From the NCBI RefSeq assembly GCF_001456955.1, contig NZ_KQ758470.1, positions 1 to 64,000 on the forward strand: a stretch of 64,000 bases of DNA, read 5' to 3'. Shown piece by piece: positions 1 through 64,000 of the stretch. This DNA is from Microbacterium enclense. GTDB taxonomy: Bacteria > Actinomycetota > Actinomycetes > Actinomycetales > Microbacteriaceae. Within the stretch, counting starts at the first letter, position 1; each line of letters starts with the position of its first letter. The position numbers were made by a program, and so were the translations under genes. A model generated the notes under the pieces. That model made no database searches and was not told the DNA's origin. It saw nothing but the letters and a program-made list of their open reading frames with translations.

Positions 1-90
1 TCGTCGTGCCGTGTGTTCGTGTGGATGCCGTTTCTCGCTGCCGTCGGACCGCCGCATGGCAGCGCCTCGCCGCGCCTGACGGTCGCGCTG

Positions 91-378
91 CTGACGGGCC
101 GGCCCGCCGGAGCGTCTCGATGCACGGTTCGGTCGCGCCGCGCGGCTGTGCCCTGCGTGGGCTACCGAGAAACGCGTTTCGCGTCGAGAAACGCCTCGTC
201 GCGGTGTTTGCTCGTGCGGATGCCGTTTCTCACGGCTGACGGGCCGGCCCGCCGGAGCGTCTCGATGCACGGTTCGGTCGCGCCGCGCGGCTGTGCCGTG
301 CGGGGGCTGCCGAGAAACGCGTTTCGCGTCGAGAAACGCCTCGTCGCGGTGTTTGCTCGTGCGGATGCCGTTTCTCAC
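91..378. repeat. 145-bp direct tandem repeat, two copies
   Basis: Unit 1 spans 91-235 and unit 2 spans 236-378, with an exact period of 145 bp and only about three mismatches that I can see (near 153, 157 and 164). Each unit carries the perfect 12-bp palindrome GAAACGCGTTTC (169-180 and 314-325), a second GAGAAACG about 10 bp downstream, and the inverse CGTTTCTC near its end. A degenerate fragment of the unit end also sits at about 18-37. The near identity implies recent duplication. The function is unknown. Confidence 0.85.
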
Positions 379-384
379 CGCGCC

Positions 385-503
385 ACCGCGCCTCCGCGCA
401 CCGCGCCTCCGCGCACCGCGCCTCCGCGCCACGGCGCCTCCGCGCCTCCGCGCCACAGCACCCACCGCCACCGCACCCACCGCCACCGCACCCACCGCCA
501 CCG
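385..503. repeat. Two 15-bp minisatellites
   Basis: ACCGCGCCTCCGCGC occurs three times without a break at 385-429. After a degenerate bridge, CACCCACCGCCACCG occurs three times at 459-503. The bottom strand is therefore very G-rich. Because the period is a multiple of three, all frames stay open, which explains the spurious long frames here. Such tracts often vary in copy number between strains. No coding role is supported. Confidence 0.8.
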
Positions 504-614
504 CACCCCCCGGCACACCGCCACCGCACCCGCGCGACAGTCGCCGTGCCCCCGCCGCGAACGACGGCGCCGCACCCCCGGAGGGATGCGGCGCCGGAAC
601 GTGAGTGGAACGCG

Positions 615-2381
615 TCAGTTGATGAGGAGCAGCTGGTGACCCGCAGAAACCGTGGTGCCCGGGTTGGCGTCGATGCCGGCGATCGTGCCGTCTTTGTGCG
701 CCTGGATGGGCTGCTCCATCTTCATCGCCTCGAGCACGACGACGAGGTCGCCCTTGACGACCTGCTGGCCCTCCTCGACCGCGACCTTGACGATCGTGGC
801 CTGCATGGGCGACTTCACCGCGTCGCCGGTGGCGCCGGCAGCGGGGGAGGAGCCGTGCGCACGGCGAGACGGGGGAGCGGCGGCCGGACGACCCACCTGC
901 GGCGTCGCGGCGGTGATGCGGTCGGGCAGGCTCACCTCGAGGCGCTTGCCGGCGACCTCGACCACCACGGTGTGGCGGCCGGGAGCGGCGGCGGGCGCCT
1001 CGAGCTCGCCGTCCCACGCGGGGATGTCGTTGACGAACTCGGTCTCGATCCAGCGCGTGAAGACGCCGAAGTCGCCGTCCTCGGCGGTGAAGGCGGGGTC
1101 GCGAACGACCTTGCGGTGGAAGGGCAGCACGGTGGGCATGCCCGCGACCTCGAACTCGTCGAGCGCACGGCGCGAGCGCTCGAGCGCCTCGGCGCGGTCG
1201 CGGCCGGTGACGATGATCTTCGCCAGCAGCGAGTCGAAGGCGCCCGAGACGCTGTCGCCGGCGGTCACGCCGGAGTCGAGGCGGATGCCGGGACCGCCGA
1301 ACGTCTTGAACACGTGGATGGGGCCGGGCTGCGGCAGGAAGCCCCGGCCCGGGTCTTCGCCGTTGATGCGGAACTCGATCGAGTGGCCGACGGGGGCGGG
1401 GTCGTCGTAGCCGAGCTCTTCGCCCTCGGCGAGGCGGAACTGCTCGCGCACGAGGTCGAGGCCGGTCACCTCTTCGGAGACCGGGTGCTCCACCTGCAGG
1501 CGGGTGTTGACCTCGAGGAACGAGATGGTGCCGTCGGCGCCGATGAGGAATTCGCACGTGCCCGCACCGACGTAGCCGACCTCCTTGAGGATGGCCTTGG
1601 ATGCCGAGTACAGCACCGCGTTCTGCTCGTCGCTCAGGAAGGGGGCCGGGGCCTCTTCGACGAGCTTCTGGTGACGACGCTGCAGCGAGCAATCGCGCGT
1701 GGAGACGACGACGACGTTGCCCGCGGCATCCGCGAGGCACTGCGTCTCGACGTGGCGCGGCTTGTCGAGGTACTTCTCGACGAAGCACTCGCCGCGGCCG
1801 AAGGCGGCGACGGCCTCGCGGGTGGCCGACTCGAACATCTCTGCGACCTCGCCGAGTTCGCGTGCGACCTTGAGGCCGCGTCCGCCGCCGCCGTACGCGG
1901 CCTTGATGGCGATGGGCAGGCCCACCTCCTCGGCGAAGGCGATGACCTCGTCGGCCCCCGAGACGGGGCCGGGGGTGCCGGGGGCGAGGGGGGCGCCGAC
2001 CTTCTCGGCGACGTGGCGGGCGGTCACCTTGTCGCCGAGCGCTTCGATCGCCTCGGGGGAGGGGCCGATCCACACCAGGCCCGCGGCGGTCACCGCGCGG
2101 GCGAAGTCGGCGTTCTCGGCGAGGAAGCCGTATCCGGGGTGCACCGCGTCGGCCCCGGAGCGGCGGGCCACCGACAGGATCTTCTCGATCGACAGGTAGG
2201 TCTCGGCGCTGGTCGCACCGTCGAGCGCGTACGCCTCGTCGGCGAGGCGGGTGTGCAGGGCGTCACGGTCTTGATCGGCGTAGACGGCGACGGACGCCTT
2301 GCCCGAGTCACGGGCGGCGCGGATGACACGGACGGCGATTTCGCCGCGGTTGGCGACAAGGACCTTGGCGATCTTCGGCAT
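615..2381 (-). CDS. accA: Acyl-CoA carboxylase alpha subunit (biotin carboxylase + biotin carrier)
   Basis: This subunit carboxylates its own biotin with ATP and bicarbonate. It hands the carboxyl group to the beta subunit to make malonyl- or methylmalonyl-CoA for lipid synthesis. The 588-aa protein opens with the biotin carboxylase start [18 protein letters not shown] and contains the ATP-grasp region with the Gly-rich [11 protein letters not shown]. It ends in a biotinyl domain with EAMKMEQP, in which Lys554 would be biotinylated. An Ala/Pro/Arg-rich linker near residues 485-510 joins the halves. ATG 2381 is chosen because a TAGGCT box lies 6 nt upstream with GGGAGG between. The beta and epsilon subunits and biotin ligase lie 5-8 kb away (7872-10624). 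Acetyl- versus propionyl-CoA specificity cannot be decided; accA3-type is likely. Confidence 0.93.
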
Positions 2382-2387
2382 CCTCCC

Positions 2388-2393
2388 AGCCTA
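2388..2393 (-). promoter_or_regulatory. -10 box for accA
   Basis: On the minus strand, TAGGCT is followed by GGGAGG and then ATG 2381. The 15-base context CGCTAGGSTGGGAGG (2382-2396) recurs in front of accD at 9695-9709, which suggests matched expression. GGGAGG might alternatively act as a ribosome binding site placed too close to the start. Confidence 0.5.
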
Positions 2394-2458
2394 GCGAGGG
2401 CACCTGCCCGCCTTTTGACGACCCTCCACAAGAAAAGTCGAAAAACGTGTGCGAAACC

Positions 2459-3106
2459 CTACGGGCGGTTCCACAGGGCCGTCCACGAGCCCCCGAGCTC
2501 TCGAACGAGTCGGCGCACGGTCGACAGCGACATGCCCACGACCGTCGAGGGTTCGCCCTCGACCCGCTCGATGAACGCGCCACCGAGGCTGTCGACCGTG
2601 AAGGCTCCCGCCACCAGCAGCGGTTCGCCGCTGGCGACGTAGTCGGCGATCTCCTGCTCGTCGACGTCGGCCGCGAAGGTCACCGACGCCTCGGCGACGG
2701 AATGGGCCTCGCGCGGCTCGGTGCCGGGCGAGAGGCGGAACACGCTGTGGCCCGAGTGCAGGATGCCGGTGCGCCCGCGCATGTCGCGCCACCGGGCCGT
2801 GGCCGCCTCCGGCGTGTACGGCTTGCCGAGGATGTCGTCGCCGAGCGCGAACATCGAGTCGCCGCCGATGACGAAACCGTCGAAGTCCGGCTCCTCGGCG
2901 TGCAGGCGTCGCGCGACGTCCTCGGCCTTGCGCCGCGCGAGCAGCAGCACGTGCTCGGCGGCCGGCAGCCTACGCCCCTCGGCCCTCTCGACCTCGGCGA
3001 TCACGGCCTCCTCGTCGACCCGGGGTGCCTGCGCCTCGGGTTCGATTCCCGCCTGGCGCAGCAGCATGAGACGAGCCGGAGAGGTGGATGCCAAGCACAC
3101 GCGCAT
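2459..3106 (-). CDS. maf: Maf family nucleoside triphosphate pyrophosphatase
   Basis: Maf proteins hydrolyse non-canonical or surplus nucleoside triphosphates (dTTP, UTP or modified pyrimidines) to the monophosphate. They act in the cytoplasm in house-cleaning and septum-related roles. The 215-aa product starts with the family signature LASTSPARLMLLRQAGI. It contains the central Lys of LLARRKAEDVA, then VIGGDSMFALGDDILGKP with the catalytic Asp, and WRDMRGRTGILHSGH. ATG 3106 has TAGCGT 6 nt upstream, the same spacing as at accA. It is transcribed in the same direction as accA, 77 bp upstream of it, but has its own promoter-like box. Length is normal for the family. Confidence 0.92.
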   Translation of the reverse strand: MRVCLASTSPARLMLLRQAGIEPEAQAPRVDEEAVIAEVERAEGRRLPAAEHVLLLARRKAEDVARRLHAEEPDFDGFVIGGDSMFALGDDILGKPYTPEAATARWRDMRGRTGILHSGHSVFRLSPGTEPREAHSVAEASVTFAADVDEQEIADYVASGEPLLVAGAFTVDSLGGAFIERVEGEPSTVVGMSLSTVRRLVRELGGSWTALWNRP

Positions 3107-3112
3107 GCGCCC

Positions 3113-3118
3113 ACGCTA
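3113..3118 (-). promoter_or_regulatory. -10 box for maf
   Basis: TAGCGT on the minus strand lies 6 nt before ATG 3106, which leaves no room for a leader or ribosome binding site. This fits a leaderless transcript. Confidence 0.45.
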
Positions 3119-3146
3119 CCCACGCGGGGGTGGCGTCGTGGCGTCC

Positions 3147-3250
3147 GGACCCTTCGACGGGCTCAGGGTCCTTGGCCGGCGAGGTGGCTGAGCCTGTCGA
3201 GTCACCGGGCTGTGACGGGGTCACGGACCCTTCGGGCGGGCTCAGGGTCC
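3147..3250. repeat. Dispersed intergenic hairpin repeats
   Basis: The stretch between divergent maf and the methyltransferase gene carries two hairpin-forming copies of a GGACCCTTCG...CAGGGTCC unit, at about 3147-3171 and 3225-3250. Their 7-bp arms GGACCCT and AGGGTCC pair. Between them lies GAGGTGGCTGAGCCTGTCGA (3181-3200), whose core GTGGCTGAGC recurs at 11262-11430. These look like REP-type dispersed elements confined to spacers. Confidence 0.6.
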
Positions 3251-3295
3251 TCTTCTGCAGGGGCGTCGCCCCGGCGCTCTCCCGGCCGCATGTGT

Positions 3296-3301
3296 CAGGC
3301 T
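3296..3301 (+). promoter_or_regulatory. -10-like box before the methyltransferase gene
   Basis: CAGGCT lies 6 nt before ATG 3308. It deviates from TANNNT only in the first base, and it supports ATG 3308 over starts further upstream. Confidence 0.35.
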
Positions 3302-3307
3302 CGGGGG

Positions 3308-4567
3308 ATGCACCACGGCGACCTCATCGAACTCGACATCACCGGCATCGCCCACGGCGGTGTGTTCGTCGGGCGGCACGAGGGCCGCGTGGTGTTCGTG
3401 CCCGACACGTTGCCCGGCGAGCGCATCCGCGCCCGGCTGACCGAGACGCGCAAGAAGTCGTTCTGGCGCGCCGACGCGGTCGAGGTGCTCCAGGCCGCGC
3501 CCGAGCGGCGCCCCCACGTCTGGCGTGCGGCGGCAATCGAGGTCGACCCCGCCCAGCGCGTGGGCGGTGCGGAGTTCGGGCACATCGAGCTCGCGCACCA
3601 GCGGTCGCTGAAGGAGCGCGTCATCCGCGAGGCGATCGAGCGGGTGGGCCGGCTCGATCTGCCGGTCGATGTGCGTCCAGCGGGCGGATCGGACGACGCC
3701 GAGTCGGCCGACGGCACCGGGTGGCGCACCCGCGTGAGCCTGCACGTCGACGGTGAAGGACGGGTCGGCGCGTACGCCGCCCGCTCCCACCGCGTCGTCG
3801 AAGCCCCGGATCTGCCGCTCGCGACCGACGCGGTCGCCCGCTCCGCGGCGGAGGTGCGCGCGGGTGCGCAGCCGGGCCGCATCGATCTCGTGCAGCCCGC
3901 CGACGGACGCGTGCGCGTGCTGCCGCGCCCCGAGGGCGCACGGTCGCACGGAAACCCCGAGGTGGTGGAGGAACGCGTCGGCGACCGCGTGTTCCGCGTC
4001 GACGCCGGTGGTTTCTGGCAGGTGCACCGTCTCGCCGCGCGCACGCTGACCTCCCTCGTCTCGGCCGAGCTCACGGCATCCGTGGGCGGACTCGACCCCG
4101 AGGCGACCCACCTCGATCTGTACGGCGGTGTCGGGCTGTTCGCCGCGACACTCGGCGACCTGGGCGGGAGCGGAACGCGGGTGGTGAGCGTGGAGTCCGA
4201 CCCGCGTGCCACCGAGCACGCCGGCGAGAACCTGGCGGAGTGGGTGGGCGCGCGCGCCGAGACGGCCCGCGTCGACCGTTTCGTCTCGCGTCTGGGCGCG
4301 GAGGCGTCCGCCCGGGAGCGGGAGCGTCTCGCTCGCGGCGTGGTCCTGCTCGACCCGCCCCGCGCCGGCGCCGGAGCGGATGTGGTGGCAGGCATCGCGG
4401 CGCTCGCGCCGTCCGCGATCGTTTACGTCGCGTGCGACCCCGTCGCCCTGGCCCGTGACCTCGCGACCTTCGCCGAGCTCGGCTACCGCGCGCACGACGG
4501 CGTCCGCGGGCTCGACCTGTTCCCGAACTCCCACCACGTGGAAGCCGTGGCGGTCCTCCGACGCTGA
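3308..4567 (+). CDS. Class I SAM-dependent RNA (uracil-5-)methyltransferase, TrmA/RumA family
   Basis: The enzyme transfers a methyl group from SAM to C5 of a uridine in tRNA or 23S rRNA. The 419-aa product has an N-terminal TRAM domain (residues 1-60, GIAHGGVFVGRHEGRVVFV). The methyltransferase fold carries LDLYGGVGLFAATLG for SAM binding (about residues 275-290), LLDPPRAGAGADVV, and YVACDPVALARDL, whose Cys is the expected nucleophile. The [4Fe-4S] cysteines of E. coli RumD/RumA are absent: where CGGCxxQH is expected this protein has GGAEFGHI. The frame stays open far upstream, but only ATG 3308 gives a TRAM start. Which RNA base is modified cannot be told. Confidence 0.88.
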   Translation: MHHGDLIELDITGIAHGGVFVGRHEGRVVFVPDTLPGERIRARLTETRKKSFWRADAVEVLQAAPERRPHVWRAAAIEVDPAQRVGGAEFGHIELAHQRSLKERVIREAIERVGRLDLPVDVRPAGGSDDAESADGTGWRTRVSLHVDGEGRVGAYAARSHRVVEAPDLPLATDAVARSAAEVRAGAQPGRIDLVQPADGRVRVLPRPEGARSHGNPEVVEERVGDRVFRVDAGGFWQVHRLAARTLTSLVSAELTASVGGLDPEATHLDLYGGVGLFAATLGDLGGSGTRVVSVESDPRATEHAGENLAEWVGARAETARVDRFVSRLGAEASARERERLARGVVLLDPPRAGAGADVVAGIAALAPSAIVYVACDPVALARDLATFAELGYRAHDGVRGLDLFPNSHHVEAVAVLRR

Positions 4568-4613
4568 CATCCACAGGTGCAGGAATCTCCCGCATCCGGG
4601 CGCACGGCGCGGA

Positions 4614-4619
4614 TACGAT
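4614..4619 (+). promoter_or_regulatory. -10 box for the two-component operon
   Basis: TACGAT lies 6 nt before ATG 4626. It is the only promoter-like box seen ahead of the three overlapping genes 4626-7574, which are probably one transcript. Confidence 0.5.
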
Positions 4620-4625
4620 GTGGTG

Positions 4626-5294
4626 ATGACCCGCGTCGCACTCATCGATGACCACGAGTCGGTCCGGCTCGGGTTGGAGGCGGCACTCGCCCGCACCGAG
4701 TCGACCGAGGTCGTGTTCTCCGGGGCCAACGTCGCGGCATACCTGACTTGGCGTCAGGCGGCGGTGGCATCTCCCGCTGACGTGGTCGTGCTCGATCTGA
4801 CACTCGGCGACGGCACGACGGTGTCCGAGAACGTCGACCGCGTGGTCCGCGACGGCTCCAGCGTCATCATCCACAGCGTCGCCGACCGTCCGGCGGCCGT
4901 GCGCGAGGCGCTCGCCGCCGGGGCGGCGGGCATCGTCAGCAAGTCGTCGCCGACCCACGAGGTGTTGGGCGCCATCGGCACCGTCGCGCGCGGGGAGCTG
5001 CTCGACAACGTCGAGTGGGCCAGCGCGGTCGAAGGCGATCGCGAGTTCGCCAGCGCCCAGTTGTCGGCTCGAGAACGCGAGGTGCTGAGACTGTACGCGG
5101 CGGGTCTGCCGTTGAAGGCCGTGGCCGAGCGGCTCGGTGTCGCGTATTCCACCGCCAAAGAGAACATCACCCGGGTGCGGGTGAAGTACGTCGAGGTGGG
5201 GCGACCGGCTCCCACGAAGGTCGACCTGCTGCGCCGTGCCATGGAAGACGGCATCCTGCACGACGCTCCCGACGGCGCCCCGCGGCATGACTGA
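4626..5294 (+). CDS. NarL/FixJ-type response regulator
   Basis: This is a cytoplasmic transcription regulator activated by phosphorylation, presumably by the kinase encoded next. The 222-aa product has a receiver domain at residues 1-120 with the acidic pair in LIDDHES, phospho-acceptor Asp57 in VVLDLTLGDG, and the Lys in IVSKSSPT. A LuxR-type helix-turn-helix follows at about residues 145-205 (LSAREREVLRLYAAG, then VAERLGVAYSTAKENITRVR). The C-terminus PAPTKVDLLRRAMEDGIL is typical. The stop overlaps the kinase start by 8 bp. The regulated genes are unknown. Confidence 0.92.
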   Translation: MTRVALIDDHESVRLGLEAALARTESTEVVFSGANVAAYLTWRQAAVASPADVVVLDLTLGDGTTVSENVDRVVRDGSSVIIHSVADRPAAVREALAAGAAGIVSKSSPTHEVLGAIGTVARGELLDNVEWASAVEGDREFASAQLSAREREVLRLYAAGLPLKAVAERLGVAYSTAKENITRVRVKYVEVGRPAPTKVDLLRRAMEDGILHDAPDGAPRHD

Positions 5295-6543
5295 GACCGG
5301 GAGGTCGGTGCTCGACGAGGCGTGGGGGCGCATCCCGCAGTCGCGCGAGACACAGGTCGACCAGGGCTCGTTCACCCAGACGCGCATCGAACGCGTCATC
5401 CACCTCATCGCCGGTTGCGGTTCGCTGGTGCTGGGCGCGCAGGCTTTCACCGCGGCTCTCGGCTCGTCGGGCGAGGCGGCGGGGTGGCACGTGCCGCTCA
5501 CGGCGGCGATCTTCGTGCCGCTCGCTGCCATGATCGTCGCGTGCCTGGTCGGCCGGCTCACGCGCGTGTTCGCGGGGATCTTCGCGGTCGTGTTCGTGGT
5601 GACGTTGTGCGCGTGGCCGGTGGCGACCGCGGCGGGGCCGACGCCGGCGCCGACCGAGGATCCCTGGATCTTCTACCTCGTGAACGTGGCGACCGTGGCC
5701 AGCATCGTCGCCTTTCCGCTCGTGCTGCAGATCGTCTGGACGGTGGCGACGCCCATCCTCTACGGCGTCGTCCGCCTGTTGCAGGTCCAGGCCGACGGGG
5801 CCTTCGTCGCGACGATCGCGCTCGACGTGTCGTTCGCCCTCATCCTCGGCAGCGTCCTGCTCACCCTCGGCTGGATGTACCGGTCCATCGCGTCGAACGT
5901 CGATCAGGCGCGCGCGGCCGCCGTTGCCAGCTACGCGTCGGCGGCGGCGACGGCGGCGACCGAGAACGAGCGCGTCGCGGTGGCCGCGCTCATGCACGAC
6001 AGCGTGCTGGGTGCTCTGCTCGCGGCCGAGCGGGCGTCGACCCCGCGTGAGCGCACTCTCGCCGTCAGTATGGCGCGCGAAGCGCTCACCCGACTGGCCA
6101 ACGCCGAGAAAGACCCGCTGGAAGGCAGTGACGAACCTGTCCCGGCCTCCCGGCTCGCTGATGAGATCGAGTCCGCCGCCGACGAGATGGGCGTGCAGGT
6201 GCGCGTCAGCCGACAGCTCGAAGAGGGGACGCCACGCGTGCCCGGTCGGGTGGCCCGCGCACTCGTCCTCGCCGCGCTCCAGGCCGTCGCCAATGCCGTC
6301 CAGCATGCCGACGCCCAGGGGCTCGCGGTGCAGTTGACCGGGTCGGCGTCCCCGGGCGGCGTGGCGGTTCGCGTCCGCGACAGCGGCGCGGGCTTCGACG
6401 TCTCCGCCATCGCGCCCGATCGACTCGGCATCCGGGGGTCGATCCACGCCCGCCTCGCGGCCGTCGGCGGGCACAGCGAGATCGAGTCCCACTCGGGCGG
6501 CACCACCGTCACCCTCGAGTGGGAGAGCGGGGACCGTTGGTGA
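5287..6543 (+). CDS. Sensor histidine kinase partner of the NarL-type regulator
   Basis: The 418-aa membrane protein has about five hydrophobic segments in residues 30-200 (for example LIAGCGSLVLGAQAFTAAL and VALDVSFALILGSVLLTLGW as judged from the frame). A dimerisation/phosphoacceptor region follows with ALMHDSVLGALLAAERAS, where His237 is the likely phosphorylated residue. The ATPase domain has an N-box in ANAVQHAD (about 335) and a G-box in RDSGAGFD (about 365), followed by LGIRGSIHARL. ATG 5287 overlaps the end of the regulator gene, which implies translational coupling. The input signal is unknown; the sensor part is membrane-embedded without an obvious extracellular domain. Confidence 0.85.
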   Translation: MTETGRSVLDEAWGRIPQSRETQVDQGSFTQTRIERVIHLIAGCGSLVLGAQAFTAALGSSGEAAGWHVPLTAAIFVPLAAMIVACLVGRLTRVFAGIFAVVFVVTLCAWPVATAAGPTPAPTEDPWIFYLVNVATVASIVAFPLVLQIVWTVATPILYGVVRLLQVQADGAFVATIALDVSFALILGSVLLTLGWMYRSIASNVDQARAAAVASYASAAATAATENERVAVAALMHDSVLGALLAAERASTPRERTLAVSMAREALTRLANAEKDPLEGSDEPVPASRLADEIESAADEMGVQVRVSRQLEEGTPRVPGRVARALVLAALQAVANAVQHADAQGLAVQLTGSASPGGVAVRVRDSGAGFDVSAIAPDRLGIRGSIHARLAAVGGHSEIESHSGGTTVTLEWESGDRW

Positions 6544-7574
6544 CCGTCCGCGCCATCCTGTCGTGCTTGGGCGTCGCTCTGACGGCGTACCTGGCGGCGC
6601 GAGGTCTCATATGGACGTCGCCCGACACCGTCGAGCGCGGCTGGCTCCTCGTTCTCGCGCTCGCGATCTATCTGCCGGTGACGTGGTTGTGGATCTTCGC
6701 CGTCGACGTCCGCGGTCAGCCGAAGGCGGCTTCGGGCACCCCGACGCCCCGGGCGCCGGGGTGGCAGGTGGTGCTCGCTCTGATCACCACCGTCGTCGTG
6801 TCGAACATCACCTTCCTCGCCGTCACCGACGAGGGGCGCACGCAGCCGTTCGTGACATGGGTGATCGGCGCGATCGGGGCGCTGATGATGATCGTCATGG
6901 CTCGTCGACGCCCGGTGGCGGCGTGGACGGGAATCGCGCTGCTCACCGTCGCGACGTCATTGTGGCTCGGACCCGTGCAGGCTCTCAACCTCGGCCTGGT
7001 GGGGTCCATCGTGTGGGTGGCCGCAGCGCAGCTGGTGGTCTTCGCGCTCGACCGGGCGGCGCGCGATGCCGAACGGCTGTCCGAGCTGCAGCAGGCGGCG
7101 TCGGCGTGGCAGGCGTCGCAGAGCGGGCGCCAGCGCGAACGCCGCCTGCACGTGCAGCGTGCGCTGCAGACGGCCGGACCGATCCTGTCGCGCACCATCG
7201 AGAACGGGGGCAACCTGCGCCCGTCCGACAAAGAGGCCGCCCGGCGCGCAGAGGCCCGTCTGCGCGACGAACTGCGCGGCAACCGTCTGCTCGACGACGA
7301 CGTGCGCAACGAGATCGAGGCCGCCCGCTGTCGGGGGGCGGCCATCAGCCTCTTCGACGAGGGCGGGCTCGACGGTCTCAGCGCCGACGACCTCACCGCG
7401 GTGCGCCGCGAGCTGGCGGCGATCGTGCGCGAGTCGGTGTCGGACCGCCTGATCATCCGTACCTCGCCCGACGAAGAGATCGCGGTCACCGTCGTGGGCC
7501 GTTCGAGCGGCGAAGATGCCGCGGGTGACGACGACCACGTCGACCTGTTCCGCGAGATCCGCCGCCCGCGCTGA
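6540..7574 (+). CDS. Membrane protein of unknown function, third gene of the two-component operon
   Basis: GTG 6540 overlaps the kinase stop by 4 bp (GTGA). The 344-aa product has six predicted membrane segments in residues 1-175 (for example GWLLVLALAIYLPVTWLWIF and WVIGAIGALMMIVM). A charged, probably coiled-coil cytoplasmic half rich in Arg, Glu and Ala follows (about 180-290). I do not recognise a catalytic domain or kinase boxes. Tight coupling to a sensor and regulator suggests an accessory sensor or the effector that the system monitors; this is inference. A strong double hairpin follows the gene. Confidence 0.7.
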   Translation: MTVRAILSCLGVALTAYLAARGLIWTSPDTVERGWLLVLALAIYLPVTWLWIFAVDVRGQPKAASGTPTPRAPGWQVVLALITTVVVSNITFLAVTDEGRTQPFVTWVIGAIGALMMIVMARRRPVAAWTGIALLTVATSLWLGPVQALNLGLVGSIVWVAAAQLVVFALDRAARDAERLSELQQAASAWQASQSGRQRERRLHVQRALQTAGPILSRTIENGGNLRPSDKEAARRAEARLRDELRGNRLLDDDVRNEIEAARCRGAAISLFDEGGLDGLSADDLTAVRRELAAIVRESVSDRLIIRTSPDEEIAVTVVGRSSGEDAAGDDDHVDLFREIRRPR

Positions 7575-7693
7575 CGCGCCGTCACGCGACGTGCGCGACA
7601 TCGCCTGCGCCGGCACCCTGCCCGCAACGGCCCGCGAAGCCGCGCCGGCGTTCGCCCTGTCGGCCGCGCGGTGCCCGCGCCGAGAAAGTCATG

Positions 7694-7731
7694 AGGGGTG
7701 AGAGGCGGCGATACGCCAGCCCCTCACCCCT
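7694..7731. terminator. Hairpin in convergent spacer
   Basis: AGGGGTGAG (7694-7702) pairs with CTCACCCCT (7723-7731), and an inner GGCG/CGCC stem extends it. The hairpin sits between the end of the + operon (7574) and the end of the - acc genes (7872), so it can serve both directions. No long U tract follows, as is usual at high GC. Confidence 0.6.
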
Positions 7732-7732
7732 G

Positions 7733-7759
7733 GCGAACGGTTACCCGAAAACCGTTCGC
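7733..7759. terminator. Second hairpin in convergent spacer
   Basis: GCGAACGGTT (7733-7742) pairs perfectly with AACCGTTCGC (7750-7759) around a 7-nt loop, one base after the previous hairpin. A GC-rich hairpin pair in a convergent spacer is best read as a bidirectional transcription stop. The rest of the spacer to 7871 holds a short near-palindrome, AACGCATGATGCGTT (7796-7810), and no gene. Confidence 0.6.
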
Positions 7760-7871
7760 AAGGCCGGAACCGGCTCGGAGGGAGCGGCCCGGCCGAACGC
7801 ATGATGCGTTCCAGCTCCTCCAGTATGAGAGAAGTGCGAACCGCCGTCTGTAGGTATTTCGGGGGACAGCT

Positions 7872-8108
7872 TCAGCCCGTGAAGCCGTTCCAGCCGGCGG
7901 CGCGGTTGAGAGGCGCACGCAGGCCGCGGGCATCGAGCTCCCATCGCGATCGCACGGGCTCGTCCGTCGCGGTCGCGGCGGCGACCTCGCGGGCGTACTC
8001 CTCGCTGACGACGACGATGGCCGCGGCCAGCTCCTCCTCGGTGGGCGCCCCGCGCACCACCTCCACCACGACCGGCGGAAGCTCCCGGGCGTCGTCGGCG
8101 CCGGTCAC
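7872..8108 (-). CDS. accE: Acyl-CoA carboxylase epsilon subunit
   Basis: A small 78-aa protein begins at GTG 8108, overlapping the beta subunit stop by 4 bp. It has the epsilon-family layout: [21 protein letters not shown] near the N-terminus, and a C-terminal [16 protein letters not shown] segment ending in a Gly/Trp/Phe tail. In actinobacteria, epsilon stabilises the alpha-beta complex and raises its activity. Position after the beta gene is the standard arrangement. The function is known for the family, not shown here. Confidence 0.85.
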
Positions 8109-9694
8109 AGCGGGATGTTCCCGTGCTTCTTGGCGGGCAGGCTCGCGCGCTTGTTGCGCAGCGCCCGCAGGGCCTTGGCGATCGAGACGCGCGTCTGCGC
8201 GGGCTCGATGATGCCGTCGAGCTCGCCGCGCTCGGCGGCGAGGAAGGGGGATGCCACGTTGTAGGTGTACTCGTTCGCCAGACGCGTGCGCACCGCGGCG
8301 ACGTCTTCGCCCGCCTCCTCGGCGCGCTTGATCTCGCCGCGGTAGAGGATGTTGACGGCCCCCTGACCGCCCATGACGGCGATCTCGGCCGTGGGCCAGG
8401 CGAGGTTGATGTCGGCGCCGAGCTGCTTGGACCCCATGACGATGTAGGCGCCGCCGTAGGCCTTGCGCAGGATCACGGTGACCAGCGGAACGGTCGCCTC
8501 CGCGTAGGCATACAGCAGCTTCGCGCCGCGGCGGATGACACCGGTCCACTCCTGGTCGGTGCCGGGGAGGTAGCCGGGAACATCGACGAGGGTCACGATC
8601 GGCACCGAGAACGCGTCGCAGAAGCGCACGAAGCGGCTGGCCTTCTCGCCGGCGTCGATGTTGAGCGTCCCGGCCATCTGCGAAGGCTGGTTGGCGATGA
8701 TGCCGACGGTGCGGCCTTCGATCCGACCGAAGCCGATGACGATGTTGGGCGCGAACAGCGGCTGCACCTCGAGGAACTCCGCGGCATCCACGATCCCGTC
8801 GATCACGGTGTGGATGTCGTACGGCTGGTTCGGCGAGTCGGGGATGACCGTGTTCAGCGAGCGGTCGGCATCCGTCGTCTCGAACTCGAAGGGCGTGTCG
8901 TAGACGGGGATCTCGGCGAGGTTGTTGTCGGGGAGGTAGCTGATGAGGCCGCGCGCGTAGTCGATCGCGTCGTCTTCGTCGTCGGCGAGGTAGTGGGCGA
9001 CGCCCGAGCGGGTGTTGTGCGTGTGGGCACCGCCGAGCTCTTCCATGCCGACGTCTTCTCCGGTGACGGTCTTGATCACGTCGGGGCCGGTGACGAACAT
9101 CTGGCTGGTCTTGTCGACCATGATCACGAAGTCGGTGAGGGCGGGGGAGTAGACCGCGCCACCGGCTGCCGGACCCATGATGATCGAGATCTGGGGGATG
9201 ACACCGGATGCCGCGGTGTTCAGCCGGAAGATCTCGCCGTACTTGCCGAGGGCGACCACGCCCTCCTGGATGCGCGCCCCACCCGAGTCGAGGATGCCGA
9301 TGATCGGGATGCCGCTGCGAAGCGCCAGCTCCATGACCTTGATGATCTTGTCGCCGGCGACCTCGCCGAGGGAACCGCCGAAGGTGGAGAAGTCCTGCGC
9401 GTAGACCGCGACGTTGCGCCCGTGGATCGTGCCGGTGCCGGTGACGACCGAGTCGCCGTAGGGGCGGGACTTGTCCATGCCGAAGGCCGTTGTGCGGTGG
9501 CGGACGTACTCGTCGAGTTCGACGAACGAGCCCGGGTCGACCAGCATCTCGAGGCGCTCGCGGGCGGTGAGCTTGCCCTTCGCGTGCTGTTTGGTGCGCG
9601 CGGCGGCTTCGGCGTCGACGACCGCCTCCTGGAACCTGTTGCGCAGGTCCGCGATCTTGCCGGCGGTCGTGTAGAGATCGGGCTGGTCGGTCAC
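8105..9694 (-). CDS. accD: Acyl-CoA carboxylase beta (carboxyltransferase) subunit
   Basis: It transfers the carboxyl group from biotin to acetyl- or propionyl-CoA. The 529-aa length and the start [16 protein letters not shown] match the PccB/AccD5 type. Both crotonase-like halves are visible. The first has [16 protein letters not shown] and [13 protein letters not shown], where the glycines form an oxyanion hole. The second has [14 protein letters not shown] and [19 protein letters not shown] 9694 is chosen because TAGGGT-GGGAGG precedes it exactly, as at accA. It is transcribed with accE and lies divergent from biotin ligase. Confidence 0.93.
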
Positions 9695-9700
9695 CCTCCC

Positions 9701-9706
9701 ACCCTA
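9701..9706 (-). promoter_or_regulatory. -10 box for accD-accE
   Basis: TAGGGT lies 6 nt from GTG 9694, inside a 15-base context shared with the accA promoter (see 2388-2393). Confidence 0.5.
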
Positions 9707-9829
9707 GCGACCGCACCGGCGCGGGCGTTGGAGGGTGCGCACAAGTGAACGGCCGAGCGGCTGTGGCATCCGTCCAGCAGTCGGCATCCCTCGTCCCCGC
9801 AACCGGATGCCATCCCCGAGCGCATTCCC

Positions 9830-9835
9830 TAGGGT
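9830..9835 (+). promoter_or_regulatory. -10 box for birA
   Basis: TAGGGT lies 6 nt before ATG 9842. An in-frame GTG at 9836 touches the box, so it could not be translated from a transcript starting here. This supports ATG 9842. Confidence 0.45.
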
Positions 9836-9841
9836 GTGGGC

Positions 9842-10624
9842 ATGCCGATCCCCGAAGCCGGATACCCGCGCACCGCCGCCCACAGTCCCCGCGTCCAGGT
9901 GGTCGAGACCACCGAGTCCACGAACGCCGACGTCGTCGCCGCGGTCACGGCCGATCCCGCTGGATGGCCGCACCTCTCGGTGCTGATCACCGATGACCAG
10001 CGCGCGGGGCGCGGCCGCCTCGACCGCTCGTGGACCGCTCCGGCCGGCACCGCGCTCGCCGTGTCGGTGGTCGTCGACGCCACGATGATCCCGCCCGCCC
10101 AGCGGGGCTGGATCCCGCTCGTCGCGGGGGCCGCCATGACGCGCGCCGTCAACCACCAGCTCTCCGGCCACGGCGGCACGGCCGAGCTGAAGTGGCCGAA
10201 CGACGTGCTCGTCGACGGCGGCAAGATCTGCGGCATCCTCGCCGAGGTCGTGCCCGCCTCGACCGACACCGTGGTCGTCGGGGCGGGCGTCAACACCCGT
10301 ATGAGTCGCGCCGATCTCCCCGTCTCCACCGCGACGTCGTTCGCCGCGATCGGGGCCGAGTGCGACGACGATCGCCTTCTGGCCGACTTCATCGACGATC
10401 TCGCCAAAACCCTCGCGCGCGTGGCGCACGACGACGTCGACCGTGTGCACCGCGAGATCGAGAAGCTCTGCGCCACCGTCGGCCGCGAGGTCACCGTGTC
10501 GTTGCCCGACGGCTCCACCCTGCAGGGGACGGCCGCCCGTCTCGACGCGGAGGGCCGCCTGGTCGTCGAGGCCGGCACCATCGAGACGGTCGTGTCGGCC
10601 GGCGACGTCGTGCACGTGCGCTGA
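9842..10624 (+). CDS. birA: Biotin--[acetyl-CoA-carboxylase] ligase
   Basis: The enzyme activates biotin with ATP and attaches it to the carrier Lys of the carboxylase alpha subunit. The 260-aa protein has VVETTESTNADV near its start, the biotin/AMP loop GRGRLDRSW, the LKWPNDVLVDGGKICGIL core with the catalytic Lys, and a C-terminal SH3-like domain (VTVSLPDGSTLQGTA). There is no N-terminal DNA-binding domain, so it is a monofunctional ligase. It lies divergent from accD-accE, which fits its substrate. Confidence 0.94.
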   Translation: MPIPEAGYPRTAAHSPRVQVVETTESTNADVVAAVTADPAGWPHLSVLITDDQRAGRGRLDRSWTAPAGTALAVSVVVDATMIPPAQRGWIPLVAGAAMTRAVNHQLSGHGGTAELKWPNDVLVDGGKICGILAEVVPASTDTVVVGAGVNTRMSRADLPVSTATSFAAIGAECDDDRLLADFIDDLAKTLARVAHDDVDRVHREIEKLCATVGREVTVSLPDGSTLQGTAARLDAEGRLVVEAGTIETVVSAGDVVHVR

Positions 10625-10669
10625 CGCCGCCCCTCCGCGTGGCACCGGTGGCGCGCCGCGGTCGCATCG

Positions 10670-10675
10670 CACAAT
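10670..10675 (+). promoter_or_regulatory. -10-like box for the PH-domain gene
   Basis: CACAAT lies 7 nt before ATG 10683. An alternative in-frame ATG at 10674 lies inside the box and is therefore less likely. Confidence 0.4.
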
Positions 10676-10682
10676 GGGAGGC

Positions 10683-11237
10683 ATGAGCCAGCCCTCGACC
10701 CCCCTCGGACGCCCGCGCATGCCGGCGCCGGGGGCGGCTGCGCCCGAGCTGCGGATCGCGCGGCTCCGCTCGCACGCGCGACGGCTGGGGTGGTCGGCGC
10801 TCGTGCTGATCGGCGTCTCCGGGGCCACGGCGTACTTCTACGACAATCTGCCGGCGCCGTACGAGAACTGGATGCTGCTGACGACCGCCGGCGTGCTCGT
10901 GCTGCTGCTCGTCGTGCTTCCGTTCTTCGTCTGGCTGTCGCGCACGTGGACGATAACGACCCGGCGGGTCATCGAGCGCTCCGGACCCTTCGGCGCCCAT
11001 CGCCGTGAGATCTCGCACGTGCGCGGCTACGCGATCCAGTTGCGTCGCGGCATCCTGCAGCGCATGTGGGGAGCGGGCACCCTCACCCTCTCGAACGGGG
11101 TGGAGCCCGCGCTGCGGCTGAAGAACATCCCGAACGCCGTACTCGTGCACGAGACGCTCGTCGATCAGGTCGAGGTCAATCAGATCCTCGCCCACCGCGA
11201 TTCGCAGACATTCGGTTCCGGCTCCGTCGGCCTTTGA
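10683..11237 (+). CDS. Membrane protein with bacterial PH domain
   Basis: The 184-aa protein has a Pro/Ala-rich cytoplasmic start and two membrane helices (LGWSALVLIGVSGATAYF and TTAGVLVLLLVVLPFFVWL). A bPH2 (DUF304/YdbS-like) domain follows: WTITTRRVIERSG, then the REISHVRGYAIQLRRGILQR loop and GAGTLTLSNG. In its family this layout is common in actinobacterial membrane proteins of unknown role. It sits between birA and purK, with a repeat-rich spacer after it. Confidence 0.8.
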   Translation: MSQPSTPLGRPRMPAPGAAAPELRIARLRSHARRLGWSALVLIGVSGATAYFYDNLPAPYENWMLLTTAGVLVLLLVVLPFFVWLSRTWTITTRRVIERSGPFGAHRREISHVRGYAIQLRRGILQRMWGAGTLTLSNGVEPALRLKNIPNAVLVHETLVDQVEVNQILAHRDSQTFGSGSVGL

Positions 11238-11528
11238 CGCGGACTCATGTCCCCCCGACGGAGGTGGCTGAGCTCATCGGAGCCACCGGCGTCCGGGGTC
11301 CCGGTGTCATCGACGTGCTGAAGGACCTCCGGTCGCGTCGAGGTGGCTGAGCCCGTCGAAGCCCTCGGTGTCCGAGGGAGTCCCGGTCCCACCGGCGAGC
11401 TCAGGGGCCTCCGGTCGCGTCGAGGTGGCTGAGCCCGTCGAAGCCACCGGGACCCCCGGGTACCCGCCCGCCCCGGCTCGCATCCCCGCGAGACCCCCGA
11501 CAGAATGGATGCCGACGGAAGGAGCGGC
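11238..11528. repeat. Spacer with direct and dispersed repeats
   Basis: The 291-bp spacer ahead of purK contains an exact 38-bp direct repeat at 11326-11363 and 11408-11445 (period 82), each including GTCGAGGTGGCTGAGCCCGT. A divergent copy of the core lies at 11261-11287. The same core appears at 3181-3200. No credible gene lies in the spacer. Repeats of this kind are probably mobile or slipped copies of a REP-like unit. Confidence 0.7.
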
Positions 11529-12662
11529 ATGGCGCTGCGAGTCGGAGTGGTCGGTGGCGGACAGCTGGCGCGGATGATGATCGCGCCCGCCGTCGAGCTG
11601 GGTGTCGGGATCCGCGTTCTCGCGGAGGACGAGGGCATGTCGGCGGCGCTCGCCGCGACCGCCGTCGGCGACTACCGCGACGCCGACACCGTGCTGGCGT
11701 TCGCGCGCGACGTCGATGTCATCACCTTCGACCACGAGCACGTGCCGCAAGACGTGCTCGCCGCCCTCGTCGCCGCCGGTGTCGCCGTGCATCCGGGTCC
11801 GGCTCCGCTCGGCGTGGCGCAGGACAAGCTCGTCATGCGCGCGAAGATGGCCGAACTGGGCCTGCCGCAGCCCGATTGGGCGGCCGTGGCCGACGCCACC
11901 GAGCTGCAGGCGTTCCTCGACGCACACGGCGGTCGGGCCGTGGTCAAGACCCCGCGCGGCGGGTACGACGGCAAGGGCGTCCGGGTCGTCTCGGCGGCCA
12001 CCGAGGCCGACGACTGGTTCGCCGCTCTCGGCGAGGACGGCAACGGCGGGGCCCTGCTGGCGGAGGAGCTTGTCGACTTCACGCGCGAGCTCGCGCAACA
12101 GGTGGCGCGGCGACCGTCGGGCGAGGTCCGGGCGTACCCGGTCGTCGAGACCGTGCAGCGCGGCGGCGTGTGCGCCGAGGTGATCGCCCCGGCGCCCCGC
12201 GCCGACGAGCGTGTGCAGCGTGTGACCGCGCAGATCGGCGTCGCCGTGGCCGAGGGCCTGGGGGTCACCGGCATGCTCGCGGTGGAGCTCTTCGAGACCG
12301 CCGACGAGCGCATCCTCATCAACGAACTCGCCATGCGCCCCCACAACAGCGGCCACTGGACGCAAGACGGCGCCGTCACGAGCCAGTTCGAGCAGCACCT
12401 ACGCGCCGTGCTCGATCTGCCCCTCGGGTCGACCGATGCCATCGCCGACTGGTCGGTCATGATCAACGTGCTGGGCGGTCCCGCCGAGGGCGGCCTCGAA
12501 GACCGCTTCGCCGCGGCGATGGCGGCGCACCCCTCCGCCAAGATCCACACCTACGGCAAAGCGCCGCGCCCGGGACGCAAGGTCGGGCACGTCAACGTCG
12601 TCGGCGACGATCTCGACGAGATCGTCTACGAGGCCCGGGGAGCCGCGTCGTTCTTCGACTGA
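11529..12662 (+). CDS. purK: 5-(carboxyamino)imidazole ribonucleotide synthase
   Basis: PurK uses ATP and bicarbonate to convert AIR to N5-CAIR in purine synthesis. The 377-aa protein opens with LRVGVVGGGQLARMM and has the ATP-grasp features KTPRGGYDGKGV and AEELVDFTRELAQQVAR. It ends with INELAMRPHNSGHWT, TSQFEQHLRAVLDLPLG and INVLGG. ATG 11529 has a good ribosome binding site (GGAAGGAG about 6 nt upstream), unlike most genes here. An in-frame ATG at 11505 would add eight residues without a site. purE follows after 53 bp with its own promoter-like box. Confidence 0.95.
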   Translation: MALRVGVVGGGQLARMMIAPAVELGVGIRVLAEDEGMSAALAATAVGDYRDADTVLAFARDVDVITFDHEHVPQDVLAALVAAGVAVHPGPAPLGVAQDKLVMRAKMAELGLPQPDWAAVADATELQAFLDAHGGRAVVKTPRGGYDGKGVRVVSAATEADDWFAALGEDGNGGALLAEELVDFTRELAQQVARRPSGEVRAYPVVETVQRGGVCAEVIAPAPRADERVQRVTAQIGVAVAEGLGVTGMLAVELFETADERILINELAMRPHNSGHWTQDGAVTSQFEQHLRAVLDLPLGSTDAIADWSVMINVLGGPAEGGLEDRFAAAMAAHPSAKIHTYGKAPRPGRKVGHVNVVGDDLDEIVYEARGAASFFD

Positions 12663-12703
12663 GCATGTCGCGTGCCGTTCCGCGATCTTCCAGCGAGCGC
12701 CCC

Positions 12704-12709
12704 TAGCCT
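12704..12709 (+). promoter_or_regulatory. -10 box for purE
   Basis: TAGCCT lies 6 nt before GTG 12716, consistent with a leaderless purE transcript separate from purK. Confidence 0.45.
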
Positions 12710-12715
12710 GGACCG

Positions 12716-13231
12716 GTGACCCGGCCGCTGCATTCTTCCGAGACGCCCGTGGTCGGCGTCGTCATGGGCTCCGACTCCGATTGGCGCGTGATGAACGCCG
12801 CCAGCGAGGTGCTGACCGAGTTCGGCATCCCGCACGAGGTCGAGGTGGTCTCCGCCCACCGCACGCCCGACAAGCTCGTCCGATACGGTCGCGAGGCGCG
12901 CGGCCGCGGTCTGCGCGCGATCATCGCCGGCGCGGGCGGTGCCGCGCACCTGCCGGGCATGCTGGCATCCGTCACCGCCCTCCCCGTCATCGGCGTGCCG
13001 GTGCAGCTGGCGACGCTCGACGGCATGGACTCGCTGTTGAGCATCGTGCAGATGCCCGCGGGCATTCCCGTGGCGACCGTGTCGATCAACGGCGCGAAGA
13101 ACGCGGGCCTGCTCGCCGCGCGGATCCTCGGCAGTGCCGACGCCGCGCTCGCCGACAGCGTGGAGGCCTACGCGCGCGACCTGGAGGCGCAGGTCGAAGA
13201 GAAGAATCGGCGCCTCAAGGACTCCCTGTGA
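12716..13231 (+). CDS. purE: N5-carboxyaminoimidazole ribonucleotide mutase
   Basis: PurE converts the PurK product N5-CAIR to CAIR. The 171-aa length and motifs are those of class I Pur[12 protein letters not shown] at the start, [10 protein letters not shown] with the catalytic His, [13 protein letters not shown], and [25 protein letters not shown] 12716 is the only start that keeps this N-terminus. The stop overlaps GTG 13228 of the LCP gene by 4 bp, so purine and envelope genes are translationally linked here. Confidence 0.95.
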
Positions 13232-14691
13232 CACTCATCGCGGCTCGGCCGGGTGTGCAGGCCCGGGCCATCGAGTCACATCCGCTGCGTAATCCCGACG
13301 CCGGTTCGCCCGAGGTCATGACGCGTCGCGGGTGGTGGCTCGTCGTGCTCAACTTCCTCATTCCCGGGTCGGCGCAGATCCTCGCCGGCAGTCGCCGTCT
13401 CGGACGGTTCGGCCTCGGCGCGACGCTGGCGATGTGGACGCTGCTCGCGATCGCCGCGTTGGCGGGACTGCTCTGGCCGACGGGACTGTTCACCGTGGTG
13501 ACCGGCTCGTTCCTGCCCGACTTCCTGGCGGCCGTCCGGCCGGTGCCGCTGACCCTCGTGCAGATCGCGCTCTTCGCGTACATCGGCCTGTGGATCGTGC
13601 TCACCGTCGACACCCTCCGCCTCGTGCGTCTCGTGCGGGTCGGACCGCTCGCGCGGGTCGCGATGGCGATCGTGGCCGTGGTCCTGCTGTTCTTCTCGGG
13701 ATCGGGCGCCGCCTGGGCCGCCGGGATCGCGGGCAGCACGCGCGACGCCCTCTCATCGCTGTTCGCCCAGTCGGGGCCCGTCGTCCCGCCCTCCGACGGG
13801 TACTACAACATCCTCCTGCTCGGCGCGGACTCCGGCGAGGGACGCGACTCGATGCGTTTCGACAGCATCTCGGTGGTGTCGATCAACGCCGACACCGGGG
13901 CGACGACCATCACCGGCATCCCGCGCGACATGCCGCACTTCCCGTTCGCGCCCGGCCCGATGCAGGACAGATACCCCGACGGTCACACGGGGTACGCCGA
14001 TCCGACCTGCGGCTGGGGCAGCGGTATCAACCAGCTGAAGACCGAGGTCGAGGTCTGCCAGGACGGCGACGCGCTGTACCCCGACGCGAAAGCGAATGAC
14101 TCCGAGCCCGGCATCGAGGCGACGAAGGATGCCGCGGAGGGCATCCTCGGCATCCAGATCCCGTACTACGTGCTCATCGACATGAAGGGCTTCGCCGAGA
14201 TGATCGACGCGCTCGGCGGCGTCGACATCACCGTGCAGGAGCGCCTCCCGAAGGGCGGGCCCGCGTACGACGGCCAGCCCGTCGACGACTGGGCCTTCGG
14301 CTGGATCGAGCCCGGACAGCAGCACATGGACGGCGACACCGCGCAGTGGTACGCCCGGTCGCGCTACACGACGAGCGACTTCGATCGCATGCGGCGCCAG
14401 CGCGAGCTGCAGGAAGCGGTCCTCGCGCAGTTCACCCCGCAGGTCGTGCTGACGCGCTTCCAGGAGGTGGCGAAGTCGACCACCAGCCTCGTCCAAACCG
14501 ATCTGCCGCAGTCGCTCATCGCTCCCACGCTCGTCGACCTCGCGCTCAAGGCCAAGGACCAGACCATCAACACCCTCGAACTCACCCCCGCGGGCGGGGT
14601 CGATGAATTCGACCCCGACTACGCCCAGGTGCAGCAGATGGTGCGTGACGCGCTGCACCCGGCCTCCGAGACGGAGGCGCCGGCATCATGA
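13228..14691 (+). CDS. LytR-CpsA-Psr (LCP) family glycopolymer transferase
   Basis: LCP proteins transfer lipid-linked anionic or neutral glycopolymers onto peptidoglycan outside the membrane. The 487-aa protein has an N-terminal region with about four hydrophobic segments (residues 30-165, for example [19 protein letters not shown]). An extracytoplasmic LCP domain starts near residue 190: [22 protein letters not shown] with the conserved Arg/Asp, ITGIPRDM, then the late [20 protein letters not shown] with the Arg cluster. The GTG 13228 start overlaps purE; ATG 13318 is an alternative giving 457 aa. It heads the surface-glycan locus. The multi-helix N-terminus is longer than the single anchor of most LCP proteins. 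Confidence 0.88.
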
Positions 14692-15791
14692 CCGTTTCCC
14701 TGCGCGTCGTCCTCGACCAGTTGGTGGCCCCGACGTCGCCCGATCTCGCCGAGGCGTCGGCATCGCTCACCGAAGCCCTCATCGCCACCGCCCCGCGCGG
14801 TTGCGACGTCTCGGCCATCGTGCCGGCGCCCGGCATCCCCGACACCGCCGCGGTCGCGGGGCTCAGTTCCGAGACGCGGCTCGCGGTGCGCCGGCGCGAG
14901 CTCGCGGCATCCTGGCAGCTCGGTGTCGCCCCCGGCATCGGCAGGGGGCTCATCCACTCGCCGACGGCGTTGGCCCCGCTCGTTCGCCACGACCGCGTCA
15001 ACGAGACGCACCAGATCGTCGTGACGCTGTGGGAGCTTCGCGCCTGGGAGACCCCGGAGGAGCTGCCGAAGGCCGAGATCCTCGCGTGCCGCGCTCTGCT
15101 CGCGCGCGTGACCAAGCACGCCGACGCCGTCGTCGTGCCCACGCACGCGATGGCCGAACGTCTCGCCGAGGTCGCCAAGAGCAAGCTGTCGAAGAAGGTG
15201 CGCGTCATCGGCGGCGCGCCCGCGGCCGGTATGCGCGTGCCCTCGGATGCCGTGGGGCGCCTCCGTGCGCTCGATCTGCCGTCGTCGTTCCTCGTGCTCG
15301 CCGGGGGAGCGGCACCCTCCGACGGGCTGGCCGCCGCCTTCGCCGCCGTCGTCGCCGCAAAGTGGGAGGGCGAGGTCGTCGTCCTCGATGTGCCCGAGGG
15401 TGAGGAGCCGGCGGTCGCCGACATCGCCGCAGCCTCCGGCCTCGCCGAAGGCCGCGTGCACAGCCGTGGGGCGCTCGACCGGTGGGATCGCGCGGCCGTG
15501 CTCTCGCACGCGTCGGTGTTCGTCACGGCGTGCGGCCGGACCGACTGGCCGTGGCGCGCGGTCGACGCGCTCGCCGTCGGCGTGCCCATCGTCGCCGTCG
15601 ACACCGCGGTGCACCGCGAGGTGCTCGCCGACGCCGCCGCCTTCGCGCCCGCCGAGGATCTCGGAAACGCGCTGGCGCGTGCGCTGGGGGAGGACGCCGA
15701 GCGCCTGCGCGTGCTCGCCGGCGACCGTGCGAAGGGCTTCGCCTGGAACGCCGCCGCCGATCGCGTGTGGGCTCTGCACGCGGAGCTGTGA
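14688..15791 (+). CDS. Glycosyltransferase, GT-B type (family 4-like)
   Basis: The 367-aa protein overlaps the LCP stop by 4 bp (ATGA). It resembles actinobacterial mannosyl/glucosyl transferases of GT4 type. The N-terminal half has a HADAVVVPTHAMAERLAE segment, and the C-terminal half has SFLVLAGGAAPSDGLAAAFAAV, SHASVFVTACGRTDWPWRAVDALAVGVPIVAVDTAVHREVL and a typical final helix. The acidic donor-binding EGFGLP motif of classic GT4 enzymes is not seen, so the donor sugar and activity are uncertain. Confidence 0.65.
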   Translation: MTVSLRVVLDQLVAPTSPDLAEASASLTEALIATAPRGCDVSAIVPAPGIPDTAAVAGLSSETRLAVRRRELAASWQLGVAPGIGRGLIHSPTALAPLVRHDRVNETHQIVVTLWELRAWETPEELPKAEILACRALLARVTKHADAVVVPTHAMAERLAEVAKSKLSKKVRVIGGAPAAGMRVPSDAVGRLRALDLPSSFLVLAGGAAPSDGLAAAFAAVVAAKWEGEVVVLDVPEGEEPAVADIAAASGLAEGRVHSRGALDRWDRAAVLSHASVFVTACGRTDWPWRAVDALAVGVPIVAVDTAVHREVLADAAAFAPAEDLGNALARALGEDAERLRVLAGDRAKGFAWNAAADRVWALHAEL

Positions 15792-15820
15792 GGCTCGCGG
15801 GCGGGCGCACATCGCGGCCC

Positions 15821-15826
15821 TAAGCT
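15821..15826 (+). promoter_or_regulatory. -10 box before GT2 gene 15834
   Basis: TAAGCT lies exactly 7 nt before ATG 15834, matching the leaderless pattern of this window. Confidence 0.45.
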
Positions 15827-15833
15827 CGACACC

Positions 15834-16784
15834 ATGACTGAACGCGTCGGGATCGTCGTCCGCACCCGGCAGCGACCGGAGTTCCTGCGGCGCGCGCTGG
15901 CCGACATCCGGGCGCAGTCGTTCGGCGACGTCCGCGTCGTCGTCGTGAACGACGGAGGAGACGTCGCCGAGGTCGAGGGAGTCGTGGTCGCCTCCGGCCT
16001 CGACGCGGCGGCGGTTCACCATATCGCTCCGGGCGACGGGGGCCGCTGCATCGCGGCGAACGTCGGCGTCCGCGACGCGGGCACCGAGTACGTCGTGCTG
16101 CACGACGACGACGACCGCTGGCATCCGGAGTTCCTGGCGCGCACCGTCGCATGGCTCGACGCCCACCCTGCCGACCTGGCGGTGGCCGTGCCCACGGAGA
16201 TCATCTACGAAGAGCAGCGCGAGGGCTCGTGGACCGAGGTCGGGCGGGCTCCGTTCTGGGCCGGCATGCAACGCATCTCGCTGACGGAGATGCTGAGTGT
16301 GAACCGCGCGGTGCCCATCTCCGTGCTCTACCGTCGCTCCCTCCACGACGACGTCGGATGGTACGACGAGACCCTCGACGCCGTGGAGGACTGGGACCTC
16401 TATCTGCGCATCCTTCGTCGCGGCGACATCGCTTTCCTCCCCGGCGAGGCGCTCGCGTTCTGGACGCAGAGACCGGATGCCACCGGCCTCGACGCCAACA
16501 GCATGTTCGCACTGACCGAGGAGCACAGGGTCGACGACGCGCGCGTGCGCGACCGGGCGCTCTCGGAATGGGTGCGGCGTGAGGGCGCAGGCATGCCGCT
16601 CTACATGGCATCGCTGCACGCGGAGACCATCGCGCACATCGACGAGACGGTGGAGCGCGCCGTCCGCCGCTTGCGCGCTGAGATCGCGTCGGACAATCGG
16701 GTCGAGATCGACGCGCATCAGCCCCTGTGGTCACGGGTGCGCCGGATCCGTCGGCTCCTCGGGAGGCGTTCGGGGCGCGCCTAG
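15834..16784 (+). CDS. Family 2 glycosyltransferase
   Basis: The 316-aa cytoplasmic GT-A enzyme starts RVGIVVRTRQRPEFLRRALADI. It carries the donor/metal motif LHDDDDRWHPEFL near residue 88 and the acceptor-side YDETLDAVEDWDLYLRIL near 180. A basic C-terminal tail RIRRLLGRRSGRA may contact the membrane. The EDWDLYLR acidic motif fits an inverting transferase. Sugar specificity cannot be read. Its TAG stop is shared with the promoter of the next gene. Confidence 0.8.
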   Translation: MTERVGIVVRTRQRPEFLRRALADIRAQSFGDVRVVVVNDGGDVAEVEGVVVASGLDAAAVHHIAPGDGGRCIAANVGVRDAGTEYVVLHDDDDRWHPEFLARTVAWLDAHPADLAVAVPTEIIYEEQREGSWTEVGRAPFWAGMQRISLTEMLSVNRAVPISVLYRRSLHDDVGWYDETLDAVEDWDLYLRILRRGDIAFLPGEALAFWTQRPDATGLDANSMFALTEEHRVDDARVRDRALSEWVRREGAGMPLYMASLHAETIAHIDETVERAVRRLRAEIASDNRVEIDAHQPLWSRVRRIRRLLGRRSGRA

Positions 16785-16787
16785 AAT
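16782..16787 (+). promoter_or_regulatory. -10 box overlapping the stop codon of gene 15834
   Basis: TAGAAT, a near-consensus box, lies 7 nt before ATG 16795. Its first three bases are the TAG stop of the upstream gene. Confidence 0.5.
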
Positions 16788-16794
16788 CGGTGGA

Positions 16795-19092
16795 ATGCGC
16801 CGTGCGATAAGGAGCCGTGTCCGTCGTCTGCGAGGGTCGCGGGTGCTCGGTCCCGTCGTCCGCTCCGTCGATCGCCTCTGGTGGGCTCGGACCATCGCAC
16901 GCTCGGCTGTCGTGGACAGTGAGTTCTATGCCGCGCAGCTCGGGCTGCGGCGGCTCCCGCGGTCTCTGGTCATCGCGCACTACGTCGTGAGCGGGTTCCG
17001 CCGCGGAATGAGCCTGAACCCGCTCTTCGACGACATCGTCGCCGGCGGCGAGCTCCCCGAAGTCATGCGGGTTCCGGCCCTCTACGCATACCTCCTGAGC
17101 GAACGCGAGACGGTGCGTATTCACCCGTGGTGGGATGCCGAGGAGCATGGGCGCACCGTCGGTGGCCCCGCTCTCGAGCATGTGTGGGCACATCGCGACG
17201 AGCTCATCCGTCTGCGTGTCGCCGGTCGGGAGGCGTCCCTGACGGTCTCCGAGGTGCGCCGACTCGCGATTGCCTCCGCTCGATCGTGGCGTCGTCACCG
17301 GGTCGCGCGAGCCGCGACACCGTCTCCGACGGCGACGGGACTCGTGCGGCCGGTGCAAGCGCGTGATCGCAGGTACGCCCGCAAGGTCGAGCAGGCGGCT
17401 GCCCGCGCGGCCGGGCCGCGCCGGGAGAGCGTCGTCGTCCCGCTCGTCGGAGTGGATTCCGCGCAATGGGTGTCCGCTCATCTGTTGACGCGTGTCGTCC
17501 CCGAAGTGGTCCTGCACGGTCACCCACGCCGTGCCCCCTGGACGCGGGTGCTGGGCGAAGCGGCCACGGTGCTGCCCGCGACGACCATCGTGGCACTCGA
17601 CCCCCGCGCCGAGTTCACCGACGCCGAGGTCGACGCTCTGCTCGAAGCCGTCGACGAGGATCACGCTGTCATGCCCGCTCACCGTTCGCAGGACGGCACC
17701 GTGCACGGCATCGGAGGAGCGGAGACGGGGGGACGCTCGCCGTGGGGCATCCTCTCGCACCACCCCGTGGACGACCTCGACGCGCTGGAAGCCGTCGTCA
17801 CGGTTCCGCTCCTTCACGGCCGGAGTGTCGCGTTGCGCCGACGCGCACTGCTCGACGTGCTCGAAGGAGACGCACCGGATACCACGGCGGCCTTCGCCCG
17901 ATCGCTTCGCACGCGCGTCGGCATGCGTGTGCTCACCTCTCTGCGGCCCGTCTTCGACGAGCCGTTGCACGTGTTCGACGAGAAGACACCCGGTCCGCGC
18001 GGCGGGGGCGGACAGCAGGATCGAGACGCGGCATCCGTGTTCCTGGATGCCGCCGGCTACGACGTCCTCACATGGCGCCCGGCCGCCGACGGCACCGTCG
18101 AGCCGCGTCTGCAATGGCGTCGGCCCCACCCCGGGGCGGAGCGGTGGGCCATCAAGATCTGCGCTCCCGCGGGTCGTCAGGGGGCCGTCTGGGGCGATAT
18201 GCACTTCGCGCGCGGCCTCGCGTCGGCCCTCCGTCGCCGTGGGCACACGGTGGTCATCGACGCGTTCGACGCGCGGGGGCGGCGCACGGCGTACCTGGAC
18301 GATGTGAACGTCGTCGTGCGTGGCCCGTACCGCATCGACCCCCTGCCGACGGGCGTGAATCTGCAGTGGATCATCAGCCACCCGGACGAGATCACGCGCG
18401 CGGAGATGGCGGGCTTCGACAGAGTATTCGCAGCGTCGGAGAGGTGGTCCCGGCTGGTCCGGCAGCGCTGGGGCATCCCCGTGACGCCCCTTCTCGAAGC
18501 GACCGACACGGATCTGTTCCATCCGAGCGGTGTCCAGCGAACCGACGAGATCGTCTTCGTCGGGACCGCTCGGGGTATCGCGCGGCCGAGTGTCGTCGCT
18601 CCACTTCGGGCCGGGATACCGGTGCGCGTCTACGGACCGGACTGGAGACCCTTCATCTCGCAATCCGCCATCGCCGCGCGTACCCTCAGCCACGCCGACC
18701 TGCCGCGGCGATACGAGTCCGCCGCCATCGTCTTGAACGACCAGTGGCCGGCCATGAGACAGCACGGGTTCATCGCCATGCGTCCGTTCGACGTGATGGC
18801 TGTCGGCGGACGGGTCATCTCCGAGGATGTCGACGGGATCGAAGAGGTGTTCGGCGGGGCGGTGCTGACGTACCGCGATGAAGAGCACCTCGTCGAGATG
18901 CTCCGCGCGGACCCCGACGAGATCTTCCCCGACGCCACGACCATGGCGCGCATCTCGGAGCGCGTGCGGCGTGAGCATTCGTTCGACGCACGCGCCACGG
19001 TCCTCGAAGAGGCGGCTGCCGCTCACCGGCGACCGGTGGCCACCCGTGATCGCGGACGCCCGTCACAGGATGGACGGGATGCCGCCCTCTAA
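16795..19092 (+). CDS. CgeB-like glycosyltransferase with N-terminal extension
   Basis: The 765-aa protein has two parts. Residues 35-90 (EFYAAQLG, then HYVVSGFRRGMSLNPLFD) resemble the short module that precedes many surface-polysaccharide glycosyltransferases, with the HYxxxGxxxGxxPxPLFD pattern. A middle part of unknown type follows. Residues 450-760 resemble CgeB/GT4-like transferases: WAIKICAPAGRQGAVWGDMHFARGL, LQWIISHPDEITRAEM, IVFVGTARG, VYGPDWRPF, then QHGFIAMRPFDVMAVGGRVISEDVDGIEEVF near 655-690. It is likely a cytoplasmic glycan-assembly enzyme; donor and acceptor are unknown. ATG 16795 is set by the promoter-like box. Confidence 0.7.
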   Translation: MRRAIRSRVRRLRGSRVLGPVVRSVDRLWWARTIARSAVVDSEFYAAQLGLRRLPRSLVIAHYVVSGFRRGMSLNPLFDDIVAGGELPEVMRVPALYAYLLSERETVRIHPWWDAEEHGRTVGGPALEHVWAHRDELIRLRVAGREASLTVSEVRRLAIASARSWRRHRVARAATPSPTATGLVRPVQARDRRYARKVEQAAARAAGPRRESVVVPLVGVDSAQWVSAHLLTRVVPEVVLHGHPRRAPWTRVLGEAATVLPATTIVALDPRAEFTDAEVDALLEAVDEDHAVMPAHRSQDGTVHGIGGAETGGRSPWGILSHHPVDDLDALEAVVTVPLLHGRSVALRRRALLDVLEGDAPDTTAAFARSLRTRVGMRVLTSLRPVFDEPLHVFDEKTPGPRGGGGQQDRDAASVFLDAAGYDVLTWRPAADGTVEPRLQWRRPHPGAERWAIKICAPAGRQGAVWGDMHFARGLASALRRRGHTVVIDAFDARGRRTAYLDDVNVVVRGPYRIDPLPTGVNLQWIISHPDEITRAEMAGFDRVFAASERWSRLVRQRWGIPVTPLLEATDTDLFHPSGVQRTDEIVFVGTARGIARPSVVAPLRAGIPVRVYGPDWRPFISQSAIAARTLSHADLPRRYESAAIVLNDQWPAMRQHGFIAMRPFDVMAVGGRVISEDVDGIEEVFGGAVLTYRDEEHLVEMLRADPDEIFPDATTMARISERVRREHSFDARATVLEEAAAAHRRPVATRDRGRPSQDGRDAAL

Positions 19093-19095
19093 GCT
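19090..19095 (+). promoter_or_regulatory. -10 box overlapping the stop codon of gene 16795
   Basis: TAAGCT lies 7 nt before GTG 19103. Its first three bases are the TAA stop of the upstream gene, the second such case in a row. Confidence 0.45.
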
Positions 19096-19102
19096 CGACT
19101 CC

Positions 19103-20341
19103 GTGCGTTCACTCCTCCGACGGGTCGTCTGGCAGATCAACGCGATCCGCCACCGTGATCCGCTCTCCCCGGCTGTTTTCGTCCGCCTCTTCGGCGCGCG
19201 CCGCCGACGCTCCTGGGATCCGACGGTGCGACCGCGCCGCATCGTGGTGCTTCGCAGCGACGAGATCGGCGACACCACGACCAGCCTCGCGCTGTTCGCC
19301 GCGATCCGAGAGCAGTGGCCTCAGGCGACCGTGCACTTCGTGGTCAAGCCCGGCCCCGCCACGATGTTCCACGCCACGCCGACGGTCGATCGCGTCATCG
19401 AGTGGACGCCGATCACCGAGGGATCCGCCCTCAAGCGCCAGATTCTGACCGCGAGGCAGGCCCTGCGCCGCTTCGGTCTGCGCGGATACGACCTCGCCAT
19501 CCTGCCGCGATGGGACTTCGACGACACCCCGATCCGTTACCTCGCGGTGGCTTCGCGGGCTCGGTCCGTCGTGGGCTTCGCGCCCGTGCCCGATCGTGAA
19601 CCGGTCTGGTTCGGTCCGCAGGATCAGCTGCTGACCGACGTCATCTCACGGGGCACCACCCCGCGCCTGACCGTCGGCCAGCTGCAGCGCGTGGCCGAAT
19701 ACCTGGGCCTGCCGTGGCGGGAGCACAGGCAGCCGCCCATCGGGAACGCTCTCTTCGACACCTCCGACCTGCGGGCGGCCACAGAGAAGGCGGCACTGGA
19801 CGACACCTCCGGAATCGTGGTCGGGCTGGGCATCGGCGCCCGCGATGCGAAGCGGCAGTGGCCCGTCGAGGACCTCGCCGAGGTCATGCAACGCGTGGCC
19901 GCCGACCGCCCCGTCGCCGTCCAGATCCTGGGCGGCGGCGTCGACACGGACCGCGCGCAGCAGCTCGTGGCCCTCCTCCGCGACCACGGCATCCCCGCCG
20001 TCGACCTCGCGGGCAGACTCAGCTTGAGCGAGAGCGCCGCCGCGATCTCACGCTCCGACCTGTTCATCGGCAACGATTCCGGCCTGCAGCACATCTCCAG
20101 CAGCCTCGAGGTGCCGACGGTCGTGGTGACGTGCCACCCCGCGACCGGCTCGCCGTGGAGTGACAACGCGCCCGAGCGCTTCGGTCCGTGGTCGGCGCGC
20201 AGCGCCCTGCTCCAGCCCGCCCGCCCTGCCGAGGGATGCAGCGACGAGTGCATCTCGCGCGAGGCTCACTGCATCCGCGCGGTGCGTCCCGACGAGGTCA
20301 CCGAGGCCGTCGAAGGCCTCCTCCGGGAACCGCTCGCCTGA
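19103..20341 (+). CDS. Family 9 glycosyltransferase (heptosyltransferase-like)
   Basis: GT9 enzymes transfer ADP-heptose or related sugars. The 412-aa protein has the family start RIVVLRSDEIGDTTTSLALFAAI, where the acidic/Gly loop normally binds the acceptor. It continues with VHFVVKPGPATMF, and the C-terminal donor half has VGLGIGARDAKRQWPVEDLAEVM and LFIGNDSGLQHISSSLEVPTVVV. A Cys-rich tail (CSDECISREAHC) follows. It lies directly before hldE-gmhA, which makes a heptose donor plausible. ATG 19079 and ATG 19070 are in-frame alternatives; GTG 19103 is preferred because of the box 7 nt upstream. Confidence 0.85.
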   Translation: MRSLLRRVVWQINAIRHRDPLSPAVFVRLFGARRRRSWDPTVRPRRIVVLRSDEIGDTTTSLALFAAIREQWPQATVHFVVKPGPATMFHATPTVDRVIEWTPITEGSALKRQILTARQALRRFGLRGYDLAILPRWDFDDTPIRYLAVASRARSVVGFAPVPDREPVWFGPQDQLLTDVISRGTTPRLTVGQLQRVAEYLGLPWREHRQPPIGNALFDTSDLRAATEKAALDDTSGIVVGLGIGARDAKRQWPVEDLAEVMQRVAADRPVAVQILGGGVDTDRAQQLVALLRDHGIPAVDLAGRLSLSESAAAISRSDLFIGNDSGLQHISSSLEVPTVVVTCHPATGSPWSDNAPERFGPWSARSALLQPARPAEGCSDECISREAHCIRAVRPDEVTEAVEGLLREPLA

Positions 20342-20403
20342 GTCCGTTACGCTCGTTCGGTCCGGCCGCCCTCGGTCCGCTCGCCCACGTCTGGAAAACA
20401 CCT

Positions 20404-21888
20404 ATGTCAGCACTGCCGTCGATCACCCCGCAACACATCCTCGGCTTCGAGGGCGCACGGGTGGTCGTGATCGGCGACGCCATGCTGGACCGCTACGTCG
20501 CGGGTGCCGTCGATCGCATCTCGCCCGAGGCGCCCATCCCCGTCCTGCGGGTACGTCGCGACCACAGCGTCGCCGGGGGCGCGGCGAATGCCGCGATGAA
20601 CATCGCCGCCCTGGGTGTGCAGACCACCCTCGTCGCCGCGTGGGCCGACGATCAGGCGGGTCGCGAGCTCGGACGGCTTCTCTCCGAAGCCGGGGTCTCG
20701 GCTTCGCCGGTGCGGCGCGGCGCAGCGCCGACCATCGAGAAGCTGCGCGTCGTCGCGGGAATGCAGCAGATCGTCCGCGTGGACCGCGAAGATCTCGAGC
20801 CTCTCGACGCCCCAGGTGTCGACGCCGCGGTCGAGGCCGTTCGCACGGCACTCGGCGACGATCCCTCCCGGGCCGCCATCGTCCTGTCGGACTACGCCAA
20901 AGGCCTGCTCGGCGACGATCTCGTCGCCCGCGTGATCGATCTGGCTCGGGGGCACGGCATCCCGGTCGTCGTGGATCCGAAGTCCGCCGACATCCGCAAG
21001 TACCGCGGTGCGACCATCGTCAAGCCGAACTTCTCCGAGGCGCTGCACATGTCGGGCCTCCACGCCGACGCGCCGGACGAGGGGATCCTCGACGTCATCG
21101 CCGACCGCCTGCTCGTCGACGGCATCGAGTCCCTCGCGGTCTCACTCTCCGCCGTCGGCGTCGAGGTGATCGAGGCCTCGGCGCGCACCCGCATCCCGAC
21201 CCGTGCGCGGCTGGTCGCCGACGTCTCCGGGGCCGGCGACTCGATGATCGCGGGCATCGCCGCGGGACTCGCCTCGGGGCTCACGACGCTCCAGGCCGTG
21301 CAGGTGGGCAACATGGCCGCCGGAATCGCCTGTGGACGGCCCGGGACGGCCGTCGTCTCCAGCGCCGACCTCTTGAACGAGCTGCTCGTGGCCTCGTCGC
21401 CGGAGGAGCGCCCCGGCACCATCGAGGACTGGGATGAGCTCGCCCGACTCGTCGCCGTCGAGAAGGATGCGGGCAAGACGGTCGTCTTCGCCAACGGCGT
21501 GTTCGACCTCCTGCACGCGGGACACGTGGCGCTTCTGCGCGAGGCGAGATCGCTGGGCGACGTGCTGGTCGTGGGGGTGAACTCCGATGAGTCGACAGCG
21601 CGCCTCAAAGGGCCCACGCGACCGCTGCAACCACAAGGCGACCGGATGAGTGTGCTCGAGGCGGTGCGCTACGTGGACTTCGTGACCGTCTTCGGAGAAG
21701 ACACGCCACGCGAGCTCATCCGCACCATCCGTCCCGACGTCATCGTCAAGGGTTCCGACTACCGCCCCGATCAGGTCGTCGGCGGGGAGGACGCCAGGGC
21801 CTGGGGTGGTCGCGTGCACATCGTCAATCTGCTCGACGGGGTGTCCACCACTCGTCTGTCGCAGGGCCAGCAGGTACGGCGCGGCTGA
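20404..21888 (+). CDS. hldE: Bifunctional heptose-7-phosphate kinase / heptose-1-phosphate adenylyltransferase
   Basis: HldE phosphorylates D-glycero-beta-D-manno-heptose 7-phosphate at C1 and later adenylates heptose 1-phosphate to ADP-heptose. The 494-aa length fits a two-domain fusion. Residues about 15-320 are a PfkB/ribokinase domain with RVVVIGDAMLDRYVAG, GGAANAAMNIAALG (about 57) and the anion-hole VSGAGDSMIAGIAAGLASG (about 272). Residues 355-494 are the nucleotidyltransferase with VVFANGVFDLLHAGHVALL (the HAGH signature) and VKGSDYRPDQVVG. gmhA follows after 31 bp and gmhB lies convergent. A TACGCT at 20348 may drive it with a leader of about 45 nt. The kinase and transferase are separate proteins in many Gram-positives; here they are fused. 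Confidence 0.93.
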   Translation: MSALPSITPQHILGFEGARVVVIGDAMLDRYVAGAVDRISPEAPIPVLRVRRDHSVAGGAANAAMNIAALGVQTTLVAAWADDQAGRELGRLLSEAGVSASPVRRGAAPTIEKLRVVAGMQQIVRVDREDLEPLDAPGVDAAVEAVRTALGDDPSRAAIVLSDYAKGLLGDDLVARVIDLARGHGIPVVVDPKSADIRKYRGATIVKPNFSEALHMSGLHADAPDEGILDVIADRLLVDGIESLAVSLSAVGVEVIEASARTRIPTRARLVADVSGAGDSMIAGIAAGLASGLTTLQAVQVGNMAAGIACGRPGTAVVSSADLLNELLVASSPEERPGTIEDWDELARLVAVEKDAGKTVVFANGVFDLLHAGHVALLREARSLGDVLVVGVNSDESTARLKGPTRPLQPQGDRMSVLEAVRYVDFVTVFGEDTPRELIRTIRPDVIVKGSDYRPDQVVGGEDARAWGGRVHIVNLLDGVSTTRLSQGQQVRRG

Positions 21889-21919
21889 CGCCGCGGACGA
21901 CCCGAACGAAGGAGAACCC

Positions 21920-22501
21920 ATGGGCATCCTGCAGGACAACCTCCGTGAGAACGCGCATCGCATGTCGGCGCTGGCCGACGATGCGGCATTCGGTTCGGCG
22001 TTCGACCGCGCGGCTGAGATCATGACGACCTCGCTGCGGGCCGGCGGCACGCTCCTGGCGTGCGGCAACGGTGGATCGATGACGAACGCCCAGCACTTCG
22101 CGGAAGAGCTGACGGGACGTTTCCGAGGGAACCGTCCCCCTCTGCGAGCGATGGCCATCTCGGATCCGTCGCACCTCACCTGCGTCGCCAACGACTACGG
22201 CTACGAGTTCGTCTTCTCGAAGTTCGTCGAGGCCTTCGCTCGACCGGGTGACGTGCTTCTCGCCCTGTCGACGAGTGGGAAGTCGCCGAACGTCCTGCGC
22301 GCGGCCGAGGCGATGAAGACCGCGGGCGGCCTCGTCGTCGCGTCGTCCGCGACGGCGTCGTCGCCCCTCGGTGCGCTGGCCGACGTCGTCATCGAACTCG
22401 GCGCCAGCCGGTGGGCCGATCGCGTGCAGGAATCCGAGCTCGTCGTCATCCACTCGCTCATGCAGGCGATCGAGGACGACTTCGGCTACTCGGCGGAGTG
22501 A
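21920..22501 (+). CDS. gmhA: Sedoheptulose-7-phosphate isomerase
   Basis: GmhA turns sedoheptulose 7-phosphate into D-glycero-D-manno-heptose 7-phosphate, the first step of heptose synthesis. The 193-aa protein is a SIS-domain isomerase: LLACGNGGSMTNAQHFAEELTGRF carries the active-site His/Glu pair, LALSTSGKSPNVLRAAEA binds phosphate, and ELVVIHSLMQAIE supplies the late His. A clear GAAGGAG ribosome binding site lies 6-7 nt before ATG 21920, fitting internal translation in an operon with hldE. The last 44 bp overlap the 3' end of gmhB on the other strand. Confidence 0.94.
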   Translation: MGILQDNLRENAHRMSALADDAAFGSAFDRAAEIMTTSLRAGGTLLACGNGGSMTNAQHFAEELTGRFRGNRPPLRAMAISDPSHLTCVANDYGYEFVFSKFVEAFARPGDVLLALSTSGKSPNVLRAAEAMKTAGGLVVASSATASSPLGALADVVIELGASRWADRVQESELVVIHSLMQAIEDDFGYSAE

Positions 22502-23081
22502 TGCCGAGCGCTAGCCTCACGTCGGCGGCGAATGCCGCCAGGCTCGGCGAGGTGAGATCGGCCGCGGGATCCGCGGTGGGGGACACGCGAACCGTCGCGC
22601 CCCCACCGGTGCGTCGCGCGAGACGCCGACCCATCTCCACGTCGGAGTCCGTGTCGCCGATCATGACCGACAGCGTGCCATCCAGGTCGGGATTCGCGGC
22701 GAGGTAGGAAGTCGCCATTCCCGGTGACGGTTTGCGGCACTCGCACCCTTGCGCGTCGAGATGCGGGCAGAACTGGATGGCATCGATGCGCCCGCCGGCC
22801 GCCGACACCTCCTCGCGCATGCGCGTGTGGACGGCATTGAGGTCCGCTTCGCTCATCAGACCTTTGCCGACCCCCTGCTGATTGGTGACGACGACGATGC
22901 GCGGTGCCCACCGGGCGAGCATCCTCAGGGCATCGAGCACACCGGGCTCGAAGTGGAACTCGTCCCACGTGCGGACGTAGCCGCCCATGATGCGTGTGTT
23001 GATGACCCCGTCGCGGTCGAGGAAGAGGGTCCAGGATCGACCTTCGCGTTCTGCCACCATCTCCCGAACGCCGATCGTCAC
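22458..23081 (-). CDS. gmhB: D-glycero-D-manno-heptose 1,7-bisphosphate 7-phosphatase
   Basis: This HAD phosphatase removes the 7-phosphate between the two HldE steps. The 207-aa product has FLDRDGVINTR with the nucleophile Asp, VVTNQQGVGKGLM, all four zinc ligands in FCPHLDAQGCECRKPSPGM (C-x-H...C-x-C), and MIGDTDSDVEMG. GTG 23081 is chosen because TACCGT lies 7 nt upstream; an ATG at 23141 would place the start inside the divergent promoter. It is convergent with and overlaps gmhA, and divergent from the LGFP gene. A C-terminal Ser/Arg/Pro tail is extra. Confidence 0.92.
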   Translation of the reverse strand: MTIGVREMVAEREGRSWTLFLDRDGVINTRIMGGYVRTWDEFHFEPGVLDALRMLARWAPRIVVVTNQQGVGKGLMSEADLNAVHTRMREEVSAAGGRIDAIQFCPHLDAQGCECRKPSPGMATSYLAANPDLDGTLSVMIGDTDSDVEMGRRLARRTGGGATVRVSPTADPAADLTSPSLAAFAADVRLALGITPPSSRSRPRSPA

Positions 23082-23088
23082 GGCAAAG

Positions 23089-23133
23089 ACGGTATCAGGC
23101 GTCGCGATCGGTCGGACACGCTTCCGATACCGT
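23089..23133. promoter_or_regulatory. Symmetric divergent promoter between gmhB and the LGFP gene
   Basis: The minus-strand box TACCGT (23094-23089) lies 7 nt from GTG 23081. The plus-strand box TACCGT (23128-23133) lies 6 nt from ATG 23140. Each box is part of an 8-bp arm, ACGGTATC (23089-23096) and GATACCGT (23126-23133), forming a perfect inverted repeat 45 bp across. The only spacer between the genes is 58 bp. Confidence 0.6.
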
Positions 23134-23139
23134 GAGCGC

Positions 23140-24588
23140 ATGCACCCTCAGGTCCTTCTGCGTTCGGCGCGCGTCGCCCCGGTTCTGGTCATCGCCATCG
23201 CCCTCTCGGTGTTCGGGGGGACGCCCGCGTCCGCCGCCACCGCGACCGAGCCGTCACCGACCACCTCGCCGGTCGTCTCGAACCCCACGTCGGACGCCGG
23301 AGGCGGCGGGGTCGCGAGCGCTGGCCTCGAGTCCGACGAGGGCGAATCCGGCGCAGGTGACGTCGCGGGATCGGACGAAGGCGACGGCGTCGTGTCAGAC
23401 GTCGACACTGCGGCGCCGTTGACGGTGCACCCGTGGTTCCGCGACAAGTACGAGGAGCTGGGCGGTGCGGACGGTCCACTCGGCGATCCCGTCGCGGACA
23501 TGGTGTGCCAGTCCACATCGTGCTGGCAGGAGTTCGTCGGCGGTGTGTTGACCTCGGACGGTACCGAGATCGTGAGCCTGTCGACGGCGTACGTCTCCAC
23601 GTGGCTGAAAGAAGGGGGGCCGGACGGTTACCTCGGGCTGGTCGCGGGCGGCGAATCCTGCTTCGGGAGCTATTGCGTGACGCCGTTCGACGGCGGGGTC
23701 ATCCGATGGATTCCGGACATCGGAGTCGAGCCCATCGCCGTGGACCCCTGGTTCCAGGACGAATGGCACCGGCTCGGCGATGTGACAGGGTCCATCGGTT
23801 CGCCGACCTCGACGATGCAGTGTCAGTCGTCGTCATGTTGGCAGGAGTTCACGGGGGGCGTTCTGACCTCGGACGGGAGCGGGATCGTGAGCCTGTCCAC
23901 CGCCTACGTCTCGACCTGGCTGGCCTGGGGCGGACCCGACGGCGATCTGGGTCTGGTGAGCGGCGGCGAATCCTGCTTCGGTGATTACTGCGAGGCTCCC
24001 TTCACCGGAGGAGTACTGATCTGGGTGCCGTCCAAGGGGGTGTTCCCGGTCGCGGAAGCGTGGTTCTACCCGGCGTGGGAGGCGCGTGGAGGTGCGCGCG
24101 GATCCCTCGGGTTGCCGATGGATGCCATGCAGTGTCAGGCGTCCGCGTGCTACCAGGTCTTCGAAGGGGGAACGCTCACGTCGTCGACGAACGGCGTGGT
24201 CGCGTTGTCGACCGCGTACGTCAGTACCTGGCTCGCCAACGGCGGTCCCGATGGCCCGCTGGGGCTCATCACCGGCGCGGAGGCCTGCCACGGGACGTAC
24301 TGCCAGGTCCCCTTCCAGAACGGGCTGCTCGTATGGCAACCGGGATCGGGTGTACGGATGCTGCTCGGCCAGGAGGCTGAGGAATGGACGAAGGCCCACG
24401 CGCCCGTGACGCCTCCTCCGTCCACGACGCCTCCGGCCGTCGGAAACCCGGGTGACTCCAAGAACTGCTCGGACTTCGCGACCCAGGCGCAGGCGCAGGA
24501 ATGGTTCGACCGGTACTTTCCCCAGTACGGCGATGTCGCACGACTCGATCAGGACGACGACGGGCGTGCGTGCGAATCGCTCCCGTGA
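23140..24588 (+). CDS. Secreted LGFP-repeat protein with C-terminal Excalibur domain
   Basis: The 482-aa protein has a Sec signal peptide (residues 1-34, ending PASAA), an acidic Gly/Ser/Asp linker to about 85, then LGFP-type repeats to about 430. Each repeat carries a paired-Cys CxxxxC block and a GGPDGxLGL turn. A super-repeat of about 105 residues starting STAYVSTWL occurs three times (about 23580, 23898 and 24207). The last 40 residues form an Excalibur calcium-binding domain (CSDFATQAQAQEWF, DQDDDGRACESL). LGFP repeats are associated with wall-bound proteins, so a role at the cell surface is likely. It lies beside the heptose genes and near a second LGFP gene. Confidence 0.82.
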   Translation: MHPQVLLRSARVAPVLVIAIALSVFGGTPASAATATEPSPTTSPVVSNPTSDAGGGGVASAGLESDEGESGAGDVAGSDEGDGVVSDVDTAAPLTVHPWFRDKYEELGGADGPLGDPVADMVCQSTSCWQEFVGGVLTSDGTEIVSLSTAYVSTWLKEGGPDGYLGLVAGGESCFGSYCVTPFDGGVIRWIPDIGVEPIAVDPWFQDEWHRLGDVTGSIGSPTSTMQCQSSSCWQEFTGGVLTSDGSGIVSLSTAYVSTWLAWGGPDGDLGLVSGGESCFGDYCEAPFTGGVLIWVPSKGVFPVAEAWFYPAWEARGGARGSLGLPMDAMQCQASACYQVFEGGTLTSSTNGVVALSTAYVSTWLANGGPDGPLGLITGAEACHGTYCQVPFQNGLLVWQPGSGVRMLLGQEAEEWTKAHAPVTPPPSTTPPAVGNPGDSKNCSDFATQAQAQEWFDRYFPQYGDVARLDQDDDGRACESLP

Positions 24589-24675
24589 ATGAATCGATAG
24601 GTCGAGCAGGGCGAATACAAAGTCAGTGCACCGTGTCGCCACCGCGTGTATCGACGAACTGTTGATACTGGAGAA

Positions 24676-25224
24676 ATGAATCCCCCAAGGTCAGGGTGGT
24701 CGACGATGAGCAGCCGTCGACGACGGAGCTTTTCCGCGGCATCCGTGCTCATTCTCGCGGTTGTCGTGAGCGGCTGCGCGACGCCCGGCGGCGGGGCTGC
24801 GTCGCCCGTGGCGACGGAGACATCGGTCTCCGCCAGCGCGACGCCGACACCCGCGCCGACGCAGTCCGACGTACCGGAGGTCGCTCCGACGCCCACCGGT
24901 GAGCCGATACCGAACCCGGTTCCCACGGTGACGGGCTCGGCCTCCGTCACGATCGTGAACTGGCACGGCGATGGACGCATCCTGTCGGCATCGGGACTCG
25001 TCACGGGCGCGCAGCAGACCGATGGACGGTGCACGCTGACCGCGACATCATCGAGCGGGCAGGTGCTCACCGGGGAGGTAGAGGCACAGTCGACACCGGC
25101 CGCCATCAACTGCGGCCTCATCGACATCCCCGCACCGACGGGAAGTTGGCAGCTGGTCCTGTCGTATCGGGACGGCGACGATCTCCTATCGTCCGCGCCG
25201 GTCACGGTCGAACAGCCGAGATGA
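24676..25224 (+). CDS. Small secreted lipoprotein of unknown function
   Basis: The 182-aa product has a twin-Arg-rich start (SSRRRRSF), a hydrophobic core and the lipobox VVVSGC, so it should be lipid-anchored outside the membrane. A Thr/Pro/Ser-rich linker follows (PTPAPTQSD), then a compact domain of about 90 residues with two Cys (GRCTLTATSSSGQV and INCGLIDIPAPTGSWQLVLSY) that looks like a beta-sandwich. ATG 24676 has GGAG 4 nt upstream; GTG 24646 and ATG 24706 are alternatives. It overlaps the next LGFP gene by 4 bp, so the two probably act together. Confidence 0.7.
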   Translation: MNPPRSGWSTMSSRRRRSFSAASVLILAVVVSGCATPGGGAASPVATETSVSASATPTPAPTQSDVPEVAPTPTGEPIPNPVPTVTGSASVTIVNWHGDGRILSASGLVTGAQQTDGRCTLTATSSSGQVLTGEVEAQSTPAAINCGLIDIPAPTGSWQLVLSYRDGDDLLSSAPVTVEQPR

Positions 25225-27887
25225 TTCGTCCGCGGTCCTCCCTCCCGGCCGTCGTCATCGCCATCATCGCGATGGTCGTCGGTCTCCTGCCGGTGCTCGC
25301 GCCTCCGGTCGGAACAGCCGCCACCGCCGCGGACGCACGGAACTTCCAGGACGGATTCCTCATCACGGACGGCAACTTCCTGAATGCCGCCTCCATGAAC
25401 GCCGAAGAGATCCAGGCTTTCCTGAACGGTAAGGTGACCTCGTGTCGGGGCACGAACGGGATGCCGTGCCTCAAGGACTACACGGCGCAGTCCACCCCGG
25501 TACTTGCGGCTGACACGTACTGTGGCGCGTACCCCGGCGGCACGATGAGCGCCTCGCGCATGATCGCCGAGGTGTCGTTGGCGTGCGGGATCAGCCCGAA
25601 GGTCCTGCTGGTCATGCTGCAGAAAGAGCAGGGCCTGGTCACCGACACCTCGCCCACTCCGCGGCAGTACTCGGCCGCGCTCGGGCAGGGCTGTCCGGAT
25701 GGCGCCGCGTGCGATCCGCAGTACGCCGGCTTCTTCTACCAGGTCTACGGCGCGGCCCGTCAGTTCCAGATTTATCTGAAGAACCCCCGCTGGTACGCGT
25801 ACCAGCTCGGCTGGAACAACATCCTGTACCAGGCCACACCGCCCGACAACGACCGTGTGTGCGGCACCAAACGCGTCAACATCACGAACGACGCCACGCG
25901 AGCGCTGTACATCTACACGCCCTACACGCCGAATCAGGCTGCGCTGAACAATCTGTACGGCACGGGGGACTTCTGCTCGGCGTACGGGAACCGCAACTTC
26001 TGGCGCCTGTTCACGGATTGGTTCGGCGACCCGACGGCGGACCCCGTGAAAGGGGAGTACGCCCGCGTCTGGGCATCCCTGGGTGGATCCGGCGGCCTGC
26101 TGGGCCCGCCCACCTCGGCCGAGCAATGCTTCGGCCGGTGGTGCCAGCAGTCGTTCCGCAACGGAACCATCTTCTGGTTCCCCGGACGAGGAGTCTTCGG
26201 AGTCCCCACCATCATCGAGTCGATGTGGCGGAACCTGGGCTTCATCGACGGCGTGGTCGGAATGCCCACAGGAGCCCCGGTGTGCGAAGGCGATCTGACC
26301 TGCGTGCAGTCCTTCGACGGCGGTCTCCTCGCCGCCGATCGCGTGGGAGGGAACCTCGTCGGTCGGAGCGTCGAATCCGCATGGACGGCGTCCGGCGGCA
26401 TCAAGCTGGGTGGCGCTCGCGGACCCGAGGTCTGTACGGGCAGCCGATGCGCACAGACGTTCGCGCATGGAGCGCTCTTCTCCGGGGGCACCGCGACCGC
26501 GGTGACAGAGCCCATCTTCACCGCCTGGACGGCCGCCGGCGGGAGTTCCGGGAGCCTCGGATTCCCCTCCGCGAATGCGGATTGCGTACCGGCCGGGTGT
26601 ACGCAACGGTTCGCCGGCGGCCTCATCGCCTCCGGACGCGACCACGCCGAGGTGGTCCCGGAGCCGATCGCCACGAAATACCTCGGCGTGGGCGGCCCGG
26701 CCGCGGTCGGTGGTCCGGTCGCACCGCAGGTGTGCGGCGGCGGCTTCTGCAACCAGGAATTCGAAACGGCCAGAATCGATACCTCCGCGCAGGGGACCTT
26801 CATCACCATGCAGTGGTTCTTCGGTGCCTGGAAGGCCGAGAACTTCGAGAAGGGTCGTCTGGGAAGACCTTCGTCGGACATGGTGTGTATCCCGCGGACG
26901 TGTTATCAGCCGTTCGCGGGGGGCACGCTCTCGGGTACACCTTTCGGCGGGGTACTTCCGGTCTACGGGGCCTACCGCGACTTCTGGATGGCTTCAGGTG
27001 GGCCGACGGGCACGTTCGGGCTGCCGACCACCGCGGAGATCTGCAACGGGCGCAACTGCACCCAGTCGTTTGAAACCGGAACGATCGCGTGGACGCCCAC
27101 GTATGGCATGGTGCCGGTGACCGGGCGGTTCCTCGCGCCGTGGCGTCAGTCGGGCGGGGGGTCCGGGCCGCTGGGAGCACCGCGTTCGGCCTCGTCCTGT
27201 ACGGGCGCCGTCTGTTCGCAGCAGTTCCAGGGTGGTGTCCTCACCTCGACACCGAAGGGTGCGATCGTGCCCGTCACGGGCGAGTACAACGACGTCTGGA
27301 TCCGGACAGGGGGTGCCTCCGGGCAGCTGGGTCTTCCTACGGCGGGTGAAACCTGCAACGGGCATGACTGTTCCCAGCCCTTCGAGAAGGGCGTCATCGT
27401 CTGGACGCCGGCTCACGGTGCCATCGTTGTCTCCGGGTGGTTCGTCGCTCCGTGGCAGGCGAACGGCGCCGGTCAGGGCAGGTTGGGGGCACCCATCGCC
27501 GAAATGGTCTGCATCCCTCAGACGTGCTACCAAGCATTCGAAGGAGGCACGCTTTCTGGCTCACCGTCGGCTGGGGTCATCCCGGTCTGGGGTGCGTACC
27601 GCGACGTGTGGATGGCGTCCGGCGGACCGTCCGGCGCTCTGGGACTGCCGATCCGCGCCGAGGCGTGCTTCGGGAACTATTGCGAGACGCCGTTCGAAAA
27701 GGGAACCATCATCTGGCGGCCATCCGTGGGAGCGATCGACGTCATGCCCCCCGTCTACGCCCGGTGGGTCGACTCCGGCGGAGCATCGGGTCGCTACGGG
27801 TTGCCGCTGCAGAAGGCCTCGACGACCAATGCGACCGTCTCGCAGCGGTTCGAAAAAGGGACCATCTCCGTCGGCGGTGCGCGCTGA
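25221..27887 (+). CDS. Large secreted protein: lysozyme-like N-terminal domain and about eleven LGFP repeats
   Basis: The 888-aa protein has a signal peptide (about 1-35). A domain at about 40-280 follows, with FLITDGNFLNAASMNAEEIQAFL and KVLLVMLQKEQGLVTD then YSAALGQGCP. The Glu after VMLQK in a helix-like context recalls transglycosylase/lysozyme folds; this is inference. Residues 285-885 are repeats of about 52 aa with GGxxGxLGxP, Cys pairs and FxxGTIxWxP. A block of about four repeats is internally duplicated: the segment near 26880-27000 recurs near 27505-27625. It could be a wall-anchored enzyme remodelling or binding the glycan layer. It overlaps the lipoprotein gene (ATGA). Confidence 0.75.
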   Translation: MIRPRSSLPAVVIAIIAMVVGLLPVLAPPVGTAATAADARNFQDGFLITDGNFLNAASMNAEEIQAFLNGKVTSCRGTNGMPCLKDYTAQSTPVLAADTYCGAYPGGTMSASRMIAEVSLACGISPKVLLVMLQKEQGLVTDTSPTPRQYSAALGQGCPDGAACDPQYAGFFYQVYGAARQFQIYLKNPRWYAYQLGWNNILYQATPPDNDRVCGTKRVNITNDATRALYIYTPYTPNQAALNNLYGTGDFCSAYGNRNFWRLFTDWFGDPTADPVKGEYARVWASLGGSGGLLGPPTSAEQCFGRWCQQSFRNGTIFWFPGRGVFGVPTIIESMWRNLGFIDGVVGMPTGAPVCEGDLTCVQSFDGGLLAADRVGGNLVGRSVESAWTASGGIKLGGARGPEVCTGSRCAQTFAHGALFSGGTATAVTEPIFTAWTAAGGSSGSLGFPSANADCVPAGCTQRFAGGLIASGRDHAEVVPEPIATKYLGVGGPAAVGGPVAPQVCGGGFCNQEFETARIDTSAQGTFITMQWFFGAWKAENFEKGRLGRPSSDMVCIPRTCYQPFAGGTLSGTPFGGVLPVYGAYRDFWMASGGPTGTFGLPTTAEICNGRNCTQSFETGTIAWTPTYGMVPVTGRFLAPWRQSGGGSGPLGAPRSASSCTGAVCSQQFQGGVLTSTPKGAIVPVTGEYNDVWIRTGGASGQLGLPTAGETCNGHDCSQPFEKGVIVWTPAHGAIVVSGWFVAPWQANGAGQGRLGAPIAEMVCIPQTCYQAFEGGTLSGSPSAGVIPVWGAYRDVWMASGGPSGALGLPIRAEACFGNYCETPFEKGTIIWRPSVGAIDVMPPVYARWVDSGGASGRYGLPLQKASTTNATVSQRFEKGTISVGGAR

Positions 27888-28112
27888 TGGCGAGGTGGCG
27901 GCGCGGGATGCGCAGGACGCCGGATGGTAACCTGTGGTCCGATGTGGGCCTTCTCCGCCGGCTGATCCGTCGGCGCGTCGATCCGCTCATCGTGCCGGTG
28001 TTCGGCTGCCCGTCCGAACACACTGGTCCTGTCCTGTGCGGCAGCATGCCGGAGAGTGAGGCCTGGTCCCTGTGCGGTGCCGTCGGGCTGGCAAACGAGA
28101 GAGGTGTTGGCG
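27888..28112 (+). other. Spacer with doubtful 80-codon frame
   Basis: Between the LGFP gene and the coiled-coil gene lie 225 bp. An open frame starts at ATG 27887 (overlapping the TGA by one base) and runs to 28129, translating to MARWRRGMRRTPDG and onwards. It shows no domain, has irregular composition for this genome and overlaps the next start, so I do not call it a gene. A TAACCT lies near 27928 and could be a promoter box for the following operon. Confidence 0.4.
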
Positions 28113-28379
28113 GTGGGGCCAAACAATGAGCTGACGCAGGACACGGTGGCATCCGTATCGCTGGAGCGCGCGCTGCAGGACGCGGAGGTCGCGAACCGCC
28201 GGGTCATCGAGCTCACGCGAAGCTTGCTCGAGCGGGAGGATCAGATCGCGAAGTTGCAGATCGAGATCGTCTCGTTGAAGCAGATGCTCGACCCCCGTCG
28301 GAAGATGGAGCACGTCTTCCGTAAGAATCACGCGCTGTATGTCGTCGCACGTCGCGCTCGGAGGATGATGGGGCAGTGA
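28113..28379 (+). CDS. Small coiled-coil protein
   Basis: The 88-aa product has a heptad-rich helix (about residues 12-60: LERALQDAEVANRRVIELT, then LLEREDQIAKLQIEIVSLKQM) and a basic end YVVARRARRMMGQ. There is no membrane segment. GTG 28113 is chosen because GAGAGG lies 8 nt upstream; GTG 28104 is in frame. It overlaps the next glycosyltransferase by 4 bp. Short helical proteins can scaffold glycosyltransferases or measure chain length; that role here is a guess from position. Confidence 0.6.
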   Translation: MGPNNELTQDTVASVSLERALQDAEVANRRVIELTRSLLEREDQIAKLQIEIVSLKQMLDPRRKMEHVFRKNHALYVVARRARRMMGQ

Positions 28380-29500
28380 CCTCGGCCCGCCCCCGCATTC
28401 TTCTCGCCGTCACGTTCTACAATGGACGCGACTTCGCCCGACGCACCTTCGAGTCCATCGCTCGCGTCGACCGAGATGGTTTCGACCTCGATGTCCTCGT
28501 GCTCGACGACTGCAGCCCCGAGCCCGGCTTCAGTGCGTTCCTCGAAGATCTTGCGCGCGAATTCGGAGCGGTGTTCTACCGCTCCCCCCGCAACCTCGGT
28601 ATCCCGCGCAACGTGAATCTCGGCCTGGCGACGGCACAGCGTCTCGGGTACGACTACGTGATCATCTCCAACTCCGATGTGATCTATGCACGCAACTCGG
28701 TGCGCGTCCTTCTCGACGTCATCGCGAGTGCTCCCACGGCGGCATCCGCGACCGCCTGGTCCACCAATGTGGACCCTTACTCGCTTCCGAACGGGACCGA
28801 GCTCTTCGTCGAGTCCGCTGAGGTCACCGACATGATCGGCGAGGCGCTCGAACAGCGCTTCGGACTGGAGTCGCTCGACATCCCCGCCGGTATCTCGTTC
28901 GCAATGATCGTCCCCACGTCGGTCCTGCCGACGGTGGGACTCATGGATCCCGTCTTCGGCCGCGGGTACGGCGAGGAGTCCGACTGGTCCGCCCGGGCGA
29001 CGAGCGCCGGGTACCGCCACCTGCTCGCGCAGGGGTCCTTCGTCTACCACGCGGGACGTGGTTCCACCCTCGCAGCGGGTGTCGTCTCTCAGAGCGAAGT
29101 GGCGGACTGGAGCAACCAGCACATCGTCAACCACCGTTCACCCATGTTCCGGTGGGCCGTAGACGCGTTCCTGCGCTCTGGGGTGCTCGAGGGGGCACAG
29201 ATCGACGCCGTGGCCGCCCTCGTCGCAGCGGCGGCCGCCAAGGGCGGCTACGGCCTCATCGACCCCACCGTGGACTGGGTCGACCAGGACCCCAGCGTCG
29301 TCATGGTCGCCATCCGATCGCAGGCGTACGAGATGTGCACAGCTCACTGGTGCGGCTTCACGGTCGAGATCGACACCGACGGTCCGGACGTCCTCGGCGC
29401 GATTCGCGAGTTCTTCGCCGGGGCGGACCCCGTCTACACGAACATCCCGGACGCGACCTGGGACGGCGCCGCGGAGTTCGGCTACCCCGTTGGCGTGTGA
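28376..29500 (+). CDS. Family 2 glycosyltransferase (rhamnosyltransferase-like)
   Basis: The 374-aa protein begins ILLAVTFYNGRDFARRTFESI. It has VLVLDDCSPEPGFSAFL and IISNSDVIYARNSVRVL in place of DxD (metal-binding region near residue 100), then LMDPVFGRGYGEESDWSARATSAGYRH, the typical acceptor-side acidic motif. The C-terminal 120 residues are unlike common GT2 domains. GTG 28376 overlaps the coiled-coil gene, and the end overlaps the acyltransferase start, so the three genes form one operon. Confidence 0.8.
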   Translation: MTSARPRILLAVTFYNGRDFARRTFESIARVDRDGFDLDVLVLDDCSPEPGFSAFLEDLAREFGAVFYRSPRNLGIPRNVNLGLATAQRLGYDYVIISNSDVIYARNSVRVLLDVIASAPTAASATAWSTNVDPYSLPNGTELFVESAEVTDMIGEALEQRFGLESLDIPAGISFAMIVPTSVLPTVGLMDPVFGRGYGEESDWSARATSAGYRHLLAQGSFVYHAGRGSTLAAGVVSQSEVADWSNQHIVNHRSPMFRWAVDAFLRSGVLEGAQIDAVAALVAAAAAKGGYGLIDPTVDWVDQDPSVVMVAIRSQAYEMCTAHWCGFTVEIDTDGPDVLGAIREFFAGADPVYTNIPDATWDGAAEFGYPVGV

Positions 29501-30741
29501 ACGGAGTGCGTAGTCTCGGCGACGCATTCGACCCGCGCAACAACTCCATCGGCTTCCTCCGCTGGCTGATGGCCTTCATGGTCATCTTCTCCCATGCGGG
29601 GCCAGTGGCCGGCATCTTCGGCGCCGTGGATGTCGGGGCGCAATGGGGTGCAGAGACATCGCTCGGCGGTGTCGCCGTCACCGGGTTCTTCTTCCTATCC
29701 GGAATGTTGATCACGCGAAGCATGGTGCGGTCGAGGTCGCCGTTCCGGTACCTATGGCACCGGGTCGTCCGAATCTTCCCGGCGTGGTTCCTGATTCTCG
29801 TCGTGACCGCATTCCTCCTGGCGCCGCTTGCATGGATCCATGCCGAAGGCACGATCCGGGGGTATCTGTCGTACCCGTTCGACTCGCCCTGGGACTACGT
29901 CTGGAACAACTTCACGCTGGTGCTCAACCAGTGGGCGATCGCAGGCACGGGCGCACAGACCCATGCCGTTCAGGTGGGCTACAACAGCTGGAACGGGTCG
30001 GCATGGACCCTGATGTACGAGTTCGCCTGCTACCTGGGCGTGCTCGCTCTCGGGGTGGTCGGCGCGCTCAGCGGGCGCGTCGTGGGGGCCGCCGTCGCGG
30101 CGGCCGTGCTCATGCTGAGTACCTTCCAGGCGCTGCACATCGGAGATCTCGCCGGGGCGATCCAGACGCTTTCCAATCCGCAGGTCCTTCAGCTCGCTGC
30201 GCCCTTCGCCTTCGGCACCATCGTGCAGCTGTTCATCGAGAAGGTGCCTCTCGACGACCGATTGGGCATCGCAATGCTCGTCGTCGCGGGGCTGTGCTGG
30301 TGGAGGGGCGGGTGGTTCCTTTTCGGGCAGTACGCCTTCGCCTACGGCCTCATCTGGTTCGGAACCCGGGTGAAGGGATTGGCCGGATGGGATCGGCACG
30401 CCGACCTCTCTTACGGCATCTACATCGCGGGATGGCCCGTCATGTTCCTGCTCGCCGAATACGGACTGCCCGCTTACTCCGGTGGTCTGTGGTACTTAGT
30501 GTGTGTGATCGTGCTGGTCCATCTCTACGCCTACTTGAGCTACATGATGATCGAGAAGCCCGCTCTCGACTTAAAGAACTGGATGCCTCGCTGGCTCGCT
30601 CGCGTGCGGGGTGTCGACGCGGTCGCGCCAGGAGGAGGCGGGCCCGGGCTTCTGCGGCGGACGCGATTCGTGCCGTTGTCCCTGCTGCTGCTGATCACCT
30701 TGGGGCTCGTTCTCGTCGGTGCTGCTCGAAACTGGGCTTAG
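29497..30741 (+). CDS. OafA/YrhL-type membrane acyltransferase
   Basis: Acyltransferase-3 proteins move acetyl or other acyl groups across the membrane onto surface sugars. The 414-aa protein has about ten membrane segments. The family His lies in VIFSHAGPVAG (about residue 32), with GVAVTGFFFLSGMLITRS and RVVRIFPAWFLI following. It ends with a basic region and a final helix LSLLLLITLGLVLVGAA. GTG 29497 overlaps the preceding stop by 4 bp. It would decorate the polymer of this locus. Confidence 0.85.
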   Translation: MNGVRSLGDAFDPRNNSIGFLRWLMAFMVIFSHAGPVAGIFGAVDVGAQWGAETSLGGVAVTGFFFLSGMLITRSMVRSRSPFRYLWHRVVRIFPAWFLILVVTAFLLAPLAWIHAEGTIRGYLSYPFDSPWDYVWNNFTLVLNQWAIAGTGAQTHAVQVGYNSWNGSAWTLMYEFACYLGVLALGVVGALSGRVVGAAVAAAVLMLSTFQALHIGDLAGAIQTLSNPQVLQLAAPFAFGTIVQLFIEKVPLDDRLGIAMLVVAGLCWWRGGWFLFGQYAFAYGLIWFGTRVKGLAGWDRHADLSYGIYIAGWPVMFLLAEYGLPAYSGGLWYLVCVIVLVHLYAYLSYMMIEKPALDLKNWMPRWLARVRGVDAVAPGGGGPGLLRRTRFVPLSLLLLITLGLVLVGAARNWA

Positions 30742-30750
30742 GAGGTCCTC

Positions 30751-31614
30751 GTGGAAAGAACCGTCGTCATTACAGGTGCCGGAGGCTACGTCGGCCGCCA
30801 CGTGACGAGCGCAGTCGCCGCCTTGGGGTACGAGCCGATCGCTCTGGTACGACGGCATCGACCGGGCGATTTCGACAGCTTGACACGGGTGGTCGAAGCC
30901 GACGTTCTCGAACCCACTTTCGACATCACATCCGTAGCGGCTCCCGACCGAATTGCAGCGGTCGTCCACCTGGCATGGCAGGACGGGTTCGTCCACAACG
31001 CTGCGTCTCACCTGGAGCGGCTGTCCGACCACTACCGATTCCTTACCTCCCTCCCGAAGGCCGGCATCGCACGCATCGCGGCGCTCGGCTCAATGCACGA
31101 GATCGGATACTGGGAGGGGGCCGTGACAGCGGAGACACCCACCAATCCGGTGACGCTATACGGCATCGCGAAGGACGCGCTCCGACGGTCCGCAATGCTG
31201 TCGATCGCAGACCGCGCCGCTTTCGCGTGGCTTCGGGCCTACTACATCCTCGGCGACGACCGTCGAAACAGCTCGATCTTTGCCAAGCTCCTCGAAGCGG
31301 CCGACCGCGGTGAGAAGGTGTTCCCATTCACCACCGGGAAGACGCTCTACGACTTCATCGACGTTTCGGAACTCGGGCGGCAGATCGCTGTCGCCGCTGT
31401 CTCTGACGGGGTCACGGGCGTCATCAACGTCGCGACCGGTCGACCGGAGTCGCTCGCGAGCCGGGTCGAGCGCTTCATCGACGAGAACGGTCTCGACATC
31501 ACCCTGCAGTACGGCGCTTTCCCCGACCGCCCGTATGACTCGCCCGGCATCTGGGGTGACGCGACGCGCATCCGCGGCCTCATGGCCACGTCGCTTTTCG
31601 ACGGACGCGCCTGA
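30751..31614 (+). CDS. NAD-dependent sugar epimerase/reductase (SDR)
   Basis: The 287-aa protein has a Rossmann start VVITGAGGYVGRHVTSAV, the site region GSMHEIGYW, and the catalytic YGIAKDALRRS (YxxxK). It lacks the long insertions of GalE and is closer to the short 6-deoxysugar or heptose epimerase group. A ribosome binding site AGGAGG lies 5 nt before GTG 30751. HldD-type epimerisation of ADP-heptose is one possibility because no other candidate is present, but the sequence does not show it. It ends the operon facing wzt. Confidence 0.65.
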   Translation: MERTVVITGAGGYVGRHVTSAVAALGYEPIALVRRHRPGDFDSLTRVVEADVLEPTFDITSVAAPDRIAAVVHLAWQDGFVHNAASHLERLSDHYRFLTSLPKAGIARIAALGSMHEIGYWEGAVTAETPTNPVTLYGIAKDALRRSAMLSIADRAAFAWLRAYYILGDDRRNSSIFAKLLEAADRGEKVFPFTTGKTLYDFIDVSELGRQIAVAAVSDGVTGVINVATGRPESLASRVERFIDENGLDITLQYGAFPDRPYDSPGIWGDATRIRGLMATSLFDGRA

Positions 31615-31624
31615 TCGTTCTTCT

Positions 31625-31657
31625 CTCGGCACCCCTCGGCGACGAACCGGGGGGCGT
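31625..31657. terminator. Short hairpin between convergent genes
   Basis: In the 42-bp spacer, CCCCTCGG and CCGGGGGG can pair across a short loop near 31634-31656. It lies between the epimerase stop and the wzt stop and may end transcription from both sides. The stem has a bulge. Confidence 0.35.
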
Positions 31658-32886
31658 CAGCGTGCGCCGGTGGCGGAGCCTTCGACGTCGATGCGGAGGT
31701 ACCCCGTCGCCCGCGAGTCGAACTCGACGTTGAAGGATGTCGCCTGCATGATGTTGTGCAGATCGTTCCCGTTGCCATCGATGAGTGTGGCGTTGACAAA
31801 GTATTTCCCGCCGGCGAGCGGCGGGTCCTTCAAGACGAACGACACCTCCGTCTGCCCGACGATCGGCTTCACGGGGGTCTTGAGCCAATCCGTCCCCGTC
31901 ACGAACATTTTGTGACCCATGTGGTCGTCGATCTGGATCCGGCACCCCCACGCGTCCAGACGCTGAGAGGCGAGGGTCAATCGAACCTCAAGGTTGTCTC
32001 CGGGCTGCAGCGCTTCACCGACAGCACGGCCAATGACCGTCGCGGTCACCTCACCGACGGATCCTTGAGGGCGTACGGCCGTCGGCTCCTTCGCGTCACG
32101 CTCAGCCACACGACGCTCTTCGAGCAGGTCGCGGAACCGCGCGACCGCCGTCGAGGGCTTTCCGTCGAAGATGACCTCGCCGTGATGCAGGAGCACCGCA
32201 CGGCTGCAGAGCTCGACAACCTGATCGAGGGAGTGCGTCACCAGGATGATCGTGCGACCTTCCTTCTGGAAGTCGCGGATGCGATCCATGCACTTACGCT
32301 GGAACGCCTCGTCACCCACCGCCAGCACCTCGTCGACGAGGAGCACGTCAGGGTCCGTGTGGACGGCCACCGCGAATGCGAGTCGCACGTACATACCCGA
32401 CGAGTAAAACTTCACCTGGGTGTCGATGAAGTCGCCGATGGCCGCGAATGCGACGATGTCGTCGAACTGCGCTTCGGTCTCTTCTCGGCTGAGGCCGAGC
32501 ACCGAGGCATTGAGGAAGACGTTCTCGCGGCCTGTCAGGTCGGGGTGGAAGCCGGCGCCCAGTTCCAGGAGCGCCGCGAGGCGGCCGCGTTCCTCGACGG
32601 TGCCGGACGTCGGATCGACGATGCCGCCGATCACCTTCAGGAGGGTGCTCTTCCCCGACCCGTTGTGGCCGATCAGGCCGATGGTCTCACCGGCGTAGAT
32701 GTCGAGGTCGACGTTCCGCAGCGCCCAGAATTCCTTCTTGTGTCGGCGTCCGGCGCGTCCGAGCGTGACGACCCTTTCCTTGATCGACGAGTCCTTGCGG
32801 ATGGTGAACTTCTTCGATACGTCTCGTATGCGGGCGACTTCCGGGCGGATGACGTCATCCGCAGGGGCCGAGGGGGAAGGGTGCAT
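31657..32886 (-). CDS. wzt: Polysaccharide ABC exporter ATP-binding protein with C-terminal substrate domain
   Basis: It energises export of a lipid-linked polysaccharide. In the 409-aa protein, residues 20-250 are the ATPase with Walker A GHNGSGKST, signature YSSGMYVRLAFA, Walker B DVLLVDEVLAVGD and the switch His in LVTHSLDQV. After an Ala/Glu/Arg linker, residues about 280-405 form a Wzt_C-like beta-sandwich (GDNLEVRLTLAS, VSFVLKDPPLAGGKYFVNATL). In E. coli O9a this domain reads the capped non-reducing end of the glycan. It is therefore likely that a terminal modification licenses export here. It lies 4 bp downstream of wzm. Confidence 0.9.
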   Translation of the reverse strand: MHPSPSAPADDVIRPEVARIRDVSKKFTIRKDSSIKERVVTLGRAGRRHKKEFWALRNVDLDIYAGETIGLIGHNGSGKSTLLKVIGGIVDPTSGTVEERGRLAALLELGAGFHPDLTGRENVFLNASVLGLSREETEAQFDDIVAFAAIGDFIDTQVKFYSSGMYVRLAFAVAVHTDPDVLLVDEVLAVGDEAFQRKCMDRIRDFQKEGRTIILVTHSLDQVVELCSRAVLLHHGEVIFDGKPSTAVARFRDLLEERRVAERDAKEPTAVRPQGSVGEVTATVIGRAVGEALQPGDNLEVRLTLASQRLDAWGCRIQIDDHMGHKMFVTGTDWLKTPVKPIVGQTEVSFVLKDPPLAGGKYFVNATLIDGNGNDLHNIMQATSFNVEFDSRATGYLRIDVEGSATGAR

Positions 32887-32890
32887 GACG

Positions 32891-33802
32891 TCACAGCTCC
32901 TGGGCGAAGTTGCCCTGCAGGCGGATGAAGAGGCGGTGGCAGATCAGAAGAAGGACTGCACCGATGGCGAATGCGATTCCCATGCGCAGGAGCAGGTCCG
33001 AAGGCCACTCGGCAGAGTCGCCGGCGACCCAGAAGGCACGCTGGAAACCGAGAACCGCAAGGGTGAGCGGGTTGTTCGTGTAGATGTCGAGGACCGCCTG
33101 AGAAGGGATGAGCGTTTTCGCCATCTGCCACGAGTAGACGATCGGGCTCGCCCAGAACAGCAGCATCGTGATCACCTCGACCAGGTACTGCACGTCGCGA
33201 AGGTACACGTTCACAGCGCTGAAGAGCAGGCCGAACGCTGTGCCGTACACGACGATGAGAGCGACCGCCGGGATCGCATAGGCCAGCTGAGGATGGAAGG
33301 GAGGCTTCGCGACCAGCAGTGTCGCTGCGATGAGGACCAGAAGCTGGATGCCGAAATTGAACAGCGCTGATCCCACGCTCGCGAGAGGGAAGACCTCTCG
33401 TGGCAGGTAGACCTTCTTCACGAGCCCGGCATTCGCGAGGACGGAACCCGTGCCCCCGACGACGATCTCCGTGAAGAGCCCGATCGCGCACAGACCGGCG
33501 AAGATGTAGACGGCGAAATCGGGGATACTCCGTGCCGCCTGGAGGAACTGCCCCATCACGACGAAGTACACGGCGAGCTGGATGAGGGGCCGGATCAACG
33601 ACCAGAAGAATCCGAGCGTGGAGTCTTTGTAACGTGCCTTCAGGTCGCGCCGCACCAGCAGGTTCAGCATTTCCCGGTGCGAGAAGATGGCGCGAACCGC
33701 ACCCCACCACGCTCCACGGCCGGTGATTGCCCCCACCGGAGTGAGGGGGGTCGCGGCGAGACGCTCCAAACGGAGCGCGGCCTGTTCATTTGCACGTGAC
33801 AT
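32891..33802 (-). CDS. wzm: Polysaccharide ABC exporter permease
   Basis: The 303-aa protein has six hydrophobic segments of the ABC-2/Wzm type. It starts with a cytoplasmic region LLVRRDLKARYKDSTLGFFWSLI, which is the typical interfacial helix, then IRPLIQLAVYFVVMGQF. It ends in LLICHRLFIRLQGNFAQEL. ATG 33802 is set by TAGAAT 7 nt upstream; the longer frame to 33991 has no signal or domain. It pairs with wzt to form the pore for the finished chain. Confidence 0.9.
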   Translation of the reverse strand: MSRANEQAALRLERLAATPLTPVGAITGRGAWWGAVRAIFSHREMLNLLVRRDLKARYKDSTLGFFWSLIRPLIQLAVYFVVMGQFLQAARSIPDFAVYIFAGLCAIGLFTEIVVGGTGSVLANAGLVKKVYLPREVFPLASVGSALFNFGIQLLVLIAATLLVAKPPFHPQLAYAIPAVALIVVYGTAFGLLFSAVNVYLRDVQYLVEVITMLLFWASPIVYSWQMAKTLIPSQAVLDIYTNNPLTLAVLGFQRAFWVAGDSAEWPSDLLLRMGIAFAIGAVLLLICHRLFIRLQGNFAQEL

Positions 33803-33809
33803 CACCCTG

Positions 33810-33815
33810 ATTCTA
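33810..33815 (-). promoter_or_regulatory. -10 box for wzm-wzt
   Basis: TAGAAT on the minus strand lies 7 nt before ATG 33802. It lets the exporter be transcribed apart from the rml genes 91 bp upstream. Confidence 0.5.
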
Positions 33816-33893
33816 CAGGGCCTACCTTCGGACCCCATGGGCGCGCGAGCGCCAACAGCGGCTGATGCGAGGTCCGTGCCGTTCCGAGGGTCT

Positions 33894-37176
<3,283 letters not shown>

Positions 37177-37260
37177 GCTGTCATATACCGGGACATGCTC
37201 CTGACGGAAGGAGGCGTCGAAGCGTCGGCCGGCGCACGAACCCTCGCCGACCGGAGGCGC

Positions 37261-38394
37261 TCACTTCAGCAGCCGACGTGCTGCCATCTCGTCGAGAGAG
37301 CGCTCGTACTCCCCGCCGCCGATGGGTTCGTCGGCCACCCATTCCACGAAACGACGGACGCCCTCGACGAAGGGGACGGAGGGTTCGAAACCGAGCACGT
37401 CTCGCAGCCGCGACGTATCGGCGACGTTGTGCCGGATGTCGCCCAATCGATACCGCCCCGAGACGGTCACCTCCACCTGTGCACCGAAGGCGGTGACGAG
37501 CGCGTCGACCACCTCGAGAACGGTCGTGGCCGCTCCCGAGCCGACGTTGAACACCCCGCCCGCCGCGGCGGGTTCCAGGGCGGCGAGCACCGTCGCCTCG
37601 ACGACGTCGTCGATGTAGACGAAGTCGCGACTCTCTTGGCCGTCCTCGAACACGTCGATGCCCTTCCCCTGACGGATCAGGGTCGAGAAGATCGACAGGA
37701 TCCCCGTATACGGGTTCGTGAGGGACTGGCCGGGGCCGAAGACGTTCTGGTAGCGGAGAGAGACAGGCTCGACGCCGATCGTCGGCGCGACGGTCATCAC
37801 GAGGGATTCCTGCACCTGCTTCGTGATGCCGTACACGGACGAGGGGTGCAGCACGGCGTCCTCGGTGGTCGGGATGAGCTCGAGTTCTTCGCCGCTCGCG
37901 CCCCGTACGGCGAAATCGCCCTCCGCCATGGCCGTGTCGGATCGATGCGGGGGGTACACGACGGTCCCGTTCGCAGACCGGTAAGCGCCCTCGCCGTAAA
38001 CGGATCGCGACGAGGCCACCACGACGCGCCGCACGCCGTGCGGTTCGTTCGTCAGGAGGTCCATGAGTTTGGCCGTTCCGCCGATGTTCGCCTCGACGTA
38101 ACGGTCGATCTCGTACATCGACTGACCCGTCCCCGTCTCGGCGGCGAGGTGGATCACGGTGTCGACGTCCACGAGAGCCGCGCGCAGGTCATCGAGCGAG
38201 GTGACCGTTCCCCGCTGGACCTCGGCGACATCCGACACAGCGCGAAGCAGCGGGGAGGTCGTCTCGGGGTCGGGGCCGTGGACCTGGCTGATGAGTGCGT
38301 CCAAGACACGCACGCGGTGTCCCTCGGACACCAACCGCGCGGCTACCCGGCTGCCGATGAAGCCGGCGCCGCCCGTGATGAGTACGTGAGCCAT
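37261..38394 (-). CDS. NAD-dependent nucleotide-sugar epimerase/dehydratase (GalE-like)
   Basis: The 377-aa extended SDR starts [19 protein letters not shown]. It has VIHLAAETGTGQSM, VASSRSVYGEGAYR, then SVYGITKQVQE (YxxxK) and SLRYQNVFGPGQ. It resembles UDP-glucose 4-epimerase-like and dTDP-sugar epimerase proteins of surface loci. The substrate is not clear. The stop of the 38399 gene lies 4 bp upstream of its ATG, so the two are cotranscribed. The spacer 37177-37260 toward rmlA holds only the possible rmlA promoter. Confidence 0.78.
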   Translation of the reverse strand: MAHVLITGGAGFIGSRVAARLVSEGHRVRVLDALISQVHGPDPETTSPLLRAVSDVAEVQRGTVTSLDDLRAALVDVDTVIHLAAETGTGQSMYEIDRYVEANIGGTAKLMDLLTNEPHGVRRVVVASSRSVYGEGAYRSANGTVVYPPHRSDTAMAEGDFAVRGASGEELELIPTTEDAVLHPSSVYGITKQVQESLVMTVAPTIGVEPVSLRYQNVFGPGQSLTNPYTGILSIFSTLIRQGKGIDVFEDGQESRDFVYIDDVVEATVLAALEPAAAGGVFNVGSGAATTVLEVVDALVTAFGAQVEVTVSGRYRLGDIRHNVADTSRLRDVLGFEPSVPFVEGVRRFVEWVADEPIGGGEYERSLDEMAARRLLK

Positions 38395-38398
38395 GGAG

Positions 38399-39340
38399 TC
38401 AGTCTGCCAGCACCCCGCGGAAGTACTCGATCGTGCGCTCGAGACCGGGGCGCAGTGCGATCGTCGGCTCCCAGCCGAGTTCGCGGCGGGCCAGGTCGAT
38501 ATTGGGCTGCCGCTGCTTCGGGTCGTCCTGGGGGAGGGGGCGGTGCTCGATCTGCGACGAGCTGCCCGTGATCTCGAGCACCGCGTGGGCGAGCTCGAGC
38601 ATGGTGAACTCGCCGGGGTTGCCGACGTTGATCGGGCCCGTCACACCGTGCTCCGTGTTCATGAGGCGCACCATGCCGTCGACGAGGTCGTCGACGAAGC
38701 AGAAGGAGCGGGTCTGCGATCCGTCGCCGTAGATCGTGATGGGCTCGCCGCGCAGCGCCTGCACGATGAAGTTCGACACCACGCGACCGTCATTGGGGTG
38801 CATGCGCGGACCGTAGGTGTTGAAGATGCGGATGACCTTGATCGAGAGGTCGTGCTGCCGGCGATAGTCGAAGAACAGCGTCTCGGCGGCGCGCTTCCCT
38901 TCGTCGTAGCACGAGCGGGTGCCGATGGGGTTCACGTTGCCCCAGTAGTCCTCGGTCTGCGGATGCACGGCGGGATCGCCGTACACCTCGGACGTGGACG
39001 CCTGCAGGATCGGGATGCGCAGGCGCTTCGCGAGGCCGAGCATGTTGATCGCACCCACGACGCTCGTCTTCGTCGTCTGCACGGGGTCGTGCTGGTAGTG
39101 CACCGGAGACGCCGGGCAGGCGAGGTTGTAGATCTGGTCCACCTCGACGTACAGCGGGAACGTCACGTCGTGCCGCATGAGCTCGAACCGCGGATTGTCG
39201 AAGAGGTGCTCGACGTTGCGGCGGGACCCCGTGAAGAAGTTGTCGACGCAGATGACCTCGTTGCCCTCGGCGAGGAGGCGTTCAGACAGATGGGACCCGA
39301 TGAAGCCGGCACCGCCGGTGATCAGAACTCTCGATGACAC
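38399..39340 (-). CDS. UDP-glucuronate decarboxylase-like enzyme
   Basis: This enzyme class makes UDP-xylose from UDP-glucuronate. The 313-aa protein is strongly similar in layout to [80 protein letters not shown] (YxxxK) and [12 protein letters not shown] 39340 has TAAGGT 6 nt upstream. No UDP-glucose dehydrogenase is seen in the window, so the source of UDP-glucuronate would be elsewhere. Confidence 0.87.
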
Positions 39341-39346
39341 TTCGTC

Positions 39347-39352
39347 ACCTTA
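39347..39352 (-). promoter_or_regulatory. -10 box before the UXS-like gene
   Basis: TAAGGT on the minus strand lies 6 nt before GTG 39340, as in the other leaderless starts. Confidence 0.45.
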
Positions 39353-39389
39353 TCAGCGGGCTTCTCGGGGGCCCGGGGGCGCCGCCGCG

Positions 39390-40271
39390 TCAACGGGTGG
39401 TCGATACCATGCGGGACTGTCCGAACGTGCGGCCCAGTCCTCCCTCCAGCCGGCCGAGGAACATCGGCCACCCGTCCAGGATCGTGATGGGCTTCGGGTT
39501 GCGAACACCGTAGAGCAGGCCCGCGACGGTGAACGCGGCGCGCCACCAGAGCGGATAGCCGTGCGTCGCGAACGCACGACCGGTGCCTCGTCCGTAGGCG
39601 CGCAGCTTGCGGCGGCGCTCGGCGTCGCTCAGTCCGAAACCGGTCGAGATCCCGTCGACGTGCACGGCGGCGGGGAGCCAGCGGAAGTCGCGGACGAGTC
39701 CCGGCTCGTGCGCCATCGCCCGCAGGAGCAGGTCGGTACCCTCCGCGACCTGCCACGGCGTCGCGGAGCCCGGGCCCATGTTCTCGTCGAAGCCGCCGAT
39801 CGCGTCGAAGAGCGAGCGCCGCATCAAGATGCCCATCTCGATGACCGACCAGACGTTGTACTTGTCCAGCGGCGTCCCGGGTTCGGGAAGCGTGGTCTTC
39901 GGCCCCCGCTCGTCCCACGACGTGAAGCCGCCGGCCCGGAACGACGGGTCATCGACGGCGACGTGCAGCGCTTCGACGGTGCCCGCGGGGTAGGTGGTGT
40001 TGTCGTTGGGGAACGTGACGACGGCCTCCCCCGCCGGAAGCGCCGCGACACCGGTGTTGCGCCCCAGCGAAGCGCCACGGCCGGAAGAGGTGGCGGTGAC
40101 CGCGACGCCCCGCTCGGCGAACTCGACGGCGAGGGCGGAGACCTCGTCCTGCGCCCCCTGAGCAACCAGCACCACGTGGTCACCGGGCTGCAGCTGGCCC
40201 TCCAGGGAGGTCAGGAGGGCGCGGAGGGGGTCGAGGCGCCCCAGGGTCGTCACGACGAAGCCGATGTTCAC
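39390..40271 (-). CDS. Family 2 glycosyltransferase
   Basis: The 293-aa GT-A protein begins NIGFVVTTLGRLDPLRALLTSL. It has SLGRNTGVAALP, FPNDNTTYP at the usual metal-binding place (DxN rather than DxD), and EGTDLLLRAMAHEPG on the acceptor side. The C-terminus holds a short hydrophobic patch (AAFTVAGLLYGV). GTG 40271 has CAGAAT 7 nt upstream. A longer frame reading through the neighbouring glycosyltransferase region is not used. Confidence 0.78.
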   Translation of the reverse strand: MNIGFVVTTLGRLDPLRALLTSLEGQLQPGDHVVLVAQGAQDEVSALAVEFAERGVAVTATSSGRGASLGRNTGVAALPAGEAVVTFPNDNTTYPAGTVEALHVAVDDPSFRAGGFTSWDERGPKTTLPEPGTPLDKYNVWSVIEMGILMRRSLFDAIGGFDENMGPGSATPWQVAEGTDLLLRAMAHEPGLVRDFRWLPAAVHVDGISTGFGLSDAERRRKLRAYGRGTGRAFATHGYPLWWRAAFTVAGLLYGVRNPKPITILDGWPMFLGRLEGGLGRTFGQSRMVSTTR

Positions 40272-40278
40272 GCCTTCG

Positions 40279-40284
40279 ATTCTG
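40279..40284 (-). promoter_or_regulatory. -10-like box before GT2 gene 40271
   Basis: CAGAAT on the minus strand lies 7 nt before GTG 40271, a T-to-C variant of the usual box. Confidence 0.4.
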
Positions 40285-40309
40285 CCCGGGATGCCCGCGG
40301 TGCGCGGGA

Positions 40310-41371
40310 TCAGCGCGCCTGCGCGGCGATGATCCCGTTCCAGGCGGCGGTCGTGGCATCCCAGGTGAATCGCTCGGCGTTCTCTCGACTGGCGCGCGAG
40401 AGCTCGGCCCGAAGGGCGGAGGATGCCGCGATCTCGGCCATGAGCGTGGCGAGCGCGTCGGGCCGGGTCGGCGAGAAGTAGCGGGCGGAGTCCCCGAGGA
40501 TCTCGCGGTTTATCGGGATGTCGGAGGCGAGGACCGGCGCTCCCAGGCGCTGCGCTTCGAGCGGAGGGAGCCCGAAACCCTCGTGCAGGGAGGGCCAGAC
40601 GAATGCGTCGGCCCGGGCGAACGCCTCGGCGAGCTCTTCGTCGCTCACCGGTCCGCTCCACACGAGGCGCCGGGGATCGATGCCCCTCTGCGCCGCGTAG
40701 GGCTCGAGCTCGGGGTCGAGCTTGCCCACGAACTCGACCTCGACCGCCGCGTCGGACGGCAGCAGCGCGAGGGCGTCGAGGACGGCCCGCGTGTTCTTCG
40801 CCGCCCCGTGACGGCCGAAGGCGACGAGGCGGGTGGGGGAGCCGGCATCCGAAGCCTTCTGCGGCGGAACGGGCAGGCTGTCGGCGCCCTCGTACACCAC
40901 CTCGATGCGGGAGGCATCGACGCCGAAGCGCTCGGCGATCTCGCGCTGCGACGCGTGGCTGACCGTGACGAGGCGCTGCCCCGGCCGCAGCATTCCGTAG
41001 CGCACGGCGAGCTGCCACTGGAGGCGGAAGGGGAGGGTGAAGTCCTGCGGCCGGATGGCCGGGGCGATGTCGTGCAGCACCGTGATCTGTCGCCGGTAGA
41101 GCATCGGCGCGATGTTGGCGAAGTTCAGCAGCAGGGGAGAGCCGTGCCGACGGAGCCAGCGGGGCAGCTCCGCCTGCTCCCACGCGGGGCCGGCGAGTCG
41201 ACCGACGGTCTCGGTGCGCACGCCCTCGACGCTCGAGGTGTCGGCGGACGCCGGAACCAGCAGGACGACATCGTCGCGCGATCGTGAGAGGTGGTGGGTC
41301 AGCTCCGTGGCGAAGCGACGCACTCCACCGAAGGAGTCGATCAGGAAGCGGCCGTTGATGGCGATGGTCAT
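40310..41371 (-). CDS. Family 4 glycosyltransferase
   Basis: The 353-aa GT-B enzyme has INGRFLIDSFGGVRRFATEL, TVLHDIAPAIRP, VTVSHASQREIAERFGV and LVAFGRHGAAKNTRAVLDAL. The donor-site signature FVWPSLHEGFGLPPLEAQRLGAPVLASD follows. It is likely a mannosyl-, rhamnosyl- or glucosyltransferase of the cytoplasmic face. A GAAAGGA ribosome binding site precedes ATG 41371, and the flippase gene ends 25 bp upstream, so it belongs to the operon running leftwards from 48078. Confidence 0.87.
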   Translation of the reverse strand: MTIAINGRFLIDSFGGVRRFATELTHHLSRSRDDVVLLVPASADTSSVEGVRTETVGRLAGPAWEQAELPRWLRRHGSPLLLNFANIAPMLYRRQITVLHDIAPAIRPQDFTLPFRLQWQLAVRYGMLRPGQRLVTVSHASQREIAERFGVDASRIEVVYEGADSLPVPPQKASDAGSPTRLVAFGRHGAAKNTRAVLDALALLPSDAAVEVEFVGKLDPELEPYAAQRGIDPRRLVWSGPVSDEELAEAFARADAFVWPSLHEGFGLPPLEAQRLGAPVLASDIPINREILGDSARYFSPTRPDALATLMAEIAASSALRAELSRASRENAERFTWDATTAAWNGIIAAQAR

Positions 41372-41396
41372 CGAGCGGTCCTTTCGGGGAGCCGGC

Positions 41397-42638
41397 TCAC
41401 GGCGCGGCCTCGATGGGAGTGTGACGAAGGTCGTGGAGCACGCGGAGGCAGCGACGCGCGAGCAGGACAGCCGCTGCTCCCTCGGTGAAGGCGTAACCGA
41501 GGGCGGCGCCGACGGGTCCCCACGCGATACCGAGGCCGATCATGAGCGGGATGCCCACGACGGTGGCGATCAACGTCGCGCGCATGACGGCGGCGGCCTG
41601 CCCCGCGGGGAACAAGACGAGTCGGGCCACGGCCGTTCGCACCGAGAAGAAGAAGAAGACGAGACCCATGACCAGGAGGATGTCGAATGGCGCCGGCGCG
41701 GCCGGCAGGTACACGCTCGTCAGCCAGGGGCCGACGAGGGCGAGTCCCGCCCACCCCGCGAGCCCGGTGGCCGCGGCGAGTCCGATGGCGATCCGCATCC
41801 GTCGTCCGCGATGGGGGCCGTGTGCTTCACCGATCCAGGCCTGCAGCGCATTGGCGAGTGTCATCGGGATGAACTGGCCGAGCTTGAGCATCTTGTCGGC
41901 GGTGGCGTAACCGGCCGCGGCGGTGGGCATCGCCGTCACGTTGACGACGGGAGCGGGGACGCTGGAGTAGCCGCTCAGGCCGGCGTCGTTCAAGGCGACG
42001 GCGAGATTCGACCGCAGCAGTCGCGGCAGATCCCGGGGACGCGGCCAGGGACCCGGATGCCGGCGGAGCAGACGCAGCGTGAAGATGCTCGTCCCGACGA
42101 GGGTGACGAGGATCCCCGCCAGGGGATAGAGCACGACGACGCCCGTGGCGAGCACGAGGGCCGCGGCGGCGAGGTTGGCGAGCAGGCGCGGGGCTGCGTC
42201 GAAGATGACGATCGTCCGCGGGTCGCCGACGCCCGCGGAGAACCACGTGAACGACAGCGCGATGAGCGCGCCCTGCATCCCCATGAGGATGGTGAGCCAC
42301 TCCGAGCCGGGGGTTGCGATGAGCCAGCACACGACCGCGAGGGCGGGCACGGCGATCATCGAGATGGTGACGCGCACGACGAGCGACTCGCGGTACAGCC
42401 GCGCACGCTCGGCGTCGTCGCCGGCGATCGAGATGAGCGCCGGGCCGATCGTGGCCCACCCCCATCCGATGGCGATCGCGGCGAACGTTCCGACCGACTC
42501 GCCGGCGATGGCGCTCGCCCAACCGCCCGGCCCGGCGATCTGGGTGACCGCCGGCAGCGCGATGATCGGCGACAGCGCGGCGATGGCCGGCACCAGGAGG
42601 AATCCCAGGAGCCGCCGCTTCATGGACGGGGAGCTCAT
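41397..42638 (-). CDS. Wzx-like polysaccharide flippase
   Basis: The 413-aa protein is almost entirely hydrophobic with about twelve membrane segments, as in MOP-superfamily lipid-linked oligosaccharide flippases (for example RRLLGFLLVPAIAALSPIIAL at the start, then GWGWATIGPALISIAG). It would move lipid-linked repeat units outward. This is the second export route in the locus beside wzm-wzt. ATG 42638 overlaps the upstream gene by 4 bp. The family is divergent, so the exact substrate is open. Confidence 0.75.
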   Translation of the reverse strand: MSSPSMKRRLLGFLLVPAIAALSPIIALPAVTQIAGPGGWASAIAGESVGTFAAIAIGWGWATIGPALISIAGDDAERARLYRESLVVRVTISMIAVPALAVVCWLIATPGSEWLTILMGMQGALIALSFTWFSAGVGDPRTIVIFDAAPRLLANLAAAALVLATGVVVLYPLAGILVTLVGTSIFTLRLLRRHPGPWPRPRDLPRLLRSNLAVALNDAGLSGYSSVPAPVVNVTAMPTAAAGYATADKMLKLGQFIPMTLANALQAWIGEAHGPHRGRRMRIAIGLAAATGLAGWAGLALVGPWLTSVYLPAAPAPFDILLVMGLVFFFFSVRTAVARLVLFPAGQAAAVMRATLIATVVGIPLMIGLGIAWGPVGAALGYAFTEGAAAVLLARRCLRVLHDLRHTPIEAAP

Positions 42639-43771
42639 GCGTGGGTCCGCCGGGTGGTGCTCATCTGCGCGTCGAGCTCGGCCGCGGTCGCGTCTGCCGC
42701 GTCGTCCCACGTGAACCCCGACGCCCAGGCGCGGGCTGTGGCGCGCGCATCGTCGGTCGGCGGGCTCGAAAGCGCGACGTCGATCGCGGCGCCGAAGGCG
42801 GCGGCATCCGTCGCATCGGCGTAACGCGCCGCGGTCCCGCCCACCTCGCGCAGGACGGCGACGTCGTTGGCGAGCACCGGGACGTTCCGCCGCAGGGCGT
42901 CGATGACGGGGAGCCCGAAACCCTCGACCAGCGACGGGCACACGTACAGTTCGGCGATCTGGAAGAGCGCTTCGAGCTGCTCGTCGCTCACCCAGCCAGG
43001 CAGAACGACGTCATCTTCGAGACCGAGACGGTCGACCTCGTCGGCGAGAGGGTCGGGCAACCGGCTCCCGGCGATGACAGTGAGCGGACGTTTCGTCGAC
43101 GGCAGGTGGGCGAGAGCCTCGAGCAACCCGCGGAAATTCTTGTGCGGCATGCGATTGCCCACGCTGAGCACGACCGCGCGTCCGCTCGGCAGGGCGAGGG
43201 GCGTCAGGATGCCGCGGGGGTCGGTCACGGGGCGCGGATCGGCGCTGCCGTTGTGGACGACCGCGATGCGCTCGGACGCGACCCCGAGATGGCGTTCGAT
43301 GCTGGCCGCCGCCGCGTGCGAGACCGTCAGCACGCGATCGGCCGTCTGAGCCGACCGGCGCATGAGCAGCGACGTGACCGCGCGCTGGGCGCGCTCTGCC
43401 AGCCCGCCCGGCACCTCGTCGTAGATGGCGTCGTGCACGGTGACGATGCGCGGCGTTCCCCGCAGGATCGGGCCGAAGTTCGCCGGGGCCCACACGAGGT
43501 CGGCGCGGCTGCGGCGGGCGACGGCCTCGGTGGCTGCGACGGCGCCCAACGCCCATGTCGCCGGGTCCGCCCCCACCCACGGGAGGGTACGGACGTGGCC
43601 GGGGAAGAAGTCCCGCACGACATCGGTGCCCACTCGACCCGTGATCGCGGCGAAGCGAGCACGCGGTAACCGTGTCGCCAGACGCGGCAGGAGTTCGCGG
43701 ACGTACGTCTCGGTACCACCGCGCGAGCCGGTGAATCCGAGCAGATCGACGAGGACGCGTCGCTCGCCCAT
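42635..43771 (-). CDS. Family 4 glycosyltransferase
   Basis: The 378-aa protein starts RRVLVDLLGFTGSRGGTETYV, with the GG loop for the sugar nucleotide. It has VTVHDAIYDEVPGG, VLTVSHAAAASIERHLGV, VLSVGNRMPHKNFRGLLEAL and YVCPSLVEGFGLPVIDALRRNVPVLANDV. ATG 43771 shares a base with the stop of the next gene, so translation is coupled in both directions. Specificity is unknown; it resembles mannosyltransferases. Confidence 0.87.
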   Translation of the reverse strand: MGERRVLVDLLGFTGSRGGTETYVRELLPRLATRLPRARFAAITGRVGTDVVRDFFPGHVRTLPWVGADPATWALGAVAATEAVARRSRADLVWAPANFGPILRGTPRIVTVHDAIYDEVPGGLAERAQRAVTSLLMRRSAQTADRVLTVSHAAAASIERHLGVASERIAVVHNGSADPRPVTDPRGILTPLALPSGRAVVLSVGNRMPHKNFRGLLEALAHLPSTKRPLTVIAGSRLPDPLADEVDRLGLEDDVVLPGWVSDEQLEALFQIAELYVCPSLVEGFGLPVIDALRRNVPVLANDVAVLREVGGTAARYADATDAAAFGAAIDVALSSPPTDDARATARAWASGFTWDDAADATAAELDAQMSTTRRTHA

Positions 43772-44967
43772 CAGCTCTCGATGACGGCTTCGGGGCGCTG
43801 CTCGCGCCGGGGCGTGGTGAGCACGCCCGAGAAGAAGCTCATCATCGCGGTCTGGAAGCCGAGGATGATCAAGAGAGCGCTGGGGACGGCGATACGTACG
43901 GCCTGCGCGGCGTTCTGCGCACCGAAGTCGAGGCTGCCCCACAGAGCGACCTGCACGATGCCGATGATGATGCCCAGGAAGAACAGCCCCACGCCGATGA
44001 GCAGACCGCGCTCCGCGGACCATTTCGCGACGATGCGCCGGTATCTCTCGCTCGTCGGCAGGAAACCCTCCTGGGTGGCGTAGAGCTTGGTCAACCAGAA
44101 GAACAGCAGCGACTGGAAGCCGATCACGCACAGGGCGCTCGCGTAGACCATCGTGGTCACGTCGAAGCCGACGCCGCCGATGTTGACCCCGCCGAAGGAG
44201 AGGACGCCGACGGCGATCGCACCGAGGAAGAAGGCGACCAGGCCCGGGTAGACGAAGAGCCAGCGCGGCGCGAAGAGCAGCAGGAAGCGGAGGTGGCGCC
44301 ACCCGTCGTGCCAGCTGCGCAGGTGCGGCGGGCGCGAACGGCCGTCTTTCTTCAGCGTGGTGGGGACCTCTTCGATGCGGTAGCGCGCGAGCGAGGCGCG
44401 CACGACCATCTCGGAAGCGAACTCCATACCGGTGGTCTGCAGGTCGAGCGAGCGGATGCGGGCGCGGTTGAAACCACGGAGGCCGCAGTGGAAGTCCCGG
44501 ATACCCGGGCGGAAGAAGAGCTCGCCGATGAAGGAGAGCACGGGGTTCCCGAGGTACTTGTGCAGCGGCGGCATGGCGCCGGGCGCGATGCCGCCGCGGA
44601 AGCGGTTGCCCATCACCAGGTCGGCGCCGGCGCGCAGACGCTCGACGAACGGCTCGAGGTTCTCGAAGTCGTAGCTGTCGTCGGCATCCGCCATGATGAC
44701 GTACCGGCCGTGGGCGGTCTCGATTCCGTTGATCAGCGCCGCGCCGTAGCCGCGACGCGGGGCGTGCGAGACGCGGGCGCCGAGTCGCTCGGCGATGGCC
44801 TGGGAGCCGTCGGTGCTGCCGTTGTCGGAGATCAGAACCTCACCCCGGATGCCGCTGCGTTGGAGGAACCCCTGCGCCTTGCGGATGCAGACCTCCAGGG
44901 TCTCGGCCTCGTTCAGGCAGGGCATGAGGATCGTCAGTTCGACGTCCGTCGGGGCAGGAGTGCTCAC
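43771..44967 (-). CDS. Polyprenol-phosphate-type family 2 glycosyltransferase with membrane tail
   Basis: The 398-aa protein has a DPM1/GtrB-like domain: ELTILMPCLNEAETLEVCI, LISDNGSTDGSQAIAE, VIMADADDSYDFENLEPF with the DxD, and FHCGLRGFNRARI. Four membrane segments follow (PRWLFVYPGLVAFFLGAIA and others). Such enzymes make polyprenyl-phosphate sugars or act on membrane acceptors. GTG 44967 overlaps the upstream gene by 4 bp. Confidence 0.85.
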   Translation of the reverse strand: MSTPAPTDVELTILMPCLNEAETLEVCIRKAQGFLQRSGIRGEVLISDNGSTDGSQAIAERLGARVSHAPRRGYGAALINGIETAHGRYVIMADADDSYDFENLEPFVERLRAGADLVMGNRFRGGIAPGAMPPLHKYLGNPVLSFIGELFFRPGIRDFHCGLRGFNRARIRSLDLQTTGMEFASEMVVRASLARYRIEEVPTTLKKDGRSRPPHLRSWHDGWRHLRFLLLFAPRWLFVYPGLVAFFLGAIAVGVLSFGGVNIGGVGFDVTTMVYASALCVIGFQSLLFFWLTKLYATQEGFLPTSERYRRIVAKWSAERGLLIGVGLFFLGIIIGIVQVALWGSLDFGAQNAAQAVRIAVPSALLIILGFQTAMMSFFSGVLTTPRREQRPEAVIES

Positions 44968-46160
44968 GTGCGGTCTTCTTTCGTCTTCACCGGGGCGGGA
45001 CTCGGCAGCGGCAGGGCCGAGAGAATGCCTTCCACGGTGCGGCGGATGGTGCGAGTGCCGAGGGCGGTGTCGTACCACGCGCGCGAGGTGCGGCGCAGAT
45101 CGTCACCGCCGTCGGCGACGGCCCGGATGGCCCGGGCGAGATCGGTGGGGTCTGTGGTGGGCGAGACGACGCCGTTCACTCCGGCGTCGATGAGTTCGGT
45201 CGAGGCGTTGCCCTCATCGTCGACGAGGACGACAGGAGTGCCGTGAGCATTGGCCTCGACCACGACCAGACCGTACCCCTCGCGCCGCGACGGGTTCACC
45301 AGGCACACCGCGCCGTGCAGGAGCGCGTCGAGTTCGGCATCCGAGACGAAGCCCGGAAGATCGGTCCAGGCGTCGGCGCCGACGCGACTCACCTCCGCGC
45401 GGACGGCGTCGGAACTCGGGCCGGTGCCGAGGATCACGAGACGCAGATCGGTGACGCTCTCGCGCGCCGCGGCGACCGCCGCGGGAAGGACCTCGACACG
45501 CTTGTCGGGGATGTGCCGGCCGACGTAGAGCACGTAGGGCGGCGACGCGGCGGGCCCGGCCTCGGCGACCTCGACGGCGCCGTCGATGAGACCGGGACTG
45601 ACCAGCGGCGGACGACGCAGCCCCTCCCGACGCAGACGGGTGGCGCTCAGCTGCGAGTGGCACGTCGCGAGCGGGGTGACGGCGATGGCGCCGCGCTGCA
45701 GAACCCAGGCGATCGTGCCGGTGAGCGCACCCGAGTACTCGACCCACTGCCGACGGTGCCACACCTCGAGGTAGTCGACGACGAGCTTCGTCCCCGAGCC
45801 CAGGAGCGCGAGTCGTGCAGCGAAGACGTTGAAGATCGGCAGGCCGCTGACGATGACGGCGGCGTAACGGCGCCGTCGCCGCAGGAGGGCGGTGAACAGT
45901 GCGGCGGCGTAACGGAGGGCGGCGGGGATGCGGCGGACCCCGCCCGCGTCGTAGAGCGAGAGGCGACGCGTGATCGGCAGAACGCGGAAGTGCTCTTCGA
46001 TCGGGGTCGCGCCGTCCCACTGCACCGCCGTGAGGTAGTCGACGTCGAATCCCTCGCGACCGAGCACATCCGCCATGGCTCGGTACTGCCGCTCGCCGCC
46101 TCCCGTCGAATAGGGGAAGAGGCAGTCGTAGGCGACGGCGACCGTCGACGCACGGGTCAC
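44964..46160 (-). CDS. Family 4 glycosyltransferase
   Basis: The 398-aa GT-B protein begins VAVAYDCLFPYSTGGGERQYRAMADVL. It has VVDYLEVWHRRQWVEYSG, VTPLATCHSQLSATRLRR, YVLYVGRHIPDKRVEVLPA and CLVNPSRREGYGLVVVEANAHGTPVVLVDDEGNAS. The EGYGLVVVE stretch is the donor site of GT4. GTG 46160 lies one base after the stop of the upstream gene. A cytoplasmic assembly role is likely. Confidence 0.87.
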   Translation of the reverse strand: MTRASTVAVAYDCLFPYSTGGGERQYRAMADVLGREGFDVDYLTAVQWDGATPIEEHFRVLPITRRLSLYDAGGVRRIPAALRYAAALFTALLRRRRRYAAVIVSGLPIFNVFAARLALLGSGTKLVVDYLEVWHRRQWVEYSGALTGTIAWVLQRGAIAVTPLATCHSQLSATRLRREGLRRPPLVSPGLIDGAVEVAEAGPAASPPYVLYVGRHIPDKRVEVLPAAVAAARESVTDLRLVILGTGPSSDAVRAEVSRVGADAWTDLPGFVSDAELDALLHGAVCLVNPSRREGYGLVVVEANAHGTPVVLVDDEGNASTELIDAGVNGVVSPTTDPTDLARAIRAVADGGDDLRRTSRAWYDTALGTRTIRRTVEGILSALPLPSPAPVKTKEDRT

Positions 46161-46161
46161 G

Positions 46162-48078
46162 TCAGCACCCCTCGATACGGAACAGGCGCGCGTCGGGGCC
46201 CTGCTCATCGACGAGGACGAGGTGGGTTCCCGGCGACAGGTCCTGGATGCCGCGGAAGGCTGCCGCCCCCGCGGGATCGATCACGTCTTGCGTCCCGAAG
46301 TCGAGCACGTAGTCGATGCCGAGCTGATCGACGGTCCGGCAGACGGCCGGGTCGGAGTCGATGTCGCGCAGATGCGCATTCAGGAACAGCAGTTCCGGCG
46401 AGGGATTGCCGAAGACGTGCTTCTGGGTCACCTGCCGGTCGGCGAAGGCGAGCGCGAGCGAAGCCCCGGTCCGAGGGCTGCCGGCGATGAGGGCATCCTC
46501 GGGTGTTTCGCTGTCGAGGCGCTCCAGCAGTGCCTCCTCGTCCGACGAGAGGATGAGCGAGCTGTCCGTGTACGCGTACGCCTCGCGGACCTGGTCGAGG
46601 GCCATGCGCACGTTCGGACCCGTCGCGACGGAGAAGAGCGCGAGAACTCCGAGCGCCGCTGCGCCGATCCCGACCCATCGAGGGGCCCGCTGGTGGCGCG
46701 CGGCGCGCCGGACCAGGTCGACGACGGTGATCGCGCCGAGAGTGGCCACCGGGATGGCCATCAGAGGAAGGAGGGCGGCGAGGCGGTTGGAGTCGTTGTA
46801 CCAGGGGTTGGTCAGCAACTGGCGCAAGGGGCTGTCGATGCGCAACCCGGAGGCGATCGCGAACAGGGCGACGGCGACGGCGAACGGCGTGACGGCCGGG
46901 AGCCAACGCGAACGGCGGGCGACGGCGACGAATCCGACGATCAGCAGAATCGAGATCAGGGTGGTGGGGTTGTATCCGCGCGGTGAGACGAAGAGCCCCT
47001 CGCCCAAAGACTGCGACAGCTGCTGCCAGGGAGTCCATCCCGAGTGCTCCGCTCCCGTTCGGAACACCGTGAGGGTCACCGCCAGTGCGAGGCCGAAACC
47101 GACGACGGCCGCCGCGAGGAACAGGATCGATCGGCGCGTGCGTTCGATCGACGCCTTCACGGCGGCGGATGTGATGACGACCGCGGCTGCGAAGAACAGG
47201 AGACTGAGGAACGCGTTCGGATGCCCGAGGAACGTTCCTCCGGCCAGGAGGGCGACGAGCAGGGCGGAGCGCACCAGTGCGGGCGCACCCCGCTCCGGCA
47301 GCATCGTCACGACGGCGGCGAGGGCCGCGGGGATCATCGCGTACCCGACGAGATTCGGGTACAGCACGCCCCAGTTGAAGAACAGCGCCGGGAAGGCGCC
47401 GAAGCCCGTGGCGAGGGCGGCGGCGGTGACGTAGGCGGTCCGACGTTCGGCGAAGAACGCGCCGGCCAGTGCCATCACGGACGCGGGCCACAGGATCGAG
47501 ACGATGGCGAGGTTCCCGCCGTTGACCGCGGCCGGGACCGCGGCGCCCGTCATCTCGGCACCGAGAGTCGTCAGCGCGTGCCACGCGTTCGGGTAGAAGC
47601 CGATGTCGGAGGTCGACCCGATCTGGAAGGGCGACGCGCTGCCGTTCTGCAGAGCCGAGGCGATGGCATTCAGGTGGACGATGTTGTCGAAACGCTGCGC
47701 GATGTTCCCTGGCGCGCCGAAGGCCCGCGCGAAGTTGACGGCATTGGCGACGGCGGCGAGGGCCAGGGCGACGAGGACGAACAGGCCTGTGCGGGGTGCG
47801 GGCGGGCGCGGGTCCGCGGTCGCGCGACGGCGGAGGAGGAGGCCGATACCGGCCACGACGAGCGTGACCAGGGCGAGAGGGATCAGGCCCCAGCTCAGCC
47901 CGACGAGGGGCGCCACCGACGCGGCGACAGCCGCGATCGTGGCCGAGATCGCCGGTGCGAGCAGCAGGCGTTGGGGGCTTCGCCATCCCCACCCGGCGAC
48001 GATGACCGACGCACCCGGGAGGATCAGGACCAGTGCGACGACGAGGTACGCCGGAACCGCGCTGATCCACTCACTCAT
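46162..48078 (-). CDS. Polytopic membrane protein (DUF6541-like)
   Basis: The 638-aa protein has about fourteen hydrophobic segments followed by an extracytoplasmic C-terminal domain of about 130 residues. It resembles actinobacterial membrane proteins of the DUF6541 type, which sit in glycan loci and may be lipid-dependent glycosyltransferases. An acidic start patch, FDNIVHLNAIASALQNG, lies in the first loop, as in GT-C proteins. ATG 48078 has GGAGAAG upstream as a ribosome binding site. It is the first gene of the long leftward operon ending at 40310. Confidence 0.7.
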   Translation of the reverse strand: MSEWISAVPAYLVVALVLILPGASVIVAGWGWRSPQRLLLAPAISATIAAVAASVAPLVGLSWGLIPLALVTLVVAGIGLLLRRRATADPRPPAPRTGLFVLVALALAAVANAVNFARAFGAPGNIAQRFDNIVHLNAIASALQNGSASPFQIGSTSDIGFYPNAWHALTTLGAEMTGAAVPAAVNGGNLAIVSILWPASVMALAGAFFAERRTAYVTAAALATGFGAFPALFFNWGVLYPNLVGYAMIPAALAAVVTMLPERGAPALVRSALLVALLAGGTFLGHPNAFLSLLFFAAAVVITSAAVKASIERTRRSILFLAAAVVGFGLALAVTLTVFRTGAEHSGWTPWQQLSQSLGEGLFVSPRGYNPTTLISILLIVGFVAVARRSRWLPAVTPFAVAVALFAIASGLRIDSPLRQLLTNPWYNDSNRLAALLPLMAIPVATLGAITVVDLVRRAARHQRAPRWVGIGAAALGVLALFSVATGPNVRMALDQVREAYAYTDSSLILSSDEEALLERLDSETPEDALIAGSPRTGASLALAFADRQVTQKHVFGNPSPELLFLNAHLRDIDSDPAVCRTVDQLGIDYVLDFGTQDVIDPAGAAAFRGIQDLSPGTHLVLVDEQGPDARLFRIEGC

Positions 48079-48179
48079 ACGATTTCTTCTCCGTCTGCGG
48101 TCATTTCGACACGCCATCGTATCGGACCGTCTCTGCGGGCCCGCTGGACGGGGTCACCGGAGCTCGGAGACGGCGCGGG

Positions 48180-49379
<1,200 letters not shown>

Positions 49380-49386
49380 CTCCCTC

Positions 49387-51426
49387 GTGCGTCTGACTCT
49401 CGGGTCAAGGCCCCTGTCGGGGAACGCTGACCGGGCCGACGAGGGACGCTGGGCGTACCGGCCCGACATCGACGGACTGCGCGCCCTGGCCATCCTGCTG
49501 GTGGTCTCGTACCACGTGTGGTTCGGACGGGTGTCGGGTGGGGTCGACGTCTTCCTCATGCTGTCGGCCTTCTTCCTGACCCGTGGCTTCGTCCGCAGGA
49601 TGGCGGGGCCCACGCCCGTACGCCCGGCGACGCACATGCTGGGTGTCTTCCGCCGGTTGCTGCCGGCGGCCGCGGTGACCCTCGTCGGCGTCCTGGTCGT
49701 GGTGTGGGCGGCGTATCCCGAGACGACGTGGCGCCCGGTGTGGGAGCAGACCTGGGCATCGCTCACCTACTCCCAGAACTGGCTGCTGGCGGCGGATGCC
49801 GTGGACTACTACGCGCGCACCGAGATGCCGAGTCCGCTGCAGCATTTCTGGTCGATGTCGGTTCAGGGGCAGGCCTTCGCGCTGTGGATCGTGCTGCTCG
49901 GCCTGTGCCAGGTCGTCGTCCGTCGGCGGGGGCTGTCGCCGGACCGCGTCGTCGGCACCGTGTTCGGGGCGGTGTTCGCGCTCTCGTTCGTCTACTCGGT
50001 GATCCGCACGGCGACCGCGCAGCAGGTGGCGTACTTCGACACGGGCGCCCGGCTGTGGGAGTTCGCCGCCGGATCGCTGCTCGTCGTCGCTCTGCCGCAC
50101 CTGCGCCTCGGGGTGGCGTTGCGAGCCGTCGTCGGGTGGGCCGGGCTGGCGGGATTGCTCGTGCTCGGTATGGTCCTGGACGTGCGCGGGGGCTTCCCCG
50201 GCTTCCTGGCGCTGTGGCCGGTGCTGTGCGCGGCGGCCATCGTCGCCTCGGGAACGGGCGAGAACCGCTTCGGACCCGCCCGGCTTCTGGCATCCCGCCC
50301 CGTGCGTGCCTTCGGTCGCGACGCCTACGCGCTCTACCTCGTGCACTGGCCGATCCTGGTGACGTTCATGGTCGTGAACGATCGCACCGAGATCGGACTC
50401 GTGGGCGGCCTCGGAATCGTCGTGCTGTCCCTGATGCTGGCGCGGGCGCTGACATGGGCCGTCGACCGGCCAGTGCGAGCGTGGCGGCGCAACGACGCAT
50501 CGCCTCTCGTGCCCGTCGCCGTGCTCACCGCGGCCGCCGTGGTGGTCGCGGTGCCGGTGGGCGCATGGCAGACGACCACGTGGCTGCACGAACGCGAGGT
50601 CGAGGCGCGCGCCCAGGTCATGAATCCGGGCGCCGCGGTGCTGCGTGATCCGGCGCTGGCGGAGATTCCCGCCGATGCGCCGATGCTCCCGCTGGCGACG
50701 CTGCTCGACGCCGAGTGGACGCAACTCGGACGGGAGTGCACGGGCGACTGGGCAACCGACGCCGAGGAGCTGATCGGCACCTGCTCCGAGACGGCTCACA
50801 CGGCGCGTGCGCGCCGCACGATCGCGGTGATCGGCGACTCGCACGCGCAGCAGATCACGGCGGCGTTGCTGCCGGCGGCCGAGACGAACGGATGGGGCGT
50901 CGTCCACCTCATCAAGGGCGGATGCTCGATGGGCCTCGACGAACCCGGCATGGACGAGCGCTGCGAGGGCTGGCGCGAGGCGGCGATCGGGCTGGTCGAG
51001 CGGGTGAAGCCCGACGCGGTCATGACCGTCGTGACCCGGTCCGACGCGGGCGAGGACGACGAGAAGGTCCGCCCCGGTGTCGACCGATTCGTCGACCGGA
51101 TGCAGGCGGCGGGGATCGACGTGCTCGCCGTGCGAGACAACCCCCGCTTCGCATTCGACATGTTCGGGTGCGTCGTGGATGCTGCCGACCCGATCGACTG
51201 CGCCGTGCCCCGTTCGGCTTCTCTCGCCGACAGCAACCCCGCGGACGCCCTCGCGCGCCCAGGCGTGAGCCTGCTCGACCTCACGCCGTGGATCTGCCCC
51301 GACGACCTGTGCGTGGGCGTGATCGGCAACGTCGCGGTGTACCGCGACGACAACCACTTGACGCGCATCTACGCGCGCACGCTCGGACCGTCGATGGCCG
51401 AGCAGCTTCCGGCGCAGCTGGGCTGA
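49387..51426 (+). CDS. Acyltransferase-3 fused to SGNH hydrolase-like domain
   Basis: This 679-aa protein combines about ten membrane helices of the acyltransferase-3 family (DGLRALAILLVVSYHVWFG with the His, GVDVFLMLSAFFLTRGF) with an extracytoplasmic SGNH domain. In the latter GDSHAQQ (about residue 485) supplies Ser and DDNHLT (about 655) supplies Asp/His. The arrangement is that of OatA and of O-antigen O-acetylases. It likely O-acetylates the galactofuranose polymer or peptidoglycan. GTG 49387 is the first start after glf, 8 bp from its stop; a longer start overlapping glf is possible. Confidence 0.87.
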   Translation: MRLTLGSRPLSGNADRADEGRWAYRPDIDGLRALAILLVVSYHVWFGRVSGGVDVFLMLSAFFLTRGFVRRMAGPTPVRPATHMLGVFRRLLPAAAVTLVGVLVVVWAAYPETTWRPVWEQTWASLTYSQNWLLAADAVDYYARTEMPSPLQHFWSMSVQGQAFALWIVLLGLCQVVVRRRGLSPDRVVGTVFGAVFALSFVYSVIRTATAQQVAYFDTGARLWEFAAGSLLVVALPHLRLGVALRAVVGWAGLAGLLVLGMVLDVRGGFPGFLALWPVLCAAAIVASGTGENRFGPARLLASRPVRAFGRDAYALYLVHWPILVTFMVVNDRTEIGLVGGLGIVVLSLMLARALTWAVDRPVRAWRRNDASPLVPVAVLTAAAVVVAVPVGAWQTTTWLHEREVEARAQVMNPGAAVLRDPALAEIPADAPMLPLATLLDAEWTQLGRECTGDWATDAEELIGTCSETAHTARARRTIAVIGDSHAQQITAALLPAAETNGWGVVHLIKGGCSMGLDEPGMDERCEGWREAAIGLVERVKPDAVMTVVTRSDAGEDDEKVRPGVDRFVDRMQAAGIDVLAVRDNPRFAFDMFGCVVDAADPIDCAVPRSASLADSNPADALARPGVSLLDLTPWICPDDLCVGVIGNVAVYRDDNHLTRIYARTLGPSMAEQLPAQLG

Positions 51427-51476
51427 TCAGCGACGGCCACCTCGCGGATCGAGCGAGAGCGGCAGCCCGCGACGCA

Positions 51477-52439
51477 TCAGCCGACGGGCTGCGTCTCCAG
51501 CGGCGGCATGGGCGTCCATGAGCCGTCGCGCGAGATCACGCGTCCGTCGCGGAGTCCGCGGAACAGGTGGCTCGTGCCGCTGATCTTGCGTTCCACGACG
51601 ACGAGGCGGATCAGTTCCTTGACGAAGGTCAGCGCCGTTCCCGCGGTGAAGGGCAGCGCGCGGTAGACGCCGAGCGCCCGGTAGTACTTCTGCAGGTAGG
51701 CGCGGTTGCGCATGATGTAGTACCGGTAGGCGTCGCTCGAGGCGTTCATGTGACGGATGCCCATGTCCCACTGCTTGATCTCGCGGGTGCGGCGCAGCAC
51801 GAACTCATTGACGATGACCGACGGCGTCTCGCGGGATGCGAGCCAGCCGTAGAGCTGGTCGTCCCAGTAGATAAAGAAGCGGGGATCGGGCAGGCCGATC
51901 TTCGCGACGATGTCGCGGTGGATGAACATGCCCTCGAAGCATCCCGAGTTCATGGGCTTGAAACCCGACTCGTCGAATGCTGCGGGGGCATAGGGGATCG
52001 GGATCGCCATCGACTCGGCGATGCGGTACTGCCAGTAGAACTCGCTGCCGTCGTAGTCGTAGCGGCGGCCCTGGATGCTGCGGAACCGCGGGGCCCACGC
52101 GCCCATGCGGGCGAGCCCGTCGGTGACGACCTCGACGTCGTCGTCCATGAGCCAGATCCACTCGGAGCCGAGCTCGTAGGCGACGCGCATGCCCTCGCTG
52201 AAACCGCCCGATCCGCCGGTGTTCGTCTCGAGGCGGCGGTAGACCAGCTCGGTGGGGAGGCGGTCGCGGAAGGATTCGACGACCTGCGTCGTGTCATCGG
52301 TGGAGGCGTTGTCGATGATCACCAGGTGCCCGGGTGCCGGCGACATCCGCTCGATACTCTCGAGCAGACGTGTGAGCAGGTGCGTGCGGTTGTAGGTGAC
52401 GACCACGATCGTGGCGGTCGCGGGATCGAAGGCAGTCAT
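51477..52439 (-). CDS. Galactofuranosyltransferase GlfT1-like
   Basis: In mycobacteria GlfT1 adds the first galactofuranose residues to the linker. The 320-aa GT2 protein has TIVVVTYNRTHLLTRLLESI, NTGGSGGFSEGMRVAYELG, the DDD motif in IWLMDDDVEVV, and FIYWDDQLYGWLASR on the acceptor side. Its ATG 52439 overlaps the glfT2 stop by 4 bp. glf, glfT1 and glfT2 therefore sit together, convergent across a 50-bp spacer from glf. The linker chemistry in this genus is unknown to me. Confidence 0.8.
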   Translation of the reverse strand: MTAFDPATATIVVVTYNRTHLLTRLLESIERMSPAPGHLVIIDNASTDDTTQVVESFRDRLPTELVYRRLETNTGGSGGFSEGMRVAYELGSEWIWLMDDDVEVVTDGLARMGAWAPRFRSIQGRRYDYDGSEFYWQYRIAESMAIPIPYAPAAFDESGFKPMNSGCFEGMFIHRDIVAKIGLPDPRFFIYWDDQLYGWLASRETPSVIVNEFVLRRTREIKQWDMGIRHMNASSDAYRYYIMRNRAYLQKYYRALGVYRALPFTAGTALTFVKELIRLVVVERKISGTSHLFRGLRDGRVISRDGSWTPMPPLETQPVG

Positions 52440-54349
52440 GAGAGCTCCTCGAACGTCGCGCGCCACTGTCGCTCGGAGACGAGGTCGGGCAGCGCCTGGC
52501 GATACTGGCGGGACAGGCGCGGCCACTCCCGCTGCAGACGGCGGTGCAGACGCCAGCTGTCCACGAGCATGCGGCGGAACATCGCCCGATCGCGCGTGTA
52601 GATGTTCTTGCCGGAGCCGTCGGCGGCGCTCACCAGGGCACTGTCGTACTGCGGAACGCGCCACCAGTTCGCGTCGCCCTTGCCGAACTCGACCTCGGGT
52701 TGAGCGATGTTCTCAGGCTTCGGCGTGTGGAGCCAGTGCGACAGGAGCGTGCGTACCGTGAAGGTGCGCAGGGCGATTCCCGTCGGGCTGTCGTACTGGT
52801 GCTGCTTCAACCGCTTGAAGACCTGTCGGCCCCGCCGGGATCGCAGGGGGACGCCCGAGTCCTTGTGGATCGTCGTCTCCGGGTGCTTCTTGGCCACCGC
52901 GCGCGCGTCGGGCATGGCCGTGGCGAGGTTCGCGCGCATGTGATCCGGTCCCGACAGCACGTCGCGCAACGCACGCAACCGCAGCTCCACGGGGTAGTAC
53001 TGCATCATCATCAGGTGCTTCAGGTCGACGCGACGGCTGTGTCGGATGAGCGTGCCGCCCCGCGGTGAGCGCGAATGCAGCAGCCCCGCCACGATGCGGT
53101 TGCGCGCGTGGAAGTACGCCTGCCAGTCGATCGAATCGTCTTTACCGACCCATGACACGTGCCACAGCGCGACGCCGGGCATCGAGACGGTGGGGTAGCC
53201 GGCATCCCGAGCCCGGACGCAGAACTCGGCGTCATCCCATTTGATGAAGGCCGGGAGCGACAGGCCGATCTCGCGCAGGATGCTGGTGGGGATGAGGCAC
53301 ATCCACCACCCGTTGTAATCGGCATCGAGCCGCATGTGCAGCAGGGGCGACTGGCGGAGGTTCGCGACGCTGAAATCGTGGGGAAGGCGCTCCTGGAAGA
53401 GCGCCCGCCACATGAACGGCGCGTCGTCGACGACCTCGGCCCAGGCGTGGAGCTTCGGACGGTCGAGCAGGTCGAACATGTGGGCGCCGACGATGGTGGG
53501 GACCGATGCGTAGCGGCCGAACACCACCGACCGGCGGATCGACTCGGGCTCGATGCGCACGTCGTCGTCGAGGAGCTGGACGAAGTCGCTGCCCTCGCGT
53601 GCCAGGGTCTCGATCATCGCGCGGGCGAAGCCTCCGGATCCGCCGAGGTTGGGCTGCCGGATGATCTGCAGCGTCTCGCCGAGCCGCTCCGCCACCGTGG
53701 GGTAGGCGTCCTGCGCTTCGACGAGGTCGGTGCCCTGGTCGATGATGAAGACGCGGTCGACGACGTCGAGCACGTCGGGGGCGTCGGCCAGGGCCCCGAG
53801 TGTCTCGACGCAGTAGTCGGGCTTGTTGTACGTGGTGATGCCGATGCTGGCCCTGCCGTCGCGGACCGGTTCGTGCTCGGTCGTCCACTCCGCGCCCTCG
53901 AACGTGGCGTCGGAGCGATCGGCGGCGATGTCGAACCAGATCCAGCCGCCGTCGCTGTACTGATCGAGCACGAGGTCGAAAGCGGTGGCCGTGTTCTCGC
54001 CCCGCACCTCCCGCGTGTCGAGGCGCTGCTTGGTGCCGCCGCCGTTCGAGCGGTAGACGAGGACCGTGGCATCCCCCGACGTGCGCACGGTCAGGCGCAC
54101 CTGGCGCACACCCGTCCAGTGCTGCCAGTACGACGCCGGGAACGCGTTGAAGTACGTGCCGAACGACACCCGGCGGCCGGCGACGATGCGCGCGCGGCGA
54201 CGGTCGAGGATGTTGGCCAGCTGCGCGACGTTGGTGACCCGCACCGGCTCCTCGTCGATCGTCGACCAGGTCTCGGGATCGACGTACAGCGGGAGGAGGT
54301 CGGGATCGCGGTCGAGAGGAAGGACGGCGTTCTGCAGGGTGTACGTCAC
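52436..54349 (-). CDS. Galactofuranosyltransferase GlfT2-like (galactan polymerase)
   Basis: GlfT2 makes the linear galactan of alternating linkages. The product is 637 aa, the same length as the mycobacterial enzyme as I recall it. An N-terminal beta-rich domain (to about 155) is followed by a GT-A core: ASIGITTYNKPDYCVETL, NLGGSGGFARAM, LLDDDVRIEPESI (metal-binding DDD), and WDDAEFCVRARDAGYPTVSMPGVALWHVSW with the acidic pair and His. A long helical C-terminus completes it. GTG 54349 has no obvious ribosome binding site. Confidence 0.88.
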   Translation of the reverse strand: MTYTLQNAVLPLDRDPDLLPLYVDPETWSTIDEEPVRVTNVAQLANILDRRRARIVAGRRVSFGTYFNAFPASYWQHWTGVRQVRLTVRTSGDATVLVYRSNGGGTKQRLDTREVRGENTATAFDLVLDQYSDGGWIWFDIAADRSDATFEGAEWTTEHEPVRDGRASIGITTYNKPDYCVETLGALADAPDVLDVVDRVFIIDQGTDLVEAQDAYPTVAERLGETLQIIRQPNLGGSGGFARAMIETLAREGSDFVQLLDDDVRIEPESIRRSVVFGRYASVPTIVGAHMFDLLDRPKLHAWAEVVDDAPFMWRALFQERLPHDFSVANLRQSPLLHMRLDADYNGWWMCLIPTSILREIGLSLPAFIKWDDAEFCVRARDAGYPTVSMPGVALWHVSWVGKDDSIDWQAYFHARNRIVAGLLHSRSPRGGTLIRHSRRVDLKHLMMMQYYPVELRLRALRDVLSGPDHMRANLATAMPDARAVAKKHPETTIHKDSGVPLRSRRGRQVFKRLKQHQYDSPTGIALRTFTVRTLLSHWLHTPKPENIAQPEVEFGKGDANWWRVPQYDSALVSAADGSGKNIYTRDRAMFRRMLVDSWRLHRRLQREWPRLSRQYRQALPDLVSERQWRATFEELS

Positions 54350-54441
54350 GAAGGGGTCTTTCGTCTAGGAGCCGCGGCCGCGGACGGCCAGCGGGAAGTC
54401 TACCCGGCGTGTCTGCGCACCCCCGGTGGCCGCCGGGGCCT

Positions 54442-55833
54442 CTACCTCTGCCGCTCGCCGCCCTCGACCGACGCGCTGATCTCGCCGGGGCCGTGACCGA
54501 CGAAGGGCGTCTGCTTGATCTTGGAGCCGAACAGGATGACGAACATCCAGCCCCACAGCATCAACGGGGCGGACTCCGTGAGGCCCTGCACCACCAGCAA
54601 CGCGCCGATCAGGGTCGGCAGCAGTGTCAGCGGTGAGTACGGCCGGTCGTCGCGCAGGTCCCAGCGGGGGCGATCGACGGCGAAGAACCACGAGCGCCAG
54701 AGGAAGGCGAGGAAGACCAGGACCAGCAGGACGACGCCGACGGCGCCGAGTTGCAGGAACGCGTCGAGCCAGACACTGTGCGCCTGCACGACCGTGCGTC
54801 CGTGGTCGACGATCCACCCGTCGATGAGCGGCTCCGTCGGCACCCAGGGCGTCGAGAACCCCCACCCGGCGAGCGGTCGCTGCTGTGCACGTTCGGCCAC
54901 GTCGGCCCAGATGCCCTCGCGGCCGAGCAGGTCGGCCCCGCGGCCGAGCACGCCGAACACCGTCTCGCGACCGAGCCAGAGCGCGGCGCCCCCGCCCAGG
55001 CCGATCGCCGCGTAGAGCAGGTACCAGCGGGTGCGTTCGCCGGGGCGCCGGGCCGTGCGCATGAGCAGCACGGTGCCCAGGACGAGGGCCACGAACGCCG
55101 CGGCGATGAACGCGGTCGGCGAGCCCGCCCGCACGAACAGGAATCCCGCGAGCACGGTCCAGATGATGAGAAGCACACGGCGCGGGGCGCCGGCGGCCAT
55201 CCGCACGCCGAAGACGATGATCGCCAGCAGCATGACGGCGGCCAGCAGGTTCGCGTTGCCGAAGATGCCCTGGATGCGCCCCCCGTCGAACAGGTTGTCG
55301 CGCGACCAGTAGAGGACCGGGTCCATGCGCTCGGCGGGCACGACGAACCCGGGCAGGAGGGGGCCGCGCACCAGCAGCGACACCGCCACCTCGAAGACGA
55401 GCGAGAGTCCCACGACCCACTTCGCCGCGTCGGTCACCGCTCGCACGACGTCGCGCCAGGTGAGCACGGCGCCCACGAACAGCCCCTGGAACGTGGTGAT
55501 GACGAGAAGCAGCAAGGTGAGCACGGATGCCAGGGGCCAGGCGCTCCAGGCGATCGACGCCGTCGCCCAGGCGACGTAGCCGAATGCGATCCACGGCAGA
55601 CGGCTGACCGACACCGGCGGTCGCGTGACGACCCAGACGACCGCGGAGACCACGGCCGAGGCCACGGCGACGACCGCCGCGACGACGGCGCCCGCGGCAT
55701 TGACCAGGCCGACACCGCCGAGCGCGAGGACGATGACGAAGACGCACCACGCCCGCAGCAGCAGGTGCCCGGTCGTCTCCCGCGGCGGTGCGGTCGGAAG
55801 GGCCGACACGGGGTGGTTCGTGTACATCGCCAT
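54442..55833 (-). CDS. O-antigen ligase/polymerase-like membrane protein
   Basis: The 463-aa protein has about ten to twelve membrane segments. The large extracytoplasmic loop contains DGGRIQGIFGNANLLA and AGWGFSTPW followed by VQAHSVWLDAFLQLGAVG, as in the Wzy_C/WaaL family, which joins or polymerises lipid-linked glycans outside the membrane. ATG 55833 has TAGCCT 9 nt upstream. It lies 92 bp upstream of glfT2 on the same strand. Ligase versus polymerase cannot be decided. Confidence 0.8.
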   Translation of the reverse strand: MAMYTNHPVSALPTAPPRETTGHLLLRAWCVFVIVLALGGVGLVNAAGAVVAAVVAVASAVVSAVVWVVTRPPVSVSRLPWIAFGYVAWATASIAWSAWPLASVLTLLLLVITTFQGLFVGAVLTWRDVVRAVTDAAKWVVGLSLVFEVAVSLLVRGPLLPGFVVPAERMDPVLYWSRDNLFDGGRIQGIFGNANLLAAVMLLAIIVFGVRMAAGAPRRVLLIIWTVLAGFLFVRAGSPTAFIAAAFVALVLGTVLLMRTARRPGERTRWYLLYAAIGLGGGAALWLGRETVFGVLGRGADLLGREGIWADVAERAQQRPLAGWGFSTPWVPTEPLIDGWIVDHGRTVVQAHSVWLDAFLQLGAVGVVLLVLVFLAFLWRSWFFAVDRPRWDLRDDRPYSPLTLLPTLIGALLVVQGLTESAPLMLWGWMFVILFGSKIKQTPFVGHGPGEISASVEGGERQR

Positions 55834-55842
55834 GATGCGTTC

Positions 55843-55848
55843 AGGCTA
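55843..55848 (-). promoter_or_regulatory. -10-like box before the ligase gene
   Basis: On the minus strand TAGCCT lies 9 nt before ATG 55833, slightly farther than the usual 6-7 nt. Confidence 0.35.
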
Positions 55849-55882
55849 CCGCTCGGCATCCGGAGGCGTTCGGCGGCCCCAC

Positions 55883-55888
55883 TAGGCT
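55883..55888 (+). promoter_or_regulatory. -10 box for manA
   Basis: TAGGCT lies 7 nt before GTG 55896 and divergent from the ligase gene box. Confidence 0.5.
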
Positions 55889-55895
55889 GACGCCC

Positions 55896-57059
55896 GTGCT
55901 TGTTGCGATCTCGAACACGCCCCGCGACTACGCCTGGGGCAGCCCGACACTCATCGCCGATCTCGAGGGACGCGAGCCCACCGGCGCCCCCGAGGCGGAG
56001 ATCTGGTTCGGCGATCATCCCGGCTCTCCCGCCGAGGTGCACGACGGTACCGAGCGCACGCTCGACGCGTGGCTGCCCGCCACGGCCCGCGAGCACGACG
56101 TGCCCGCGAAGCTCCCGTACCTGCTGAAGCTCCTCGCGGCGGGCGCACCGCTGTCGATCCAGGTGCACCCCTCCAAGGAGCAGGCTGTCGAGGGCTTCGC
56201 CCGCGAAGAGGAGGCCGGGGTCGCGCGCGACGCGGGGTCGCGCAATTACAAGGACGACAACCACAAGCCCGAGGTGATCGTCGCCCTCAGCGACACCTTC
56301 ACCGCGCTCGCGGGTCTGCGCGACATCGCGCGGACGCGGGCGCTCGTCGACGCCCTCGGCGACGCGCCGGCGGTCACGACGCTCCGCGCCCACCTGTCGG
56401 TGGACGACGCCTCCGAGGCGCTGCGTGCGACCATCGGCTGGCTCCTCGGCGAGGCCGACGCGGCCGAGATCGCGCAGATCGTGGATGCCGCGGCATCCAC
56501 CGATTCCGCCGCGTTCGCGGCCGAGCTCGAGCTGACGCGGTCGCTGCACACCGCGTACCCGGCCGACCCCGGCATCGTGGTCGCCCTTCTGATGAACCTC
56601 GTGACCCTGCGCCGGGGGGAGGCGATCTTCGTCCCCGCGGGTGTGCTGCACGCGTACGTCGAGGGGCTCGGGGTCGAGATCATGGCGGCGAGCGACAACG
56701 TGCTGCGCGGCGGGCTCACGCCCAAGCACATCGACGTGGCCGAACTGCTCGCGCTCGTCGACTTCCGCCCGGCTGAGCCGCCCTATCTGCGTCCCACGAC
56801 GGCGGGGGAGGGCGCCGAGGTCTTCGCCCCGGGCATCGCCGACTTCGCGCTGGGCCACCTCGTGCCGGGCGCCTCTTCGCAGCTCGATCTGCGGGGCGTC
56901 TCGATCGCGCTCGGCGTCGCCGGATCCGCGACGTTGACCGGCGCCTCGGGCGAGAGCGTGACGCTCGCGCCCGGTCAGGCCGCACTCGTCACCCCCGACG
57001 AGTCGCCGTTGACGAGCGACGGCGCCGGTGAGGTCTTCGTCGCGATGCCGGGGGCCTGA
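55896..57059 (+). CDS. manA: Mannose-6-phosphate isomerase, class I
   Basis: ManA interconverts fructose 6-phosphate and mannose 6-phosphate and feeds GDP-mannose. The 387-aa zinc enzyme begins ISNTPRDYAWGSPTLIADL. It has QVHPSKEQAVEGF and DNHKPEVIVAL with zinc ligands, and VPAGVLHAYVEGLGVEIM, ASDNVLRGGLTPKHID at the active site. In M. tuberculosis, as I recall, manA also lies near whiB2. A supply role for mannose-containing wall glycans fits the neighbours. Confidence 0.94.
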   Translation: MLVAISNTPRDYAWGSPTLIADLEGREPTGAPEAEIWFGDHPGSPAEVHDGTERTLDAWLPATAREHDVPAKLPYLLKLLAAGAPLSIQVHPSKEQAVEGFAREEEAGVARDAGSRNYKDDNHKPEVIVALSDTFTALAGLRDIARTRALVDALGDAPAVTTLRAHLSVDDASEALRATIGWLLGEADAAEIAQIVDAAASTDSAAFAAELELTRSLHTAYPADPGIVVALLMNLVTLRRGEAIFVPAGVLHAYVEGLGVEIMAASDNVLRGGLTPKHIDVAELLALVDFRPAEPPYLRPTTAGEGAEVFAPGIADFALGHLVPGASSQLDLRGVSIALGVAGSATLTGASGESVTLAPGQAALVTPDESPLTSDGAGEVFVAMPGA

Positions 57060-57122
57060 CCGCGACACGCCGTGGCGCGGCCTGAAGGTTCACGTCGCCC
57101 TTGAGGGTTTACGATCCGCGAC

Positions 57123-57151
57123 TTGACCAATCCGAATCACACGGGTGTAAT
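57123..57151 (+). promoter_or_regulatory. Promoter for whiB
   Basis: TTGACC (57123-57128) and TGTAAT (57146-57151) are spaced 17 bp, the best two-box promoter in the window. It sits in an unusually AT-rich stretch, about 50 bp ahead of ATG 57204. Confidence 0.65.
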
Positions 57152-57203
57152 TATCTCTACGCGCAGGCCGCGTCATGGGGGCTCGAACGAGGGGGAGGAT
57201 GAT

Positions 57204-57527
57204 ATGGCGACGTCGCAGTACCGGTCCGGTGTTCCGGACAACTGGTTCGTAGACCCGGTCGACCTCGGCGTTCCCGGGGTGCGTCGCGACATCGACGCCA
57301 CCGAAGAGAACACCCTCGCGTGGCAGACCGATGCGCTGTGCTCGCAGACCGACCCCGAGGCGTTCTTCCCCGAGAAGGGCGGCTCCACGCGCGATGCCAA
57401 GCGCATCTGCACCTCGTGCGACGTCAAGAGCGAATGCCTCGAGTACGCGTTGCAGAACGACGAGCGTTTCGGCATCTGGGGCGGTCTGAGCGAGCGGGAG
57501 CGCCGCAAGCTCAAGCGTCGCGCCTGA
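57204..57527 (+). CDS. WhiB-family iron-sulfur transcription regulator (WhiB2/WhmD-like)
   Basis: WhiB proteins bind an oxygen- and NO-sensitive [4Fe-4S] cluster and act with the main sigma factor; WhiB2 is needed for septation. The 107-aa protein has the four Cys (ALCSQTDP, then ICTSCDVKSEC), the turn GIWGGLSERER and a basic tail RRKLKRRA. ATG 57204 has GGGGGAGG upstream. A longer frame to 57123 would overlap the -35 box and is rejected. Beside manA and DUF3499, this is the expected whiB2 position. Confidence 0.93.
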   Translation: MATSQYRSGVPDNWFVDPVDLGVPGVRRDIDATEENTLAWQTDALCSQTDPEAFFPEKGGSTRDAKRICTSCDVKSECLEYALQNDERFGIWGGLSERERRKLKRRA

Positions 57528-57590
57528 TCCGCGCGGCTGAGCGATCCGCCCGCCGACGGCGCGGCGTCCGCGATCGCTCGGAGGCGGACT

Positions 57591-57596
57591 TAGGCT
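57591..57596 (+). promoter_or_regulatory. -10-like box before gene 57607
   Basis: TAGGCT lies 10 nt before ATG 57607, so the transcript would start a few bases ahead of the start codon. Confidence 0.35.
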
Positions 57597-57606
57597 GATC
57601 GGCGTC

Positions 57607-60450
57607 ATGCCCGACCGTGTACACGCCATCCTCGTCGTGCGTCCTGAAGGACGCACCCCCGCGGCGAACCATCTGACGCGAACGCTCGCCGCGCTCGCCG
57701 CGCAGACCCGCCCCGTCGACGCCCTCACGATCGTGCTCTGCGGTCCCGACGCCGAGCTGACCCGCCTGGCGGCCGAGTCCGGTGCCGAGGGCGTGATCAC
57801 CGCCTCCGCCGGCACCTCGTTCGCGACCGCCACGGCACTGGCGACGCCCCGTCTGACAGGCGACGCGGTCTGGCTCCTCGCGCAGGACACCGCCCCCGAC
57901 CCCGAGGCGCTCGTACGCCTCGCCGGTGCCCTCGAGCTCTCGCCGCCCCTCGTGATCGCCGCCCCCAAGCTCGTGGATTGGGACGACCGCGACGTCATCC
58001 GCTCGCTCGGTGTGAGCATGAACCGCTACGGCGGCACCGTCGAACTCGCCGCCGGTGAGCTGGACCAGGGCCAGCGCGACCGCGATTCCGACGTGCTCGG
58101 TGCCGACGTGCGCGGGATCCTCGTGCGGCGCGACGCCTGGGCGGCGCTCGGCGGACTCGACCCCGCGCTCGGCGGAGCCGACGAGGGTCTCGACCTGGGC
58201 GTGCGTGCGCGCCTCGCCGAACGGCTCGTGGCGGTGGTCCCCTCCGCGCGGGTCGCCGTCGCCGGCGACGGGGTCGCGGCGATGGCACGCGGTCGTCGGC
58301 GCGCCCGGCGTCGCGCGTTCGCCACGCGCACGGCGCAGTTGCACCGCCGCCTTGCCTACGCCCCGGCGGCCACGGTGGCGCTGCACTGGCTGTCGTTCCT
58401 TCCGCTGGCGCTGTGGCGCACCGTGGCGCACCTCGTCACGAAAGCGCCTCACCGCGTGCTGCCCGAGTGGGGGGCGACGCTGCTGGTGATGGCACGCCCG
58501 GCGGCCGTCGCCCGTGCGCGGCGCCGCATCCGAGCGGTGCGCACCGTCGGCTGGTCGCGGATCGCGCCGCTGCGCGTCTCGCGCGCCGAGATGCGTGTGC
58601 GGTGGCAGGGCGACGTCGGCGACCCCGATGCGCCGGTGCGCAGCGAGCTGCACTTCTTCGTCGGCGGCGGTGCGTGGACGGTCCTCGGCGCCCTGGCGGT
58701 GTCGGTCGCGCTGTTCGCCCCGCTGCTCGCGTGGCCGGTGCTGGGCGGCGGCGGCCTCGCGCCGCTGCGCGCGAACGTCGGGCAGTTGTGGCAGGACGCC
58801 GCCTGGGGTCTTCGACCCCTCGGACTGGATGCCGTCGGCCCCGCCGACCCGTTCTCCGGCGTCGTCGCGCTGATCGGCACCCTGTCGCCGGGGGACCCGT
58901 CGCGCGCGTTCGTCGTGCTGTGGGTGCTGGCGCTGCCGCTCGGGGTTCTGGGCGGGTGGTTCGCCGCCACCCGCGTCACCGAATCGTCGCCCCTGCGCAT
59001 CGTCGCGGCCATCGCCTGGGCTCTCGCCCCGACCTTCGTGTCCGCTCTCGTCGAGGGCCGCCCCGCGGGCGTCCTCGTGCATCTGCTGCTGCCCTGGCTG
59101 TTCTACGCCGCCAGCGTGGCCCATCGCTCCTGGGCGCCGGCCGGGGCGGCATCCGTGCTCCTGGTCGTGGTGCTCGCCTGCGCGCCCTCGCTCGCTCCCG
59201 CCGCCGTCGTGCTGTGGTGCGCCGCCCTCGTGGTCGTCGCCCTGGTCGCGGGGCGCGGCATCGCCCGCGTCGTGTGGCTCGTCATCCCCTCCGCCGTCGT
59301 CTTCGCGCCACTGGTGTGGTCGCAGGTGCGGGCGGGCAACGCGTGGGGCCTGCTCGCCGACCCGGGTGTGCCGTACGCGGGCGCGGAGGTTTCCGCCGAT
59401 CCGATCGGCAGGGCTCTCCTGGCGGCGGGCTTCCCCACCTCCGACCCGGGCGGATGGGCGAGCCTGCTCGGCCACCCCGTGTGGTGGGTGGGACTGCTGA
59501 TCGCGCCCCTCGCCGTCCTGGCGGTGCTGTCGGTGCTCACGCCGCGCTGGATCACGGCATCCGCCCTCATCGTGGTCGCTGCCACGGGCCTGGCCACGGC
59601 GTTCGCCGCGATCGGCATCGCGGTGTCGTTCGCGGACTCGGTGCCGGTGTCGCTCTGGCCCGGCGCGGGTCTGAGCCTCGCGTGGATCGGTCTCGTGGGG
59701 GCTGCCGTCGTCGCCCTGGATGCCGGCATCCCCGACCGTGCGCGGGTGCTGCGGCCGATCGGGGGCCTCGCGGCGGTGCTGGCGCTCGCCGTCGCGGTCG
59801 CACCGGCGCTCACCGCGCAGCTCTCCGACGCCGGCGGCGACCGCACGGCGCTGACGAACGGTCCCGTGTCGACGCTGCCGGCCTTCATCGCCGCGGAAGG
59901 TCGCGGGTCGCTCTCCATCGGCACGCTCGTCCTCGATCCACGCGCCGACGGCCTGCGCGTGCAGGTCGTCTGGGGCGGCAGCGCCACCCTGTCGGGCCAG
60001 AGCACCCTCGAGGCCACCCGCACCTCCGCCAGCGCGCAGGATCGGGAGCTCGCCGCCCTCGCCGTCGACCTGGTGTCGCCGTCGACCGACGACGCCGTCG
60101 CGCGCCTCGCGCAGCGCGGCATCGGGTTCGTTCTGCTGGAGTCGGCGCCCTCGGGCGAGGGTGACGTGGCCCTGGGCGATCGACTGGGAGCGGCGACGTC
60201 GCTTGACCAGCGCGATCTGCTCGACCCGGTGGGCGCGACCTCTCGCGGCGATCTCTGGCGCGTGAACACCGCCGTCGCTCCGCGTGCGCCGCTGGACGAC
60301 CACCGCATCGGGCTGCAGCGCCTCGTCGCGCTGGGATCGCTCGCCGTTCTGGTCGTCGCGCTCCTTCTCGCCGTTCCCACCGCCGCCTCGCGGCGCGTCG
60401 CCCGGCGCACCCCGCGTATCGTCGGGCCGAATCCGGGAGGTTCGCGATGA
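57607..60450 (+). CDS. Large family 2 glycosyltransferase with polytopic membrane region
   Basis: The 947-aa protein has an N-terminal GT2 domain (residues 1-240: ILVVRPEGRTPAANHLTRTL, WLLAQDTAPDPEALVRLA, GADVRGILVRRDAWAALGGLDP). A region with about twelve membrane segments follows (300-820), then an extracytoplasmic end. The pattern is that of the actinobacterial GT2-membrane proteins beside whiB2 and manA; a lipid-linked mannan or galactan role has been suggested for such genes but is not shown here. The next gene overlaps its stop by 4 bp. Confidence 0.8.
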   Translation: MPDRVHAILVVRPEGRTPAANHLTRTLAALAAQTRPVDALTIVLCGPDAELTRLAAESGAEGVITASAGTSFATATALATPRLTGDAVWLLAQDTAPDPEALVRLAGALELSPPLVIAAPKLVDWDDRDVIRSLGVSMNRYGGTVELAAGELDQGQRDRDSDVLGADVRGILVRRDAWAALGGLDPALGGADEGLDLGVRARLAERLVAVVPSARVAVAGDGVAAMARGRRRARRRAFATRTAQLHRRLAYAPAATVALHWLSFLPLALWRTVAHLVTKAPHRVLPEWGATLLVMARPAAVARARRRIRAVRTVGWSRIAPLRVSRAEMRVRWQGDVGDPDAPVRSELHFFVGGGAWTVLGALAVSVALFAPLLAWPVLGGGGLAPLRANVGQLWQDAAWGLRPLGLDAVGPADPFSGVVALIGTLSPGDPSRAFVVLWVLALPLGVLGGWFAATRVTESSPLRIVAAIAWALAPTFVSALVEGRPAGVLVHLLLPWLFYAASVAHRSWAPAGAASVLLVVVLACAPSLAPAAVVLWCAALVVVALVAGRGIARVVWLVIPSAVVFAPLVWSQVRAGNAWGLLADPGVPYAGAEVSADPIGRALLAAGFPTSDPGGWASLLGHPVWWVGLLIAPLAVLAVLSVLTPRWITASALIVVAATGLATAFAAIGIAVSFADSVPVSLWPGAGLSLAWIGLVGAAVVALDAGIPDRARVLRPIGGLAAVLALAVAVAPALTAQLSDAGGDRTALTNGPVSTLPAFIAAEGRGSLSIGTLVLDPRADGLRVQVVWGGSATLSGQSTLEATRTSASAQDRELAALAVDLVSPSTDDAVARLAQRGIGFVLLESAPSGEGDVALGDRLGAATSLDQRDLLDPVGATSRGDLWRVNTAVAPRAPLDDHRIGLQRLVALGSLAVLVVALLLAVPTAASRRVARRTPRIVGPNPGGSR

Positions 60451-61838
60451 GCGAGCGCCGCATCGTCCGTTACGCCGCCACCAGCGCCCGCCTCGTGGCG
60501 GGAGCCGCCGTCGCCGCCGCCGCCGTCGTCGGCACGGTCGCCGCGATCGCCGCGCCGTGGCCGCAGTACAGCGCCGAACCGGTGCGCCTGCAGACGACCC
60601 CCGCCCCGAGCGACACCGTTCTCGCGTGCGACGGGCCGCTGCTGGCCCTGGGCCGCAGCGCGGACTCCGCCGGCGGTCTCAGCTCGGCGTCGGCCTCCGA
60701 CATCGTCAGCGGGCCCGCCGACGCCGGCGCCTCCACCGACACGCTGAGCGGTGCCACCGGCTCCGCCGACGGTGACGCGCCGGTGCTGCGCGCCGCCCCG
60801 CGCGACGGCATCCGGTCCTCCCTCGCCGCGGCGACCTCCGCCACCGCCGCCTCCGACGACCTCGTCGGGTTCGCGGCATCCGCCTGCCGTCCGCCGCTGG
60901 CGGAGTCGTGGCTGGTCGGCGGGGCGAGCACCACCGGCGCCAACGACCTCATCGAGCTCGCGAACCCCGGCAGCGTGCCGGCCACCGTGCAGCTCTCGGT
61001 CTACGGCGCCCAGGGCGTCTCGACGCCGCCGAGCGGCCAGAACATCGTGGTCGCGGCGGGTGAGCGCCGAGTCGTTCCGCTCGCGGGTCTGCTGCTGGGC
61101 GAGGAGAGCCCGGTCGTGCGCGTCGTCTCGACGGGCGCACCCGTGCACGCCGCTCTGCAGGCGAGCGTGACGCGCGTGCTCCTTCCCGGGGGCGTGGAGC
61201 AGGTGGCGCCGATCGCGCAGGCCGACACCCGGCTCGTCATGCCGGGCGTGCAGGTCATCGAGACGGCCGCGGGCCAGGCGGCGACTCTCCTGCGTCTGCT
61301 GGCGCCCGGTGCCGACGCCACGGCGACCGTCACCCTCGTCCCGGTGGATGCCGCGGCCACCGCGCCCGCCCCCATCGAGGTTCCGCTGACGGCGGCGCTG
61401 CCGCTCTCGATCGATCTGTCGGGCATCGCGGCAGGGACATACACCGTGAACGTCACGTCCACCGAGCCCGTCGTCGGGGCGACCTGGTCGACCACGGGGT
61501 TCGGGCAGGGGGCCGACTTCGCCTGGTACGCCGCCGCCCCCGAGATCGTCGACCCGAGCGTCATCGCGGTGGCCCCGGGCGGCGGAGCGTCGGTGGTGCT
61601 CGCCGGAGGCGCGAGCGAGGCGAACGTCACGCTCATCGCCGTCGACGGCGGGAGCCCGGTCTCGGCCGTGGTCGGTGCCGGGGCGAGTGTGGCCCTGCCG
61701 ATCGCCGACGGCGTGTACCGCCTCGAGACGACCGCGCCGGTCCACGCCGCGGTGGCGTACGCGGGTGCATCCGCGCTGGCTTCGTATCCGCTGTGGCCCG
61801 CCGATTCGGCTGCGGCGGCGGTGACCGTCCTTCCCTGA
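60447..61838 (+). CDS. Membrane-anchored secreted protein (DUF5719-like)
   Basis: The 463-aa protein has one N-terminal membrane anchor (ARLVAGAAVAAAAVVGTVAA). A Ser/Ala/Gly-rich region to about 140 follows, then repeated beta-rich domains with STTGANDLIELANPGSVPATVQLSVYG and VVPLAGLL. Such sequences are typical of DUF5719. ATG 60447 overlaps the glycosyltransferase stop, which suggests joint action at the outer membrane face. No enzyme motif is visible. Confidence 0.75.
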   Translation: MSERRIVRYAATSARLVAGAAVAAAAVVGTVAAIAAPWPQYSAEPVRLQTTPAPSDTVLACDGPLLALGRSADSAGGLSSASASDIVSGPADAGASTDTLSGATGSADGDAPVLRAAPRDGIRSSLAAATSATAASDDLVGFAASACRPPLAESWLVGGASTTGANDLIELANPGSVPATVQLSVYGAQGVSTPPSGQNIVVAAGERRVVPLAGLLLGEESPVVRVVSTGAPVHAALQASVTRVLLPGGVEQVAPIAQADTRLVMPGVQVIETAAGQAATLLRLLAPGADATATVTLVPVDAAATAPAPIEVPLTAALPLSIDLSGIAAGTYTVNVTSTEPVVGATWSTTGFGQGADFAWYAAAPEIVDPSVIAVAPGGGASVVLAGGASEANVTLIAVDGGSPVSAVVGAGASVALPIADGVYRLETTAPVHAAVAYAGASALASYPLWPADSAAAAVTVLP

Positions 61839-61880
61839 CGCCGAGCGCGCACGCACGCACGTGGGCGGGTCGCGGCGGGC

Positions 61881-62315
61881 TCAGAAGAAGCGGAAGCGCT
61901 CGGGCCCGAGGTCCCAGGGGTCGCGGTCGAGGTATTCCGCGGCCGCGCGGAACACCGCACCTTCGATCATCATGCGACGGTGCAGGTCGTCATCCTGGTG
62001 CGGGTGACCGAGACGCTCGATCGGTATGCGATACAGGATGATGCGCTTCTCGTCGCGCAGAACGGTCCACCGCGGGATGCCGTCGTCTGCCGCGGGCGGC
62101 ATGATGCCGATCTCGAACGACACCTCGCGCAGCTCCGACCACGCGGAGCGGAGGAACTCCGCGGCGGTGCTCACCGCGACGTCGAAGCGTTCGACACGCG
62201 TGTCGATCGGGGGGAGTGGCGGGCGCACCACCGGGCTGCGGTTCTCGCGCCCGTGACGACCGTGTCGCGACGGGCGGGTGACCGGTCGTGCCGCGCGGGA
62301 TCGGCGACGCATCAT
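61881..62315 (-). CDS. Metallopeptidase-family protein lacking the HExxH motif
   Basis: The 144-aa protein resembles the small zincin-like family found beside whiB2 in actinobacteria. It has FDVAVSTAAEFLRSAWSELREVSFEIG, then IILYRIPIERLGH, and ends in AAEYLDRDPWDLGPERFRFF. At the place where members carry HExxH it reads MMIEGAVFRAAAEYL, so zinc and activity are probably lost. The N-terminus is basic and unstructured. Start ATG 62315 is one of two adjacent Met codons. It is probably a scaffold or inactive remnant. Confidence 0.65.
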   Translation of the reverse strand: MMRRRSRAARPVTRPSRHGRHGRENRSPVVRPPLPPIDTRVERFDVAVSTAAEFLRSAWSELREVSFEIGIMPPAADDGIPRWTVLRDEKRIILYRIPIERLGHPHQDDDLHRRMMIEGAVFRAAAEYLDRDPWDLGPERFRFF

Positions 62316-62378
62316 GCGCCCATCCTACGGTCGCCGGTCGAACCCGCTGCCCACGACGGCCATCGCCGGCCGGCCCGG

Positions 62379-62460
62379 GCACAACGGCGGGGTCCGTGTG
62401 GACACGCCGCGGGTTCGGCGCCGGCACCCGGCGTGTCGCCCCGAAGTCCCGCCGTTGTGC
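62379..62460. repeat. Nested inverted repeat in divergent spacer
   Basis: GCACAACGGCGGG (62379-62391) and CCCGCCGTTGTGC (62448-62460) are perfect 13-bp arms. Inside lies a second pair, ACACGCCGCGGGT (62402-62414) and ACCCGGCGTGT (62426-62436), with one bulge. Together they could fold into a long interrupted hairpin of about 82 nt. It sits between divergent genes 61881 and 62531, so a terminator is not expected. Confidence 0.65.
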
Positions 62461-62516
62461 TCGAGTCGGCCCGCGGGCAGACGGCGCGGCGTCGCTGCAG
62501 CGCGAGGCCTGCTGAT

Positions 62517-62522
62517 TAGGCT
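62517..62522 (+). promoter_or_regulatory. -10 box for the DUF3499 gene
   Basis: TAGGCT lies 8 nt before ATG 62531. Confidence 0.4.
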
Positions 62523-62530
62523 GGCCCGCG

Positions 62531-62737
62531 ATGCGAGACAGACTCTGCTCGAAGGTCGGGTGCGCCCGCGAGGCGATGAGCACCCTCACCTACGACTACG
62601 GCGACCAGATGGCGGCGCTCGGCCCGCTGGGCCGTGCCGGAGATCCGCACGCCCACGACCTCTGCGCCATCCACGCTGACCGGTTGTCGGTTCCGCAGGG
62701 CTGGGTCGTCGTGCGCCACGAGACGCTGCGCGCCTGA
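62531..62737 (+). CDS. DUF3499 family protein
   Basis: The 68-aa protein has two metal-ligand-like pairs, LCSKVGCAREA at the start and DLCAIHADRL later (C-x4-C and C-x2-H), so it may bind zinc. The family is conserved beside manA, whiB2 and the metallopeptidase gene in actinobacteria; the function is unknown. The start is fixed by the box 8 nt upstream. Confidence 0.85.
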   Translation: MRDRLCSKVGCAREAMSTLTYDYGDQMAALGPLGRAGDPHAHDLCAIHADRLSVPQGWVVVRHETLRA

Positions 62738-63144
62738 CGCCGCTTCCGCGGCATCCGGGAACGAGTCGCGTGGGGAGCGGGCTCGGACGTTCGGAGCGGG
62801 CTCGCCCGTTTGGGGCGGGATAGGCCGACTGGGGCGGTAAATTCCTGCCCCGAACGGCGGAATCCGCCCCAAACCGAGCAGACGGGTGTCTCGTGCGTGG
62901 CCCCGCCGCTCCCGCGCTGCCGCGGTGCGGGGCTTGCCAGCGTCGCGGGAGTTCGGGTTGGGATCGGCGATCTGGGGCGGGATCGGCCACTTGGGGCGGT
63001 GGATTTCCGCCCCGAACGGCGGAATCCGCCCCAAACCGAGTACGCGGGTGCCTCCTGCGTCGCCCGAACGGCAGAACGCGCCCCGAGGCGCACGAGGGCG
63101 TTCGCGGCGCGCTCCGCGCCGGGCCAGCGGTGGGGCCGGGGGCC
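62738..63144. repeat. Convergent spacer with duplicated hairpin-forming element
   Basis: The 407-bp gene-free spacer carries two copies of an element of about 91 bp, at about 62811-62902 and 62973-63063 (period 162). They share TGGGGCGG and then GAACGGCGGAATCCGCCCCA and AACCGAG. Each copy can pair TTTGGGGCGG with CCGCCCCAAA across about 45 nt. The copies differ at scattered positions. They lie between the convergent DUF3499 and RDD genes and may serve as a bidirectional transcription end or be a dispersed repeat. Confidence 0.7.
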
Positions 63145-63975
63145 TCAGGGACGCTCGGTGAGCGCCGCGGCGCGCTCGTTCTCGAGCAGCAGCGCGCGGT
63201 ACTCCCGATCGCGTCGCACCGCCGACACGGCGCGCACGAACGTCTCGGCATCCACCGTGGGATGGGGGGACACGAAGGGCGCCACCGCCTCGGCGAGGGA
63301 TGCCGCGACGCGCGCCCGGGCGGCGGGTTCCAGGGCGTCCGCACCGCGCACGAAGCGCGACACGCGGGCGGCGAGGCGATCGGGGAGCCGCGAGACGTCG
63401 GCGACGTCGGCCCAGGCATCGAGCCCGGGCGGGAGGCCGGGTGCGGCGGGCGGGAGGGGGCGTGTGCGGGTGCGTTCGCTGGCGGTTCCCGCGAGCAGGT
63501 CGCCGAGGCGTTGCGCGCGGGGCGTGAACATGCCGACCACCGCCGCGACTGCGCCGAGCGTGAACCAGAGCTCCAGCACACCGATCAGTGCGCGGATCAT
63601 CGCGTGGCGGAAGCCCGCCGCCCCGCCGTCCGCGCGCACGATGCGCGCCCCGACGGCCAGACGCCCGAGACTCCGCCCGCGAGAGAGCGTCTCGATGGTG
63701 GTGGGCACCACGACCATGACCAGCACCAGCAGCGAGATGACGCCGATACCGATGGCCGACTCGGGCAGCGTGCCCTCTCCGACCATGGCGACCAGCAGCA
63801 GCCCACCCCCGATGAGCAGGGCCACGCCGACGAGGAAGTCGATGAGCGCGCCGACGGCCCGCAGGAAGAGGCCGACCGGCTGCACGTCGAGGGCCACCGC
63901 CTCGCCGGTGAGCGTCTCGTCGGCGCTCATGTGGACGAGGGCGGCCGCGGGGGCCGGGGGCGTCGACGAAGCCAT
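63145..63975 (-). CDS. RDD family membrane protein
   Basis: The 276-aa protein has the RDD layout. A first helix with GLFLRAVGALIDFLVGVALL carries the Arg/Asp pair, then IGVISLLVLVMVVVP, then TLSRGRSLGRLAVGARIVRADGG and a third helix LWFTLGAVAAVVGM. A cytoplasmic Ala/Arg-rich C-terminal half follows. The role is unknown, possibly transport or envelope stress. ATG 63975 is chosen; an in-frame upstream ATG at 63993 overlaps the divergent gene. Confidence 0.85.
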   Translation of the reverse strand: MASSTPPAPAAALVHMSADETLTGEAVALDVQPVGLFLRAVGALIDFLVGVALLIGGGLLLVAMVGEGTLPESAIGIGVISLLVLVMVVVPTTIETLSRGRSLGRLAVGARIVRADGGAAGFRHAMIRALIGVLELWFTLGAVAAVVGMFTPRAQRLGDLLAGTASERTRTRPLPPAAPGLPPGLDAWADVADVSRLPDRLAARVSRFVRGADALEPAARARVAASLAEAVAPFVSPHPTVDAETFVRAVSAVRRDREYRALLLENERAAALTERP

Positions 63976-63978
63976 GCG

Positions 63979-63984
63979 TACAGT
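63979..63984 (+). promoter_or_regulatory. -10 box for the gene running off the window
   Basis: TACAGT lies 7 nt before ATG 63992, in the 16-bp gap after the RDD start. Confidence 0.45.
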
Positions 63985-63991
63985 TGACCAC

Positions 63992-64000
63992 ATGGATCTC
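63992..64000 (+). CDS. First codons of the next gene (truncated)
   Basis: Only ATG GAT CTC is present before the window ends. The box 7 nt upstream supports a real start. In related actinobacteria an RDD gene often lies divergent from a SpoIIM-like (stage II sporulation protein M) membrane protein, whose start is similar; that identity is a guess from context. Confidence 0.35.

What the first reader, a model, noticed from the sequence alone, without database searches (positions are those of the whole stretch)
19103..23081. Complete manno-heptose pathway in a Gram-positive wall-glycan locus
gmhA, gmhB with all four zinc ligands, a fused kinase/adenylyltransferase hldE and a GT9 heptosyltransferase-like protein lie together. 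This pathway is typical of Gram-negative lipopolysaccharide cores and of some S-layer and antibiotic clusters. Here it sits among LCP, Wzm/Wzt and galactofuranose genes, so an ADP-D,D-heptose-containing wall polymer is predicted. No clear hldD is present, so the D,D form may be used directly.
Basis: partly seen in the sequence, partly recalled or inferred. Interest (0 to 1): 0.75.

Follow-up and report, generated by a model that had tools for sequence, protein, structure and literature searches.

The report
Heptose-making cassette in wall-sugar locus
A Gram-positive bacterium (a Microbacterium) carries, inside a gene cluster for a wall sugar polymer, a set of genes of the kind Gram-negative bacteria use to make the seven-carbon sugar of their endotoxin, so its wall may contain that sugar, which a chemical analysis can test.

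Summary
At 19079-23060 lie a GT9 glycosyltransferase, a two-domain HldE, GmhA, and, convergent and overlapping gmhA by 44 bases, GmhB with a CxH...CxC zinc site. The host is a Microbacterium. Window-type HldE is in 12 of 366 Microbacterium genomes and in one other genus, under purifying selection, beside LCP, LGFP or galactofuranose genes in all 13 loci read. One congener, G343, has similar flanks without the cassette (L136). Tested additions: no HldD over the curated cut-off in 12 carriers; GT9 has Arg where E. coli WaaC has Lys192, a change reported for D,D-heptosyltransferases; GT9 is in 27 of 27 HldE-bearing and 0 of 29 examined HldE-lacking congeners; the HldE groups with Gram-negative HldEs, apart from two other actinobacterial kinds. 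[quoted passage not shown] The enzymes are known kinds; I found no report of this setting. NCBIfam equivalog cut-offs are all missed, and the chemistry is untested.

The parts
19079..20341 (+). GT9 heptosyltransferase-like protein; Asp65 (WaaC Asp13), Arg259 (WaaC Lys192 position), Asp333-Ser-Gly-Leu-Gln-His338 signature; start not proven
   Evidence: PF01075; alignment to E. coli WaaC/F/Q/U; model pTM 0.82, best Foldseek hits 3tov, WaaF 1psw, WaaC 2h1h
20404..21888 (+). HldE: fused D,D-heptose-7-phosphate kinase and heptose-1-phosphate adenylyltransferase
   Evidence: motifs DVSGAGD, GVFDLLHAGH, LLDGVSTT
21920..22501 (+). GmhA, sedoheptulose-7-phosphate isomerase
   Evidence: PRK00414 183 bits, PRK13936 145; 1x94, 2i22 best
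22458..23060 (-). GmhB, heptose-1,7-bisphosphate 7-phosphatase, convergent with gmhA, zinc site CPH...CEC; start not proven
16780..19092 (+). large GT4-like glycosyltransferase (GT4b) just upstream, at this place in 11 of 13 loci
   Evidence: PF13524 62.8 bits
12781..14691 (+). LCP-family protein (glycopolymer to peptidoglycan transfer), true start not fixed
14688..15791 (+). GT4-type glycosyltransferase (GT4a)
15834..16784 (+). GT2-type glycosyltransferase (GT2a)
25213..27887 (+). protein with LGFP repeats
31657..33853 (-). Wzt and Wzm, ABC glycan exporter
33894..37176 (-). rmlC-rmlD fusion, rmlB, rmlA (dTDP-rhamnose)
48243..49379 (+). UDP-galactopyranose mutase (galactofuranose)
52436..54349 (-). 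GlfT2-like galactofuranosyltransferase

Best explanation
A Gram-negative-type heptose cassette, probably acquired laterally, sits in the wall-glycan locus of some Microbacterium. [quoted passage not shown] With no HldD, the GT9 transfers the D,D-heptose directly to the growing lipid-linked wall glycan, which Wzm/Wzt exports and LCP ligates to peptidoglycan. Shown here: genes, conservation, co-occurrence, key residues, no HldD over the cut-off. Inferred from family knowledge: each reaction, donor, acceptor, export and ligation.
For: All three biosynthetic enzymes in one cassette with catalytic motifs. The order GT9-HldE-GmhA-GmhB(reverse) in all 13 loci read, window included (12 Microbacterium, one other genus), beside LCP, LGFP or Glf genes. 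GT9 in 27 of 27 HldE-bearing and 0 of 29 examined HldE-lacking genomes; 10 of the 12 window-type carriers have one GT9 only. GT9 fold and residues of heptosyltransferases. HldD over cut-off in 0 of 12 carriers. Arg at the Lys192 position in 12 of 12 window-type GT9s aligned; the 13th, in L029, was not aligned; the D,D link is from PMC3559599. HldE in one group with Gram-negative HldEs, SH-aLRT 96. Purifying selection. G343 (L136) has purK, LCP, GT4a, GT2a and an LGFP2-like stretch in a row without the cassette.
Against: No chemistry. All NCBIfam equivalog cut-offs are missed. No report of wall heptose in Microbacterium found in the held library (the last two capped lists). The Lys-to-Arg rule rests on few enzymes; E. 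coli WaaU has Cys there, the three GT9s of the other locus kind also have Arg, and one of those has Asn for Asp261. The HldD model also rings weakly in all 14 control genomes, so only the cut-off separates. The tree is a quick one, its non-actinobacterial rows few, six of them of odd composition, and the planctomycete a long branch. Co-occurrence is weakened by linkage and common descent.
Confidence: 0.7

Rival explanations
1. The donor is ADP-L,D-heptose: an SDR-family protein of the locus or elsewhere acts as a non-canonical 6-epimerase.
For: SDR proteins at 30751-31614, 37261-38394 and 38399-39340 lie in the locus; the second scores 112.9 bits with the HldD model.
Against: That protein scores higher with GalE (135.3) and dTDP-glucose dehydratase (131.5) models, all below cut-off, and similar proteins (72-73% identical) are in genomes without the cassette (L139, L140). 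The GT9 residue favours D,D.
Confidence: 0.1
2. The cassette makes NDP-heptose for something other than the wall polymer: protein glycosylation, a secreted glycolipid or a small molecule.
For: Protein heptosylation and the antibiotic septacidin are named as uses (PMC11461863, PMC11573728, main texts read).
Against: In 13 of 13 loci the cassette is beside glycan-locus genes; among the window neighbours scanned I saw glycosyltransferases, export and sugar genes, no antibiotic or autotransporter genes.
Confidence: 0.15
3. GT9 uses another nucleotide sugar and the heptose genes serve a different transferase, such as the large GT4-like protein upstream.
For: GT9 scores are far below the LPS heptosyltransferase cut-offs (64.1 against 134.6); substrate cannot be read from sequence.
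Against: Strict GT9-HldE co-occurrence in the genomes tested, heptosyltransferase signature D(T/S)(G/A)xxH, top eight fold hits all GT9 enzymes. The GT4-like gene is not at this place in 2 of 13 loci, L123 and L039.
Confidence: 0.1
4. The activated sugar is mainly CDP- or UDP-heptose.
For: Some heptose nucleotidyltransferases are promiscuous.
Against: The promiscuity mark, Arg at position 5 of (F/L)xxGxSTT, is Val in all 13 window-type HldEs; a Salmonella HldE without it is still promiscuous, so this is not decisive.
Confidence: 0.07

Closest known systems
ADP-heptose pathway of Gram-negative LPS core (GmhA, HldE, GmhB, HldD, WaaC/F/Q)
   Same: Same enzymes, two-domain HldE in the same group of the tree, GT9 with the same signature
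   Different: No HldD over cut-off, Arg for Lys192, Gram-positive host, wall-glycan locus with LCP and ABC export
Heptose enzymes of actinobacterial antibiotics (septacidin, hygromycin B) and actinobacterial tridomain synthetases
   Same: Manno-heptose metabolism from sedoheptulose 7-phosphate in actinomycetes
   Different: Known here only from citing text and reference titles (the two originals tried are not held). The other actinobacterial HldE-like proteins put in the tree form two separate groups
[quoted passage not shown]
   Same: Starts from sedoheptulose 7-phosphate; heptose in an envelope without LPS (recalled)
   Different: Kinase and transferase are HddA and HddC. One carrier, G529, has such a set as well, elsewhere (L146, HddA 317.7 of 600 bits, HddC 155.8 of 300)
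Two-HldE loci of Microbacteriaceae (seen in this work)
   Same: HldE, GmhA, GmhB and GT9 together
   Different: Two divergent HldE copies, three GT9s, aldehyde dehydrogenase and SDR in L046; other HldE groups in the tree

Membership tests
HldE (bifunctional heptose kinase/adenylyltransferase) | PfkB kinase and nucleotidyltransferase domains in one chain, full model coverage | tested here: met
   (462 of 475 positions)
HldE (bifunctional heptose kinase/adenylyltransferase) | NCBIfam equivalog cut-off (521 bits) | tested here: not met
   437.5 bits; 0 of 299 genomes sampled in the family meet it
HldE (bifunctional heptose kinase/adenylyltransferase) | (F/L)xxGxSTT, GAGD and HxGH motifs | tested here: met
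   13 of 13 window-type sequences
HldE (bifunctional heptose kinase/adenylyltransferase) | Activity on D,D-heptose phosphates | not testable with these tools
   needs enzyme assay
GmhA | SIS_2 domain, best NCBIfam matches are sedoheptulose-7-phosphate isomerase models | tested here: met
GmhA | NCBIfam equivalog cut-offs | tested here: not met
   183 of 265 and 165 of 209 bits; TIGR00441 cut-off met in 0 of 56 Microbacterium genomes
GmhB | DRDG motif and four zinc ligands CxH...CxC | tested here: met
   12 of 13 loci, 13th cut by contig end
GmhB | NCBIfam equivalog cut-off (PRK08942, 178 bits) | tested here: not met
   137 bits
GT9 heptosyltransferase | Pfam GT9 and signature D(T/S)(G/A)xxH with Asp13 | tested here: met
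GT9 heptosyltransferase | Curated cut-off of an LPS heptosyltransferase equivalog | tested here: not met
   best 64.1 of 134.6 bits
L,D-heptosyltransferase (WaaC, WaaF, WaaQ) | Lys192 | tested here: not met
   Arg in 12 of 12 window-type proteins aligned
ADP-L,D-heptose pathway | HldD | tested here: not met
   over cut-off in 0 of 12 carriers; a non-canonical epimerase is not excluded

The most novel reading that the evidence does not exclude
Some Microbacterium have taken up a Gram-negative-type ADP-heptose cassette and built D-glycero-D-manno-heptose into a peptidoglycan-linked galactofuranose/rhamnose wall glycan, used in the D,D form without HldD. These Gram-positives would then hold ADP-D,D-heptose, the ALPK1 agonist first known as a Gram-negative signal.
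Probability: 0.55. Interest if true: 0.65.

Novelty: new variant of a known kind. Interest (0 to 1): 0.5.

Why it matters
What heptoses do in the many organisms that have the enzymes is called open in two 2024 commentaries. This locus gives a concrete case in a culturable genus, with one candidate transferase in most carriers and congeners that lack the cassette, so the question becomes a simple sugar analysis. If true, a sugar nucleotide that marks Gram-negatives to innate immunity would also be made by some Gram-positives.

Tried and rejected
Rejected: that the gene set is a chance or decayed cluster (purifying selection, conserved order). Rejected: that the GmhA-like genes in two HldE-lacking genomes (G299, G258) break the link; their neighbours are a ROK-kinase-like protein, a protein with weak mannosylglycerate-hydrolase similarity and, in G299, a LacI-type regulator, so they look catabolic. 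Thought unlikely: the SDR at 37261-38394 as HldD. Led nowhere: promoter and terminator scans (none found); phage records (4 with a match, all under 60% identity); DNA-level search of plasmids (10 records with short matches, none over 80% of the query); paper searches for heptose in Microbacterium walls (a biofilm paper, PMC10892373, passages read, reports heptose in a mixed-community matrix, which proves nothing for Microbacterium). Identity to the window of purK and of other genes goes together over 9 loci for HldE (r 0.89), less for GmhA (0.67) and GT9 (0.62), least for GT4b (0.41): mostly vertical descent with some exchange of transferases would fit; not pursued.

Limits of the counts: the 29 HldE-lacking genomes (no match at E 1e-40) are those listed, 29 of 339, not a random draw; G309 (83% complete) was left out. 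The tree used 63 of 93 distinct HldE sequences (five short matches were dropped there); 40 of 70 other actinobacterial rows were hand-picked for spread, and the non-actinobacterial rows come from plasmid-collection records only. In one search the GmhB alignment was spoiled by wrong ends and is not used; replace it. L029 was left out of the GT9 alignments.

Full report
What is there. The window (GC 64-76% in 2 kb steps) lies on contig C4 of a 3.67 Mb genome. The nearest named relatives of its HldE are in Microbacterium testaceum NS220 (90%), other Microbacterium and one Microbacteriaceae isolate (74-86%), so the host is taken to be a Microbacterium. The cassette is GT9 (19079-20341), HldE (20404-21888) and GmhA (21920-22501) on the plus strand, and GmhB (22458 to about 23060) on the minus strand, its end overlapping gmhA by 44 bases. 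The starts are judged from translations and alignments and are not proven.

Are these the enzymes they seem to be? By Pfam domains, yes. By NCBIfam they are best matched by HldE, GmhA and GmhB models (GmhB also by the broader histidinol-phosphatase domain model), but miss every equivalog cut-off, as do all 299 sampled genomes of the family for HldE. Motifs are in place: DVSGAGD, KLRVVAGxQQIVRxD, GVFDLLHAGH and LLDGVSTT in HldE, 13 of 13 window-type sequences; zinc and DRDG motifs in GmhB. Among solved structures the HldE kinase half matches a D-beta-D-heptose 7-phosphate kinase (4e84; Burkholderia, recalled), GmhA best matches 1x94 and 2i22 (Vibrio and E. coli, recalled), GmhB best matches 4pnh, a heptose bisphosphate phosphatase. 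The beta-type GmhB model scores 137 bits, the alpha-type 80, and HldE belongs to the ADP-beta route, so ADP-beta-D,D-heptose is the expected product.

The transferase. The GT9 is 26% identical to each of three GT9s of the other locus kind. On a MAFFT alignment with E. coli WaaC, WaaF, WaaQ and WaaU, WaaC Asp13 falls on Asp65, Lys192 on Arg259, Glu222 on Asp289, Asp261 on Asp333 and His266 on His338. Arg at the Lys192 place is in 12 of 12 window-type proteins aligned (a further one, L029, was not included) and in the 3 of L046; WaaU has Cys there, and one L046 protein has Asn for Asp261. Merino and colleagues (PMC3559599; abstract, passages and the Discussion with Table 2 read) report Lys192, which touches O5 and O6 of the heptose, in all but one of their L,D-enzyme groups, and Arg or Asn in D,D-enzymes. 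A predicted model (mean pLDDT 77, pTM 0.82) has GT9 enzymes as its eight best Foldseek matches, WaaF 1psw and WaaC 2h1h among them (a loose fit, rmsd 4.7-5.7).

HldD. In the own genome the best HldD match is 93.2 bits against a cut-off of 274.6; over the cut-off in 0 of the 11 other carriers and 0 of 52 HldE-bearing family genomes, while 2 of 14 control genomes pass. Below the cut-off the model rings in every genome searched, all 14 controls too. A non-canonical epimerase cannot be excluded.

Distribution. Family sample: 52 of 299 genomes have an HldE-like protein at E 1e-60, but only two (own and G132 of another genus, which has a second copy of another kind) are of the window kind, at 437.7 and 443 bits against at most 378.5 for the rest. 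Genus: 27 of 366 have an HldE at E 1e-40, 12 of the window kind at 74% identity or more; two of these (G614, G651) also have a full-length copy of another kind and G433 a partial one. Class sample: 27 of 394 at E 1e-60, best apart from the own genome 252.6 bits. GT9 is in 27 of 27 HldE-bearing and 0 of 29 HldE-lacking Microbacterium tested. GmhA is in 27 of 27 and 2 of 29; the two exceptions sit among what look like catabolic genes. These genomes share descent and the genes are linked, so this is support, not proof.

Surroundings. In the window the cassette follows purK, an LCP protein and three glycosyltransferases and precedes LGFP-repeat proteins, a further transferase, an acyltransferase, Wzt/Wzm, a dTDP-rhamnose set, UDP-galactopyranose mutase and a GlfT2-like protein (the name purK rests on the reading of its translation, not on a family search). 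In the 12 related loci the order GT9-HldE-GmhA-GmhB recurs beside LCP, LGFP or Glf genes, with variation in the neighbours; GT4b is missing from its place in L123/L031 and L039. In G132 (L039) the cassette lies by Glf, the GlfT2-like gene and LGFP genes, with no LCP match in the 20 kb read. In G343 (L136), which has no GT9 or GmhA match and no HldE, purK, LCP, GT4a, GT2a and an LGFP2-like stretch follow each other without the cassette; the junction itself was not read further (one search failed). Seven other HldE-lacking genomes show LCP, LGFP, Wzm/Wzt or Glf pieces of such a locus and no cassette gene in the stretch read (L137-L143). So the locus varies like other surface-glycan loci, and the heptose cassette looks like one of its optional modules.

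Origin. In a quick maximum-likelihood tree of 63 HldE sequences the 13 window-type proteins (support 100) group with 9 proteobacterial and 1 planctomycete sequences (96), apart from two actinobacterial groups of 24 and 16. Under one scoring, the nine proteobacterial HldEs have 284-340 bits to the window protein (40-45% identity) and the actinobacterial ones of other kinds at most 249. The window GmhA scores best with PRK00414 (183 bits; PRK13936 145), the GmhA of L046 with PRK13936 (163; PRK00414 125). Lateral uptake from a Gram-negative is the simplest reading; the donor is not identified. GC of the cassette (68-70%) is not foreign, so uptake was probably not recent. HldE, GmhA and GT9 are under purifying selection (dN/dS 0.06-0.27, window against 12 relatives each).

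Which nucleotide? Tang and colleagues (Science 2024, known here through PMC11461863 and PMC11573728, of each part 1 of 2, the main text, read) link Arg at position 5 of (F/L)xxGxSTT to use of CTP and UTP. The window kind has Val there in 13 of 13, which favours ADP; one Salmonella enzyme without Arg is promiscuous all the same.

Known or new? The pathway, the GT9 family and heptose enzymes in actinobacteria are known. A published survey of sugar pathways in 12,939 genomes found ADP-linked L,D-heptose only in Gammaproteobacteria (PMC7725333, abstract start and passages seen); it searched by other means and for the L,D form. My literature searches gave listings, several of them capped (20 of 79, 15 of 22, 8 of 12, 12 of 215, 25 of 226); in those listings I saw no report of this cassette in Microbacterium or of heptose in its wall, and none of the 25 listed mentions Microbacterium. 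The library lacks most subscription journals. I file it as a new variant of a known kind. What is not shown is the chemistry: that heptose is made, that it is D,D, that it is in the wall.

Noticed in passing
L046:2576-14589 and many loci: A different, commoner locus in Microbacteriaceae: two divergent HldE-like proteins some kilobases apart, in L046 with three GT9s, GmhA, GmhB, an aldehyde dehydrogenase and an SDR. The copies fall in separate groups of the tree; 10 of 16 rows of the smaller group show GRSTT, the motif end tied to CTP/UTP use. Product unknown.
   Followed up: partly
L146:9638-13321 (G529): A second heptose set, gmhA-gmhB-hddA-hddC plus a WecG-type transferase; the four heptose genes score below their equivalog cut-offs. 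This carrier seems to have both the ADP-beta and the GDP-alpha route.
   Followed up: partly
L144:7646-13046, L145:5730-9941: GmhA-like SIS isomerases beside ROK-kinase-like and glycoside-hydrolase-like genes, probably catabolic.
   Followed up: partly
G185:C8:149037-149987 (L058): HldE-like gene with an internal TGA beside Wzt/Wzm-type genes: perhaps a decaying copy.
   Followed up: no
L110:2977-6121, L111:2496-5720: Alphaproteobacterial plasmids with HldE, a HAD hydrolase and an AGE-family epimerase together and no annotated GmhA in the stretch read: possibly another route into heptose or a related sugar.
   Followed up: no
window 46162-48117: DUF6541 protein (502 bits) next to glycosyltransferases; function unknown.
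   Followed up: no
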